The position numbers and the translations under genes were made by a program. Source: a virus. Taken from it: a stretch of 43,901 bases of DNA. The DNA lies in IMG/VR virus record IMGVR_UViG_3300017746_000029, positions 1-43,901 of that record; one strand, written 5' to 3'. The notes beneath the pieces are model-generated. The model saw only the letters and a list, made by a program, of their open reading frames with translations. It ran no database searches and was not told the DNA's origin. Of the stretch, positions 1 to 43,901 are shown in pieces (within the stretch, counting starts at the first letter, position 1; the number at the start of each line of letters is the position of its first letter).

Positions 1-195
1 TAAAACAATATGCCCCATTGGAATTCCAGGAACCGAAGTAATTTCTTGATAAGCATCAGAAAGAGGAATCCATTCTTGTTCTTTAAATTTAGCTTTTGAT
101 GTTAAACCTTTTTTAGATTTAAATCCATCTAAATTAAAATTTGCTTTAATTTCTGAGGAGACTGCCTCCGATAGTGATTTTTTCTTTCTTGCCAT
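1..195 (-). CDS. Probable UvsX/RecA-like recombinase, N-terminal 65 residues (runs off the window)
   Basis: An open frame starts with ATG at 195 and continues past base 1, so only the N-terminus is visible. It opens with a lysine-rich MARKKK stretch and then reads EWIPLSDAYQEI followed by VPGIPMGHIVL. In UvsX/RecA-like recombinases of T4-like phages a similar 'PGIPMGH' segment comes just before the Walker A loop, which would lie outside the window. Recombinase and gp32-type protein work together in recombination-dependent replication, and the ssDNA-binding gene ends only 10 bases upstream, which supports the call. The ATPase motifs cannot be seen, so the assignment rests on the N-terminal pattern and the neighbour. 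Confidence 0.5.
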   Translation of the reverse strand, partial: MARKKKSLSEAVSSEIKANFNLDGFKSKKGLTSKAKFKEQEWIPLSDAYQEITSVPGIPMGHIVL

Positions 196-205
196 GTAGT
201 TTTAA

Positions 206-1042
206 TTAAAACGGTAAATCGTCTGTTTTATCATCATTAAACAAATCATCAAATTGAGCTGCTTTTGACTTTTTAACTGTTGTTGCTGTAGTATCTAATG
301 AATAATTAGATTTTTTAACATCACTATCAAAAGCAACAGCAGGTTCTGAGACGATTGATCCTTCTTCATCACTTCCTTCTGGAGCTAACCATTCTTGAAG
401 TGCTGATTTCATTTCATCATAAGAAAGTGGTTTAAATACTTTCATAGGATCAGCTTGATCATTTAATAATGTTTCTACCATAGCAGAATCTTCTGCAATA
501 GGAGATGTTTTTAATGATGGTCCAATTGATGTTTTATTATAAGGAGTACCTGTTGATTCTGGTCCTACAGTAGTTAATTTGATATCTCTACCTTGAGCCA
601 TATCTGTATAATCTCCAATTTCATCATCAGCAGCCATATTTAGAAATTCTTGGTAAACTTCTTTACCGAATTGCCATAGTTTAACTCCTTCACTTTCTTC
701 ACCACGAACTACTACAGGAGCAAAGATACGTGTTTTTGGGTCTAACTTTTTAGCTAATCTCCAATTTTCTTTATCATTAGTTCCACGAAGTTGTTTAGCA
801 AATTCCATAATTGGATCTTTCTCACCCCAATTTGAAGGAGAAGCCATTACTCGTTTACTACCAATTCCATAGTAGAATTTCATTTCTGTAAAAGGGAATT
901 CTTTGTTGTACTTGTTAGGAACAACTCTTACGACTTGTTTACCTACTGAGGGTTTCCAAAATAACTGTTTTGAATTACCACCATTGTTGTTTGTCTGGCT
1001 TTGCATCTCACCTAGACGTTTTTTAATTGCGTTTAAATCCAT
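206..1042 (-). CDS. gp32: gp32-like single-stranded DNA-binding protein
   Basis: A 278-residue protein matching T4-type gp32. It would coat ssDNA at the fork and recruit replication and recombination partners. The N-terminus (MDLNAIKKRLGEMQSQ) resembles the gp32 cooperativity region. An OB-fold core spans about residues 25-140 and includes the FWKPSVGKQVVRVVP and VKLWQFGKEVYQEF segments. The C-terminus is acidic and ends in DDLPF, which looks like the partner-docking tip of bacterial SSB (DDIPF). The protein contains no cysteine, so the zinc ribbon of T4 gp32 is absent and that segment is replaced by DPIMEFAKQLRGT. It lies between the unknown 157-aa gene and the recombinase gene, in the replication end of the window. 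Confidence 0.85.
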   Translation of the reverse strand: MDLNAIKKRLGEMQSQTNNNGGNSKQLFWKPSVGKQVVRVVPNKYNKEFPFTEMKFYYGIGSKRVMASPSNWGEKDPIMEFAKQLRGTNDKENWRLAKKLDPKTRIFAPVVVRGEESEGVKLWQFGKEVYQEFLNMAADDEIGDYTDMAQGRDIKLTTVGPESTGTPYNKTSIGPSLKTSPIAEDSAMVETLLNDQADPMKVFKPLSYDEMKSALQEWLAPEGSDEEGSIVSEPAVAFDSDVKKSNYSLDTTATTVKKSKAAQFDDLFNDDKTDDLPF

Positions 1043-1110
1043 GTTTATAACTTTTTAATTTTAAATTTAATAACTCTGTTAATATAAGAACTTTTCTTCA
1101 GACTACCAAA

Positions 1111-1584
1111 CTAAAGTTCAATAATCTTGTGAATTTTTGTTTTTAATTGTTTTAACTCATCATGTTGAGTAAGTAGAACTGTATTTCTATAATGCTGCCA
1201 ATCAATTGGGAATCGCGTATCAACAACACCCCCATTTAATTTTTTAATTAGCTCATTTAAAGCATTTATAGTATATAATGTATTTGTATCTTTTTTTCTG
1301 TGCACCATTATTGTATTAGCTGGTAGTCCTTCAGTATTACCTTGCTCAATATTGTAAGTACAAACATATTCATTATTGCTTTTAATATGCAATACAAATA
1401 TTTTGTTGTACATTACTTGATAACTGGTGGTAATACGATTGAGTAACTCATCTAAGTCATCTAATGTTGTAAATGTGCAAAATAATTTATTATTCAAATC
1501 TGTTATGTTTAAGTTTTCAAACTCCTGAAAGTCATCTACTGTATACATATTAACAGATCTATTTGAAATTGTAGGTATCTCCAT
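1111..1584 (-). CDS. Hypothetical protein between DNA polymerase and ssDNA-binding protein
   Basis: A 157-residue protein I do not recognise. Its start overlaps the 3' end of the polymerase gene by 26 bases, which suggests translational coupling. The sequence is mixed alpha/beta with a mildly acidic N-terminal half (TTLDDLDELLNRI) and a basic C-terminal helix (LKQLKTKIHKI). No signal peptide, membrane segment or catalytic motif is evident. A PIDWQHYRNTVLL segment near residues 126-138 is the most distinctive stretch. Position between polymerase and gp32 suggests a replication-linked role, possibly an accessory or regulatory protein, but nothing in the sequence proves it. It does not resemble T4 RegA, which sits near this place in T4. 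Confidence 0.7.
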   Translation of the reverse strand: MEIPTISNRSVNMYTVDDFQEFENLNITDLNNKLFCTFTTLDDLDELLNRITTSYQVMYNKIFVLHIKSNNEYVCTYNIEQGNTEGLPANTIMVHRKKDTNTLYTINALNELIKKLNGGVVDTRFPIDWQHYRNTVLLTQHDELKQLKTKIHKIIEL

Positions 1585-2818
1585 AACTTGATTTTATTTG
1601 TAATTTATATTTTTTAAATAAACTCATAATACTTTTATATAATTCTTTTTCTTCCTTACTAAAGTCGAAAAGGAAACTATCATAAGTATAAAGTATTAAT
1701 TTTGTTTTTTTATTTTTTAATAACTTTATTATTTCCCACAATATACAAACGTTGTATGATGTCTCCAAGTTTTGGAGTAAATAATTCAACAGTTTTTGGG
1801 GTTTCATATCTTCTAACTTAGATTTTTCAAAACGATGTTTTGAAATAGGACACTCAATGAAGCCTTCATTTTGGAATTTAGTCCACAAATCGTCAGTATA
1901 TACTTGTACTTTTTTAAAGAATTCCAGATCTTTATATTGGTCGAAAACTCCTCCGTATAGTTGTTTAAATGTTAATTCTTTAGCCTTTTTGTAATCCACA
2001 CCATACATTTTCGCAAAGGCCATGTGAATGTCTTGATCACCAAAATCATAACCCACCAACTTAGCCAACAAAGTAGGATGATAAGCACCAATATCAAACT
2101 CAATAAAACTGTTATTACGAGGGATAAAACACTCTCTTGATCCGTTGTCTTTATTAAGTGCGGCATAATTTACTCCTTTGAATTTATTACTTGGTCGTCC
2201 TGTAAGGGTTTTAAAGTTGTATTGCGTGTGGGTGTATTCTCCATCGATAGGGTGAAAGTGCGATTCGAATTTTTCTCTGTCAATTCGTAAACCACTTCGC
2301 TCCAAGGCGTTGAATACCACTGTAGTTTTTGTGTTGTTGAATTCATTGATTGGCTCATTGATTTTATCTTTTAAAATGTTAAATGTATTTTCACAATATT
2401 CATAATGTTTTACTATCGGAATAATGCGGTTTAAATCTTTTCTATCTCCTTTTTTGCTATAGAAGTAGGAGTGGGTTTGTGTGTATTCTTGTATATACGT
2501 ATTAGATGTGAGGGTAATGTCAAAAAGAGTTTTTAGTGGAAAATAATGTAAAAATTCTTTCTTATCGCGTACATATAACTTATTATATTGTGATAACACG
2601 CGCATTATATTGTCTATATTAATATTTAAAGTTTCACTATGGGAAATGGGTACAATAAAACCTTTTGTCGCTAATAACGGACGAATATAAACCGCACAAA
2701 TTTTATTTTTAGTTGGGTGAGTCCTATTATCATAAGGTATAACTTCAATAAAAGCTTCCTTATAATTTGAATTACAAAACCTATTAAATTGGTCTTCAGA
2801 CTCTACTAACCAAAACAT
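1559..2818 (-). CDS. Reduced family A DNA polymerase
   Basis: A 419-residue protein with the three palm/finger motifs of family A (Pol I-like) DNA polymerases. Motif A is FIEFDIGAYHPTLLAKLVG with the catalytic Asp. Motif B is KKAKELTFKQLYGG, fitting RxxxKxxxFGxxYG with R changed to K. Motif C is LILYTYDSFLFDF, keeping the Asp of HDE but with Ser in place of Glu. TGRPSNKFKGVNYAALNK corresponds to the 'TGRLSS..PNLQN' segment. The first ~110 residues align loosely with the 3'-5' exonuclease fold, but the first DxE motif is missing (IEVIP). LERSGLRIDREKF is followed almost directly by the palm, so most of the thumb is absent. Klenow-type enzymes are about 600 aa. T4 itself uses a family B enzyme (gp43), so this is a different replication solution. 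Confidence 0.8.
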   Translation of the reverse strand: MFWLVESEDQFNRFCNSNYKEAFIEVIPYDNRTHPTKNKICAVYIRPLLATKGFIVPISHSETLNINIDNIMRVLSQYNKLYVRDKKEFLHYFPLKTLFDITLTSNTYIQEYTQTHSYFYSKKGDRKDLNRIIPIVKHYEYCENTFNILKDKINEPINEFNNTKTTVVFNALERSGLRIDREKFESHFHPIDGEYTHTQYNFKTLTGRPSNKFKGVNYAALNKDNGSRECFIPRNNSFIEFDIGAYHPTLLAKLVGYDFGDQDIHMAFAKMYGVDYKKAKELTFKQLYGGVFDQYKDLEFFKKVQVYTDDLWTKFQNEGFIECPISKHRFEKSKLEDMKPQKLLNYLLQNLETSYNVCILWEIIKLLKNKKTKLILYTYDSFLFDFSKEEKELYKSIMSLFKKYKLQIKSSYGDTYNFK

Positions 2819-2895
2819 AACTATTATTTTGGTTCAATATAAAAAATCTAGACTAAGTATCCAAATTAGAATTTAAATTATTTTACTTTAGGTTT

Positions 2896-3684
2896 TTAAC
2901 CATAAAGGTTTGATGTGAAAGATGACCCCGTAATTGGTGAGGATTGGGATTGATTTCTTTGTGGTTGTTGAGGAGATCTAGAAATTGATAAATCCGTTGG
3001 TTTTAAATTAACTAAAAAATCCATTTCTTCTGTTATGTAGAATTTTAAATAATTTCCTCTTAAAAATTCAATTAAACCTTTTCTTTTAATTTCTTTTTCA
3101 GCTAAAAGTATTGAATTTCTATTTGTGGTAGCTACATAACTTTCATCACCTGCTAAAGTCCATTGAAGTTTAAAAGCAGTATAAGGCTGCCACAAATATT
3201 GAGGGGATTCATTTGTAATATTTTTATACATTTCTTCACTTACCTCTATATATCTATTTTCATTTGTTTTAACTACAAAATACCTAGTAAATACTCCTAA
3301 TTTATAATCGTTTTTTGTTGGTTTTGGGTAATGTGAGTAAGGAATAATAGTTTTTTCTTGTTTTAAAAGATTAATATCATTAACACGAGCATAATCTACT
3401 ATCATACCTTCATCATAACCTGGGGTTTCGAGATCATCAAATATTGTAGGTGCGTCTGCGTATGCAATTTCGTTTTGTGGTAAACTTGCTGTATAATTTG
3501 TTGATGTAACTTTAGCTAATTCTAATTCAACTAAAGGGGGATCATTAGGAGTTTTACCTGTAAAATATTTTCCTTCAAATGTTTTATGGTAAAATCCAGT
3601 ATAATATTCTCCAGAACTAATATATACTAATTTAGTACCTCTACTATATTGGTTAGTTAATATTCTATTTTTAGGTGTATACAT
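2896..3684 (-). CDS. Hypothetical structural protein next to the baseplate hub gene
   Basis: A 262-residue protein without a recognised family name. The N-terminal part contains a Tyr/Gly-rich segment, TGFYHKTFEGKYFTGKTPND. The central part (about residues 125-220) looks globular, with YFVVKTNENRYIEVSEEMYK and a FLRGNYLKFYITEEMDFLV stretch. The C-terminal ~40 residues are low-complexity, rich in Gln, Ser and Pro, and end in NLYG. The gene begins 13 bases after the hub gene's stop and is the last gene of the tail block, so a baseplate or tail-associated role is likely by position. It is followed by 77 bases without a gene before the polymerase. No enzyme motif, signal peptide or membrane helix is seen. 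Confidence 0.7.
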   Translation of the reverse strand: MYTPKNRILTNQYSRGTKLVYISSGEYYTGFYHKTFEGKYFTGKTPNDPPLVELELAKVTSTNYTASLPQNEIAYADAPTIFDDLETPGYDEGMIVDYARVNDINLLKQEKTIIPYSHYPKPTKNDYKLGVFTRYFVVKTNENRYIEVSEEMYKNITNESPQYLWQPYTAFKLQWTLAGDESYVATTNRNSILLAEKEIKRKGLIEFLRGNYLKFYITEEMDFLVNLKPTDLSISRSPQQPQRNQSQSSPITGSSFTSNLYG

Positions 3685-3697
3685 TATTTAAATATTT

Positions 3698-6676
3698 TTA
3701 AGCATTTCCTTTTTCGTCATATGGAGCTCTAAATACTAATAGGTTCCAGTTATTACTTTTTCGATTCCCATACACAAATCCTGTTTTTGCATTATAATTC
3801 TCTTGCATTGATGATGCCCATCCTGAGTTGTTAATTTTTCCTGTGTAAATCTGTGTATGACCATATACATAATGGGTATCTTTACCACTTGTGGGTTTAT
3901 CATTAGCCCAATAAACTACTACATCTCCATAACCCCACGTTCCATTTTTGATTAAATTACCAACTTCTGTTCTTGATAAACCTGTACTAGTTGTTTTTTT
4001 ATAACCTAATTTAGTTAAATTAAGGTGAAATTTTACATCCACTTTTGCATTACCACCTGCAGCTGTTTGAGGATTTTTTAGTTGTCCTCCTTTTAAGAAA
4101 CTAACGTAATTTAAAGCTAAATTGTATGTCCATCTAGCACACATCTTAGGCACTTGAGGATCTCTAGCAAATACTTGATTATAAGATTTTAACATAGCAT
4201 TTTCCCTTGTAGCAGATTGAGGGAAAGTAGTTGCAGATGGTGTAATTGATCTAGATGGGAGGGGTGATGAAGTTGCTGTTTCATCTTTATCTTCTGCTAC
4301 CATTTGGGGTGGTCGTGTAATTGGAGCTAAAGAATTTGCAGGTACTGAGAGAGTTTCTAGAGATGTTATCCATCCATTAGTATCAATTTTATGGTTTATA
4401 CCTTTTAATTGAAGGTCAACCCCATCTTTTTCATATGAAGGAGGGAGTATATCATCTGTCATGAGAAATTTTTGATATAATTTCATCCCTGTTAACCCAT
4501 CCATAGTAAGAGATAAATTAAAAGGAAGGAAGAATGGGGCTTGTAATTGTGCTTGTTTTTTAGATTTTCTATCAGTTAGTATACCTAAAGCTAAAGTAAT
4601 AGCTGTAGTCATGTTTGATTTATAGGAAGAAATATCTTCAGAATTAAATTGAGTATCCATGTATATTGAATCATAATTACTTTTTTCTTTACTTACAATT
4701 TTTGCTAATTGGTCTGGTTTAAAAACTTTTTGGGTTGTTTGTTTTTCTTCAATATCTGGAGAAGATACTTTTTCTGGAATAATTCGATCTATTAATCCAG
4801 CGTTATAATTTGAAAATGAAGTAGCATTTCCCCCAAGTTGATTGCTATCAGATTGGGCTCCTATAGATATCATAGTAGCAAAATCATTAGATAAATCAGC
4901 TGTTAAATTAATTTCTCTAATAAAACTACCCTCTATTCCTCTTTTAACCCCAAAAACATTAAATCTAGTGTACTCAGTTGATGGAGGTGGGTTTGATAGT
5001 CTTTGTGGGATTTCTTCAATAAATTGTACTTTTGTACCTTCTTGATTCATCCTTAAATCATATTTATTTATTCCCCCGGTAGCTTCAATCATTCCTTTTT
5101 GTAGGGTTTTTAAAAACTCAAATAATAAAATACTTCCTTCTTCATCTGTATTCATGCTATCCAAAACTTCAGCAATATATGTAGTACTAACCATAATATT
5201 ACCTAGTCTTCCTAAATATTGCTCATTTTTGTAAAAAAAGTCAGTTTGTTTTAATAAACTATTAATTATAACATCTCTCATCCCAATAGTACCCCCACCT
5301 CCACTAACAATTGAAAAATTTTCATATGGTATTAAACATACTCTAGGATCAGTTGATAATTGTCCTGGGATTCTAAGAATAACATTGTCATCGTTAGCTA
5401 AATCCTGAAAATCCATATCAAAAGTAAATTGAGGAGTATTTAATTTTGTGTTATATAGTAATAAATTAGATTGAATAAAAGCTAAAAAAGCTCCATACTT
5501 AATATAAATTAAAGGATTACTAGATTTTTCTTCTTCGGGGTAAGTAATACCAGTTCTGTAAAGAAGACCTTTTGGATATTTAATAGGTTGGGGTGGTTTA
5601 CCTTTATGATCCCTAAAATTGCTTATTTCTAATTCTTGAAAACCTGCATTTTTTTTAGAAAGAGGAGTGGTAATAGATTTTGAGGTACCTTGAAATATTC
5701 CAAATAAAAAAGTATTAATTATTGTTTTATCTGCATTTGTTATTAAAACAGAAGATCCTCCTCCTCCAGTCGTCAATACATTCCAAAATTTTTTAAAAGC
5801 TCCACCAATAGTTTCCCCTAATGATTTTTCAACAGACTTAGGAGTAGTAAGATTAATTTTTAATGATTCTACTACATCACCTACAGAAGTTAATTGTACT
5901 TGACAGTCATAACTTCCATCAGGATTGAATTGCCAATTAAATTTAGTAATTTTTCCAAAAATACCCCCATAATTTCCGCTATGTTGGTATTTTGTTTTAT
6001 TAATTGATGTAATTAAATCATATTGACTGGTTTCTCCTTTAAGCATCAAACTCATAGGGTCAGTTAAAAAATTTGGAAAATTCTCTAATTGTACCTTACC
6101 TTGTTTATCTTTTTTTAAATATTGACTATGCCCAAACTCTAATAATAAAGTATAGCCTGGTCTTAAATATAAAACATCTATTAGTTGAAATTGTTCTTTA
6201 CTAAAACATTTTATATTAATAGTAGTTTTACTTAGTGCCCCATTATTATAGTAAGTTATGTCAGCGTCAGTAATACCAGGCATAGGTACATATCCTCTTG
6301 AATTATTAGATACTCCCCCCCACCCATAAGCACCTTCAAATATTCCACCTTTATTTAATCCTGACTGTATTTTACCTTCACTATTAGTTACTCCTCCTTG
6401 TAAAATAAAATTTTTAGCTAATTGATCCCCTGAAATTAAATCTTTATTGATGCCAGAGCTTATTAATTTTTGAAGTACAGAATCATCTATCTCATTTCCT
6501 TCAGATCCTTTATTAGTTAAATTTACAGAACTAGCTAATCTCAAAAAAGGGGCTTTGGTAGTATAATTTTGGATATCTTTTGATGGGATATTAGTATATT
6601 TTCCTAAAGATTCTTGTCTTAATTCTATTTGTTCTTTAACCCAAGGATCAAATGGTTTTCCCAAAAAATTACTCAT
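3698..6676 (-). CDS. Baseplate hub protein with C-terminal CHAP/NlpC-like peptidoglycan hydrolase domain
   Basis: A 992-residue protein. Residues ~140-270 contain a hub-like block (TTINIKCFSKEQFQLIDVLY, LRPGYTLLLEFGHSQYL, FNWQFNPDGSYDCQVQL) of the kind found in gp27/gpD-like hub proteins. The C-terminal ~150 residues look like a cysteine peptidase/amidase of the CHAP or NlpC/P60 type. The likely nucleophile is Cys846 in PKMCARWTYNLALNYV, the likely His is His940 in YVYGHTQIYTG, and between them is the typical WGYGDVVVYW strand. A Ser/Pro/Thr-rich linker near residues 800-830 separates the two parts. The protein would form the tail tip and open the cell wall during injection, a role that T4 gives to the lysozyme domain of gp5. 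It lies 4 bases after the LysM gene. Confidence 0.7.
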   Translation of the reverse strand: MSNFLGKPFDPWVKEQIELRQESLGKYTNIPSKDIQNYTTKAPFLRLASSVNLTNKGSEGNEIDDSVLQKLISSGINKDLISGDQLAKNFILQGGVTNSEGKIQSGLNKGGIFEGAYGWGGVSNNSRGYVPMPGITDADITYYNNGALSKTTINIKCFSKEQFQLIDVLYLRPGYTLLLEFGHSQYLKKDKQGKVQLENFPNFLTDPMSLMLKGETSQYDLITSINKTKYQHSGNYGGIFGKITKFNWQFNPDGSYDCQVQLTSVGDVVESLKINLTTPKSVEKSLGETIGGAFKKFWNVLTTGGGGSSVLITNADKTIINTFLFGIFQGTSKSITTPLSKKNAGFQELEISNFRDHKGKPPQPIKYPKGLLYRTGITYPEEEKSSNPLIYIKYGAFLAFIQSNLLLYNTKLNTPQFTFDMDFQDLANDDNVILRIPGQLSTDPRVCLIPYENFSIVSGGGGTIGMRDVIINSLLKQTDFFYKNEQYLGRLGNIMVSTTYIAEVLDSMNTDEEGSILLFEFLKTLQKGMIEATGGINKYDLRMNQEGTKVQFIEEIPQRLSNPPPSTEYTRFNVFGVKRGIEGSFIREINLTADLSNDFATMISIGAQSDSNQLGGNATSFSNYNAGLIDRIIPEKVSSPDIEEKQTTQKVFKPDQLAKIVSKEKSNYDSIYMDTQFNSEDISSYKSNMTTAITLALGILTDRKSKKQAQLQAPFFLPFNLSLTMDGLTGMKLYQKFLMTDDILPPSYEKDGVDLQLKGINHKIDTNGWITSLETLSVPANSLAPITRPPQMVAEDKDETATSSPLPSRSITPSATTFPQSATRENAMLKSYNQVFARDPQVPKMCARWTYNLALNYVSFLKGGQLKNPQTAAGGNAKVDVKFHLNLTKLGYKKTTSTGLSRTEVGNLIKNGTWGYGDVVVYWANDKPTSGKDTHYVYGHTQIYTGKINNSGWASSMQENYNAKTGFVYGNRKSNNWNLLVFRAPYDEKGNA

Positions 6677-6680
6677 AACT

Positions 6681-7001
6681 TTATTTATTTAAAATATTAT
6701 AACTATCAACTATACTTGTTACACCTACAGGTATTCTAATTTGTGTCCCTGGAGGTAAAAATAAAGAACCCATATTAACTTTATTAGGATTTGCAATAGC
6801 TATAATCCAATATAAAGTAACATCATCATAAAATTGATTTGATAATAAATCTAATCTATCCCCAAATTCAGTTTCAACCCAAATGTCAGTTTCTAAAATA
6901 GGAATTTCAGGATAAATGACATCCCCATAATATTGGGTGCCTATTGTTCCTACAAACTCATTTTCATTTCTTAGGATTTTTATTTCAGAGTATCTATTCA
7001 T
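6681..7001 (-). CDS. LysM-domain baseplate protein (gp53/gpX-like)
   Basis: A 106-residue protein whose residues ~40-92 form a LysM-like fold: DIWVETEFGDRLDLLSNQFY, then LYWIIAIANPNKV, then LPPGTQIRIP. Small LysM proteins of this type are baseplate wedge or hub connectors in contractile-tailed phages (gp53 in T4, gpX in P2). There the LysM fold makes structural contacts and does not need to bind peptidoglycan. The N-terminal ~35 residues (ILRNENEFVGTIGTQYYGDVIYP) would be an extension anchoring it to a partner. The gene lies 4 bases after the 717-aa baseplate gene and 4 bases before the hub gene, consistent with coupled translation of baseplate parts. Confidence 0.7.
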   Translation of the reverse strand: MNRYSEIKILRNENEFVGTIGTQYYGDVIYPEIPILETDIWVETEFGDRLDLLSNQFYDDVTLYWIIAIANPNKVNMGSLFLPPGTQIRIPVGVTSIVDSYNILNK

Positions 7002-7005
7002 TAAC

Positions 7006-9159
7006 TTAACTTAAATTTTGAGGTTGGCGAAATGGTTCATTAGTTTCTTCATTATTATCTCCCCCACTTCCTTTTGTGGGTTGGTATGTTTTATATTCAT
7101 CCGCATAATTTCCTCTACTATCTTTTTTATTAGATAAGGCAATAAATCTACTATTAGGATTATTGGCATTACCTGGTTTTTCTGGTAGGAATTTATGAAT
7201 AGGGGTAAAGGAAAACCCGCTTACTTGAATAACGTGTGGGAGTTCTTTAACACTATGATCAGAACCACCTTTTTGATCAATTCCAATTTCCCAATTAGAT
7301 TCCTGAGGGACTGTATATGTTAAAGAAGTAATAAATCCAGGTTGTTCATATAAATAACCACCTAAAGTTAATCTAACTAAATTTCCTCTCATAAACCCAG
7401 CTCCATTATAATCCGGGGTTAATTGGGAGGCTAAATAATTTAATTTTTTATACATTGGGATTAGCTCTGCTTTTGATTGAGCAGCCACTGTAAATGATAA
7501 GCTAATATTTCTAGTAAATCCTCCATAATTGTATAATGTATCACCTCTACCAACATAATTAACAGAATTCCAAGTAGATGAATAACTATCATCAAATGAA
7601 TCTATAAATGCTCTAAAATGCATATAAACAGCTTCATCATTTGTTTTATTATTATTAATAGCTGCTATTCTAAACTTAACTAAATCATTGACAGGTTGGT
7701 TTGTATCAACAGAAGTTTTTGTATACATAGGCATCGCTGTGATTTTATCCAAAGCTTCTAACTCAGTTGCATTTATGCCATAATTCCAAACATTTTTAAG
7801 TGGGGATGTAGATGGAGAATCTCTTAGCCTACCTCCATTATTTCCTGGGTGGCCCATGTTAAGTCTTTCATCTATATTTTTAACTCTATAATTAGGAGAT
7901 ATTGAAATTATTGATGAATTTTGTGTACCTCCTTCTGTTGGGTTTTGAGGATTGTTTGTAGGAGCACTTCCACTGTCTGGGTAAGTATATAATTGTTTTC
8001 TAAAATCAGTAGGATATAAACCAGCTTCTCCTCCTTGAATAACATTATCTTTACTTATTAATTGTTGTTGATCATAAGTTATAGAGTCATTCCTATATAA
8101 AACCTCGGGGTTTGGTAAAAAAGAATTGGGTTGAGAAACAGAAGTTAGAAAATTTTGAGTATATGAAAACCCATTATCAGCATTTATAACTGGTGTACCG
8201 TCAGGAAATATTAATGATCCTATACTATTAGTATAATCTTCATATTTACCAGAAGCTCCTCCAGTTAATGGAGAAATAAAACTTGAAGTAGTTCTATTAT
8301 TAGGTCTACTCCCTACATAAAAATAATTAGGATCTGATTTTGATGCAAGATTTTGATTTCCTGTTCTTTGATCTGCAAATAATAGATTTGTATTTCCTAT
8401 ACCTAATATTGATCCTGGTCCTCCTGAGTATGAATATACATTAATAGAATTTTCAGAAGTAGTATCTACATGAAATTTATACAACTCATTTAATCTATTT
8501 TGATTTTCACCCTCTTGGGTTCTTTGATCTTTAGTTATTCCATAGTAAGTAGTTAAACCCGCAGAAGGGAATAACCCACCCTCTCCATTTGCTGTTGGGT
8601 CTAAACCTAAAAGATTTAAATGAGACCCAAAAGCACTCCCAGCAGTTTGTAATAATGTTGATGTTGGTAAATAAATACCTTGATTAACTCCACCACCACC
8701 ACCTAATACTAACTCATTTCCACCAGAAGCCCCTAATGCATTACTTATAAAATTACCTACACTTTGGAATAGATTTGGATCTCCTCCCCCTGCAGGAGAA
8801 AATGATCCTTGACCTAGAGTTTGTTGAGAATTAGCTCCACCATAACCTAACCCACCAGCTTGTGTTTTAACAGATGTGCGAGATAACACATTTTCCTTTG
8901 CTATAAATAAAAATCCTTTTGGGGATTTTGTATCGAAAAACATTTGTGTTAATCGACTTACATCATCTATAGTATTGGATACTACCTTTAATCCTCCTCT
9001 AACAATAAAATCAGGTCCTGATCTTACTGGAAGGTCGTCAGATTCTAGTCCCTGGGGGATATCTTTAGTAATGTAAGGTTGTTTACTACTACCCCCATCA
9101 CGTCTATCTTTCCCCCAAGGTAGATTAGTTAAATCTGTTTGGAAGTTAATTAAAGGCAT
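7006..9159 (-). CDS. Baseplate/tail protein with tube-initiator-like C-terminal domain
   Basis: A 717-residue protein. The first ~440 residues are Gly/Asn/Ser-rich with low predicted order (GGGDPNLFQS, GGGGGVNQGIYLPTS). Residues ~495-665 form a compact domain with VYMHFRAFIDSFDDSYSSTW, YVGRGDTLYNYGGFTRNISL, YKKLNYLASQLTPDYNG and LTLGGYLYEQPGFITSLTYT. I associate this pattern with baseplate proteins of marine T4-like phages at the tube-baseplate junction (gp48/gp54-like), but this is recollection, not a search result. The last ~50 residues are again polar and probably flexible. Position between the tape measure block and the LysM and hub genes fits a baseplate role. The exact T4 equivalent is uncertain. 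Confidence 0.6.
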   Translation of the reverse strand: MPLINFQTDLTNLPWGKDRRDGGSSKQPYITKDIPQGLESDDLPVRSGPDFIVRGGLKVVSNTIDDVSRLTQMFFDTKSPKGFLFIAKENVLSRTSVKTQAGGLGYGGANSQQTLGQGSFSPAGGGDPNLFQSVGNFISNALGASGGNELVLGGGGGVNQGIYLPTSTLLQTAGSAFGSHLNLLGLDPTANGEGGLFPSAGLTTYYGITKDQRTQEGENQNRLNELYKFHVDTTSENSINVYSYSGGPGSILGIGNTNLLFADQRTGNQNLASKSDPNYFYVGSRPNNRTTSSFISPLTGGASGKYEDYTNSIGSLIFPDGTPVINADNGFSYTQNFLTSVSQPNSFLPNPEVLYRNDSITYDQQQLISKDNVIQGGEAGLYPTDFRKQLYTYPDSGSAPTNNPQNPTEGGTQNSSIISISPNYRVKNIDERLNMGHPGNNGGRLRDSPSTSPLKNVWNYGINATELEALDKITAMPMYTKTSVDTNQPVNDLVKFRIAAINNNKTNDEAVYMHFRAFIDSFDDSYSSTWNSVNYVGRGDTLYNYGGFTRNISLSFTVAAQSKAELIPMYKKLNYLASQLTPDYNGAGFMRGNLVRLTLGGYLYEQPGFITSLTYTVPQESNWEIGIDQKGGSDHSVKELPHVIQVSGFSFTPIHKFLPEKPGNANNPNSRFIALSNKKDSRGNYADEYKTYQPTKGSGGDNNEETNEPFRQPQNLS

Positions 9160-9168
9160 ATATTAATA

Positions 9169-9471
9169 TTAAAGTCCTGCTGCTCCAGGAGGTAAATTAT
9201 TTGCGTATCTATTTACTGGTTCTTGGTATGAATCGGCTGTTTCACCTAATTGTGAAGTAGGTGGATTTGTGTAACCCAAAGCACCTGCTCCAAAATTTTG
9301 ATAAGCTGGGTTGTTTAATGTAGGATTTCCTATATTAGAGTATTGATTGTGAAGTTGGGAATTACCTACAATACTAACAGCAGGATCTGTAAGAGGATTA
9401 GTGTTAGGTGATACTGGAACCCCTAAAGGAGATCCATCTGTGTTAAACATATTTTCAATTGAATTTGACAT
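9169..9471 (-). CDS. Small Asn/Pro/Gly-rich probable tail protein
   Basis: A 100-residue protein rich in Asn, Pro, Gly and Thr (PVSPNTNPLTDPAVSIVGN, NPTLNNPAYQNFGAGALGY) with almost no charged residues. No known domain is visible and it is probably extended or disordered. It sits between the tape measure gene and the 717-aa baseplate gene, 9 bases before the latter, so it may be a tail or baseplate linker peptide. The leader contains a TATTTATA element ending 27 bases upstream of the ATG, so it could start its own transcript. The function is unknown. The frame is supported by its tight packing between two real genes and its Met start. Confidence 0.6.
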   Translation of the reverse strand: MSNSIENMFNTDGSPLGVPVSPNTNPLTDPAVSIVGNSQLHNQYSNIGNPTLNNPAYQNFGAGALGYTNPPTSQLGETADSYQEPVNRYANNLPPGAAGL

Positions 9472-9498
9472 AATTTTATATTTTAATTGTTATTTTGT

Positions 9499-9506
9499 TA
9501 TAAATA
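9499..9506 (-). promoter_or_regulatory. TATTTATA element upstream of the 100-aa tail gene
   Basis: The coding strand reads AATATTTATAACAAAAT, 27 bases before the ATG and directly after the tape measure stop. Confidence 0.35.
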
Positions 9507-12086
9507 TTAACCCATTTTGGAAGTTGCTAATGCTAGTGATTTACCTACTTTATTTCCATCAAGTATCACATCACCACCTTCTTTCACGGCAGATATTAAT
9601 TCTTTTAATAAGCCTACTATTTGAGCATTATTTGTATTAGATCCATTCCTATTTGATCCTTCACCTTCTAATAAACCCGGGAGTTTGCTTAAAGGCATTA
9701 CTACTTCATCTTCACCTCCTTCACCAATAATGGCAGGAATACCCCCAGGGGTTGCAGGAACGATACCACCATCTGCTAAACCAACTAAAGAATTTACTTC
9801 TGATGATAAATCTGGGGATTCAATTTCAGTTATATCAACTCCTGGGATGTAATTCACCCCTCTTATTACCATATTAATGGCACCTACTACTAAATCTGTT
9901 ATTGCTTGGAAAGGCATTAACACTAATTTTAATACTCCTCTAATTAGAGATTTAAAACCATCTAATAACATACTAAAATCAAAAGTTAGAATACCTACAA
10001 TTACATCTGCAATACCCCCAAAAATCTCCGTAAATCCATCTGCTATGTTTTGAAAAGCATTTGAGAGTGCTGTTAAAGCAGGTTGTAATACACCCATAAC
10101 TAACCCTATTACATCACCTATTAATTTAGCTATTGGTCCTAAAATTGCAAATATTGGTTCTAAAACGTCCATTACAACATCAAATATAGGAGCTAGACCA
10201 TCCATTAATTGTATAAATATATCTTGAAGTTTATCCATAGCAGCCGCCATTTTTTCTTGTTGAGTTGCGGATTCAAACTGGGCTAATAATCCTGCTTCTG
10301 CTAATTTTGCCTTTTTATCTTCTGTAAGAGTACCATCTTTTAAAGCTTTATTATACATTTCTTGAGCATCACTAGCTGATGCAAAACCTGCTGCTTTTAC
10401 TGCTTCTAATTTTTCTTGTTCTATTAACATTGCAGCCATATCTTCTCTAGACATATTAAATGCTTTGGCCATTGCTTCTTGTTGGATTACATTCATTGCT
10501 CCAAACTCAGCTGCTGTACCTACTTCTTTTCTTAATTCAGCTGCTAATTTAGCTTGATCACCTGCTAATGCTGCTGCTCTAGCTCCTTCTAAATTAAGTT
10601 GTTTACCTGTTAATAGTTCAGCTTCCATTTCAGCTGCAATTGAACTTTCAAAATCTAATAAACCACTTTGGGTAGCTTCTAATTGTTGTTGAGAAATACC
10701 TAACATTTTAGCGTTGAATACCTGTTTGGCCATTTCTTTGGTATTCATTCTATTATTCAACATTTGAACAGCTGACATTTCGCCAATACCTTCTTGAATG
10801 TCTTTAGCACTTATTGAAAGACCATTTTGAGCATTTAATTCCATTGTAACAGCTTGAACTTTTTCAAGTTGTTTTTGAATAGAAGTTCCACTCATTAAGG
10901 CTTTTTCAGCAAATACATCCATAGCATGAGATGATAGTCCTGTTTTTTCTGATATTTCTGCAAATTCTGCGGCAAATTCACCTGAAAACTTTACAGATGT
11001 TCCAAATAACTTATTTAGTTGAACTTGTGCCTTTACTACATCTTGAGATGATACTAATAAGTCTCCTGACATAGAGGCAGCATCAGCCATTTCTGCATTT
11101 AATTCTCTTGCTTCTGCAGCTGATATTCCTAGTGATTTTGCTGTTGTTCCTGATGCAGAGTCAATAACCTTCAAGGCATTTACAGCTTCTATTATTAAAC
11201 CAACAGGTCCAAGAGCTTTAGTAAGCATTGGTCCTATAGATTTCAATCCGGCCATGAATGGAGCTATAGATTTAGTTAACCCTAAAGTTTTTGCTTTTGC
11301 AGCGGCTGATGCTCCTTGGAGCATTTTTCCATTTTTGCCTATTAATTTTCCTTCTAATCCTAAGGATTTTATTTTATCAGCATCTAAGCCTTTTCCTGTT
11401 TTTAAAGCTTTTAGGTTTTCTTTACTAAGTTTTTTAGTAGTACCAAAATTTTCTAAATTAAACTGAGCTTGTTTTCTAGCTGCTTCTGAAGCTTCTTCAA
11501 AAGGACCACTAAACTTACTTAAACCTGGAATAGCTTTTGAAATTTCAGATAACCCCCCAAAACTCTTAACCCCAAAACTCTTACTTATTGTTTGAGAATT
11601 TTTTGCTACTTTTTTTAGTTGATTTTGAAGATTTTTAGCTTCTGTAACTTGAGCAGCAATTGATTGAGCTATATCAGCATTTAATTTAGCATCAGTAGCT
11701 GTACCATCATTAATAGAATCTAATAATTGTTCCCTTTGTTGAGATAAAAGAAGTATATTTTTAGTTAAAGTTTGTTGTTGTTTTGCAATTTTAACATTGG
11801 TCTCAGTAAGACCTAATTGATCTTTACTAACAGAATAAGCATCGTTTGCTATTTTAGTAACAGATGCACTTAAATCTTTAATTTGTTTTCTTTGAACTAT
11901 TTCAAAACTCATGTTCTTTACCTGATCTGCAAGAACATTATTTAAATTTTGTTGATCTGTAAGTACATCAGAATTAATACCTCTTCTTTCCGCTAAAAGA
12001 TCAATAATTTGTTCTTCTAGGGTTTTAGTCTGAGACATCTCATTATTGAGATCTTTTTGATTTTGAATATCTTTCTGATCAGCCAT
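9507..12086 (-). CDS. Tail tape measure protein
   Basis: An 859-residue protein with tape measure architecture. The N-terminal ~170 residues are polar and coiled-coil-like (TKTLEEQIIDLLAERRGI, NLQNQLKKVAKNSQTISK). The middle is Ala/Met/Glu-rich helix, and residues ~625-750 form a long hydrophobic segment (APIFDVVMDVLEPIFAILGP, VIGLVMGVLQPALTALSNAF) typical of the part that reaches the host membrane. Near the C-terminus GLADGGIVPATPGGIPAIIG followed by EGGEDEVVMPL is a motif common in tape measure proteins. Length predicts tail length at about 0.15 nm per residue, hence roughly 130 nm, somewhat longer than T4. It lies right after the gp26-like gene and its frameshift extension, the usual place downstream of tail assembly chaperones. 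Confidence 0.85.
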   Translation of the reverse strand: MADQKDIQNQKDLNNEMSQTKTLEEQIIDLLAERRGINSDVLTDQQNLNNVLADQVKNMSFEIVQRKQIKDLSASVTKIANDAYSVSKDQLGLTETNVKIAKQQQTLTKNILLLSQQREQLLDSINDGTATDAKLNADIAQSIAAQVTEAKNLQNQLKKVAKNSQTISKSFGVKSFGGLSEISKAIPGLSKFSGPFEEASEAARKQAQFNLENFGTTKKLSKENLKALKTGKGLDADKIKSLGLEGKLIGKNGKMLQGASAAAKAKTLGLTKSIAPFMAGLKSIGPMLTKALGPVGLIIEAVNALKVIDSASGTTAKSLGISAAEARELNAEMADAASMSGDLLVSSQDVVKAQVQLNKLFGTSVKFSGEFAAEFAEISEKTGLSSHAMDVFAEKALMSGTSIQKQLEKVQAVTMELNAQNGLSISAKDIQEGIGEMSAVQMLNNRMNTKEMAKQVFNAKMLGISQQQLEATQSGLLDFESSIAAEMEAELLTGKQLNLEGARAAALAGDQAKLAAELRKEVGTAAEFGAMNVIQQEAMAKAFNMSREDMAAMLIEQEKLEAVKAAGFASASDAQEMYNKALKDGTLTEDKKAKLAEAGLLAQFESATQQEKMAAAMDKLQDIFIQLMDGLAPIFDVVMDVLEPIFAILGPIAKLIGDVIGLVMGVLQPALTALSNAFQNIADGFTEIFGGIADVIVGILTFDFSMLLDGFKSLIRGVLKLVLMPFQAITDLVVGAINMVIRGVNYIPGVDITEIESPDLSSEVNSLVGLADGGIVPATPGGIPAIIGEGGEDEVVMPLSKLPGLLEGEGSNRNGSNTNNAQIVGLLKELISAVKEGGDVILDGNKVGKSLALATSKMG

Positions 12087-12102
12087 TTAAACTATGTTTT
12101 AT

Positions 12103-12110
12103 TATAAATA
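12103..12110 (-). promoter_or_regulatory. TATTTATA element upstream of the tape measure gene
   Basis: The coding strand reads AATATTTATAATAAAAC, 16 bases before the ATG. Confidence 0.35.
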
Positions 12111-12120
12111 TTAGAAGGCA

Positions 12121-12417
12121 TCATTTTTTTGATGCCTTCGTAACATAATTGGGGGAAGTTGGTTTTGATCGTAAAGCTTCTTTAGGAATTTTATCTTTTG
12201 TAGAACTATTTAAATCAAAATTAGTTCCCTTTCCTTTAGAAGCATTTTTCATTGCTTCTGCTTCTGCAGATCTTGCTTCATAGATCTGTTGGTACGTAAA
12301 TCTTCGCAACCATATAGGCATACTGTAAACAGTATTCCAATCGTAACCACCCTGCCCATAATAAACTATGTCATGGATGGTTTTGAAGAGATTGATCCTA
12401 TAAGTCGCTGTCAGGCC
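12121..12417 (-). CDS. Frameshift extension of the gp26-like protein (98 codons, no start of its own needed)
   Basis: A second frame stays open from just after the T7 run at 12418-12424 to the TAA at 12121. It reads GLTATYRINLFKTIHDIVYY, then GQGGYDWNTVYSMPIWLRRF, then a polar Lys/Ser/Thr-rich tail ending in VTKASKK. An internal ATG at 12321 would give a 66-residue product starting MPIWLRRF, but the codons upstream of it look equally protein-like (Trp, Tyr and Gly rich). The preferred reading is therefore that this part is made as a fusion to the upstream gene by a +1 or -2 shift. Position directly before the tape measure gene matches the gpG/gpGT chaperone arrangement of other tailed phages. 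Confidence 0.55.
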   Translation of the reverse strand, partial: GLTATYRINLFKTIHDIVYYGQGGYDWNTVYSMPIWLRRFTYQQIYEARSAEAEAMKNASKGKGTNFDLNSSTKDKIPKEALRSKPTSPNYVTKASKK

Positions 12418-13144
12418 AAAAAAAGTTGACGGTCATCGGAAGGGTAACATCCCTTTCGCTGCCGTCACTACTCACGTGGTTAAAGGTTAAATCAATATCA
12501 GGTTGGAATGTTTTTACATGCTCTCTAAATGCTCTAGAGTCTCTAGCCAACATATAATTATCTACAAATTCTCTAATAATTTTTACTTCACTATCCCCAT
12601 TTATAGATGTAATCATATGCTTTAAACGAGTTGATAACTCAGGAGATGATTTTTTATCTAATTTTTTTAAACCTTTTACTTCAGATTTAATTGCTCTGTC
12701 ATCTCTATTATTTAATAGTTTAAAAGTAATCTCAGCTTTAGAGTGAGGTAAAGTAAATGAAAATTGGTTAGTATTTTTTTCAATTAATTCACTTTCATTA
12801 ATCCATCGTTGTTCTAATTCTGATAGGTCTACTGTTACTGTTTCATTTTCATAAGAAAATGTATAATCTTTACCATATCCTAAAACTCTAGCAGCAACCA
12901 TAATTGAATTTTTGTCTCCAACTACTAAATCATCATAATTAATTTTTGTTACAATTAATGCCTTTAATAGTCTATCAATAACAGTTCCATCTTTAATGTA
13001 GTTTTGATTTGTAAGGATGTCTTCTTCTTTTGCTGTCATATATTTCATCTCAATGACCCCAGAAGATAAAGGATTGTCTTTAGGATAGACTAAACCTTTT
13101 GAAGGTAATTCTACTTGTTCAGTAGGAAATTTTAATTCTTGCAT
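12398..13144 (-). CDS. gp26-family baseplate/tail assembly protein (zero-frame product)
   Basis: A 248-residue protein beginning MQELKFPTEQVELPSKGLVY and continuing with EMKYMTAKEEDILTNQNYIK and MVAARVLGYGKDY. This pattern is typical of the T4 gp26-like 'T4 bacteriophage base plate protein' family. In T4, gp26 belongs to the baseplate hub pathway; in related phages the gene before the tape measure often acts as a tail assembly chaperone. The zero-frame stop follows NFFWPDSDL, six codons after a run of seven T. Reading around that run by +1 gives a continuous 340-residue product (242 residues, then 98), or 341 residues for -2. A terminator at 13195-13221 separates it from the tube gene, so it is probably expressed less than tube and sheath. 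Confidence 0.7.
   Translation of the reverse strand: MQELKFPTEQVELPSKGLVYPKDNPLSSGVIEMKYMTAKEEDILTNQNYIKDGTVIDRLLKALIVTKINYDDLVVGDKNSIMVAARVLGYGKDYTFSYENETVTVDLSELEQRWINESELIEKNTNQFSFTLPHSKAEITFKLLNNRDDRAIKSEVKGLKKLDKKSSPELSTRLKHMITSINGDSEVKIIREFVDNYMLARDSRAFREHVKTFQPDIDLTFNHVSSDGSERDVTLPMTVNFFWPDSDL
12418..12424 (-). other. T7 slippery run, candidate frameshift site
   Basis: On the coding strand the zero frame reads AAC TTT TTT TGG CCT. Skipping one T (or moving back two) gives AAC TTT TTT GGC CTG ACA, which stays open for 98 codons. A -1 shift would hit TGA after two codons (TTG GCC TGA). The site is a homopolymer, so polymerase slippage and a sequencing length error are also possible. Confidence 0.5.
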
Positions 13145-13194
13145 ATAAATTTTATTTAGTTATAACTTAATTGTCATGTATACATACATAATGT

Positions 13195-13221
13195 AAAAAA
13201 AAGCTTGACCGAAGCCAAGCT
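13195..13221 (-). terminator. Intrinsic terminator after the tail tube gene
   Basis: On the minus strand AGCTTGGC-TTCG-GTCAAGCT forms an 8-bp stem (one G-T pair) closed by a C(UUCG)G tetraloop and followed by eight or nine T. It lies 25 bases after the tube stop. It should uncouple abundant sheath and tube mRNA from the gp26-like and tape measure genes. Confidence 0.85.
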
Positions 13222-13246
13222 ATTTTTAAAAAAATATTTATTTTTA

Positions 13247-13735
13247 TTAGAAATTTAACACGCAGTAATCCATTCCAATTGTTAAATCAATGTTTTGTGC
13301 TTCACCATCAGAATCCCAGTTCATATCAGCAAATGAACCGTCTTTGATAAATGCACCTTTAATAATCCATTCTGAAACTACATCACCTACGGGACCTAAT
13401 ACATCAATAGTTAAGTCTTTCTTGTAGAAATCAGAGTAACCAGCTCTACCAGTTACTGATTCATAATGTAATCTAACCCATTCCATCACTGCTTGAGCAC
13501 CAGAAGGAGTAATTGGATCAAATAATTGCATTGTAATGTCATTCCATCTTAATTTACCTTTTACTTTTCTATAAGTATTGATATGATTAAGTACAATTTC
13601 ATCTTGTGCGAATCCTAATCCACTTACACCTTTAATGATATATGATGGGAATCCGTCAACATACATCACAAATCTATTTGCTACCTTTGGTTCAAATGCT
13701 GTGAAAAATATTTCGTTTGGATCTAATACTGCCAT
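13247..13735 (-). CDS. gp19: Tail tube protein (gp19)
   Basis: A 162-residue protein of T4 gp19 type, in length and sequence. Recognisable parts are the N-terminal FTAFEPKVANRFVMYVDGFP, IIKGVSGLGFAQDEI, the central TYRKVKGKLRWNDITMQLFD, and MEWVRLHYESVTGRAGYSDF. Hexameric rings of this beta-barrel protein stack to form the inner tube through which DNA passes. It directly follows the sheath gene, as gene 19 follows 18 in T4, and ends at a strong terminator. A TATTTATA element lies 29 bases upstream of the ATG and no Shine-Dalgarno sequence is visible in the A-rich leader. No unusual feature is seen. Confidence 0.92.
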   Translation of the reverse strand: MAVLDPNEIFFTAFEPKVANRFVMYVDGFPSYIIKGVSGLGFAQDEIVLNHINTYRKVKGKLRWNDITMQLFDPITPSGAQAVMEWVRLHYESVTGRAGYSDFYKKDLTIDVLGPVGDVVSEWIIKGAFIKDGSFADMNWDSDGEAQNIDLTIGMDYCVLNF

Positions 13736-13764
13736 TTTATGTTTGTTTTATTTTTTTATTCAGT

Positions 13765-13772
13765 TATAAATA
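13765..13772 (-). promoter_or_regulatory. TATTTATA element upstream of tail tube gene
   Basis: The coding strand reads AATATTTATAACTG here, 29 bases before the ATG. It is one copy of an element that recurs upstream of late genes in this window, and a late promoter core is the leading interpretation. Confidence 0.35.
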
Positions 13773-13788
13773 TTATATTCTCTAATTC

Positions 13789-16356
13789 TTATGCAGGAAA
13801 TTCAGCTCCTGTTGGTAGAATATTGAAATCTAGGTAAATAAATTCTGCCGTTTTAGTTGGTTGAATGTATATAGCACCTCTTAATTCATTTCTATCAATT
13901 ACATCGGGTCCATTATTTGAATCGTTCATTACAACTTTAAACGCGTATAAACCTTGTCTTTGTTGTACTGATTCTAAATATGGGTTAACCTGACTTAAGA
14001 ATATATTTCTTGTAGCTGCTGTATTTTGTTCAAATACTAAGTTATCAGATATCTGTGAAATATAATTTTTAAGTGCGATTAATAATCTTCTAACATTTAC
14101 TCTATCTAAAGCACTTGCTTGATTTTGTAATGTTTTCTGACCAAATACTACAACTCCTCTACCTGGGAATGTTGCTATTGGGTTAACTTTACCTGTGTAT
14201 AATGTATCTCTATTAGCTTGGGTTAATTTTCTTTCAGCTTGAAGTACTTGACCTAATCCACCTCTATTAATACCTGCTGGTGCAAACCATGCTTCTGCTG
14301 TTCTATCATTATTAGCATACACACCTGGAATTAATGTTGAAGCTGGAACCCAAACTCTTTGTCCTGAATCTGGATCAGTTACCATACACCATGGCCAATA
14401 TGAAGCTGCATATGAAGTATCCTGAGCAGTTGCTGTTGATGTTACTGCAGTTATTGATGAAGCATATGGTTCAAGATCTAATACTACAATATTATCTCCT
14501 CTATTTTCAGTATTTGAAATTAAAGTGTTTAATATTGAAGAGTATCCTGATTGATATAATCCTGGGGATGAAATAATGTTATATTTGTAATCATCTTTAT
14601 TAGCTAATAAATTAAATGCTGTTGTATAATTACCATCTTTTAATCCTTGAGTATCATTACCATCAATGTATTGGTAATAATTACCAGTTCCTGTTAAAAT
14701 AGTACCTACTGCATCTCCAAATGCACCTGAAGCTGCTACTGGAATTGAAGCTGTGTATACAGATTTAGCATTTCCAGCATTATCTAAATAATCTGGTGTT
14801 TTATATGCTACTGATTTTACTCTTACATATCTTGAAGCATTAGCATAAGAACCACTTGTTTGTAAATAAACATCCGTTCCAGATCCTCTAACTACTTGTT
14901 TTTGGTCTCCAATTATTCTTGAAATATAATTTGAAGCTTTTGGATCTAATGATACATTGTTAAAGCTTTCAAGTACTGATTTTGCTCTTGTAGTATCATT
15001 ACCTTGTCTAATAATTACACTAAATGTACCCGATGATGTGTTTGGTGAAACAATTTCCCATCTAATATTATCAGATGTACCATTTGTTAAAACTCCGTTT
15101 GAAGCTAAAGCACCATCACTATTCATAATTATACCTTCACCAATTGTTTCTAATGTGAAAGCATTTGCATCTAAAATATCTGCATCTACTAATGTTAATA
15201 CTAAGGCAGCTGATGGGTTACCCATGTCTGCTGCTGCTACTGTTAATGTATCTCCTACTGCATATCCTGATCCAGCTGTAGTAACTTGTACTCCTACTGT
15301 TTCAACAAATATATCATCAGCAATTAATGTAATTTCTACTGCTGTTGAGTCTTGTAACATTCCTGCAGAAACTGTTACTACTAAATCACCTGCGGCACCC
15401 GCAAAACCAGCTGTAATCAAATCTGCAGCTGTTATTGTAATAGTGTCATTTACAACATACCCAGTACCTATATCTACAACGGATACTGCTGATAAAGCAT
15501 TGGCTCCATCACCCGTTATTGCTATTGTTGCTCCTGTACCTGTTCCTGATGTTGAGGATTGTGCTACTGTAAATGGACCTGTTACGTTTCCAATTGGAGT
15601 AGCTGCGGTTTCTGCTAAAATATCATCACCAGTTATTAACTGTCCAGTTCCTAAAGCACCTGCTGGGATTGTTAATACATTTGTAGCAATATATCCAGAT
15701 CCGCTTGTAGTTACAGTAATTCCAGTAACTGTTGGAGCAGTTGTTCCTGTTACTACTACTGTAGCAACGGCACCTGTTCCGGATCCATTTGTTAAATTAA
15801 CAGAGTAAGAACCGGCTCCTGCAGTAGTTGTATTAGTTGTAATAGATCCTAATAAAGCATCTGCTGTGTCAACTAATTTACCATTTACGTTTGAAGCTGT
15901 TACTGCTAATACTATTCCTGTTCCAGTTCCACTTGTAGAAGGGGTTACTGTGTTTTCAAAGGCAGCACCATTTTCACCACCTGATGTCCAAGATCCTAAT
16001 AAATTAGTTCCTAAAAGTACATCTCCAGTTTCTTGATCATTGAAAATTGTTGAAGAGGTAGCTGAACTAAATGAACCTGAAGCTACTCTAGTAACAATTA
16101 ACGAAGTACCTCCGTTTTGGAAGTAATTGTATGCTGAAATTGATGTTAAAAATGTATATTCGTCAGATCCACTATCAAAAGTAGTACCAAAGTTAGCTTG
16201 ATACTCACTGTAGGTAGTTATAAGTTTTGGAATATTGACTTGACCTTTTACTGTAGGTCCTACTAATGCTGCACCAGCTTGTATAGGTTGAGAAGTAATC
16301 TGAGATTGATCATTTTCTCTTGCTAGTACTCCTGGGGAAATTAATGTTTCTGCCAT
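13789..16356 (-). CDS. gp18: Contractile tail sheath protein (gp18) with inserted repeat module
   Basis: An 855-residue sheath protein; T4 gp18 has 659. The N-terminal ~130 residues (AETLISPGVLARENDQS, GAALVGPTVKGQVNIPKL, YNYFQNGGTSLIVTRV) and the C-terminal half (DPDSGQRVWVPASTLIPGVY, WFAPAGINRGGL, FPGRGVVVFGQKTLQ, LRGAIYIQPTKTAEFIYLDF) are sheath-like. The C-terminal part would pack against the tube and mediate contraction. Residues ~138-398 are an insertion of three Gly/Thr/Val-rich beta repeats, each with a GSGTGA-type start and a GSGY or GTGY turn. It should project from the outer surface of the sheath. The same three repeats occur in the 437-aa virion protein at 34970-36283. The gene lies 53 bases before the tube gene. 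Confidence 0.9.
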   Translation of the reverse strand: MAETLISPGVLARENDQSQITSQPIQAGAALVGPTVKGQVNIPKLITTYSEYQANFGTTFDSGSDEYTFLTSISAYNYFQNGGTSLIVTRVASGSFSSATSSTIFNDQETGDVLLGTNLLGSWTSGGENGAAFENTVTPSTSGTGTGIVLAVTASNVNGKLVDTADALLGSITTNTTTAGAGSYSVNLTNGSGTGAVATVVVTGTTAPTVTGITVTTSGSGYIATNVLTIPAGALGTGQLITGDDILAETAATPIGNVTGPFTVAQSSTSGTGTGATIAITGDGANALSAVSVVDIGTGYVVNDTITITAADLITAGFAGAAGDLVVTVSAGMLQDSTAVEITLIADDIFVETVGVQVTTAGSGYAVGDTLTVAAADMGNPSAALVLTLVDADILDANAFTLETIGEGIIMNSDGALASNGVLTNGTSDNIRWEIVSPNTSSGTFSVIIRQGNDTTRAKSVLESFNNVSLDPKASNYISRIIGDQKQVVRGSGTDVYLQTSGSYANASRYVRVKSVAYKTPDYLDNAGNAKSVYTASIPVAASGAFGDAVGTILTGTGNYYQYIDGNDTQGLKDGNYTTAFNLLANKDDYKYNIISSPGLYQSGYSSILNTLISNTENRGDNIVVLDLEPYASSITAVTSTATAQDTSYAASYWPWCMVTDPDSGQRVWVPASTLIPGVYANNDRTAEAWFAPAGINRGGLGQVLQAERKLTQANRDTLYTGKVNPIATFPGRGVVVFGQKTLQNQASALDRVNVRRLLIALKNYISQISDNLVFEQNTAATRNIFLSQVNPYLESVQQRQGLYAFKVVMNDSNNGPDVIDRNELRGAIYIQPTKTAEFIYLDFNILPTGAEFPA
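15163..15945 (-). repeat. Three-repeat GSGTG/GSGY module inserted in the sheath gene
   Basis: Encodes sheath residues ~138-398. The three units carry the landmarks GSGTGAVATVVVTG...GSGYIATNVLTIPAGALG, GTGTGATIAITG...GTGYVVNDTITITAADLI, and AGSGYAVGDTLTVAAADMG. The repeats are protein-level and diverged, not recent DNA copies. Confidence 0.7.
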
Positions 16357-16380
16357 GTTGTTTAAATGTTATATTTTGAT

Positions 16381-16388
16381 AATAAATA
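16381..16388 (-). promoter_or_regulatory. TATTTATT variant element upstream of sheath gene
   Basis: The coding strand reads ATATATTTATTATC, 24 bases before the sheath ATG. It differs from TATTTATA at the last base. Confidence 0.3.
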
Positions 16389-16408
16389 TATGAGGGTCTG
16401 TTAAAAAT

Positions 16409-16660
16409 TTATTCTGTTGGGGAAAATTCACCTTTTTCTAATGAAATAGTTCCATTCCCATATTTTTCTTCTAATTCTTTTCCTATTTTAATTTCTTCTT
16501 CTTTTATTGAAATTAAATTTGATTTAATTTGCTCTTTTCTTAAATTAAGATCCATTTTTTGAATTTCAATTTCACCTAAAACATTTACTAACTGACTATA
16601 TTTTGTTTTTAAATCAGTTAGAGATTGAATTTCTTCTTTTGTTAAAACTTTTTTTTCCAT
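16409..16660 (-). CDS. Small coiled-coil protein upstream of the sheath gene
   Basis: An 83-residue, highly charged protein, probably one long helix or coiled coil. Residues ~8-68 show heptad-like spacing of Leu and Ile (LTDLKTKYSQLVNVLGEIEI, NLRKEQIKSNLISIKEEEI), followed by a polar tail. No family is recognised. It sits between the 626-aa fibre gene and the sheath gene with short gaps on both sides. It may be a small virion component or an assembly chaperone, but this is inferred from place and shape only. A TATTTATA element lies only 5 bases upstream of the ATG, so a transcript starting from it would be nearly leaderless. Confidence 0.65.
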   Translation of the reverse strand: MEKKVLTKEEIQSLTDLKTKYSQLVNVLGEIEIQKMDLNLRKEQIKSNLISIKEEEIKIGKELEEKYGNGTISLEKGEFSPTE

Positions 16661-16665
16661 CTTAT

Positions 16666-16673
16666 TATAAATA
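16666..16673 (-). promoter_or_regulatory. TATTTATA element upstream of the coiled-coil gene
   Basis: The coding strand reads AATATTTATAATAAG, 5 bases before the ATG. It is the copy closest to a start codon. Confidence 0.3.
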
Positions 16674-16708
16674 TTAAATTATTTGTTAAAATTGCTATTT
16701 TTGTTTGA

Positions 16709-18589
16709 TTATGGTACTGGTAGGAAATCTACTTCTACATAACCCCCTACGGCTACTGCTGTTAATGCATTGTTTATAATTTCTAATTCAACTTTTGCAA
16801 CAGCTGCAACTAATTGAGCTGTTACATTACCTTGTAGAGATGCATCACCAAAGTCGTATATGGAAGTAGGAGAACCATTTTCTTGTACAGGTGTAGCACC
16901 TGATATATTAACACCATAAAGGAATATTTTTTTAAGAGTGTGACATTTAAAACCACCTGCATTATCATTTAAATATAATGTTATAACATAAGAACCTGCT
17001 TGTTGGCAAGGTATTTCAATAGCTGTAGGGTTACCACTACCAGGACCCAGCGTAAATGATGGGATTGGGTAAGTTCTTCTAAATGGAATAGTATTGAGAG
17101 TTGGGTGTGCTGCTAAACCAAAATATTCAGGGGCATTTGATAAGTTATTACTACTATTTATATTAATATTTGCTATATTTTTACCTTCACTTGTTGGTAT
17201 TGAGATAACGGGTATTGCATCTTCTGTGGTTGGATCAGCACGATATATTTCAATATTATTAGCATTTAATTGTAATAAATTTCCATAACCCCCAGCAGCA
17301 TCTCCTCTAAACGACATTCCTCCACCTTTTGAGTCATCACTACCAACATATAATAATCCATCACTATCACCATTAGTTCCCATAATAGCTAACAATGATG
17401 CTGAGTCGGCATTATTATTTGTAAATTGACCATAGGAACCTATCTCACCAGAATTAAACCCTAAAGGATAGCTATAAGCTGTAGCTGGGTTACCAAACAT
17501 TACTTCCTGGTTTGAATTTATAAGAATTGCTGAATTTGCAGATGTGCCCGTACCACCAACTACAAACATTAATGATGCATTTGAATTTGTACTTTCATTA
17601 CCAATATACATTCTATTAGGTCTATCAGAGTATATGTTGTTTTTATCTATACGCATAGTAACACCAGCTTCTGAAGCTGAAACTGCGGATCCTGTAAAAT
17701 GACCTCCTTGAAATACACTAGCAGACATTTCAGGGGCATATAATTCATTACTTGAAAAGAAATATTTTAAAGTAGAATGTTGAGTTGATATATTTTGAGC
17801 ATTACCAAACGGGATATTACCTTCAGATAATCTTATAATGGAAGAAGTAAATGCTTCTCCTGCCCAAGAAGATGTACCTTCAAGACTACCTGTGAAACCA
17901 ATAGCTGTTACATTATTTCCATCAAATAAAAAATTGGAAGAGCCATCAAAATTTCCATTATTGTTAAACTGCACTTGTGTATTTACTCCTCCTGGAGTTC
18001 CTCCTCCTCCTCCAGCTGTAGTTTGTTCTGTTCCATCAGCAAAGGTAAATGATTCACCATAAATCTTACCGGAAGCTGTTATTGAACCACTAACATGAAG
18101 GGTTTTTTGGGTTCCTGCCATTTGACCATAAGGCCAATTAATACCAACTTGCTGTGAAGCCTCTGTACCATTAGGATTTCTAGCTATAAGGGCATTTGAA
18201 GAAGAATAATCTATAAGAAAAGCTGAGGGGATAGAAACATCTGTATTGTTTATAATAAAAGAATCTTGACTTCCACCAGCTAAACCTACATCCCATCTTG
18301 CTTGATTATTTTTAAATCCAACAGTAGCGGAGTCGGTGTTATTAAATCCTTCTAATAATATTAGAGGATCTTGTGTAGCATCTCCCCCTTTTAAATGAAT
18401 TTTAGTTCCAGCTATAGCTGAGGGTAATACTCCTATACCCATATGAGTATTATCTGGAAGATATAATGAACCTGATAATGTAATATCATATGCTTCTGCT
18501 CCAGTAAAAGCATCTATCGATTGAGATATTTCAGATGCTTTAACTATTTGACCTGCTGCTATTCCCTGATTTGATAAAGTTAATGCCAT
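16709..18589 (-). CDS. Tail fibre-like protein
   Basis: A 626-residue protein with tail fibre composition, rich in Ser, Asn, Gly and Thr. The N-terminus (MALTLSNQGIAAGQIVKASE, then SQSIDAFTGAEAYDITLSGS) resembles the attachment end of phage fibres. A Gly stretch near residue 195 (GGGGGTPGG) leads into VNTQVQFNNNGNFDGSSNF, a segment common in phage structural proteins. The C-terminal ~130 residues (PSFTLGPGSGNPTAIEIPCQ, then a beta-rich domain ending in VGGYVEVDFLPVP) could be the receptor-binding head. The repeating beta-strand texture suggests a trimeric fibre. It directly follows the glycosyltransferase genes, 28 bases after the heptosyltransferase stop, so it is a second possible substrate for them. 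Its receptor is unknown. Confidence 0.65.
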   Translation of the reverse strand: MALTLSNQGIAAGQIVKASEISQSIDAFTGAEAYDITLSGSLYLPDNTHMGIGVLPSAIAGTKIHLKGGDATQDPLILLEGFNNTDSATVGFKNNQARWDVGLAGGSQDSFIINNTDVSIPSAFLIDYSSSNALIARNPNGTEASQQVGINWPYGQMAGTQKTLHVSGSITASGKIYGESFTFADGTEQTTAGGGGGTPGGVNTQVQFNNNGNFDGSSNFLFDGNNVTAIGFTGSLEGTSSWAGEAFTSSIIRLSEGNIPFGNAQNISTQHSTLKYFFSSNELYAPEMSASVFQGGHFTGSAVSASEAGVTMRIDKNNIYSDRPNRMYIGNESTNSNASLMFVVGGTGTSANSAILINSNQEVMFGNPATAYSYPLGFNSGEIGSYGQFTNNNADSASLLAIMGTNGDSDGLLYVGSDDSKGGGMSFRGDAAGGYGNLLQLNANNIEIYRADPTTEDAIPVISIPTSEGKNIANININSSNNLSNAPEYFGLAAHPTLNTIPFRRTYPIPSFTLGPGSGNPTAIEIPCQQAGSYVITLYLNDNAGGFKCHTLKKIFLYGVNISGATPVQENGSPTSIYDFGDASLQGNVTAQLVAAVAKVELEIINNALTAVAVGGYVEVDFLPVP

Positions 18590-18609
18590 AGTGTACTATT
18601 GATTTTTGT

Positions 18610-18617
18610 TATAAATA
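18610..18617 (-). promoter_or_regulatory. TATTTATA element upstream of the 626-aa fibre gene
   Basis: The coding strand reads GATATTTATAACAAAAAT, 20 bases before the ATG and directly after the stop of the preceding gene. Confidence 0.35.
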
Positions 18618-20324
18618 TCAGGAAAATTTTTCTAATTGACGATCTATAGCAGCAATTACTATATCTGGGGTGATTGATTTAGTACATTCAAATATTCTAC
18701 TTGTCCCCTTATGATCAGGACACCATTCCCAATCACCTGCATCCAATTGTGTTCTATTAAAACACCCACTACATTTATTTTTAGGAGATGAAATTCTTTC
18801 ACAGTCTTTAAATTCACTATAAGCTTCACTAAATCCTGATATCATTACTACAGGGGTGTTTAAAGCCCAAGCTAACCAACTTAAACCACTCCCAATACCT
18901 ATAAAAGCTTTAGCATTCATCATATCATTAGCTCTTTCACTTAAAGGATAATTTCCTGTTTTATCTATTACTCCAGTTAAAGTACCTCCTAACTTAGAAT
19001 CATGCCATTCATCTCCTAAAGGTTCTTGTGTAATCATTACTACTTTATACCCTTTATTATTTAAATAATCTATTACAGTTTGCCAACCACCTTCATAATT
19101 CCAATATTTAGCATGAGCTGAACCATGAGGTGCTATCACAACATAATCACCTTTTACTGTTGATCCTGTATTTTTATAGGTTAGTTTAGGTTTTATTTCT
19201 ATAGGAGAAATTCCTAAACTTTCTGAACTACAATCTTGCAATCCTATTTCTCTAAAATTAGAAATATTTTTATTATAATTTATTTCTTGATTTTCATTAT
19301 AATGCCATCCAACTTCATACATAGCATATAAATCATATTGTGTTTCCCCGGGTTTTACAAATTTAATATTTGGGTAATTTTCTTCAAACATTTCATTATG
19401 GAAAGTAGATACTACTAATTCACATTGATGTTTTTTTCTAAATTCTTCAGCATATGGGAACCATGCTATAGTATCACCTAATGCCTTTGAAGCAAAATGG
19501 ATATAAACTTTTTTATCTTTAGCATTAAAATAATGTTCTGTTATTGTATTTTCTTCTAAATCTTTAACTATTATTTTATAATCTATAAAATATTGAACAT
19601 TTGTTTTAGTCCACATATTATTAGATATAGTAGATTCATGAATAATTTTATTATTATTTTTATTAATAAATTGAATTTGATATTTTTTAGAATTTTCTCC
19701 TTTTACTTCTACTTTAGCACCATTAACAAAATTAATTAATATGTGGTTTTGTGGAAATAGTGGTATTTTTAAAGTTTTTGTTAAATTATTATATTCTTGC
19801 ATTAATATATCTTTCATATTTAAATTATAATTAATGTAATATCCATATTTATTATCTCCATAAAGTAATTTTAAATTAGGATACCTAAGTTTCATTATTT
19901 CAGGGGTTAGATCTGGTTGAAGGTGGGTTTCAAAAATATTTCCTTCATGTTCTCCTTGTTCATATTCATAAGGTACAGCTACTAAAACTTTTTGTTTATT
20001 TTTTTCTATCTTTTTTAAGAATAAAATAGCATCTTCAGAAGAAAGATGTTCCAATATATCTCCCATTATAATATATTCATAAGGGGTAATATCAAAATCC
20101 ATAACATTACTTAAATGAACATTATCATAATGTTGATTTAAATTAAACTTATGAATATAAGGTTCCCATATTTCAACACAATCTACAATATATCCAAATT
20201 CTTTCAGTAGATGAGAATAAGTACCACAACCTGGACCTACATCTAATATTTTTGATGTTTGAGGTAATATTGAAGATATATGATTTTTTATTTCTTGTTT
20301 AAATTCTCCGTAACTATAAGGCAT
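18618..20324 (-). CDS. Methyltransferase fused to an autotransporter-type (TibC/BAH-like) O-heptosyltransferase
   Basis: A 568-residue two-part enzyme. Residues ~1-165 are a class I SAM methyltransferase: motif I ILDVGPGCGTYSHLL, acidic strand end VDCVEIWEP, and IIMGDILEHLSSEDA. Residues ~190-270 form a small domain (INFVNGAKVEVKG, SNNMWTKTNVQYF) and residues ~271-560 a GT-B transferase (YIHFASKALGDTIAWFPYAE, IAPHGSAHAKYW, GIGSGLSWLAWAL). Both match the family that transfers heptose to Ser in autotransporter adhesins such as TibA. Four cysteines, Cys518, Cys521, Cys535 and Cys547, match the iron-binding finger known in TibC. The gene overlaps the upstream GT gene by 11 bases. The likely substrate is a Ser-rich virion fibre in the same cluster; the donor sugar is unknown. 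Confidence 0.75.
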   Translation of the reverse strand: MPYSYGEFKQEIKNHISSILPQTSKILDVGPGCGTYSHLLKEFGYIVDCVEIWEPYIHKFNLNQHYDNVHLSNVMDFDITPYEYIIMGDILEHLSSEDAILFLKKIEKNKQKVLVAVPYEYEQGEHEGNIFETHLQPDLTPEIMKLRYPNLKLLYGDNKYGYYINYNLNMKDILMQEYNNLTKTLKIPLFPQNHILINFVNGAKVEVKGENSKKYQIQFINKNNNKIIHESTISNNMWTKTNVQYFIDYKIIVKDLEENTITEHYFNAKDKKVYIHFASKALGDTIAWFPYAEEFRKKHQCELVVSTFHNEMFEENYPNIKFVKPGETQYDLYAMYEVGWHYNENQEINYNKNISNFREIGLQDCSSESLGISPIEIKPKLTYKNTGSTVKGDYVVIAPHGSAHAKYWNYEGGWQTVIDYLNNKGYKVVMITQEPLGDEWHDSKLGGTLTGVIDKTGNYPLSERANDMMNAKAFIGIGSGLSWLAWALNTPVVMISGFSEAYSEFKDCERISSPKNKCSGCFNRTQLDAGDWEWCPDHKGTSRIFECTKSITPDIVIAAIDRQLEKFS

Positions 20325-21270
20325 ATAATTTATAAATTTTAATTAAATCTTTTGTTCTGTTTAACCAAGACAAATTTTGAGCTGTTTTAACACAATTTGG
20401 AAAATAAAAATCCCAATTATTTAATATATTTTTTAGTCCTCTATCCATTTCAAATACATCACGGGGTGCTCTCCAACACCCATATAGATCAACTTCCATC
20501 TCCCAGTCAGCAATAACAGGTAAACCTGATGATAGAGCTTCTAACATTGTTAAATTAGGATGACCTGCTTCTAACATTGTAGGATGGATAAAAATATCAT
20601 GATCATGGTATAAATCTAATAATTCTGTGTTTGGTGTATCAAATACTAAATTTAATTTTGGATAATTTAATGTCCAAAGATTTTTATTAAAAAAGTGTTT
20701 ATTATTAGAAGGTCCAGCTACAGTAATTTCTAAATTATTTAACATAGCTAATCCTATTCCAAATTGAAATCCTTTTCTATCAAATGCACGATCTCCACCT
20801 AAACCATTATTAGCTAACATTAATAATTTTGGATTGGAAGGAGTGGTTTTTTTAATATTTTTAGGATAAAATTCATCAATATTAACCCCATGGGAAAAAT
20901 AAACACATTTTGGGTGGTTAAAATAATCTACTAACCAATTAGCAGGCATTAAGGATATTAATGATCCTTCAATTGCTTTTAAATTTTCTTTATACACATG
21001 AGAATCTTTACCATAATGTAAAACATGATGATCATGTAATTGGTAAATATAAGGAATACCTCTTTCTTTTAAACTATTTGCTAAATTAGCAACATGGCAG
21101 TGTACAACGTCAAATTCTCCAGGTTGAATATCAGCTGCCATTTTATGGGTTGAATCATGACCTAGTACAGTTTGATTTACTTCAAACTCCCAAATAATTT
21201 TTTCAATTGCCCCCCAATCTTTTGGAGGTATGGTTAACCCACACCCTGGATCTACATGACATATTTTCAT
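20314..21270 (-). CDS. GT4-like (GT-B) glycosyltransferase
   Basis: A 318-residue retaining-type GT-B glycosyltransferase by pattern. The N-terminus MKICHVDPGCGLTIPPKDWG and the FDVVHCHV segment belong to the acceptor domain. YFSHGVNIDEFYP, LLMLANNGLG and FIHPTMLEAGHPNLTMLEAL belong to the donor domain, the last being a slightly stretched version of the E-x7-E motif. It would transfer an activated sugar in the cytoplasm. At 318 residues it is at the short end for GT4. Its start overlaps the stop of the 900-aa transferase (ATGA) and its end overlaps the heptosyltransferase gene, so the three enzymes are probably translated as one coupled set and may build a glycan in succession. Acceptor and donor are unknown. 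Confidence 0.75.
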   Translation of the reverse strand: MKICHVDPGCGLTIPPKDWGAIEKIIWEFEVNQTVLGHDSTHKMAADIQPGEFDVVHCHVANLANSLKERGIPYIYQLHDHHVLHYGKDSHVYKENLKAIEGSLISLMPANWLVDYFNHPKCVYFSHGVNIDEFYPKNIKKTTPSNPKLLMLANNGLGGDRAFDRKGFQFGIGLAMLNNLEITVAGPSNNKHFFNKNLWTLNYPKLNLVFDTPNTELLDLYHDHDIFIHPTMLEAGHPNLTMLEALSSGLPVIADWEMEVDLYGCWRAPRDVFEMDRGLKNILNNWDFYFPNCVKTAQNLSWLNRTKDLIKIYKLYAL

Positions 21271-23969
21271 ATTGTTGTATAAATTTCAGGACTATTTTCG
21301 TCCATTCCCTTAAATTCTTGTTCTATAATACTAAATCCTGGTATATGTTTAGTGTATATTTTCTCAGCAGTGCTTACTTTTAATTGAGCTACATTACATA
21401 CCCACATATCAAAAGCATCCCATTTAGTATTTTTTATTTTATTTTGGATTAAATTTAACTTATTATTATTAATTAAATAAGATTGAGCAGGAATAAATGG
21501 GGTAACATTAGTAAATATATCTTCGATTTTAGGACCATTTAAATTTCTATTTTTATATGGGTTTCCAAATCCCACAATATCTTGGTCATAATCTTGAGCT
21601 AATTTACTAAAACGATTTAATGATTCTGTCAATTCATTAAATGAAGAATCTATAATTACATCACCTTCAAAAATTAATATGTAATCATATTCTTTATTAT
21701 CTTTAGCTAAAATAGCATTTGTGTGGGCTTTATAACACCCATAATGTCCTGGAGCTAATTTATAATGTCCTGGTTTGGTTTGAACATCATCTGGTCTATT
21801 ACAAGTATCTTTTGGAGGTAAATCAGTCCAGATTTTATTTATTCTTTGTTCATATTTAATACCTGTTGATTGACAAAATTCTTTAATATTTTCTACTGAA
21901 CGAATTTCTTTTTCATTTGTATCGGGTTCAGTAACCAAATGCATTAATTTAATTTTAGGATTATAATTAATTCTATCTCCTTTCCAATTAAACATACCAT
22001 TATTAGGCATTATATTTAAAAAATATTCTTTATTCAATTCAAATTTGTGATATTTTACTGTTTCCCCCGTTACTGTATCTCTAACATCAAAAGTAACTGT
22101 AAAAATATCTTCTAAATCATATTTTACTAAATCCCAAAAATGATATTTTCCTCTAACTTCTAGTAATCTATTAATAATAATTTCCCCATTTTTTTCTACA
22201 GTATAATAAATATCTTTACTTTCTTTAGCATTTGAGATAGTTATCCAAGGACAAAAATGATTATTTACATCTGTGGGAAGAATAGTATAATATTCAACCA
22301 TTGAATAATCTTCAAAATCAAAATATTTTTCAGCATCGGATTCGAATTTTTTTCTAGGTTCTATATAATTATTAATATTATGTTTAAATATATGATAATA
22401 TAGATTTTCTATACCATTAGATTCAGCCCCATACTTATTCATAAGACTATTATATTGGTTTTCAGTTTCTATAAAATGACAATGTCTTAAAATTGCTTCT
22501 GGTTTAGCTGCAAAAAAATAAGTATAATAACATTTGCCTTCTTGTGCTTCAAACTCACCAAAAAAAGTATCATGAGTATTTAATTTTTGGGATATGTAAT
22601 CTATATAACTACTGTCCTTAAGGAGATAATCAAAATTAATATAATATAATTTTTCAATTCCTAACCCTTTAGCAAATGTAGCTGGATTGTAAAATGAGGT
22701 ATAACAAGCAGGGCCATGATATCTATCATTATCTTCCCCTTTTAAATTAACATGGGTATCATATTGACCCCCATACATCCAATATCCAGAATAAAAAGTA
22801 TGTTTTGTTAATAAATTATTTTTTTCGTAAAAAACATAATCAACCATATCCTGTAGTTCTTTGGGTACGGGGCAATGGGATGATATAATAATTTTTCTAT
22901 TACTATTTTTTCTTAAAGATTTAATACATTCAATTGTAGTATCTATTACAGCTTGTGTTTTTGGATAAGTACATACCACATATGCTTCTTCTTCTTCAAA
23001 AACTTCAGCAGAACTATTAAATTGATCTTTAATTAATTTAACATTTTCATTAAAATCATTAAAATCTAAATAATTGATTGTATCATAATCTTCAAAATAA
23101 TTTTGATAAACTTCTAAATTATATAATAATTGAGGAATTTGGTAGGATAAAGCTTCTCTAATAACCAAAGGCATTGTTTCTTTATCATTAGCTGTTCCTC
23201 TAGATGTAAACAAAAATAAATCCATTGATTGATAAAAATTCTCAACATCCGTTCTTTCATCCCACCATGTTAAATTATCAGGTTTTTCCTTCATTAAGGG
23301 TTCCCAATACCATTTAAAATTATCTGCTTGATTTCCTACACTATGAAATTCATATTCAGGTAAAGCTTTAGCATATTCAAAAAATTCTTTTTGGTTTTTT
23401 CTTGAAGTAAATAAACCAATATGTAAAATATGTTTTTTAGAAGGATCTAAATTTAAACGTTTTAACGCATGTTCTCTATTAGGTCTGGGGATATATTCAA
23501 TGGGATATTCAACTAGTATTTTAGGTATATCTATGTTTTTATACTGCTCAATTTGCCAATTTGATACAAACATAAATTTATCTGGGAAGAATAGTTTATT
23601 ATTTGTATCCATTGATGAGTCATGGGATGTTTCTATTAAAAAATAATTTCTATCTGTTGAATATAGTTTTCTTGATATAACATCATCCATAAAATATTCA
23701 GGTATTTCTTCTAAATGAATAATATCTGGGTTGATTTTATCAATTATTGAAAATAATTCTTCTTTATTTTCTTCTAATGTAAAGAATTTATGATTATCTA
23801 CTAAATCTAAAAGTTTATTTCGTTGTACTACTAATTTTCCCCCAGTACAATCTACCCATTCAATAAGATGAACATCAAATTCATCTTTAATAAGTTCTAT
23901 TTTTTTAGTTAAATATTGTGGTAATCCTCCTGTAGATAAATGGGGGGCAATAAATAAGATTTTTTTCAT
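21267..23969 (-). CDS. Large multidomain glycosyltransferase (GT4-like, central domain, GT25-like)
   Basis: A 900-residue protein with at least three parts. Residues ~1-330 are GT-B/GT4-like: KKILFIAPHLSTGGLPQYL, then KHILHIGLFTSRKNQKEFFE and LVIREALSYQIPQLLYN. Residues ~340-560 start with AYVVCTYPKTQAVIDTTIEC, resembling GT-A-type folds, and lead to a beta-rich region to ~670. Residues ~675-900 resemble GT25 transferases (PGHYGCYKAHTNAIL at ~740, followed by YILIFEGDVII with the acidic pair at 768/770 in the place of the usual ED motif). It could add more than one sugar. It is the first of three coupled transferase genes downstream of the giant fibre, and has its own upstream TATTTATA-like element. 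Domain limits are estimates from reading. Confidence 0.65.
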   Translation of the reverse strand: MKKILFIAPHLSTGGLPQYLTKKIELIKDEFDVHLIEWVDCTGGKLVVQRNKLLDLVDNHKFFTLEENKEELFSIIDKINPDIIHLEEIPEYFMDDVISRKLYSTDRNYFLIETSHDSSMDTNNKLFFPDKFMFVSNWQIEQYKNIDIPKILVEYPIEYIPRPNREHALKRLNLDPSKKHILHIGLFTSRKNQKEFFEYAKALPEYEFHSVGNQADNFKWYWEPLMKEKPDNLTWWDERTDVENFYQSMDLFLFTSRGTANDKETMPLVIREALSYQIPQLLYNLEVYQNYFEDYDTINYLDFNDFNENVKLIKDQFNSSAEVFEEEEAYVVCTYPKTQAVIDTTIECIKSLRKNSNRKIIISSHCPVPKELQDMVDYVFYEKNNLLTKHTFYSGYWMYGGQYDTHVNLKGEDNDRYHGPACYTSFYNPATFAKGLGIEKLYYINFDYLLKDSSYIDYISQKLNTHDTFFGEFEAQEGKCYYTYFFAAKPEAILRHCHFIETENQYNSLMNKYGAESNGIENLYYHIFKHNINNYIEPRKKFESDAEKYFDFEDYSMVEYYTILPTDVNNHFCPWITISNAKESKDIYYTVEKNGEIIINRLLEVRGKYHFWDLVKYDLEDIFTVTFDVRDTVTGETVKYHKFELNKEYFLNIMPNNGMFNWKGDRINYNPKIKLMHLVTEPDTNEKEIRSVENIKEFCQSTGIKYEQRINKIWTDLPPKDTCNRPDDVQTKPGHYKLAPGHYGCYKAHTNAILAKDNKEYDYILIFEGDVIIDSSFNELTESLNRFSKLAQDYDQDIVGFGNPYKNRNLNGPKIEDIFTNVTPFIPAQSYLINNNKLNLIQNKIKNTKWDAFDMWVCNVAQLKVSTAEKIYTKHIPGFSIIEQEFKGMDENSPEIYTTI

Positions 23970-23997
23970 ATAACTAGTATTCTTTTAATAACCATTC

Positions 23998-24005
23998 AAT
24001 AAATA
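23998..24005 (-). promoter_or_regulatory. TATTTATT variant element upstream of the glycosyltransferase genes
   Basis: The coding strand reads TATATTTATTGAATGG, 28 bases before the ATG of the 900-aa transferase, in the only gap (62 bases) between the fibre-linked genes and the transferase genes. Confidence 0.25.
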
Positions 24006-24031
24006 TAAAAATAAATTATTACATATCCAAG

Positions 24032-24751
24032 TTATACTCCAATTATTAATTGAATATTACTTGATAATATACCATTGACACTACCTACATTTCCTGATAC
24101 AACACCATTTACATCATTCGGGTAGCCTGATTGATAAACCCCAGTAACTGCAAGTTGATTTGCAGTTAAGTCAACTGTACTTGTAAGATCAAACCCACTT
24201 CTTCCCACCGGAGGAGCTACTATTAAATAATCATAAGTATAATTAAGTATAATAAAATTGATATTTTGATTATTATTGGCCGCTGAGACGGCTGCAGCAT
24301 TTCCAGTAATTGTAAATGATGAATTTTGAAATGTAGTTGCTGAGGAGAAGGGGGTATTTATATTCCATGCACCATTAACATCCATATCTGTTCCAGAAAG
24401 AAATAGAGAAGAACCACCACTAAAAGCATCTGCTGCACAAACTATTACTGATTGGGTTCCTCCAATTGTACCTAACCCATCAACTCGGAAACCAATAGAT
24501 GTTATATTAGGAGCATATGCACTAAGATCAGCATAACCAAATGTTCTTGCTATACGATATTGAACACTACCTCTCCCTGGAAGTCCTTGTACTGCAATGT
24601 TAGTGACTGATGATGCAGTACCTACTGCTGGTTGAGAAACTGTCCCATTAGGAGCATTATGACAATCTGAAAATACAGTATAAACACCTGTTGTAGGTGT
24701 GGTATATATAGAACCAAGTTGAACAGGAATAGTGTAGGTAAATAATGCCAT
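24032..24751 (-). CDS. Putative fibre-associated adhesin or tip protein
   Basis: A 239-residue protein rich in Ser, Thr, Asn, Gly and Val, with few charged residues and a beta-strand texture. It starts MALFTYTIPVQLGSIYTTP and ends in SGNVGSVNGILSSNIQLIIG. No enzymatic motif or known domain is recognised. It begins 3 bases after the methyltransferase-like gene, which itself follows the giant fibre gene, so it may be a fibre tip, collar or receptor-binding subunit. Two cysteines (about residues 30 and 105) occur in otherwise Cys-poor surroundings. The N-terminus opens directly with beta-like sequence and has no signal peptide, as expected for a virion protein. The role is inferred from position and composition. 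Confidence 0.55.
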   Translation of the reverse strand: MALFTYTIPVQLGSIYTTPTTGVYTVFSDCHNAPNGTVSQPAVGTASSVTNIAVQGLPGRGSVQYRIARTFGYADLSAYAPNITSIGFRVDGLGTIGGTQSVIVCAADAFSGGSSLFLSGTDMDVNGAWNINTPFSSATTFQNSSFTITGNAAAVSAANNNQNINFIILNYTYDYLIVAPPVGRSGFDLTSTVDLTANQLAVTGVYQSGYPNDVNGVVSGNVGSVNGILSSNIQLIIGV

Positions 24752-24754
24752 TAT

Positions 24755-25324
24755 TTAAAACTGCTTTTTAGGTAAATAATATTTATTATGGTTAAAATAA
24801 CTATTTTGAGGAGGATTAATATCATATACATCATAAGTAATATTTGATAACCCAAAAAAGTTACTACCACTAGGAACACCATTCCACCAGGTTGCTCTTC
24901 CACCTTCTTTCATTAATGAAGGTAATATATCTGCAAAGTATTGTATGTTATAATCTCCATAAGTATCATAAAATAACCCATCATAAGTACTTAAAGTATC
25001 TTTTACATCATACCAATCTCCTTCTACTATAGTAACATTAGGTTTATTTGCAGCCCACTCATTTGCTTTTGGAATTATATCTGGGTGGTTTTCTATAATA
25101 GTATGTGAGTTAATTGTATGAGATTGAATGTAATCAGCTGATATATGCATTCCAAATCCTATTTCAAGTATATCTCCTCCTCCTTCACATACATAAGCTG
25201 CAGATGCAGACATTAAAGTATCTTCCCAATCCATCATTACTTCAAAAATTTCATTTTCATAATTTGGATTTGAAAATATTATTTCATTTTCTTCAAATGT
25301 TAAACTTTGAGATATATATTCCAT
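24755..25324 (-). CDS. GAMT/RMT2-like guanidino N-methyltransferase
   Basis: A 189-residue SAM-dependent methyltransferase resembling guanidinoacetate N-methyltransferase (GAMT) and yeast Arg methyltransferase RMT2. FEVMMDWEDTLMSASAAYV parallels the GAMT 'MERWETPYMHALA' region and holds Glu34 at the guanidino-contacting place. DILEIGFGMHISADYIQ (50-66) is the SAM loop, HTIIENHPD the ribose-binding acidic end, and YDGLFYDTYGDY keeps Asp120 where GAMT has its second substrate acid. GAMT is about 236 residues; this protein is shorter at its C-terminus. The gene begins 11 bases after the giant fibre gene. Candidate substrates are guanidinoacetate or another small guanidino compound, or an Arg side chain on a protein. 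The reaction cannot be decided from sequence alone. Confidence 0.65.
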   Translation of the reverse strand: MEYISQSLTFEENEIIFSNPNYENEIFEVMMDWEDTLMSASAAYVCEGGGDILEIGFGMHISADYIQSHTINSHTIIENHPDIIPKANEWAANKPNVTIVEGDWYDVKDTLSTYDGLFYDTYGDYNIQYFADILPSLMKEGGRATWWNGVPSGSNFFGLSNITYDVYDINPPQNSYFNHNKYYLPKKQF

Positions 25325-25335
25325 ATTGTTAATTA

Positions 25336-28300
25336 TTAAGGTAACTCAACCCAAGTATTATCAGGATTAAAGTATATTACTCTATCTGTTAATTGATAAG
25401 CTACTATTCTAACATAATCTCCACTTCCAAAAGCACCAACATTATCAGTTAAACCACCTCCACTTGTTGAAATATATAAAGGAGATCCAATTGTAAAGGT
25501 ATAGTTAGTTGAAGCAAAAGCACCTTTTAATAATACCCCATCACTAACAGGATTATTACTTATGGCTAACCCTACAAAATTTGTTGAATTAGATGATCCA
25601 GCATCTGCTTCAGCCCAACCATTAGCAGATGATAAATATACAACTTCACCAGCAGTAATTGTTGCTGAAGCTGATGCTCCTCCAAAAAATATCTCACCAC
25701 TTGCTTTATTAGTATTGTTAGGAATAGTATAGTGTATAAATCCACTTAAATCAGTTCTATCTGTTCCTAAACCAAATGGACTTTTAATACTTAGGGTTCT
25801 ATTTTGATCTAATACAGCTGACGTACCTCCATCAATAAATAAATCATTTTCAGTTGTAATTGTAATAGAACTACCGGAACCACCTACTACACCACTTGTA
25901 CCTGATGTACCTGATGTACCTGATGAACCTGATCCTCCTGCTACACCTCCAGCACCACCTATACCACTTGAACCTGAAGATCCACTTGTACCTGAGGTAT
26001 TTGATGGAGCACTTGATCCTGCATTACCTGTATTACCTGTAGTACCATTTGAACCTGATGATCCTGAAGTACCTGAAGCTCTACTTAAACCATTTGTACC
26101 TGTATTACCTGATGTACCATTCGAACCACTTGAACCACTAGTACCTGAAGCTTTACTTGCTCCATTTGTACCTTGATCTCCTGAAGTACCATTTGTACCA
26201 CTAGAACCTGAGGTGCCGCTTAAATTACTTGACCCATTTGTACCTGGGTCACCTGAAGTACCATTCGAACCACTTGAACCACTTGTTCCTGATAATTTAC
26301 TTGCTCCATTTGTACCTGTATTACCTGTAGTACCATTTGAACCAGATGATCCTGAAGTACCTGAAGCTTTACTTGCTCCATTAGTACCAACATTACCACT
26401 TGTACCAGCAGTACCGGATGAACCACTTGTACCTGAGGCAGCAGCTGCACCTGATGTACCATCAACACCACTTGTTCCTGAAGAGCCTGATGTATTGCTT
26501 AAACCACTTTGACCTGCATTTCCTGAAGTACCATTTGAACCTGATGATCCCGAAGTACCTGAAGCTTTACTTGCTCCATTTGTACCTGTATTACCTGAAG
26601 TACCAGCAGTACCACTAGAACCTGAAGTACCTGATAATTGACTTGCTCCATTTGTACCTGTATTACCTGAAGTACCGTTTGTACCACTTGATCCTGAAGT
26701 ACCTGAAGCTCTACTTAAACCATTTGTACCTGTGTTACCACTTGTACCATTTGAACCAGATGAACCTGAAGAACCACTTAAAGCACTTGCTCCGTTTCCA
26801 CCTGTAATACCAGTTGTACCTGAGGAACCACTTGAACCACTTGTACCTGAGGCTCTACTTAGGCCATTTGTACCTGTATTACCTGAAGTACCGTTTGTAC
26901 CACTAGAACCTGATGTTCCTGAAGCTTTACTTGCTCCATTTGTACCTTGATCTCCTGAAGTACCATTTGTACCACTAGAACCTGATGTTCCTGAAGCTTT
27001 ACTTAAACCATTTGTACCTGTATTACCACTTGTACCAGCAGTACCACTTGAACCACTTGTACCTGAAGCAGCAGCAGCACCTGATGTACCATCTACACCT
27101 GAAGTACCGGATGAGCCACTTGTATTACTTAATCCTGATTGACCTGCATTACCTGAAGTACCATTTGAACCTGAAGATCCACTTGTACCTGAAGCTCTAC
27201 TTAAACCATTTGTACCTGTATTACCTGAAGTACCGTTTGTACCACTTGATCCTGAAGTACCTGAAGCTTTACTTGCTCCATTTGTACCTTGATCTCCACT
27301 TGTACCTGAAGTACCTGATGAACCTGAAGTACCACTTAAAGCGCTTGCTCCATTAGTACCTTGATTACCAGATGTACCATTCGAACCACTTGAACCACTT
27401 GTACCTGATAATTGACTTGCTCCATTTGTACCTTGATCTCCTGAAGTACCACTTGTACCACTTGAACCACTAGTACCTGAAGCTTTACTTGCTCCATTTG
27501 TACCTGTATTACCTGTAGTACCATTTGTTCCAGATGAACCTGAAGTACCTGAAGCAGCAGCAGCACCTGATGTACCATCTACACCTGAAGTACCGGATGA
27601 GCCACTTGTATTGCTTAAACCTGATTGTCCTGCATTTCCACTTGTACCATTTGAACCTGAAGATCCACTTGTACCTGAAGCTCTACTTAAACCATTTGTA
27701 CCTGTATTACCTGAAGTACCAGCAGTACCACTTGATCCTGAAGTACCTGAAGCTTTACTTGCTCCATTTGTTCCTATGTCACCTGAAGTACCATTAGTAC
27801 CACTTGAACCACTAGTACCTGATTGTCTACTTAATCCTGAAGTTCCTTCTTCACCACTTGTTCCTGATGAACCTGATGTTCCTGCTTCACCACTTGTACC
27901 ATCTACACCTGAGGTACCACTTGAACCGCTTGTATTAGATAATCCACTTTGACCGGCATTACCTGAGGTACCATTTGAACCTGAAGAACCTGAAGTACCT
28001 GATAAGGCACTTTGACCATTAGTTCCTGCATCCCCACTTGTACCATTTGAACCTGAAGATCCACTTGTACCTGATAATTTACTTGCTCCATTTGTACCTT
28101 GATCTCCACTTGTACCTGAAGTACCTGATGAACCTGAAGTACCGCTTAAAGCGCTTGCCCCATTTGTACCTATATTACCTGATGTACCATTTGTTCCAGA
28201 TGAACCACTTGTGCCAGAGGCAGCAGCTGCACCTGATGTACCATCAACACCACTTGTTCCTGATGAACCTGATGTATTAGATAATCCACTTTGGCCTGCA

Positions 28301-31300
28301 TTTCCTGAAGTACCATTTGAACCTGAAGAACCTGAAGTACCTGATAATGCACTTTGACCATTAGTTCCTGCATCTCCGGATGTTCCATTAGATCCTGAAG
28401 ATCCACTTGTACCTGATAATTGACTTGCTCCATTTGTACCTTGATCTCCACTTGTTCCGTTTGTCCCTGATGAACCTGAAGTACCGCTTAAAGCGCTTGC
28501 CCCTGAAGTTCCTGCTTCACCACTTGTTCCTGATGAACCTGAAGTTCCTGCTTCGCCACTTGTACCATCAACACCACTTGTTCCTGAAGAACCTGATGTG
28601 TTGCTTAAACCTGATTGACCTGCGTTACCTGATGTACCATTTGAACCACTTGAACCTGAAGTACCTGATAATGCACTTTGACCATTAGTTCCTGCATCTC
28701 CTGAAGTACCATTTGAACCTGAAGAACCTGAAGTACCACTTAAAGTACTTGCTCCATTTGTTCCTTCATCTCCACTTGTTCCATTTGTCCCTGATGAACC
28801 TGAAGTACCGCTTAAAGCACTTTGTCCATTTGTACCTGCATCACCTGATGTACCATTTGTTCCAGATGAACCTGAAGTACCCGAAGCAGCAGCAGCACCA
28901 CTTGTACCATCAACACCACTTGTACCTGATGAACCTGAAGTATTGCTTAAACCTGATTGTCCTGCATTTCCACTTGTACCATTTGAACCTGAAGAACCTG
29001 AAGTACCTGATAAGGCACTTTGACCATTTGTACCTGTGTCTCCACTAGTACCATTTGTTCCAGATGAACCTGAAGTACCACTTAAAGCACTTGCTCCATT
29101 TGTTCCTTCATCTCCTGAAGTACCGTTTGTACCACTTGAACCACTAGTACCTGATTGTCTACTTAATCCTGAAGTTCCTTCTTCACCACTTGTACCTGAT
29201 GAACCACTTGTACCTGCTTCACCACTTGTACCATCAACACCTGAAGTACCAGATGAACCTGATGTATTACTTAAACCTGATTGTCCTGCATTACCTGATG
29301 ATCCACTTGAACCTGAAGAACCTGAAGATCCACTAGTAATAGATGATCCACTTGTACCTGCTTCACCTGATGTTCCATTAGATCCTGAAGAGCCTGAAGT
29401 ACCACTTAAAGCACTTGCTCCATTTGTACCTTGATCTCCTGAAGTACCATTAGTACCTGAAGAGCCTGAAGTACCTGATAAGGCACTTTCTCCAGATGTA
29501 CCAGCATCCCCACTTGTACCTGATGAACCTGAAGTTCCTGCTTCACCTGAAGTTCCATCAACACCTGAAGTACCAGATGAACCTGATGTATTACTTAATC
29601 CTGATTGTCCTGCATTTCCTGAAGTACCATTTGAACCTGATGATCCACTTGAACCACTAGTAATAGATGATCCACTTGTACCTGCTTCACCTGATGTACC
29701 ATTCGAACCACTTGAACCTGAAGTACCACTTAAAGCACTTGCTCCATTTGTACCTTCATCTCCACTTGTTCCATTTGTCCCTGATGAACCTGATGTGCCA
29801 CTTAAAGCACTTTCTCCAGATGTACCAACGTCTCCACTTGTACCTGATGAACCTGAAGTTCCTGCTTCACCACTTGTACCATCAACTCCACTTGTTCCTG
29901 AAGAACCACTTGTATTGCTTAAACCGCTTTGACCTGCATTTCCACTAGTACCATTTGAACCTGAAGATCCACTTGAACCTGAAGTTTTACTTTCTCCTGA
30001 AGTACCTGCTTCACCTGATGTACCATTTGAACCACTTGAACCTGAAGTACCTGATAATTGACTTGCTCCATTTGTACCTTCATCTCCTGATGTACCATTT
30101 GTACCTGAAGACCCTGAAGTACCGCTTAAAGCACTTTCACCTGAAGTTCCTGCTTCACCACTTGTTCCTGATGAACCTGAAGTTCCTGCTTCACCTGATG
30201 TACCATCTACACCTGAAGATCCTGATGAACCTGATGTGTTACTTAAACCACTTTGACCCGCATTACCACTTGTTCCAGATGAACCTGTAGATCCTGATGA
30301 ACCACTGGTGAATGAAGATCCACTTGTACCTGCTTCACCTGATGTACCATCAACACCTGAAGATCCTGAGGAACCTGATGTATTACTTAAACCTGATTGT
30401 CCTGCATTTCCTGATGATCCACTTGAACCTGAAGAACCTGAAGATCCACTTGTAGCACTTTCTCCAGATGTACCTGTAGAACCACTTGAACCTGAAGTTC
30501 CAGCTTCACCTGAAGTTCCATCTACACCACTTGTTCCTGAAGAACCACTTGTATTACTTAATCCTGATTGCCCTGCATTACCTGAGGTACCATTTGAACC
30601 TGAAGATCCACTTGAACCTGAAGTTTTACTTTCACCTGAAGTACCTGCTTCACCTGATGTACCATCTACACCTGAAGATCCTGATGAACCTGATGTGTTA
30701 CTTAAACCACTTTGACCCGCATTACCTGAAGAACCACTTGAACCTGAAGAACCTGAAGATCCACTTGTAGCACTTTCTCCGGATGTACCTGTAGAACCGC
30801 TTGAACCTGAAGTTCCTGCTTCACCTGATGTGCCATCCACACCACTTGTTCCTGAGGAACCACTTGTATTACTTAAACCACTTTGGCCTGCATTTCCACT
30901 TGATCCTGAAGAACCACTAGAACCACTTGAACCTGAAGTATTACTTTCACCTGAAGTTCCTGCTTCGCCACTTGTACCATCAACACCACTTGTTCCTGAA
31001 GAACCTGATGTGTTGCTTAAACCTGATTGACCTGCGTTACCTGAAGAACCACTTGAACCTGAAGAACCTGATGAACCACTTGTAGCACTTTCTCCAGATG
31101 TACCTGTAGAACCTGAAGATCCACTTGTACCTGCTTCGCCACTTGTACCATCAACACCTGAAGATCCTGATGAACCTGATGTGTTAGATGATCCACTTTG
31201 ACCTGCATTTCCGGATGAACCTGAAGAACCACTTGATCCTGAAGAACCACTAGAACCACTTGAACCTGAAGTGTTACTTTCACCTGAAGTACCTGCTTCA

Positions 31301-32211
31301 CCACTTGTACCATCTACACCTGAAGTACCAGATGAACCTGATGTATTACTTAAACCTGATTGTCCTGCATTTCCTGATGAACCTGAAGAACCACTTGATC
31401 CTGAAGATCCACTTGTATCACTTAAACCTGAAGTACCGGAAGTGCCTGTAAATCCACTAAGACCTGAGGTGCCACTTGTACCATTTGAACCTGATTGTCC
31501 TGCTGTACCTGAAGAACCACTTGAACCTGAGGATCCACTTGTACCACTAGTATCTGATGTACCTGATGTACCTGAAGTTCCATTAGCACCTGATGAACCG
31601 ACAGCACCACTTGTACCACTAGTACCACCATCACCTGATGATCCTGATGATCCTGAAGTACCTGAAGTACCACTTACTCCAGTTGTACCATTTGAACCTG
31701 AAAATCCGCTTGTACCACTTGTTACATCTACAAATCCAATAACACCTGAAGTAGGATTATATGTTACTATTTCTGGTCTATCTTGTAAAGGTAAAGGTGT
31801 TATTTTAAATTCCTCACCCCCACTTATATCAAGAATTACACTACCTGTAACACTAAGAGGACCTAAAATTTGGGCTGATCCTGTAAATGGAAAACCTGCA
31901 CCACTTCCCCCGCCTTCTAATGTAATGTCAACACCACTAGGACCATTAGGAACTATACTAGCAACACCTGCTCCTAAAAAATTAAGATTATTTACTCCTG
32001 TGCCTATAACAACAGTATCTTTTTCAACTGTTACTCCAGAAAAACCTGGGACTTGACTTAAATCGACACTATGTGTTACACTACTACTTGCAAAAAAGAA
32101 TTGAAGATCGGCACCAGACAGAGAACTAGAGTAGTAGAGCGACTGAAAATTGCCGTCTACTTCTGCGAATGTTAACTCGGAACCTTTGTTCTGTCTTAAT
32201 ATTATACCCAT
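25336..32211 (-). CDS. Giant collagen-like Gly-X-Y fibre protein
   Basis: A 2291-residue protein, the largest in the window. Residues 1-164 form the N-terminal part, including SELTFAEVDGNFQSL, a motif common at the virion end of phage fibres. Residues ~165-2114 are Gly-X-Y triplets dominated by GTS, GSS, GTN, GSN and GEA, nearly proline-free, with regular interruptions where Gly is replaced (GASALSGTSG, GLSNTSG). A longer unit with NAGQSG and VDGTSG occurs 18 times. The last 177 residues are a globular C-terminal domain (AGEVVYLSSANGWAEADAG, ending DNTWVELP). If triple-helical, the repeat would span about 0.55 micrometre. It is very rich in Ser and Thr, hence a plausible O-glycosylation target for the transferases nearby. 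It follows the gp15-like gene by 34 bases. Confidence 0.85.
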   Translation of the reverse strand: MGIILRQNKGSELTFAEVDGNFQSLYYSSSLSGADLQFFFASSSVTHSVDLSQVPGFSGVTVEKDTVVIGTGVNNLNFLGAGVASIVPNGPSGVDITLEGGGSGAGFPFTGSAQILGPLSVTGSVILDISGGEEFKITPLPLQDRPEIVTYNPTSGVIGFVDVTSGTSGFSGSNGTTGVSGTSGTSGSSGSSGDGGTSGTSGAVGSSGANGTSGTSGTSDTSGTSGSSGSSGSSGTAGQSGSNGTSGTSGLSGFTGTSGTSGLSDTSGSSGSSGSSGSSGNAGQSGLSNTSGSSGTSGVDGTSGEAGTSGESNTSGSSGSSGSSGSSGSSGSSGNAGQSGSSNTSGSSGSSGVDGTSGEAGTSGSSGSTGTSGESATSGSSGSSGSSGSSGNAGQSGLSNTSGSSGTSGVDGTSGEAGTSGESNTSGSSGSSGSSGSSGNAGQSGLSNTSGSSGTSGVDGTSGEAGTSGSSGSTGTSGESATSGSSGSSGSSGSSGNAGQSGLSNTSGSSGSSGVDGTSGEAGTSGESKTSGSSGSSGSNGTSGNAGQSGLSNTSGSSGTSGVDGTSGEAGTSGSSGSTGTSGESATSGSSGSSGSSGSSGNAGQSGLSNTSGSSGSSGVDGTSGEAGTSGSSFTSGSSGSTGSSGTSGNAGQSGLSNTSGSSGSSGVDGTSGEAGTSGSSGTSGEAGTSGESALSGTSGSSGTNGTSGDEGTNGASQLSGTSGSSGSNGTSGEAGTSGESKTSGSSGSSGSNGTSGNAGQSGLSNTSGSSGTSGVDGTSGEAGTSGSSGTSGDVGTSGESALSGTSGSSGTNGTSGDEGTNGASALSGTSGSSGSNGTSGEAGTSGSSITSGSSGSSGSNGTSGNAGQSGLSNTSGSSGTSGVDGTSGEAGTSGSSGTSGDAGTSGESALSGTSGSSGTNGTSGDQGTNGASALSGTSGSSGSNGTSGEAGTSGSSITSGSSGSSGSSGSSGNAGQSGLSNTSGSSGTSGVDGTSGEAGTSGSSGTSGEEGTSGLSRQSGTSGSSGTNGTSGDEGTNGASALSGTSGSSGTNGTSGDTGTNGQSALSGTSGSSGSNGTSGNAGQSGLSNTSGSSGTSGVDGTSGAAAASGTSGSSGTNGTSGDAGTNGQSALSGTSGSSGTNGTSGDEGTNGASTLSGTSGSSGSNGTSGDAGTNGQSALSGTSGSSGSNGTSGNAGQSGLSNTSGSSGTSGVDGTSGEAGTSGSSGTSGEAGTSGASALSGTSGSSGTNGTSGDQGTNGASQLSGTSGSSGSNGTSGDAGTNGQSALSGTSGSSGSNGTSGNAGQSGLSNTSGSSGTSGVDGTSGAAAASGTSGSSGTNGTSGNIGTNGASALSGTSGSSGTSGTSGDQGTNGASKLSGTSGSSGSNGTSGDAGTNGQSALSGTSGSSGSNGTSGNAGQSGLSNTSGSSGTSGVDGTSGEAGTSGSSGTSGEEGTSGLSRQSGTSGSSGTNGTSGDIGTNGASKASGTSGSSGTAGTSGNTGTNGLSRASGTSGSSGSNGTSGNAGQSGLSNTSGSSGTSGVDGTSGAAAASGTSGSSGTNGTTGNTGTNGASKASGTSGSSGTSGTSGDQGTNGASQLSGTSGSSGSNGTSGNQGTNGASALSGTSGSSGTSGTSGDQGTNGASKASGTSGSSGTNGTSGNTGTNGLSRASGTSGSSGSNGTSGNAGQSGLSNTSGSSGTSGVDGTSGAAAASGTSGSSGTAGTSGNTGTNGLSKASGTSGSSGTNGTSGDQGTNGASKASGTSGSSGTNGTSGNTGTNGLSRASGTSGSSGSSGTTGITGGNGASALSGSSGSSGSNGTSGNTGTNGLSRASGTSGSSGTNGTSGNTGTNGASQLSGTSGSSGTAGTSGNTGTNGASKASGTSGSSGSNGTSGNAGQSGLSNTSGSSGTSGVDGTSGAAAASGTSGSSGTAGTSGNVGTNGASKASGTSGSSGSNGTTGNTGTNGASKLSGTSGSSGSNGTSGDPGTNGSSNLSGTSGSSGTNGTSGDQGTNGASKASGTSGSSGSNGTSGNTGTNGLSRASGTSGSSGSNGTTGNTGNAGSSAPSNTSGTSGSSGSSGIGGAGGVAGGSGSSGTSGTSGTSGVVGGSGSSITITTENDLFIDGGTSAVLDQNRTLSIKSPFGLGTDRTDLSGFIHYTIPNNTNKASGEIFFGGASASATITAGEVVYLSSANGWAEADAGSSNSTNFVGLAISNNPVSDGVLLKGAFASTNYTFTIGSPLYISTSGGGLTDNVGAFGSGDYVRIVAYQLTDRVIYFNPDNTWVELP
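25870..31719 (-). repeat. Gly-X-Y coding repeat array
   Basis: About 5.85 kb of 9-bp-periodic, internally repetitive DNA encoding fibre residues ~165-2114. The downstream part (about 25870-29000) uses GTNG/GASK/GLSR-type units, and the upstream part (about 29000-31700) is richer in SSGSSGSSG units, so different expansions are layered. Long shadow frames rich in Pro, Glu and Val on the opposite strand are a by-product. Confidence 0.9.
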
Positions 32212-32222
32212 CTAATTTTATT

Positions 32223-32230
32223 TATAAATA
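32223..32230 (-). promoter_or_regulatory. TATTTATA element upstream of the giant fibre gene
   Basis: The coding strand reads AATATTTATAAATAAAATT, 11 bases before the ATG. Confidence 0.35.
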
Positions 32231-32245
32231 TTATAAAAAACAGTA

Positions 32246-33205
32246 CTATTGTTCAGAATTTGGAAAATCTGTAAAATTGTTATTCGTTTGAATACTGAGA
32301 CGGGAATTATCAACTGTTTGTTGGTTATTTAATTCTTCTATATTTTGTACTGTTTCCATATTAAATATAATTTGAGTGGGTGTGTTGAATTTTTTAAGTG
32401 AGTTTAATTGTTTTTGAACAATATCAGGAACAAGATATCCATATAATTTTAAGCTAAAAGTTGCTTTAACTGATCTTTCTCCTTTTTGTTCTACATTTAC
32501 TGGAGTTGCAAAGCTATCTATTCTAGCTCTAAACTGATACCTTTCAGGATTACCCCAATATGAATCTGATGCATAGTTAATAGCTTCAACTATTTTATTT
32601 AATTGTTCTACATAATAAGTAGCTACAATAAAATCATATGTAACATTTACATAATCAGGAACTACTACTGCATAATTTGTTTTTTGTGGTATTTTATTAT
32701 TTAAAGTTGAAAAATTATCATAAGCATTATTAACACTATATTTCTTTTGAAATACACTTACATTTTGAGGATTATTTGCATCTAATTTATTAGCTATATT
32801 CCTAACTTTTTCAATATTATTACGTTTAAAGGTAATTATAGGTAACATAATTTTACCCTTTTTATCTCTATAGTAACCATCCTTTTGAACCTGTTTCCAT
32901 CTTTCAGGAGAACCATATATAAAAGGTACTTGTTGAACTGTACCATTTTGTATTACTGTAGGTTTAATTACCTCTTCCATGTAATACATTATAGCTTCAT
33001 CTATATCTTTTATCCCTAATGTAAAGGGTTTTGTTGTATCATCTCTAAATGATAATTGATTTCCCCTATTAGTAACATCTGCATTATTAGGATTACCAGT
33101 TTCGGAAAAACCAGGTGACCCCGCAGGGGGGTTATAAGGTTCAATTTGAGAATTTAAAATCTCTCTTTGAGTTTTTGGTATTGGTATTTTTCCTCTATTA
33201 GCCAT
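32246..33205 (-). CDS. gp15-like tail sheath terminator/completion protein
   Basis: A 319-residue protein. The core (about residues 70-285) resembles T4 gp15, which caps the tail end and joins it to the head. Compare PFIYGSPERWKQVQKDGYYR and IMLPIITFKRNNIEK with gp15 'VPITYASKEHFMMKL' and 'ILPRINL', and NVTYDFIVATYYVEQLNKIV with 'EMNYDLTIYTRHEDDLFQIV'. There are extra polar N- and C-terminal tails (KIPIPKTQREILNSQ; NNEQ-rich end). Gene order gp13, gp14, then this gene is the same as 13-14-15 in T4, which strengthens the call. It overlaps the gp14-like gene by 8 bases. Divergence is high, so a profile comparison would be needed for certainty. Confidence 0.65.
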   Translation of the reverse strand: MANRGKIPIPKTQREILNSQIEPYNPPAGSPGFSETGNPNNADVTNRGNQLSFRDDTTKPFTLGIKDIDEAIMYYMEEVIKPTVIQNGTVQQVPFIYGSPERWKQVQKDGYYRDKKGKIMLPIITFKRNNIEKVRNIANKLDANNPQNVSVFQKKYSVNNAYDNFSTLNNKIPQKTNYAVVVPDYVNVTYDFIVATYYVEQLNKIVEAINYASDSYWGNPERYQFRARIDSFATPVNVEQKGERSVKATFSLKLYGYLVPDIVQKQLNSLKKFNTPTQIIFNMETVQNIEELNNQQTVDNSRLSIQTNNNFTDFPNSEQ

Positions 33206-33794
33206 TTAATGATGGGTTTGAATTGTTTCCAGTATATAATCTTTCTTGTGTTATTCCTACCTTATCAGCTGGTACATAATGTGTTTCACAAATAATAGAA
33301 ATTGATGAACCAAAGTTTTCTAAACCTGGATTTTGTAATTGTGGTGAATTAGGATAATCTGGATTTTTACCCATAAAGTACTGATTAGCATTAACTACAT
33401 CTACTTCATAATACCCTTCATTATATAAAATAATATCACCAACTTCAGGAACTAAATCAGCTCCATATTGATAGTTTGTAGGAGCAAAATCTAAATTAAA
33501 TTCCTCCATCTTACCTAATAAATCATCTCTTAAAAATTTAAAAGTAGCACCCCAAGTGAAGTCAGTACCTAAATCTGTTTCTGGGAAGTCTTCATTAGCT
33601 CTTTCAATAAGACAATTGAGCAAGACAGGACCCATATAGAATTTTTCCTCAGCAGCTTCCCCATATATGTTTACTTTAGTTTCTTCTAATTTAAACTTAT
33701 AGAAAGAACACTGTTGAGTAATGACATCTGCCATTAACTCTCTATTTAAGTGTCTAAATAGACTTATATCTCTTGCTCCTCCAAATAATGCCAT
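33198..33794 (-). CDS. gp14-like neck protein
   Basis: A 198-residue protein. The segment RELMADVITQQCSFYKFKLE resembles T4 gp14 '[20 protein letters not shown]', and VPEVGDIILYNEGYYEVDVV resembles '[21 protein letters not shown]'. In T4, gp14 and gp13 form the neck that closes the packaged head and provides the tail docking surface. The protein is shorter than T4 gp14 (256 aa). It lies between the gp13-like gene (1-base gap) and the gp15-like gene (8-base overlap), so all three neck/completion proteins are likely translated together. No extra domain is visible. The alternative is a generic head-tail connector without direct gp14 descent. Confidence 0.65.
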   Translation of the reverse strand: MALFGGARDISLFRHLNRELMADVITQQCSFYKFKLEETKVNIYGEAAEEKFYMGPVLLNCLIERANEDFPETDLGTDFTWGATFKFLRDDLLGKMEEFNLDFAPTNYQYGADLVPEVGDIILYNEGYYEVDVVNANQYFMGKNPDYPNSPQLQNPGLENFGSSISIICETHYVPADKVGITQERLYTGNNSNPSLNG

Positions 33795-33795
33795 A

Positions 33796-34959
33796 TTATC
33801 CTATATAAATAGGAAAGGGAACATTAGCTAATTCATCTTGTACAAATTTACTTTCTGCTGCTCTTCTTTCCAATAATTTTTCTCTTGATGTTTCTCCTAA
33901 ATAAGCTCTTAATCTATCAATTAGTCTTTCTTTTTCACCTGTAGCTGCTGTAATTAAATCATTAGCATTTAATGTTACATTATCTCCAGGAATTGGAACT
34001 ACTTGATATTTACCTCTAATATACCCTAACATTTCTTTACATAAAGCTAAAGCATATTCAAATATCCAACTTCTACCAACTGAATTAATATCATCATAAT
34101 TTGGGTTAGTATAAGGAACATCATAAATATTAGAAATAGTACTACTTCCTCCTACTACAAAAGATGCAGATGATCTTTCTGAGTTAAGAATATATTCAAA
34201 ATACAATTTTGGAACTGATCCATCAGGTATAGGGAATATTCTTAATTTATTATTATGCATTTCAAAAGAATAATTAGCTCTTCTGATCATATCATTAAAT
34301 TCAATAGTTTGAATTACTTGTAAATCATAATTAATGGGCATAAGTAAAAAGTCAACACCAGCAGGTGAATAACCATCCCAACCAAAAGTATCCATTAAAT
34401 TCATAGTACCCATTCCAGTACCAATGTATGGATCAAAATATCTTAAAATTGCAGGAGGTGCTTCATAAAACACTCTCATAATTTCTATGTCATGATCTTT
34501 GTAATGAGGAATGTTTGCTTTTGCCCAAGCTTCTAAATCATAATCCTGGATTGATGCTGTTAAATCAACTGAACCCTTATGCCAATCTACATTCCCACCT
34601 GTTCCTGCTTCAACACCATATTGTTCTGAAATTTGGATAATTCTTCCTAAGTTAGGAACAACTACAGTATTTTCAATATCCATTGTTGCTGAATCTGCTC
34701 CTTCAAGGGTTAAATAGTTATCTCTAATTTTAAACCCATACAATTCATTAGCATAAATTGTAACAGCTTCTTCTAGGGCAGCATAAAAGTTATATTTTTG
34801 CAGTTCAATATCTACAATAGGATAACCTAATCTCCTAGCTGCAAAAGTTGCAAATTTATCTGCATCAATTTGAAATTCAGGATCATTATCATAAAACCCA
34901 AAAGGTGTATCTCCTGGGTGAAATGAGCTAGATCCGGGCCATATTGCTATATTTGCCAT
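33796..34959 (-). CDS. gp13-like neck / head-tail connector protein
   Basis: A 387-residue protein of gp13 type. Recognisable segments are FAARRLGYPIVDIELQKYNF followed by YAALEEAVTIYANELYGFK, which is a common N-terminal block in neck proteins of marine T4-like phages. Others are WIFEYALALCKEMLGYIRGK and GEKERLIDRLRAYLGETSRE near the C-terminus. It would bind the portal after packaging and form the neck with gp14. T4 gp13 has 309 residues, so this one is longer, with extra loops in the middle (YFDPYIGTGMGTMNLMDTFG). It lies 10 bases after the 437-aa virion protein gene and one base before the gp14-like gene. Confidence 0.7.
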   Translation of the reverse strand: MANIAIWPGSSSFHPGDTPFGFYDNDPEFQIDADKFATFAARRLGYPIVDIELQKYNFYAALEEAVTIYANELYGFKIRDNYLTLEGADSATMDIENTVVVPNLGRIIQISEQYGVEAGTGGNVDWHKGSVDLTASIQDYDLEAWAKANIPHYKDHDIEIMRVFYEAPPAILRYFDPYIGTGMGTMNLMDTFGWDGYSPAGVDFLLMPINYDLQVIQTIEFNDMIRRANYSFEMHNNKLRIFPIPDGSVPKLYFEYILNSERSSASFVVGGSSTISNIYDVPYTNPNYDDINSVGRSWIFEYALALCKEMLGYIRGKYQVVPIPGDNVTLNANDLITAATGEKERLIDRLRAYLGETSREKLLERRAAESKFVQDELANVPFPIYIG

Positions 34960-34969
34960 ATTTTTTTAT

Positions 34970-36283
34970 TTACACGTTATCTGAGTTAACAACTACATAT
35001 TCAACGTCCATTCTTTCTGTTTCAGAATATACAGAAACAAATTCTATATCTTGCTCAAAAAAGCCGTTAAATGTACTTCCTGTAACTTGTGGACTTGAAA
35101 ACATTAAAGATGAAGTAGGTAATACATCCATCGTCCAATAACTTCTTGATCCATTTTCTGTAAAATCATTTAATGCTAAAGTAAATATTGCATCTGTAGT
35201 ATTTCCTATCTCTGAACCGTTTACAGTAACAGTTTCTCCAACTTCATAACCACTACCACCATCTACTATTTTTGCTTGAAATACGCCTGTAGTTATATTA
35301 CTACCGGTTAAAGCTAATAGAGAAGCTCCACTTGAATTTTCTACATCATCAACTAAAAGAGTACAAGTATAATCTGAACTTACATTTCCAAATCCAACAT
35401 TTATCAATTGGGCTTGTGAAATAGTAATTACTTGACCTTGTTGATATCCAGTTCCTATATTTACTGGGGTTACTGTTGAAACTACCCCACCAACTGATCT
35501 TACATTAACTGTACCTCCTTGACCTGTAGTTGTATAAACTGCTATTTCTCTTGTTATATCATTTGATACATTAGGAATTAAACCATTATTAGTAAAAGGT
35601 TGGGCAGTTACTAATTGTCCTACTCCTAAATCTCCTGATGCTATTGATAATACATCTCCTACTACATATCCCCTTCCAGGATTATCAACTGTAACTGTTG
35701 ATAAAGTTGGTGTTGATGGGTTAGCTCCTGTAACTACAGCTGTAGCTGTTGCACCTGTACCACTTCCTCCTACTAAGTTTACTGTATAAGTTCCGGTTGC
35801 ACAATCATCAGGAGCAAGATTTATTCCTAAACTTTGATTTGCTATTAATGATGAAGAAACTACTACATCTAATGTCATCCCACTACCACTTACACTTGCT
35901 GTAGTTGGTACAGCTGCGTAAAATCCAATTACTCCCCCAGAACCACCACTGGTATAAGATGATGTTAGGTCAGTGCCTACAACGCCTACCCCATTTGGGG
36001 ATTTAGAAGAGGTGAAAGAAACTGCTAATGAAGATGTTGTATCTAAATTAGTAATTCTAGCATACTTCATACTACTTGAAGGAAAAGTACCAGCAGAAGG
36101 ATTTACTCCATTGACATTAAATAAATCAATTGAAGTTTGTGCCGGTATTGTAACTATTCTTCTGTCTACATTAGTAATATTACCTAATGTGGAAAAAGTT
36201 TCATTTGTAGTTTTAATACCTTTAACTACGTGTTCCTCCTTAATTTTAATCTGAAATGCTGATGGAGTTAGTATTGATGCCAT
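34970..36283 (-). CDS. Virion protein carrying the same repeat module as the sheath
   Basis: A 437-residue protein. The N-terminal ~125 residues (MASILTPSAFQIKIKEEHVV, IPAQTSIDLFNVNG, MKYARITNLDTTSSLAVSFT) and the last ~60 residues (SYWTMDVLPTSSLMFSSPQV) look like one structural beta domain split by an insertion. Residues ~130-372 are three Gly/Thr/Val-rich repeats with GGSGTGATATAVVTG, PGRGYVVGDVLSIASGDLG, IGTGYQQGQVITISQAQLI and GGSGYEVGETVTVNGSEIG. They correspond one by one to the insertion in the sheath. The gene comes first in the neck transcription unit, after a terminator and a TATTTATA element. It may decorate the neck or head, or be a collar/whisker component. The host domain is not recognised. 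Confidence 0.6.
   Translation of the reverse strand: MASILTPSAFQIKIKEEHVVKGIKTTNETFSTLGNITNVDRRIVTIPAQTSIDLFNVNGVNPSAGTFPSSSMKYARITNLDTTSSLAVSFTSSKSPNGVGVVGTDLTSSYTSGGSGGVIGFYAAVPTTASVSGSGMTLDVVVSSSLIANQSLGINLAPDDCATGTYTVNLVGGSGTGATATAVVTGANPSTPTLSTVTVDNPGRGYVVGDVLSIASGDLGVGQLVTAQPFTNNGLIPNVSNDITREIAVYTTTGQGGTVNVRSVGGVVSTVTPVNIGTGYQQGQVITISQAQLINVGFGNVSSDYTCTLLVDDVENSSGASLLALTGSNITTGVFQAKIVDGGSGYEVGETVTVNGSEIGNTTDAIFTLALNDFTENGSRSYWTMDVLPTSSLMFSSPQVTGSTFNGFFEQDIEFVSVYSETERMDVEYVVVNSDNV
35168..35896 (-). repeat. Three-repeat GSGTG/GSGY module in the 437-aa virion protein
   Basis: Encodes residues ~130-372. The units follow the same order as in the sheath insertion at 15163-15945, with the best match between TYTVNLVGGSGTGATAT here and SYSVNLTNGSGTGAVAT there. 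Confidence 0.7.
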
Positions 36284-36296
36284 ATTTACTTTTTGT

Positions 36297-36304
36297 TATA
36301 AATA
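36297..36304 (-). promoter_or_regulatory. TATTTATA element directly after a terminator, upstream of the neck genes
   Basis: The coding strand reads ATATATTTATAACAAAAAG, 13 bases before the ATG and 3 bases after the T-run of the preceding terminator. This is the place expected for the start of a new transcript. Confidence 0.4.
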
Positions 36305-36307
36305 TAT

Positions 36308-36339
36308 AAAAAAAGGGACTTATTTGATAAAGCCCCTTT
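36308..36339 (-). terminator. Intrinsic terminator after phoH
   Basis: On the minus strand AGGGGCTTTAT pairs with ATAAGTCCCT (one G-T pair, one bulged T) across a short CAA-type loop, followed by seven T. It starts 11 bases after the phoH stop and closes the auxiliary cassette. Confidence 0.75.
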
Positions 36340-36350
36340 AATTTACAAAT

Positions 36351-37085
36351 TTATCTTTTACTTTTACCACTAGTACCAGAAGATCCCAATTTTATACCTT
36401 GGGCACTTGCTTCTTCATATACTTGAATTAAATCATCTACAATTGGATCCCTATGATTCTGTAGTAATGTTATTCCAATTGCATTTTTAATTGCACGCAT
36501 TGATTTATATAAAAATCTAAATCCAGATTCTCGTTTTGATTTTAAATCAACCTGATGATCATCACCACATATAATCATTTTAGAACGCAAACCAATTCTA
36601 GTCGCTATCATTTCCATTTGTTCATGAGTAACGTTTTGGGCTTCATCTACAATTATACATGAATCCAAAAATGTTCTACCTCTCATAAATGCTAAAGGTA
36701 CGATTTCAATTTTACCATCTTCAATAAGTTTTTCTACTTTTACTTTATCATATAAAGCAAACATATTTTGATAGATTGGTTGAATCCATGGATCCATTTT
36801 TTCTCGTAAATCACCAGGTAAAAATCCTATCTCTTCTTTTGATACTGTAGGTCTAGTAATAATAATTTTTTCATAATGTCTTCTAAGAAGACCATCTAAT
36901 GCAACTTGAACCGCTAATAATGTTTTACCTGAGCCTGCTTTACCAGCTAACATTGTTATTGTATTTTCTAGTATTTTAGCCTTAGCATCTTTTTGCTCTT
37001 CATTTAATGTGATCTTAAATTTAATTGGATTTTTAATTACTCTTTGTTTTCGGTGCACTTCGTCTGTGTGGGGTTTTGAGGCCAT
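36351..37085 (-). CDS. phoH: PhoH-like P-loop ATPase
   Basis: A 244-residue PhoH-family protein. Walker A is GKAGSGKT at residues 48-55, preceded by ITMLA; the family motif VSKEEIGFLPGDLREKMDPW lies at 81-100; Walker B is IIVDEAQN at 144-151; and a sensor-like MIICGDDHQVDLK follows. PhoH proteins are frequent in marine phages. They are ATPases with a proposed RNA- or phosphate-stress-related role that is not settled. The start codon lies 53 bases inside the end of the phosphatidylserine decarboxylase gene, so translation is coupled. The last residues (GSSGTSGKSKR) happen to resemble the fibre repeat. It is the last gene before a terminator. Confidence 0.93.
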   Translation of the reverse strand: MASKPHTDEVHRKQRVIKNPIKFKITLNEEQKDAKAKILENTITMLAGKAGSGKTLLAVQVALDGLLRRHYEKIIITRPTVSKEEIGFLPGDLREKMDPWIQPIYQNMFALYDKVKVEKLIEDGKIEIVPLAFMRGRTFLDSCIIVDEAQNVTHEQMEMIATRIGLRSKMIICGDDHQVDLKSKRESGFRFLYKSMRAIKNAIGITLLQNHRDPIVDDLIQVYEEASAQGIKLGSSGTSGKSKR

Positions 37086-37800
37086 TTGTTTTTGGGTTAA
37101 TTTTAATTAATTTATCGAGCCCAGCATTGATATGCATTGTATTATCTAAAACTGTCTCGAAATCATACCTAGAATCTAAGGGTAGAACTAAATCTACTTG
37201 TGACCCCCATCTTATTAAACTGAATCTTTCATTTTGGGTACATAGATCCTTTTGTTGTTTAAAAGGGGCTATAACGTTTACATCTTCATCAGCAATTTGG
37301 ATTAAATAGTATGTGTAATCTAAAGAAGGAACATACACTTGATTAAACATTCTTTCGTTGTACTTTAAGTACTCCATGTTATTAGGGTTGATTACTTTAT
37401 TTAAAATATCCTTCTCCACTGCTAACATGGGTTTGTTCATTGATTCAATAGGTTCCATATGTTTGTATTTTAATATACCACCATAAGGAATTCTATTAAT
37501 ATGAACATCATAAAACGACATGAAAATTCCAATAACTAAAGAAGGTTTATTATATTCACTATCCCCCATAACATCTTGGATAGTGTAATCAATACCTTTT
37601 ATTTCTAAAACTTGTTCATTTGGTTGAACAACTTTTTGATATAATATAGTTCCATCGGCTGGACTATAAAAGTGTTCGTGATCTATATAGGTTGGTCTAA
37701 TTGGGTCTCTAAAGAAAAAAGTATTACTTAATTCACCAACAGATAATTTTGATAATTCAGCTACTTCTCCATTTAACCAATCTTCTAATTTTTCAGCCAT
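37033..37800 (-). CDS. psd: Phosphatidylserine decarboxylase
   Basis: A 255-residue pyruvoyl enzyme that would convert phosphatidylserine to phosphatidylethanolamine. FFFRDPIRP and SPADGTIL (Asp49) are present, FMSFYDVHINRIP supplies His100, and IRWGSQVDLVLP holds the self-cleavage Gly199-Ser200 (LGST in E. coli). All three members of the known Asp-His-Ser self-processing triad are therefore conserved, so the enzyme is probably active. There is no N-terminal membrane helix, so it would associate with the membrane peripherally. Its ATG shares one base with the upstream stop (TAATG), and its end overlaps phoH by 53 bases. The last ~45 residues are basic and extend past the usual end. The enzyme may tune host membrane lipid during infection; that purpose is inference. 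Confidence 0.88.
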   Translation of the reverse strand: MAEKLEDWLNGEVAELSKLSVGELSNTFFFRDPIRPTYIDHEHFYSPADGTILYQKVVQPNEQVLEIKGIDYTIQDVMGDSEYNKPSLVIGIFMSFYDVHINRIPYGGILKYKHMEPIESMNKPMLAVEKDILNKVINPNNMEYLKYNERMFNQVYVPSLDYTYYLIQIADEDVNVIAPFKQQKDLCTQNERFSLIRWGSQVDLVLPLDSRYDFETVLDNTMHINAGLDKLIKINPKTNGLKTPHRRSAPKTKSN

Positions 37801-38714
37801 TATAAAAGAGTTTTGAAATGATCTACTCTATTTAAATGCATTACCATACAAGATAACATAGCACCTGATTTCATATATTCTGATAAATTAAATATTACAG
37901 GTTCCATTCCTTCATTAGAACATATTTTTTCTAGTGAAGATATTTTATGTTTTTCACCTTCATAAAATTCATCTGATTTTTTAAGTTCTGAAATATTAGA
38001 TGCACATAATATCATATTTCCTAATCTAACAGAATTAGCCATTCCATACATAGAATCTTCAACATCTATGTCTACTATATTTGTATATTTGCTTATTTCA
38101 GCTAACTCTTTCTTATCATATAATTCAGTACAAACCATACTTGAATTGGTATTTAACGGGAATATACTGCAATCTAGGTGGTACATATATTCATCTACCA
38201 TTTCAACTTTAATAATTTCCATATCAAAGTTATTTTCCATCCATTCATAAGTTTTAATATCAGAACGAATACCATATCCACCAATATAAACATTATCTTT
38301 TAAATATTTAATATCAGCTTCACCTTCCCATTTATGAGGTGAAATATGAGTTTTATAACCCATTTGATTAAAGAATTTTTGACCTACATATTCTTCACCT
38401 TGTCTTGGAGGAGAAGTATAATTAGATAATAATATATGATTTTCTTTACAAATATGAGGTAAATGTAATCCTAAATTTGCAACATAAACTAAATCTTGAA
38501 AATTACCTTCAGCTGGGAGTAAATGTACTAATGATTGACCTGCCATAAAGTTATATAAATCCATAAATTGTTTATATGCTTTTGGCCTATTAACTGATAA
38601 TTCTTCTTGGGACATTTCTTTCATCCAAACATTATTCGGATCATTTGTATTGAAAGTAAATGGAAAATTCATTACGTAACTTTGAATTGGTAACTGGGAT
38701 GGGGTTTCTTTCAT
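37800..38714 (-). CDS. Pentein-superfamily amidinotransferase / dimethylargininase-like enzyme
   Basis: A 304-residue protein with the guanidino-modifying (pentein) pattern. Visible landmarks are NNVWMKEM, NFQDLVYVANLGLHL (substrate-binding Asp73), HKWEGEADIKYLK (Glu130/Asp134), IGGYGIR, MYHLDCSIFPL (catalytic His179) and KSGAMLSCMVMHL (nucleophile Cys289). All catalytic positions appear intact. Family members include glycine/arginine amidinotransferases, arginine deiminase and dimethylarginine hydrolase, and sequence reading alone does not decide among them. It is the first gene after the capsid terminator, has its own TATTTATA element, and is followed without a gap by psd and phoH. A GAMT-like enzyme is encoded elsewhere in the window, so an amidino-transfer plus methylation route is conceivable. 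Confidence 0.75.
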   Translation of the reverse strand: MKETPSQLPIQSYVMNFPFTFNTNDPNNVWMKEMSQEELSVNRPKAYKQFMDLYNFMAGQSLVHLLPAEGNFQDLVYVANLGLHLPHICKENHILLSNYTSPPRQGEEYVGQKFFNQMGYKTHISPHKWEGEADIKYLKDNVYIGGYGIRSDIKTYEWMENNFDMEIIKVEMVDEYMYHLDCSIFPLNTNSSMVCTELYDKKELAEISKYTNIVDIDVEDSMYGMANSVRLGNMILCASNISELKKSDEFYEGEKHKISSLEKICSNEGMEPVIFNLSEYMKSGAMLSCMVMHLNRVDHFKTLL

Positions 38715-38744
38715 TCTAATAACTTTTTTAATTTTATATTCGTG

Positions 38745-38752
38745 TATAAATA
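38745..38752 (-). promoter_or_regulatory. TATTTATA element upstream of the auxiliary cassette
   Basis: The coding strand reads AGTATATTTATACACG, 30 bases before the ATG and after the capsid gene terminator, consistent with the start of a new transcript. Confidence 0.4.
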
Positions 38753-38785
38753 TACTAACTACTAACTAGGCACACAAATAGTAGT

Positions 38786-38813
38786 AAAAAAAAAGCCCCG
38801 CTAATGCGGGGCT
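38786..38813 (-). terminator. Strong intrinsic terminator after the major capsid gene
   Basis: On the minus strand AGCCCCGC-ATTA-GCGGGGCT forms a perfect 8-bp stem followed by nine T. It starts 26 bases after the capsid gene stop and is the most GC-rich element of the region. Confidence 0.93.
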
Positions 38814-38839
38814 CTTTATTATTAATTATAATCTATTGA

Positions 38840-40477
38840 TTATAGAGTGTTTAATCCTTCTACGAAGATCTTACCATAGAATTCTGGTCTTACGACTTTC
38901 TTAGCGTAACGAGTCAATAATCCTTTACGTGGAGTGAAGGTATTTGGATCGTATACTAGAGGAGTCATAATTAACGGAATGTATGGAGCAAATACAGCAC
39001 CAGCTTCTAAGAACTGACCACCACGGAAACCTAATAAGATAGTGTTTTCAGTCATGTATGGGTTCTTATAAACAGTGTATCTAGAATTGATAGTACCTGC
39101 TTTTTGTACACCAAATGCGTAGCTCATTTTAGCAGCATCACCATCAGAAGTACTAGCAAATCCTGGAATAGATTCGATAATAGTAGCTACTGTTGGAGAA
39201 CATACTAAGAAATTAGCTCCACCTCTAAGAGTTTTCTGGTGAATGATGTTACTCAACTTTTGGATTTTAGTTCCTAAAGTTTGGAACCATTGTCCTTGTG
39301 AGTTGTAGAAACCTAAATCAGCATCAACAACACCTGTTGAAGCTAATGATAAGTTATTTTGAGCTGACCAATATTCAGTTCCTGCGTTTGCAGATTCGAT
39401 CAACATATCAAGAATTTCTAAGTCGATTTCTAATGAAATGTACTCACTCATGATAGATGTCAATTCAGCTTCAGCATCCAAAGAATGGTAAGCGTTAAGA
39501 TCTTGAGCGAACTCAGGAGTCCAAACAGCTTTAAGCTTTCTTGTTTTAGCAACAATAGCGCTTGATTCCATTTGAATGTTAATCTCAGGAATAGAGATTG
39601 GATCATTATCAGCATTTAAGTTAGTGTTACCATCTTCAAAATCACCTCTTTGAGCGTCATTTGTTTGGAGTAAGTAAACAACTTTTAAAGCACCTGCTTC
39701 AACAACATCAGAACCTACGAAGAATTCGATGTCACCACCGTTAAGCTTAGTAAATTGTGGGTATTGAGTAGCAGCAGCTGGTAAATCAGCAGCTGAACCT
39801 GAAAGGTAGAAACCTTTAACAGCTCTTTCATCAAAGTTAGGTAATGATGAAGTTGGGACAGTTAATTTTACGATTTGACCTGAAGCACCAGCAACATAAG
39901 ATTGTGATACTGAAGAATCAGCTTGTAAATCAGTATACCAATCAACAGAACCAGAAGCTACAGTATAAGCAGCTGACTGAGTATTGTTGATAGAATAACC
40001 AAATCTACCAGCACCATAAAGACCGCCTGTAGCTCCGTTACCGAATGGGTTGTTACCATCTTTATCACCGTACAATGATTGTCCAGCTGTAAATGGTTCT
40101 TTAGTAGTTCCGTATTGGAAATCTAAATAAAATACTAGACCAGAAGGAAGGTTCATTGGTTGAACTGAAACGAATTCTTTCGCTGCAATTTGACCAAATA
40201 CTTTTCTTACTAATGGTAGAGCAACACCAGCCCATTGTGCACCTGTTCCAGGAGTAAATGTACCTGCACCAGGAAGTGGACCACCTGTGTTACTTTCTTC
40301 CATAACCAATTGCTTGGCTTGGTTTTCAAGAATAAGAGACATATTGTTTTTCTCAGTTTCGCTTCCGATACCTTCTAACAAGCCTGTCTTATTCCATTTG
40401 TTGGCTAATCTTGCAGCATCACTTTGTAGTGATTTGTAAGGGTTAGCGCTTTCTAAAAGAGAATTTAATTGACTCAT
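38840..40477 (-). CDS. gp23: Major capsid protein (gp23)
   Basis: A 545-residue T4-type major capsid protein. GVALPLVRKVFGQIAAKEFV, SVQPMNLPSGLVFYLDFQYG, KTRKLKAVWTPEFAQDLNAY, HSLDAEAELTSIMSEYISLE and NPYMTENTILLGFRGG are characteristic. It has the HK97 fold and would form hexamers of the head. A probable prohead protease cut lies after Glu60 in LVME/ESNTGG, which aligns with T4 gp23 FLTE/AEIGG, so about 60 residues would be removed on maturation. It follows gp21 and gp22 as in T4, 44 bases after gp22, and ends at the strongest terminator in the window. Codon use favours more C and G than neighbours at many positions, as expected for the most expressed protein. Confidence 0.95.
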   Translation of the reverse strand: MSQLNSLLESANPYKSLQSDAARLANKWNKTGLLEGIGSETEKNNMSLILENQAKQLVMEESNTGGPLPGAGTFTPGTGAQWAGVALPLVRKVFGQIAAKEFVSVQPMNLPSGLVFYLDFQYGTTKEPFTAGQSLYGDKDGNNPFGNGATGGLYGAGRFGYSINNTQSAAYTVASGSVDWYTDLQADSSVSQSYVAGASGQIVKLTVPTSSLPNFDERAVKGFYLSGSAADLPAAATQYPQFTKLNGGDIEFFVGSDVVEAGALKVVYLLQTNDAQRGDFEDGNTNLNADNDPISIPEINIQMESSAIVAKTRKLKAVWTPEFAQDLNAYHSLDAEAELTSIMSEYISLEIDLEILDMLIESANAGTEYWSAQNNLSLASTGVVDADLGFYNSQGQWFQTLGTKIQKLSNIIHQKTLRGGANFLVCSPTVATIIESIPGFASTSDGDAAKMSYAFGVQKAGTINSRYTVYKNPYMTENTILLGFRGGQFLEAGAVFAPYIPLIMTPLVYDPNTFTPRKGLLTRYAKKVVRPEFYGKIFVEGLNTL

Positions 40478-40521
40478 TTTTTTACGTTTTTAAATTTTAG
40501 TTAATTTTAATTTTAATTTGT

Positions 40522-41667
40522 TTAAATTAGACCAGCTAATTTTTTGAATCGTGATACCATCTCATCTGATTCAACAATAGGTTGTTTCTTAGTTACTTTT
40601 GGAGTAGCTGTTAAGTTAGAAGCACTACCTTTTGCTCTTGCACTTTCTGTAATAGATTTGTTTGTAGCTTTCGCTTTAACTGCACTATTAAGTGTTTCGA
40701 ACACTAGTTTTACTTCTTTAACTGTTTCAGCTTTATCAAAAGCTCCTAATACTTTAACTTTTTGTGCTTCAGTAAGATTTTTACCACGGAACACTTTGTT
40801 TGTGTAAAGTAATTTAGCGTTCAATAAATTGATTTCATTTAATTCAGATCTTAATGTTTCAATGGTAGCCATTGCTTCATCTAAATCTTTTTTCATTTCA
40901 TCCATTTCATCTTTCGCTTCATCCATTTCTTCTTTACCTTCGTCTACGTCATCGTACCCTTCAGCAACATCCACAGAAGTTTCTTCATCATCTTCTACTT
41001 CAATTTCTCCGTCAGCGTCAACGTCGACATCTACATCATCTTCGAATGATTCACCAGCTTCAATTTCGCCAGCATTAACCATATCTTCGATTACGTCTTC
41101 GATGAATTTTTTAAGGTCTTCTTCAGACATATCTTCGAGGTCAATATCCTCGTCTTCCATGTCTTCTTTCTCGTCTTTCATACCATCTTCGTAGCCTTCT
41201 TCTTCAGCATCAGTACGTTCGTCCTCTTTCAAGTCCTCTTTTTCGTCCTTCATACCATCCAAATAGCCTTCTTCTTCAGCATCTGTACGAGCATCTTCCT
41301 TAACTTCATCTTTTTCTAATTCTGCTAAAATTTCATCCAAGTCCATGTCATCTTCCTCTTTGATCTTACGCATCTTTTCAGTTTCAGTCTCAGCCTTGTT
41401 ATCAGACTTACGATCGTCACCTTCGCGTTTCTCTTTTTTGGTCATGTACTCTTTCTTTTCTGAAATCTCAGCATCTTTGCTTTCATCTACGTCATCATAA
41501 GATTCTTCCATTTTGTCTTCTTTTTCCATTTCTTCTAGCTTACTAGCGAACATGGCTTGGACTTGTGGAGAGAATGCTTCTTCTAACGCAACTTTAGCAT
41601 TTGCTATAGCTGACTCTTTGACAGCTTTAGCATCAGCGATTGCTTCGTTTAAAAAGTCTCTGTTCAT
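40522..41667 (-). CDS. gp22: Prohead core scaffolding protein (gp22-like)
   Basis: A 381-residue acidic protein starting MNRDFLNEAIADAKAVKESA. A longer frame reaches back to 41811, but its first 48 codons fall in a terminator and leader and read as hydrophobic noise. The ATG at 41667 has an upstream TTTAGGAAAA and begins the protein-like sequence, so it is preferred. Residues ~45-240 are dominated by Glu, Asp and Lys. They include two near copies of RTDAEEEGY-DGMKDEKED and a long Asp/Glu run, followed by a coiled-coil helix (KEEMDEAKDEMDEMKKDLDE). The C-terminus ends MVSRFKKLAGLI. It would form the core on which gp23 assembles and be degraded by gp21. T4 gp22 is shorter (269 aa). Position between gp21 and gp23 is as in T4. 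Confidence 0.82.
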   Translation of the reverse strand: MNRDFLNEAIADAKAVKESAIANAKVALEEAFSPQVQAMFASKLEEMEKEDKMEESYDDVDESKDAEISEKKEYMTKKEKREGDDRKSDNKAETETEKMRKIKEEDDMDLDEILAELEKDEVKEDARTDAEEEGYLDGMKDEKEDLKEDERTDAEEEGYEDGMKDEKEDMEDEDIDLEDMSEEDLKKFIEDVIEDMVNAGEIEAGESFEDDVDVDVDADGEIEVEDDEETSVDVAEGYDDVDEGKEEMDEAKDEMDEMKKDLDEAMATIETLRSELNEINLLNAKLLYTNKVFRGKNLTEAQKVKVLGAFDKAETVKEVKLVFETLNSAVKAKATNKSITESARAKGSASNLTATPKVTKKQPIVESDEMVSRFKKLAGLI

Positions 41668-41847
41668 TTTTCCTAAATTTTTTGTTGGGAAACTACGTTT
41701 ATTAAGAAACGTAATAGGGGGTTTGTAAATTATTAAATGCCATATAGAAGATGGCATATTATCAATTATACGTATATTGGAAGATATTAAAATACAAAAA
41801 AGGCGCTCCAAGAATGGAAACGCCTTTTTCAGGAATCAGGGGTTAAC
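41668..41847 (-). promoter_or_regulatory. Structured 5' leader of the gp22-gp23 unit
   Basis: The 180-base gap between gp21 and gp22 holds a terminator at its gp21 side and two further hairpins. One is AATGCCAT/ATGGCAT at about 41736-41757. The other is TACGTTT-CTTAAT-AAACGTA at 41694-41713, about 25 bases before the ATG. No copy of the TATTTATA element is evident. A promoter between the terminator and the hairpins is expected but is not identified. Confidence 0.4.
41795..41829 (-). terminator. Intrinsic terminator between gp21 and gp22
   Basis: On the minus strand AAAAAGGCG and CGCCTTTTTT flank a partly paired TTTCC/GGAG inner stem with a TTCT loop. The six-T run follows directly. It lies 18 bases after the gp21 stop. 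The A-run on the other side makes it symmetrical. Confidence 0.8.
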
Positions 41848-42450
41848 TTATTGAACGGGACAAAATCCATGTGAACATAAAATTTCACCTAATATCCCAT
41901 TTACTTTTTTATATTTATCTTGTGATTTAAATTCTTTATTTTCTCTAACTAAATGCATAAATGAATCTGGGTTAGAAGGTGTTGAAACAAAATCCCAACA
42001 TAGTAATTCAAAATCATCTTGTACTTCCATTAATTCACCTACTTGTTTAAGTGAACCCATACCACGAGAAGACACACCTACTGTAATACCACTTTCAACT
42101 AAGGCTTTGAGTATATTACCTGCTGGGGTAGGTAAAATTTCTATTTTACCCATTACATTATCTCCATCCCACCACATATCAGAAATGTTATGTGATACAT
42201 TTTGTAAATTAATAACAGAAGATTCGGGGTGGTCTAATTCACCCATTGCTCTATTTTCTTTAACTAAAGGAAGATATTTACCAATTTCTCTTTCCCATAA
42301 ATCTTTTGAGTAGTACCTACCATTGCCATTTTTTACTTCAGCTGTTGCTAAAATACCTTCAACAAGAGGAAGACCTCTGTCTGATTTGCCTTCAGATAGT
42401 CTTACTTGTTTTGGTTTAAAGACATGGGTTTCTACTAATAGTTGGCTCAT
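41848..42450 (-). CDS. gp21: Prohead maturation protease (gp21)
   Basis: A 200-residue serine protease of the T4 gp21 / herpesvirus assemblin type. The N-terminal block LPLVEGILATAEVKNGNGRY YSKDLW contains the usual 'NGNGRYY' segment. His74 in MGELDHPESS and Ser127 or Ser128 in GVSSRGMGS are the catalytic His and Ser. LLCWDFVSTPSNPDSF is also a family landmark. The enzyme would cleave scaffold and capsid proteins inside the prohead and then itself. It lies one base after the 369-aa gene and ends at a terminator, so gp21 is expressed separately from the more abundant gp22 and gp23. Length is close to T4 gp21 (212 aa). Confidence 0.92.
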   Translation of the reverse strand: MSQLLVETHVFKPKQVRLSEGKSDRGLPLVEGILATAEVKNGNGRYYSKDLWEREIGKYLPLVKENRAMGELDHPESSVINLQNVSHNISDMWWDGDNVMGKIEILPTPAGNILKALVESGITVGVSSRGMGSLKQVGELMEVQDDFELLCWDFVSTPSNPDSFMHLVRENKEFKSQDKYKKVNGILGEILCSHGFCPVQ

Positions 42451-42451
42451 G

Positions 42452-43561
42452 TTAATCTTCTTTAAATTTTTCTAATCCTGAATATGATTCTGGGTTGTCG
42501 TTAGAATTTTCATTACTACCATCATTGCTTCCTAGGTTACTATTGTCGTTGCTACCTTCGTCTACAACTCTTTTATATGATTTGCCACACATTTTTTCGT
42601 ACATTTTTTCCATGCCGGCTTTTTTCTTTTCTAAAAGCTTTACTTCGCGTTGCATTTCTTTCATTTTTTTCTTATCTACTAATTCTGATAAACTATCATC
42701 TTCAGTGACCATAGAAATTCTATCATTTTTTCCCTCAATAATTTCTTCTAAAGCATTAATTTGTAATTCAAGAGTAGCAATTCTTCCATTTTTTTCAATT
42801 TCGGCTAATTTACTATCAGTTGTTTCTTTTTTTACTTTTTTCTTTTTTACTTTTCGGGGTGCTTCACCTAAAGGTAAGCTTTCATATAAATCTGTTAATG
42901 ATATCATTTCTTTATTTTCTTTAATTTCTAAATAACCAGTGCCTACTTCACCTTCAGGGAAGTCTTTTTTAGTTTCAGTACCATAACCTCCACCTACACT
43001 AGCGTCTTTAACTTGTTTTCCTTTTCCTAAACCAGGAACATCATCAGTATAACCAATACCTTTAACTCCAAATTGAGCTTCTTCAACATAATATAAAGGA
43101 TTTTTATCTATATTTTTGATTACTATATCAATTAGCTCTTCTTTAGTTTTATCTGCATTAGCTGCATCTGTTAGTTCTGTAAAATATCCTTGACGGAATT
43201 GCTCACCAGATACGTTATTAAGCATTTTATCATCTTTATAATCATACCCTCTATTAGGAGCTTGTAAGTCAGTTACTTCTTTAGATACTTTTTTTTCTAT
43301 TGCTTTAGCTTCTTCTTCCGAGATTAAGTTCATGTTTTCATCAAACAATTTAAACCAGTTAGGTTTTTCAGTTGAACCCGTAGCTACATGAAGACGACTT
43401 TCTGCTATAATATCTCTTTTAATTAAGGCAGCTGATGCTTCATCAAACCCTGCAGCGTTACGTACTAAGTTAGGGTATTTAGCTTTAACCTCTTTAAGGA
43501 AAATATGCTTACTGCCATTTCCCTTTTTAATTTGGTTGTATTGTTCTTGTAATGTTTTCAT
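42452..43561 (-). CDS. Hypothetical protein at the head-core position upstream of gp21
   Basis: A 369-residue, Lys- and Glu-rich protein I do not recognise. The N-terminal part (residues ~1-120) contains AAGFDEASAALIKRDIIAES and LDEN/EEEAKAIEKKVSKEV helices. A Lys-rich patch (RKVKKKKVKKE) lies near residues 235-245, and a coiled coil follows (ATLELQINALEEIIEGKNDR, KKMKEMQREVKLLEKKK). The C-terminal ~40 residues are a low-complexity Asn/Ser/Asp tail. The start has a good AAAGGAG sequence 9 bases upstream and directly follows the previous stop. In T4 this place between portal and gp21 holds the core proteins gp67 and gp68, so a prohead core role is possible by position. That is inference. Confidence 0.7.
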   Translation of the reverse strand: MKTLQEQYNQIKKGNGSKHIFLKEVKAKYPNLVRNAAGFDEASAALIKRDIIAESRLHVATGSTEKPNWFKLFDENMNLISEEEAKAIEKKVSKEVTDLQAPNRGYDYKDDKMLNNVSGEQFRQGYFTELTDAANADKTKEELIDIVIKNIDKNPLYYVEEAQFGVKGIGYTDDVPGLGKGKQVKDASVGGGYGTETKKDFPEGEVGTGYLEIKENKEMISLTDLYESLPLGEAPRKVKKKKVKKETTDSKLAEIEKNGRIATLELQINALEEIIEGKNDRISMVTEDDSLSELVDKKKMKEMQREVKLLEKKKAGMEKMYEKMCGKSYKRVVDEGSNDNSNLGSNDGSNENSNDNPESYSGLEKFKED

Positions 43562-43901
43562 TTATTCTCCTTTTAATAAGTCTTTAATATCTTTTATATA
43601 GTCTAAAACTAAATCAGTAGGTTTAACAACAGAATATGAACCAGGATTTTCATTATAATAATCACTAGTTTCATTTTTGGCATTGCTCAACATTTTATAA
43701 ATATCATTCATTTCTTGTTCAATGCGATCAAATGATTGGATTCTTCTATTTTGAAAATCACTAGCATCTTCTTTTTCGAATAGTTGTTTTACTTCTAAAC
43801 CTGATCCTTTAATTTTTTTTGGTACTAATTTATAACCAAATTGCTTTACATAAGCATTATCTTTAACTCCATCTTCACTTGCTTTAGGACCTGGTCCTAA
43901 A
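43562..43901 (-). CDS. C-terminal part of an unidentified protein (runs off the window)
   Basis: The last 112 codons of a frame that enters from beyond base 43901 and stops with TAA at 43562. Visible sequence includes KQFGYKLVPKKIKGSGLEVK, QLFEKEDASDFQNRRIQSFD and the ending LDYIKDIKDLLKGE. It is charged and mostly helical. The stop touches the ATG of the 369-aa gene with no gap, so the two are coupled. Upstream position before gp21 suggests a head-related protein, but no family is recognised, and it does not obviously read as a portal C-terminus. Confidence 0.65.
   Translation of the reverse strand, partial: LGPGPKASEDGVKDNAYVKQFGYKLVPKKIKGSGLEVKQLFEKEDASDFQNRRIQSFDRIEQEMNDIYKMLSNAKNETSDYYNENPGSYSVVKPTDLVLDYIKDIKDLLKGE

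What the first reader, a model, noticed from the sequence alone, without database searches (positions are those of the whole stretch)
36351..38714. Auxiliary cassette of amidinotransferase-like enzyme, Psd and PhoH between head and neck genes
Three tightly overlapping metabolic genes are bracketed by two terminators and begin with their own TATTTATA element, as an insertable unit. Psd retains its self-cleavage Ser and triad, so phage-directed production of phosphatidylethanolamine is plausible. Coupling of a lipid enzyme to a guanidino enzyme is not something I can explain from known pathways.
Basis: partly seen in the sequence, partly recalled or inferred. Interest (0 to 1): 0.5.

Follow-up and report, generated by a model that had tools for sequence, protein, structure and literature searches.

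The report
Phage arginine-to-amine two-enzyme module
Between a marine phage's capsid gene and its phoH gene sit two enzymes, labelled in some relatives as making a membrane lipid and moving a guanidino group, that come and go together and probably instead turn the amino acid arginine into a small amine such as putrescine.

Summary
The three genes are real, but the mobile unit is two genes. In relatives the guanidino enzyme and the Psd-like gene are present together or absent together (capsid-anchored: 15 both, 53 neither, 0 single of 68; PhoH-anchored: 37, 24, 0 of 61). PhoH, the terminator and a TAT[T/G]TATA element remain at empty sites. The capsid tree needs at least 7 gains/losses. The pair recurs in Campylobacter and Bacteroides phages.

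The "amidinotransferase" keeps the active site of arginine dihydrolase ArgZ/AgrE, including Asn71 and Cys264. "Psd" is a separate subfamily without a hydrophobic segment; 8 of 11 bacteria carrying it also have an ordinary Psd. In bacteria the two genes are adjacent in 12 of 16 genomes, 7 with a MATE exporter; in a cyanobacterium without any Psd a PLP amino-acid decarboxylase sits in its place.

Best reading: arginine -> ornithine -> putrescine, not phosphatidylethanolamine. Activity is untested; the fold comparison does not settle the substrate, and no spermidine synthase or SpeD was found in the phage records searched.

The parts
37800..38714 (-). ArgZ/AgrE-like arginine dihydrolase (guanidino-modifying enzyme, 304 aa); first gene of the two-gene unit
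   Evidence: ArgZ/AgrE active-site positions incl. N71 (=N80) and C264 (=C289) kept; ArgZ/AgrE are the top structural matches (Z 16.7-17.5)
37033..37800 (-). Psd-family pyruvoyl decarboxylase of a separate subfamily (255 aa); proposed amino-acid (ornithine) decarboxylase
   Evidence: PF02666 88.6 bits; D49, H100, G199-S200 kept; no hydrophobic segment; subfamily-specific D171, D173, L126, E129
36351..37085 (-). PhoH-like ATPase; backbone gene, not part of the mobile unit; start codon lies inside the Psd-like gene
   Evidence: PF02562 215 bits; retained where the pair is absent
38745..38752 (-). TATTTATA promoter-like element upstream of the unit; a backbone element seen at 9 gene starts in the window
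   Evidence: a TAT[T/G]TATA element is kept at 9 of 9 empty sites printed
38790..38817 (-). intrinsic terminator after the major capsid gene (left boundary; kept at empty sites)
   Evidence: z -5.6
36312..36339 (-). intrinsic terminator after PhoH
   Evidence: z -4.2
38840..40477 (-). gp23-like major capsid protein, upstream flank of the slot
   Evidence: PF07068 261 bits

Best explanation
The mobile unit is two genes that encode consecutive steps of one soluble pathway. The first is an ArgZ-like arginine dihydrolase (L-arginine -> L-ornithine + 2 NH3 + CO2). The second is a Psd-family pyruvoyl enzyme that has become a free amino-acid decarboxylase, most likely L-ornithine -> putrescine + CO2. 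Placed behind the promoter-like element that otherwise precedes phoH, beside the head genes, the pair would supply putrescine (and ammonia) late in infection, when polyamines can neutralise DNA being packaged and support translation. Shown here: the two-gene unit, its joint gain and loss, the ArgZ active site, the distinct Psd subfamily without a hydrophobic segment, and the bacterial gene pair. Inferred: both activities, the substrate of the decarboxylase, the order of steps, late expression and the use of the product.
For: Coupling: both-or-neither at the slot, 52 both, 77 neither, 0 single in 129 informative loci of the capsid- and PhoH-anchored scans (some contigs are in both; 31 further loci were too short); 9 changes on a capsid tree of 90 rows, at least 7 on starred branches. 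In isolates the 45 records with the Psd-like gene all have the guanidino gene, and 45 of 46 the other way round (the exception, PP921807, shows a 35% fragment; a 19%-identity Xanthomonas DDAH was left out; in PV052264 both genes are in pieces), although in Campylobacter phage NCTC12673 the two lie 42 kb apart. Step 1: ArgZ/AgrE D65, R90, E118, R139, H168, D170, N219, C264 in 20 of 20 relatives, N22 in 19 (one row truncated), N71 in 19; ArgZ/AgrE top the fold comparisons (Z 16.7-17.5, AstB 13.5-14.1, DDAH up to 13.4). Step 2: catalytic D49/H100/G199-S200 in 16 of 16, subfamily-specific D171 (16/16; G or A in 7/7 ordinary Psd) and D173 (15/16); maximum 19-aa hydropathy 0.88-1.11 in phage and 0.86-1.42 in bacterial members, against 2.29-2.33 in three ordinary Psds of the same genomes; 8 of 11 bacteria have an ordinary Psd besides. 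Bacterial pair: adjacent in 12 of 16 genomes, a MATE exporter downstream on the same strand in 7 (Pfam-confirmed for 4 of the 7); in Dulcicalothrix, without any PF02666 match, an Orn/Arg/DAP-type PLP decarboxylase is next to the dihydrolase. Precedent: PsiD is a Psd-family free-amino-acid decarboxylase (PMC12603985, passages). Selection: dN/dS 0.054-0.086 and 0.068-0.078 in 4 pairs, below the capsid gene's 0.088-0.132 in each pair.
Against: No activity or substrate is shown. No spermidine synthase (PF01564, 0 of 11 phage records) and no SpeD (PF02675, 0 of 15) was found, so the phages would rely on the host beyond putrescine. Of the 4 bacterial dihydrolase genes without the Psd-like gene, 3 have no decarboxylase that I recognised beside them (L174, L310, L311). 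The PLP decarboxylase in Dulcicalothrix scores best as diaminopimelate decarboxylase (135 bits, below cut-off; the ornithine/lysine decarboxylase model gives 37) and lies by an NRPS-like ORF. In Bacteroides and Campylobacter phages the genes lie mostly among replication and nucleotide genes, so packaging is not the only possible use. The Psd-like model is poor (pLDDT 68); Foldseek has no match under E 0.001; in the second alignment E. coli Psd (Z 10.2) ranks above PsiD (7.9), and sugar-transport IIA proteins score as high as Psd (Z 9.8-10.0), so the fold comparison says little about substrate. Two of the five ordinary Psds measured, of the E. coli-like type, also lack a clear membrane segment (1.75-1.82, internal). 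11 of the 13 bacterial loci are MAGs, so the presence of a second Psd partly rests on binning; the Streptomyces isolate has both. NCBIfam cut-offs are missed for both proteins.
Confidence: 0.5

Rival explanations
1. True phosphatidylserine decarboxylase: the phage raises phosphatidylethanolamine in the host membrane, and the guanidino enzyme is an unrelated passenger.
For: PF02666 match above cut-off; catalytic residues kept; E. coli Psd is the only sequence match in the PDB at E up to 10 and heads the fold alignment, tied with IIA sugar-transport proteins (Z 10).
Against: Separate subfamily without a hydrophobic segment; 8 of 11 bacteria have an ordinary Psd as well; both-or-neither coupling to an arginine enzyme in phages and adjacency to it, often with a MATE exporter, in bacteria; NCBIfam Psd cut-offs missed by a wide margin.
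Confidence: 0.12
2. Reversed order: the Psd-like enzyme is an arginine decarboxylase (agmatine) and the guanidino enzyme hydrolyses agmatine to putrescine.
For: An Aspergillus arginine decarboxylase is among the fold matches, weakly (Z 7.3 and 7.1); SpeD-derived pyruvoyl arginine decarboxylases are known in phages (PMC9992855, passages).
Against: The guanidino enzyme keeps both ArgZ arginines R90 and R139, which by recall of the DDAH/ArgZ structures hold the substrate carboxylate, absent from agmatine; its nearest solved relatives are arginine, not agmatine, enzymes.
Confidence: 0.13
3. Nitrogen release or arginine depletion is the point: the dihydrolase frees two ammonia per arginine (as ArgZ does in cyanobacteria, recalled) and the decarboxylase only pulls ornithine away.
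For: ArgZ active site; a MATE exporter in 7 of 12 bacterial gene pairs could remove a cationic end product.
Against: Does not explain by itself why the two genes are never separated at the phage slot; contigs with and without the pair come from the same metagenome in at least one case (3300000115: L337 with, L322 without).
Confidence: 0.12
4. The pair makes a different amine (a specialised cationic metabolite, or a building block for modified DNA bases).
For: MATE exporter in bacteria; NRPS-like neighbour in Dulcicalothrix (by eye); nucleotide and replication neighbours in Bacteroides phages.
Against: In the marine phages the unit is just two genes; by eye I saw no further enzyme shared by phage and bacterial loci, but no systematic comparison of all genes was run.
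Confidence: 0.13

Closest known systems
ArgZ/AgrE arginine dihydrolase (N-terminal domain), cyanobacteria
   Same: Active-site positions incl. N71, C264; best sequence and fold match among solved structures
   Different: About 20-24% identity in the fold alignments; no ornithine cyclodeaminase domain; far below the NCBIfam cut-off (88 of 450 bits); paired with a Psd-like decarboxylase
Phosphatidylserine decarboxylase (PF02666)
   Same: Asp, His, Gly-Ser self-cleavage site; above the Pfam cut-off
   Different: No hydrophobic segment; own insertion and acidic residues; tied to an arginine enzyme; lies beside an ordinary Psd in 8 of 11 genomes
PsiD, and an Aspergillus oryzae arginine decarboxylase (Psd-like folds acting on free amino acids)
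   Same: Psd family used on a free amino acid (PsiD: passages of PMC12603985; weak fold hits); kinship of the Aspergillus enzyme to Psd is recalled
   Different: Fungal, larger, 8-13% identity in the fold alignments; not found by sequence profile
Phage pyruvoyl ornithine/arginine decarboxylases derived from SpeD (PMC9992855, PMC10407285)
   Same: Same proposed role: phage-encoded pyruvoyl enzyme towards putrescine
   Different: Different protein family; the main texts of both hold 0 occurrences of phosphatidylserine, dihydrolase and Campylobacter; PMC9992855 reports no arginase homologue in phages (passage)
Fletchervirus 'amidinotransferase' and 'phosphatidylserine decarboxylase' annotations (e.g. 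NCTC12673 gp044, gp085)
   Same: Homologues with the same residues (35-40% identity)
   Different: Genes far apart in that genome; the feature notes that I saw do not link them

Membership tests
Arginine dihydrolase (ArgZ/AgrE) | Catalytic Cys264, His168, Glu118 | tested here: met
   C, H, E in 20 of 20 relatives aligned to 6 cyanobacterial ArgZ-type proteins
Arginine dihydrolase (ArgZ/AgrE) | Asn71 (mutated in PDB entry 6juz; its role in separating dihydrolase from deiminase is recalled) | tested here: met
   N in 19 of 20, window N80; one MAG (L170) has S
Arginine dihydrolase (ArgZ/AgrE) | NCBIfam NF052232 curated cut-off | tested here: not met
   88.1 of 450 bits: described as ArgZ-like, outside the equivalog
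Arginine dihydrolase (ArgZ/AgrE) | Conversion of arginine to ornithine + 2 NH3 + CO2 | not testable with these tools
   needs enzyme assay
Phosphatidylserine decarboxylase | Pfam PF02666 above gathering score | tested here: met
   88.6 of 22 bits
Phosphatidylserine decarboxylase | Self-cleavage Gly-Ser with catalytic Asp and His | tested here: met
   D49, H100, G199-S200 in 16 of 16
Phosphatidylserine decarboxylase | Hydrophobic membrane segment as in ordinary Psd of the same genomes | tested here: inconclusive
   max 19-aa hydropathy 0.88-1.11 (143 phage ORFs, 77 distinct) and 0.86-1.42 (11 bacterial), against 2.29-2.33 in 3 ordinary Psd; but 2 of the 5 ordinary Psd measured, E. coli-like in sequence, reach only 1.75-1.82, at internal positions
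Phosphatidylserine decarboxylase | NCBIfam Psd equivalog cut-offs | tested here: not met
   best 72 of 225 bits
Phosphatidylserine decarboxylase | Activity on phosphatidylserine | not testable with these tools
   needs enzyme assay or lipidomics
Known phage polyamine genes (SpeD-derived decarboxylase, spermidine synthase) | PF02675 or PF01564 in the same genomes | tested here: not met
   PF02675 0 of 15 records, PF01564 0 of 11 records; several records are fragments
Accessory (gain/loss) phage gene unit | Presence/absence at one site with conserved boundaries | tested here: met
   both or neither in 68 and 61 informative loci; in 9 empty sites printed the capsid stop and PhoH start are 80-298 nt apart with terminator and promoter-like element kept

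The most novel reading that the evidence does not exclude
Phages of at least three lineages and scattered bacteria share an undescribed two-enzyme arginine-to-putrescine route in which a phosphatidylserine-decarboxylase-family protein has become an ornithine decarboxylase: a new kind of polyamine decarboxylase, hidden under lipid-enzyme or 'hypothetical' names, and picked up and dropped by phages as a unit.
Probability: 0.4. Interest if true: 0.8.

Novelty: new variant of a known kind. Interest (0 to 1): 0.6.

Why it matters
It replaces a puzzling "lipid plus guanidino" cassette by one testable pathway; suggests that phage and bacterial "psd" genes of this subfamily are misnamed, so that surveys counting them as lipid genes may misread them (PMC11360552 lists psd as an ocean-virus gene, section 14 read; whether its psd genes are of this subfamily was not tested); and would add a second, independent pyruvoyl route to polyamines in phages beside the SpeD-derived one.

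Tried and rejected
Three-gene cassette with PhoH: rejected, PhoH remains at empty sites. Own promoter and terminator in front: rejected. Amidinotransferase name: not favoured; SxtG and AGAT rank well below ArgZ (Z 12.3 and 11.5 against 17.5). Anti-phage defence role: no PADLOC match for 4 proteins. Pair elsewhere in genomes with an empty slot: dihydrolase profile found in none of 19 records (the tool warns that fragments and an empty list show little; the same profile did match its starting genomes). Phylum samples with the dihydrolase profile: 395, 386, 396 and 347 genomes of the phyla of G020 (Saprospiraceae), G017 (Dulcicalothrix), G016 (Streptomyces) and G012 (Acidobacteria MAG) gave close relatives (over 360 bits) in 2, 1, 3 and 1, starting genomes included; 5 further Bacteroidota matches of 91-103 bits were left out as another subfamily. 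Sequence profiles of the Psd-like family did not find PsiD or the Aspergillus enzyme in the PDB. Of 9 ordinary Psd loci fetched (L265-L272, L276), my script captured 7 for the alignment (L271, L272 dropped) and 5 for hydropathy. Papers on ArgZ and AgrE are not held. Paper searches: one paper names both enzymes with phage, PMC11360552, in other contexts; none for Campylobacter phage + phosphatidylserine decarboxylase; none for phosphatidylserine decarboxylase + ornithine decarboxylase + pyruvoyl; none for the Aspergillus enzyme; PMC2853527 (passage) mentions a putative glycine amidinotransferase in CP220/CPt10 in clusters with radical-SAM genes, a different setting. The PhoH dN/dS figures are out of frame and discarded. 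The dihydrolase- and Psd-anchored loci are biased to carry the pair and were not used for presence/absence counts.
Full report
What is there. The window is a 43.9-kb IMG/VR virus record with T4-like head genes. On the minus strand the order is gp23 capsid gene (38840-40477), guanidino enzyme (37800-38714), Psd-like gene (37033-37800), PhoH (36351-37085), a 437-aa ORF (34970-36283) and a gp13-like neck gene (33796-34959). Overlaps are 1 nt and 53 bp. Terminators lie after the capsid gene and after PhoH.

The unit is two genes. I scanned IMG/VR with the capsid protein and with PhoH, neither of which selects for the pair. The tool keeps only the best 80 of 594 and of 501 confirmed hits. Of 80 capsid loci, 12 had under 1.1 kb downstream; of the other 68, 15 have both genes, 53 neither, 0 one. 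Of 80 PhoH loci, 19 had under 850 bases upstream; of 61, 37 have both, 24 neither, 0 one. Some contigs occur in both sets. On a quick maximum-likelihood tree of 90 different capsid proteins (29 with, 61 without) the state needs 9 changes, at least 7 on starred branches; shuffled labels need about 25; recombination between phages could add to or hide changes. Near relatives of the window lack the pair: L395, with PhoH 97% and capsid protein 86% identical, has the capsid stop, the terminator, a TATGTATAAT element and PhoH within 102 nt. Searching 19 pair-negative records (18 viral contigs of 21-163 kb and immuto) with the dihydrolase profile found no copy elsewhere. The same slot can hold other cargo, for example a 525-aa ORF in L330 that looks like a homing endonuclease and fibre-like ORFs in L416, L420 and L363 (names are my reading of the sequences).

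The promoter is not the cassette's. TATTTATA occurs 13 times on the coding strand; 9 copies lie 13-38 nt upstream of one of the 31 gene starts I listed, although the 80-nt stretches upstream of those starts make up 5.6% of the window. The number of sites alone is not above chance. The motif resembles the T4 late promoter TATAAATA (recalled). Nine of nine empty sites that I printed keep a terminator and a TAT[T/G]TATA element before PhoH. The pair therefore appears to have slipped in behind an existing promoter, and in the window PhoH now starts inside the Psd-like gene.

First enzyme. The closest solved proteins by sequence are AgrE and ArgZ; by fold they are again first (Foldseek E 6e-12; Z 16.7-17.5 over 205-210 residues at 2.8-3.0 A, then AstB 13.5-14.1, DDAH up to 13.4; model pLDDT 71). 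I aligned 6 cyanobacterial ArgZ-type proteins, which score 1369-1417 bits against a cut-off of 1025, with 20 relatives of the window enzyme: 5 phage (the window included) and 15 bacterial. N22, D65, N71, R90, E118, R139, H168, D170, N219, C264 correspond to window N28, D74, N80, R104, E130, R150, H179, D181, N227, C289; all are kept in 20 of 20 except N22 (one row is truncated there) and N71 (S in one MAG). N71 and C264 are the residues mutated in PDB entries 6juz, 6jv1 and 6lrh (titles). That R90 and R139 hold the substrate carboxylate, and that N71 separates dihydrolase from deiminase, is recalled.

Second enzyme. It passes the Psd Pfam cut-off but misses every listed NCBIfam Psd cut-off by far. 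Against ordinary Psd from the same bacterial genomes (7 of 9 loci captured) the 16 family members (5 phage, 11 bacterial, three of them near copies) keep D49, H100, G199-S200 but share features absent from ordinary Psd: D171 (16/16), D173 (15/16), an insertion with L126 and E129 (16/16), Q201 (15/16). They have no hydrophobic segment; three ordinary Psds have a clear one, two E. coli-like ones do not. Thirteen bacterial genomes were searched with PF02666: of the 11 with the Psd-like gene, 8 have an ordinary Psd too (114-199 bits), 3 do not; G017 and G019 have no PF02666 at all. The AlphaFold model is poor (68): Foldseek puts PsiD, a tryptophan decarboxylase, first with E 0.03; the second aligner puts E. 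coli Psd first (Z 10.2), tied with IIA sugar-transport proteins (9.8-10.0), then PsiD 7.9 and an Aspergillus arginine decarboxylase 7.3 and 7.1. This agrees with the Psd fold and does not show the substrate.

Bacterial gene pair. The dihydrolase profile found 14 loci in GTDB genomes: one is phage DNA in a Flavobacteriales MAG (L163), 13 are cellular at 41-52% identity, 11 of them MAGs. Phylum samples added 3 (1,524 genomes in four samples, starting genomes included). Of these 16, 12 have the Psd-like gene adjacent (in G018 at a contig end), and 7 of the 12 have a MATE exporter downstream on the same strand, in L301 about 1.4 kb away (Pfam confirms 4 of these 7, plus one on the other strand in L169/L303). 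The four without the Psd-like gene: Dulcicalothrix (PLP Orn/Arg/DAP decarboxylase next door), a Rhodospirillaceae MAG, G224 and G914.

Other phages. In GenBank phages the Psd-like gene is in 45 records (39 Campylobacter, 6 Bacteroides) and the dihydrolase relative in 46 (a Xanthomonas DDAH at 19% left out); 45 records have both. The Campylobacter records are near relatives, some of them RefSeq copies, and count as about one event. In NCTC12673 the genes are 42 kb apart; in Bacteroides phage DAC19 they are adjacent among ligase, helicase, dUTPase, primase and a homing endonuclease.

Mechanism. The most economical reading is arginine -> ornithine -> putrescine, with the Psd-like protein as the decarboxylase. 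It explains the coupling in phages and bacteria, the MATE exporter (a class that often exports cations, recalled) and the replacement by a PLP amino-acid decarboxylase in an organism without Psd. Polyamines neutralise packaged DNA in T4 (recalled), and here the genes lie with head genes; but the other phage lineages keep them elsewhere, so packaging is only one possible use. Both genes are under strong purifying selection (dN/dS 0.054-0.086 and 0.068-0.078 in four pairs; capsid 0.088-0.132).

Novelty. Phage pyruvoyl ornithine and arginine decarboxylases derived from SpeD are known, as are viral arginases (PMC9992855, passages; PMC10407285, passages); neither main text contains the words phosphatidylserine or dihydrolase. 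In the listings of the searches that bore on the pair (one search showed 20 of 51 papers) I saw no paper that links a Psd-family enzyme with an arginine dihydrolase, in phages or bacteria; subscription journals are mostly not in that library. I therefore call it a new variant of a known kind, with the activities unproved.

Noticed in passing
window 25336-32211 (-): 2291-aa protein made mostly of SGTSG-type repeats, probably a fibre (by eye from the ORF list)
   Followed up: no
window 18618-25324 (-): Cluster of glycosyltransferase- and methyltransferase-like ORFs among tail genes (by eye from the ORF list)
   Followed up: no
window 34970-36283 (-): 437-aa ORF whose first ~93 residues match in many relatives while the rest often does not; its inner part looks like a stretch of the 855-aa ORF at 13789-16356 (by eye)
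   Followed up: partly
window, 9 sites such as 16673, 18617, 32230, 36304, 38752 (-): TATTTATA 13-38 nt upstream of gene starts: probable late promoter of this phage group
   Followed up: yes
L365 6620-8077: PhoH-like ORF apparently interrupted by a long insertion (intein- or homing-type, by eye)
   Followed up: no
L330 8656-10333; L416, L420, L363 between capsid gene and PhoH: Other cargo in the same slot: endonuclease-like ORF, and fibre-like ORFs beginning MPNLPIS
   Followed up: partly
L172 / L306 (Dulcicalothrix): Dihydrolase, PLP decarboxylase and agmatine-deiminase-like gene beside an NRPS-like ORF and transporter-like genes: possible natural-product cluster
   Followed up: partly
L310 9243-11048 (-): Dihydrolase relative next to an ATP-grasp-like ORF (by eye; NCBIfam found nothing), without a decarboxylase
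   Followed up: no
L002 11835-12809: GMP-reductase-like gene near the pair in Bacteroides phage DAC19
   Followed up: no
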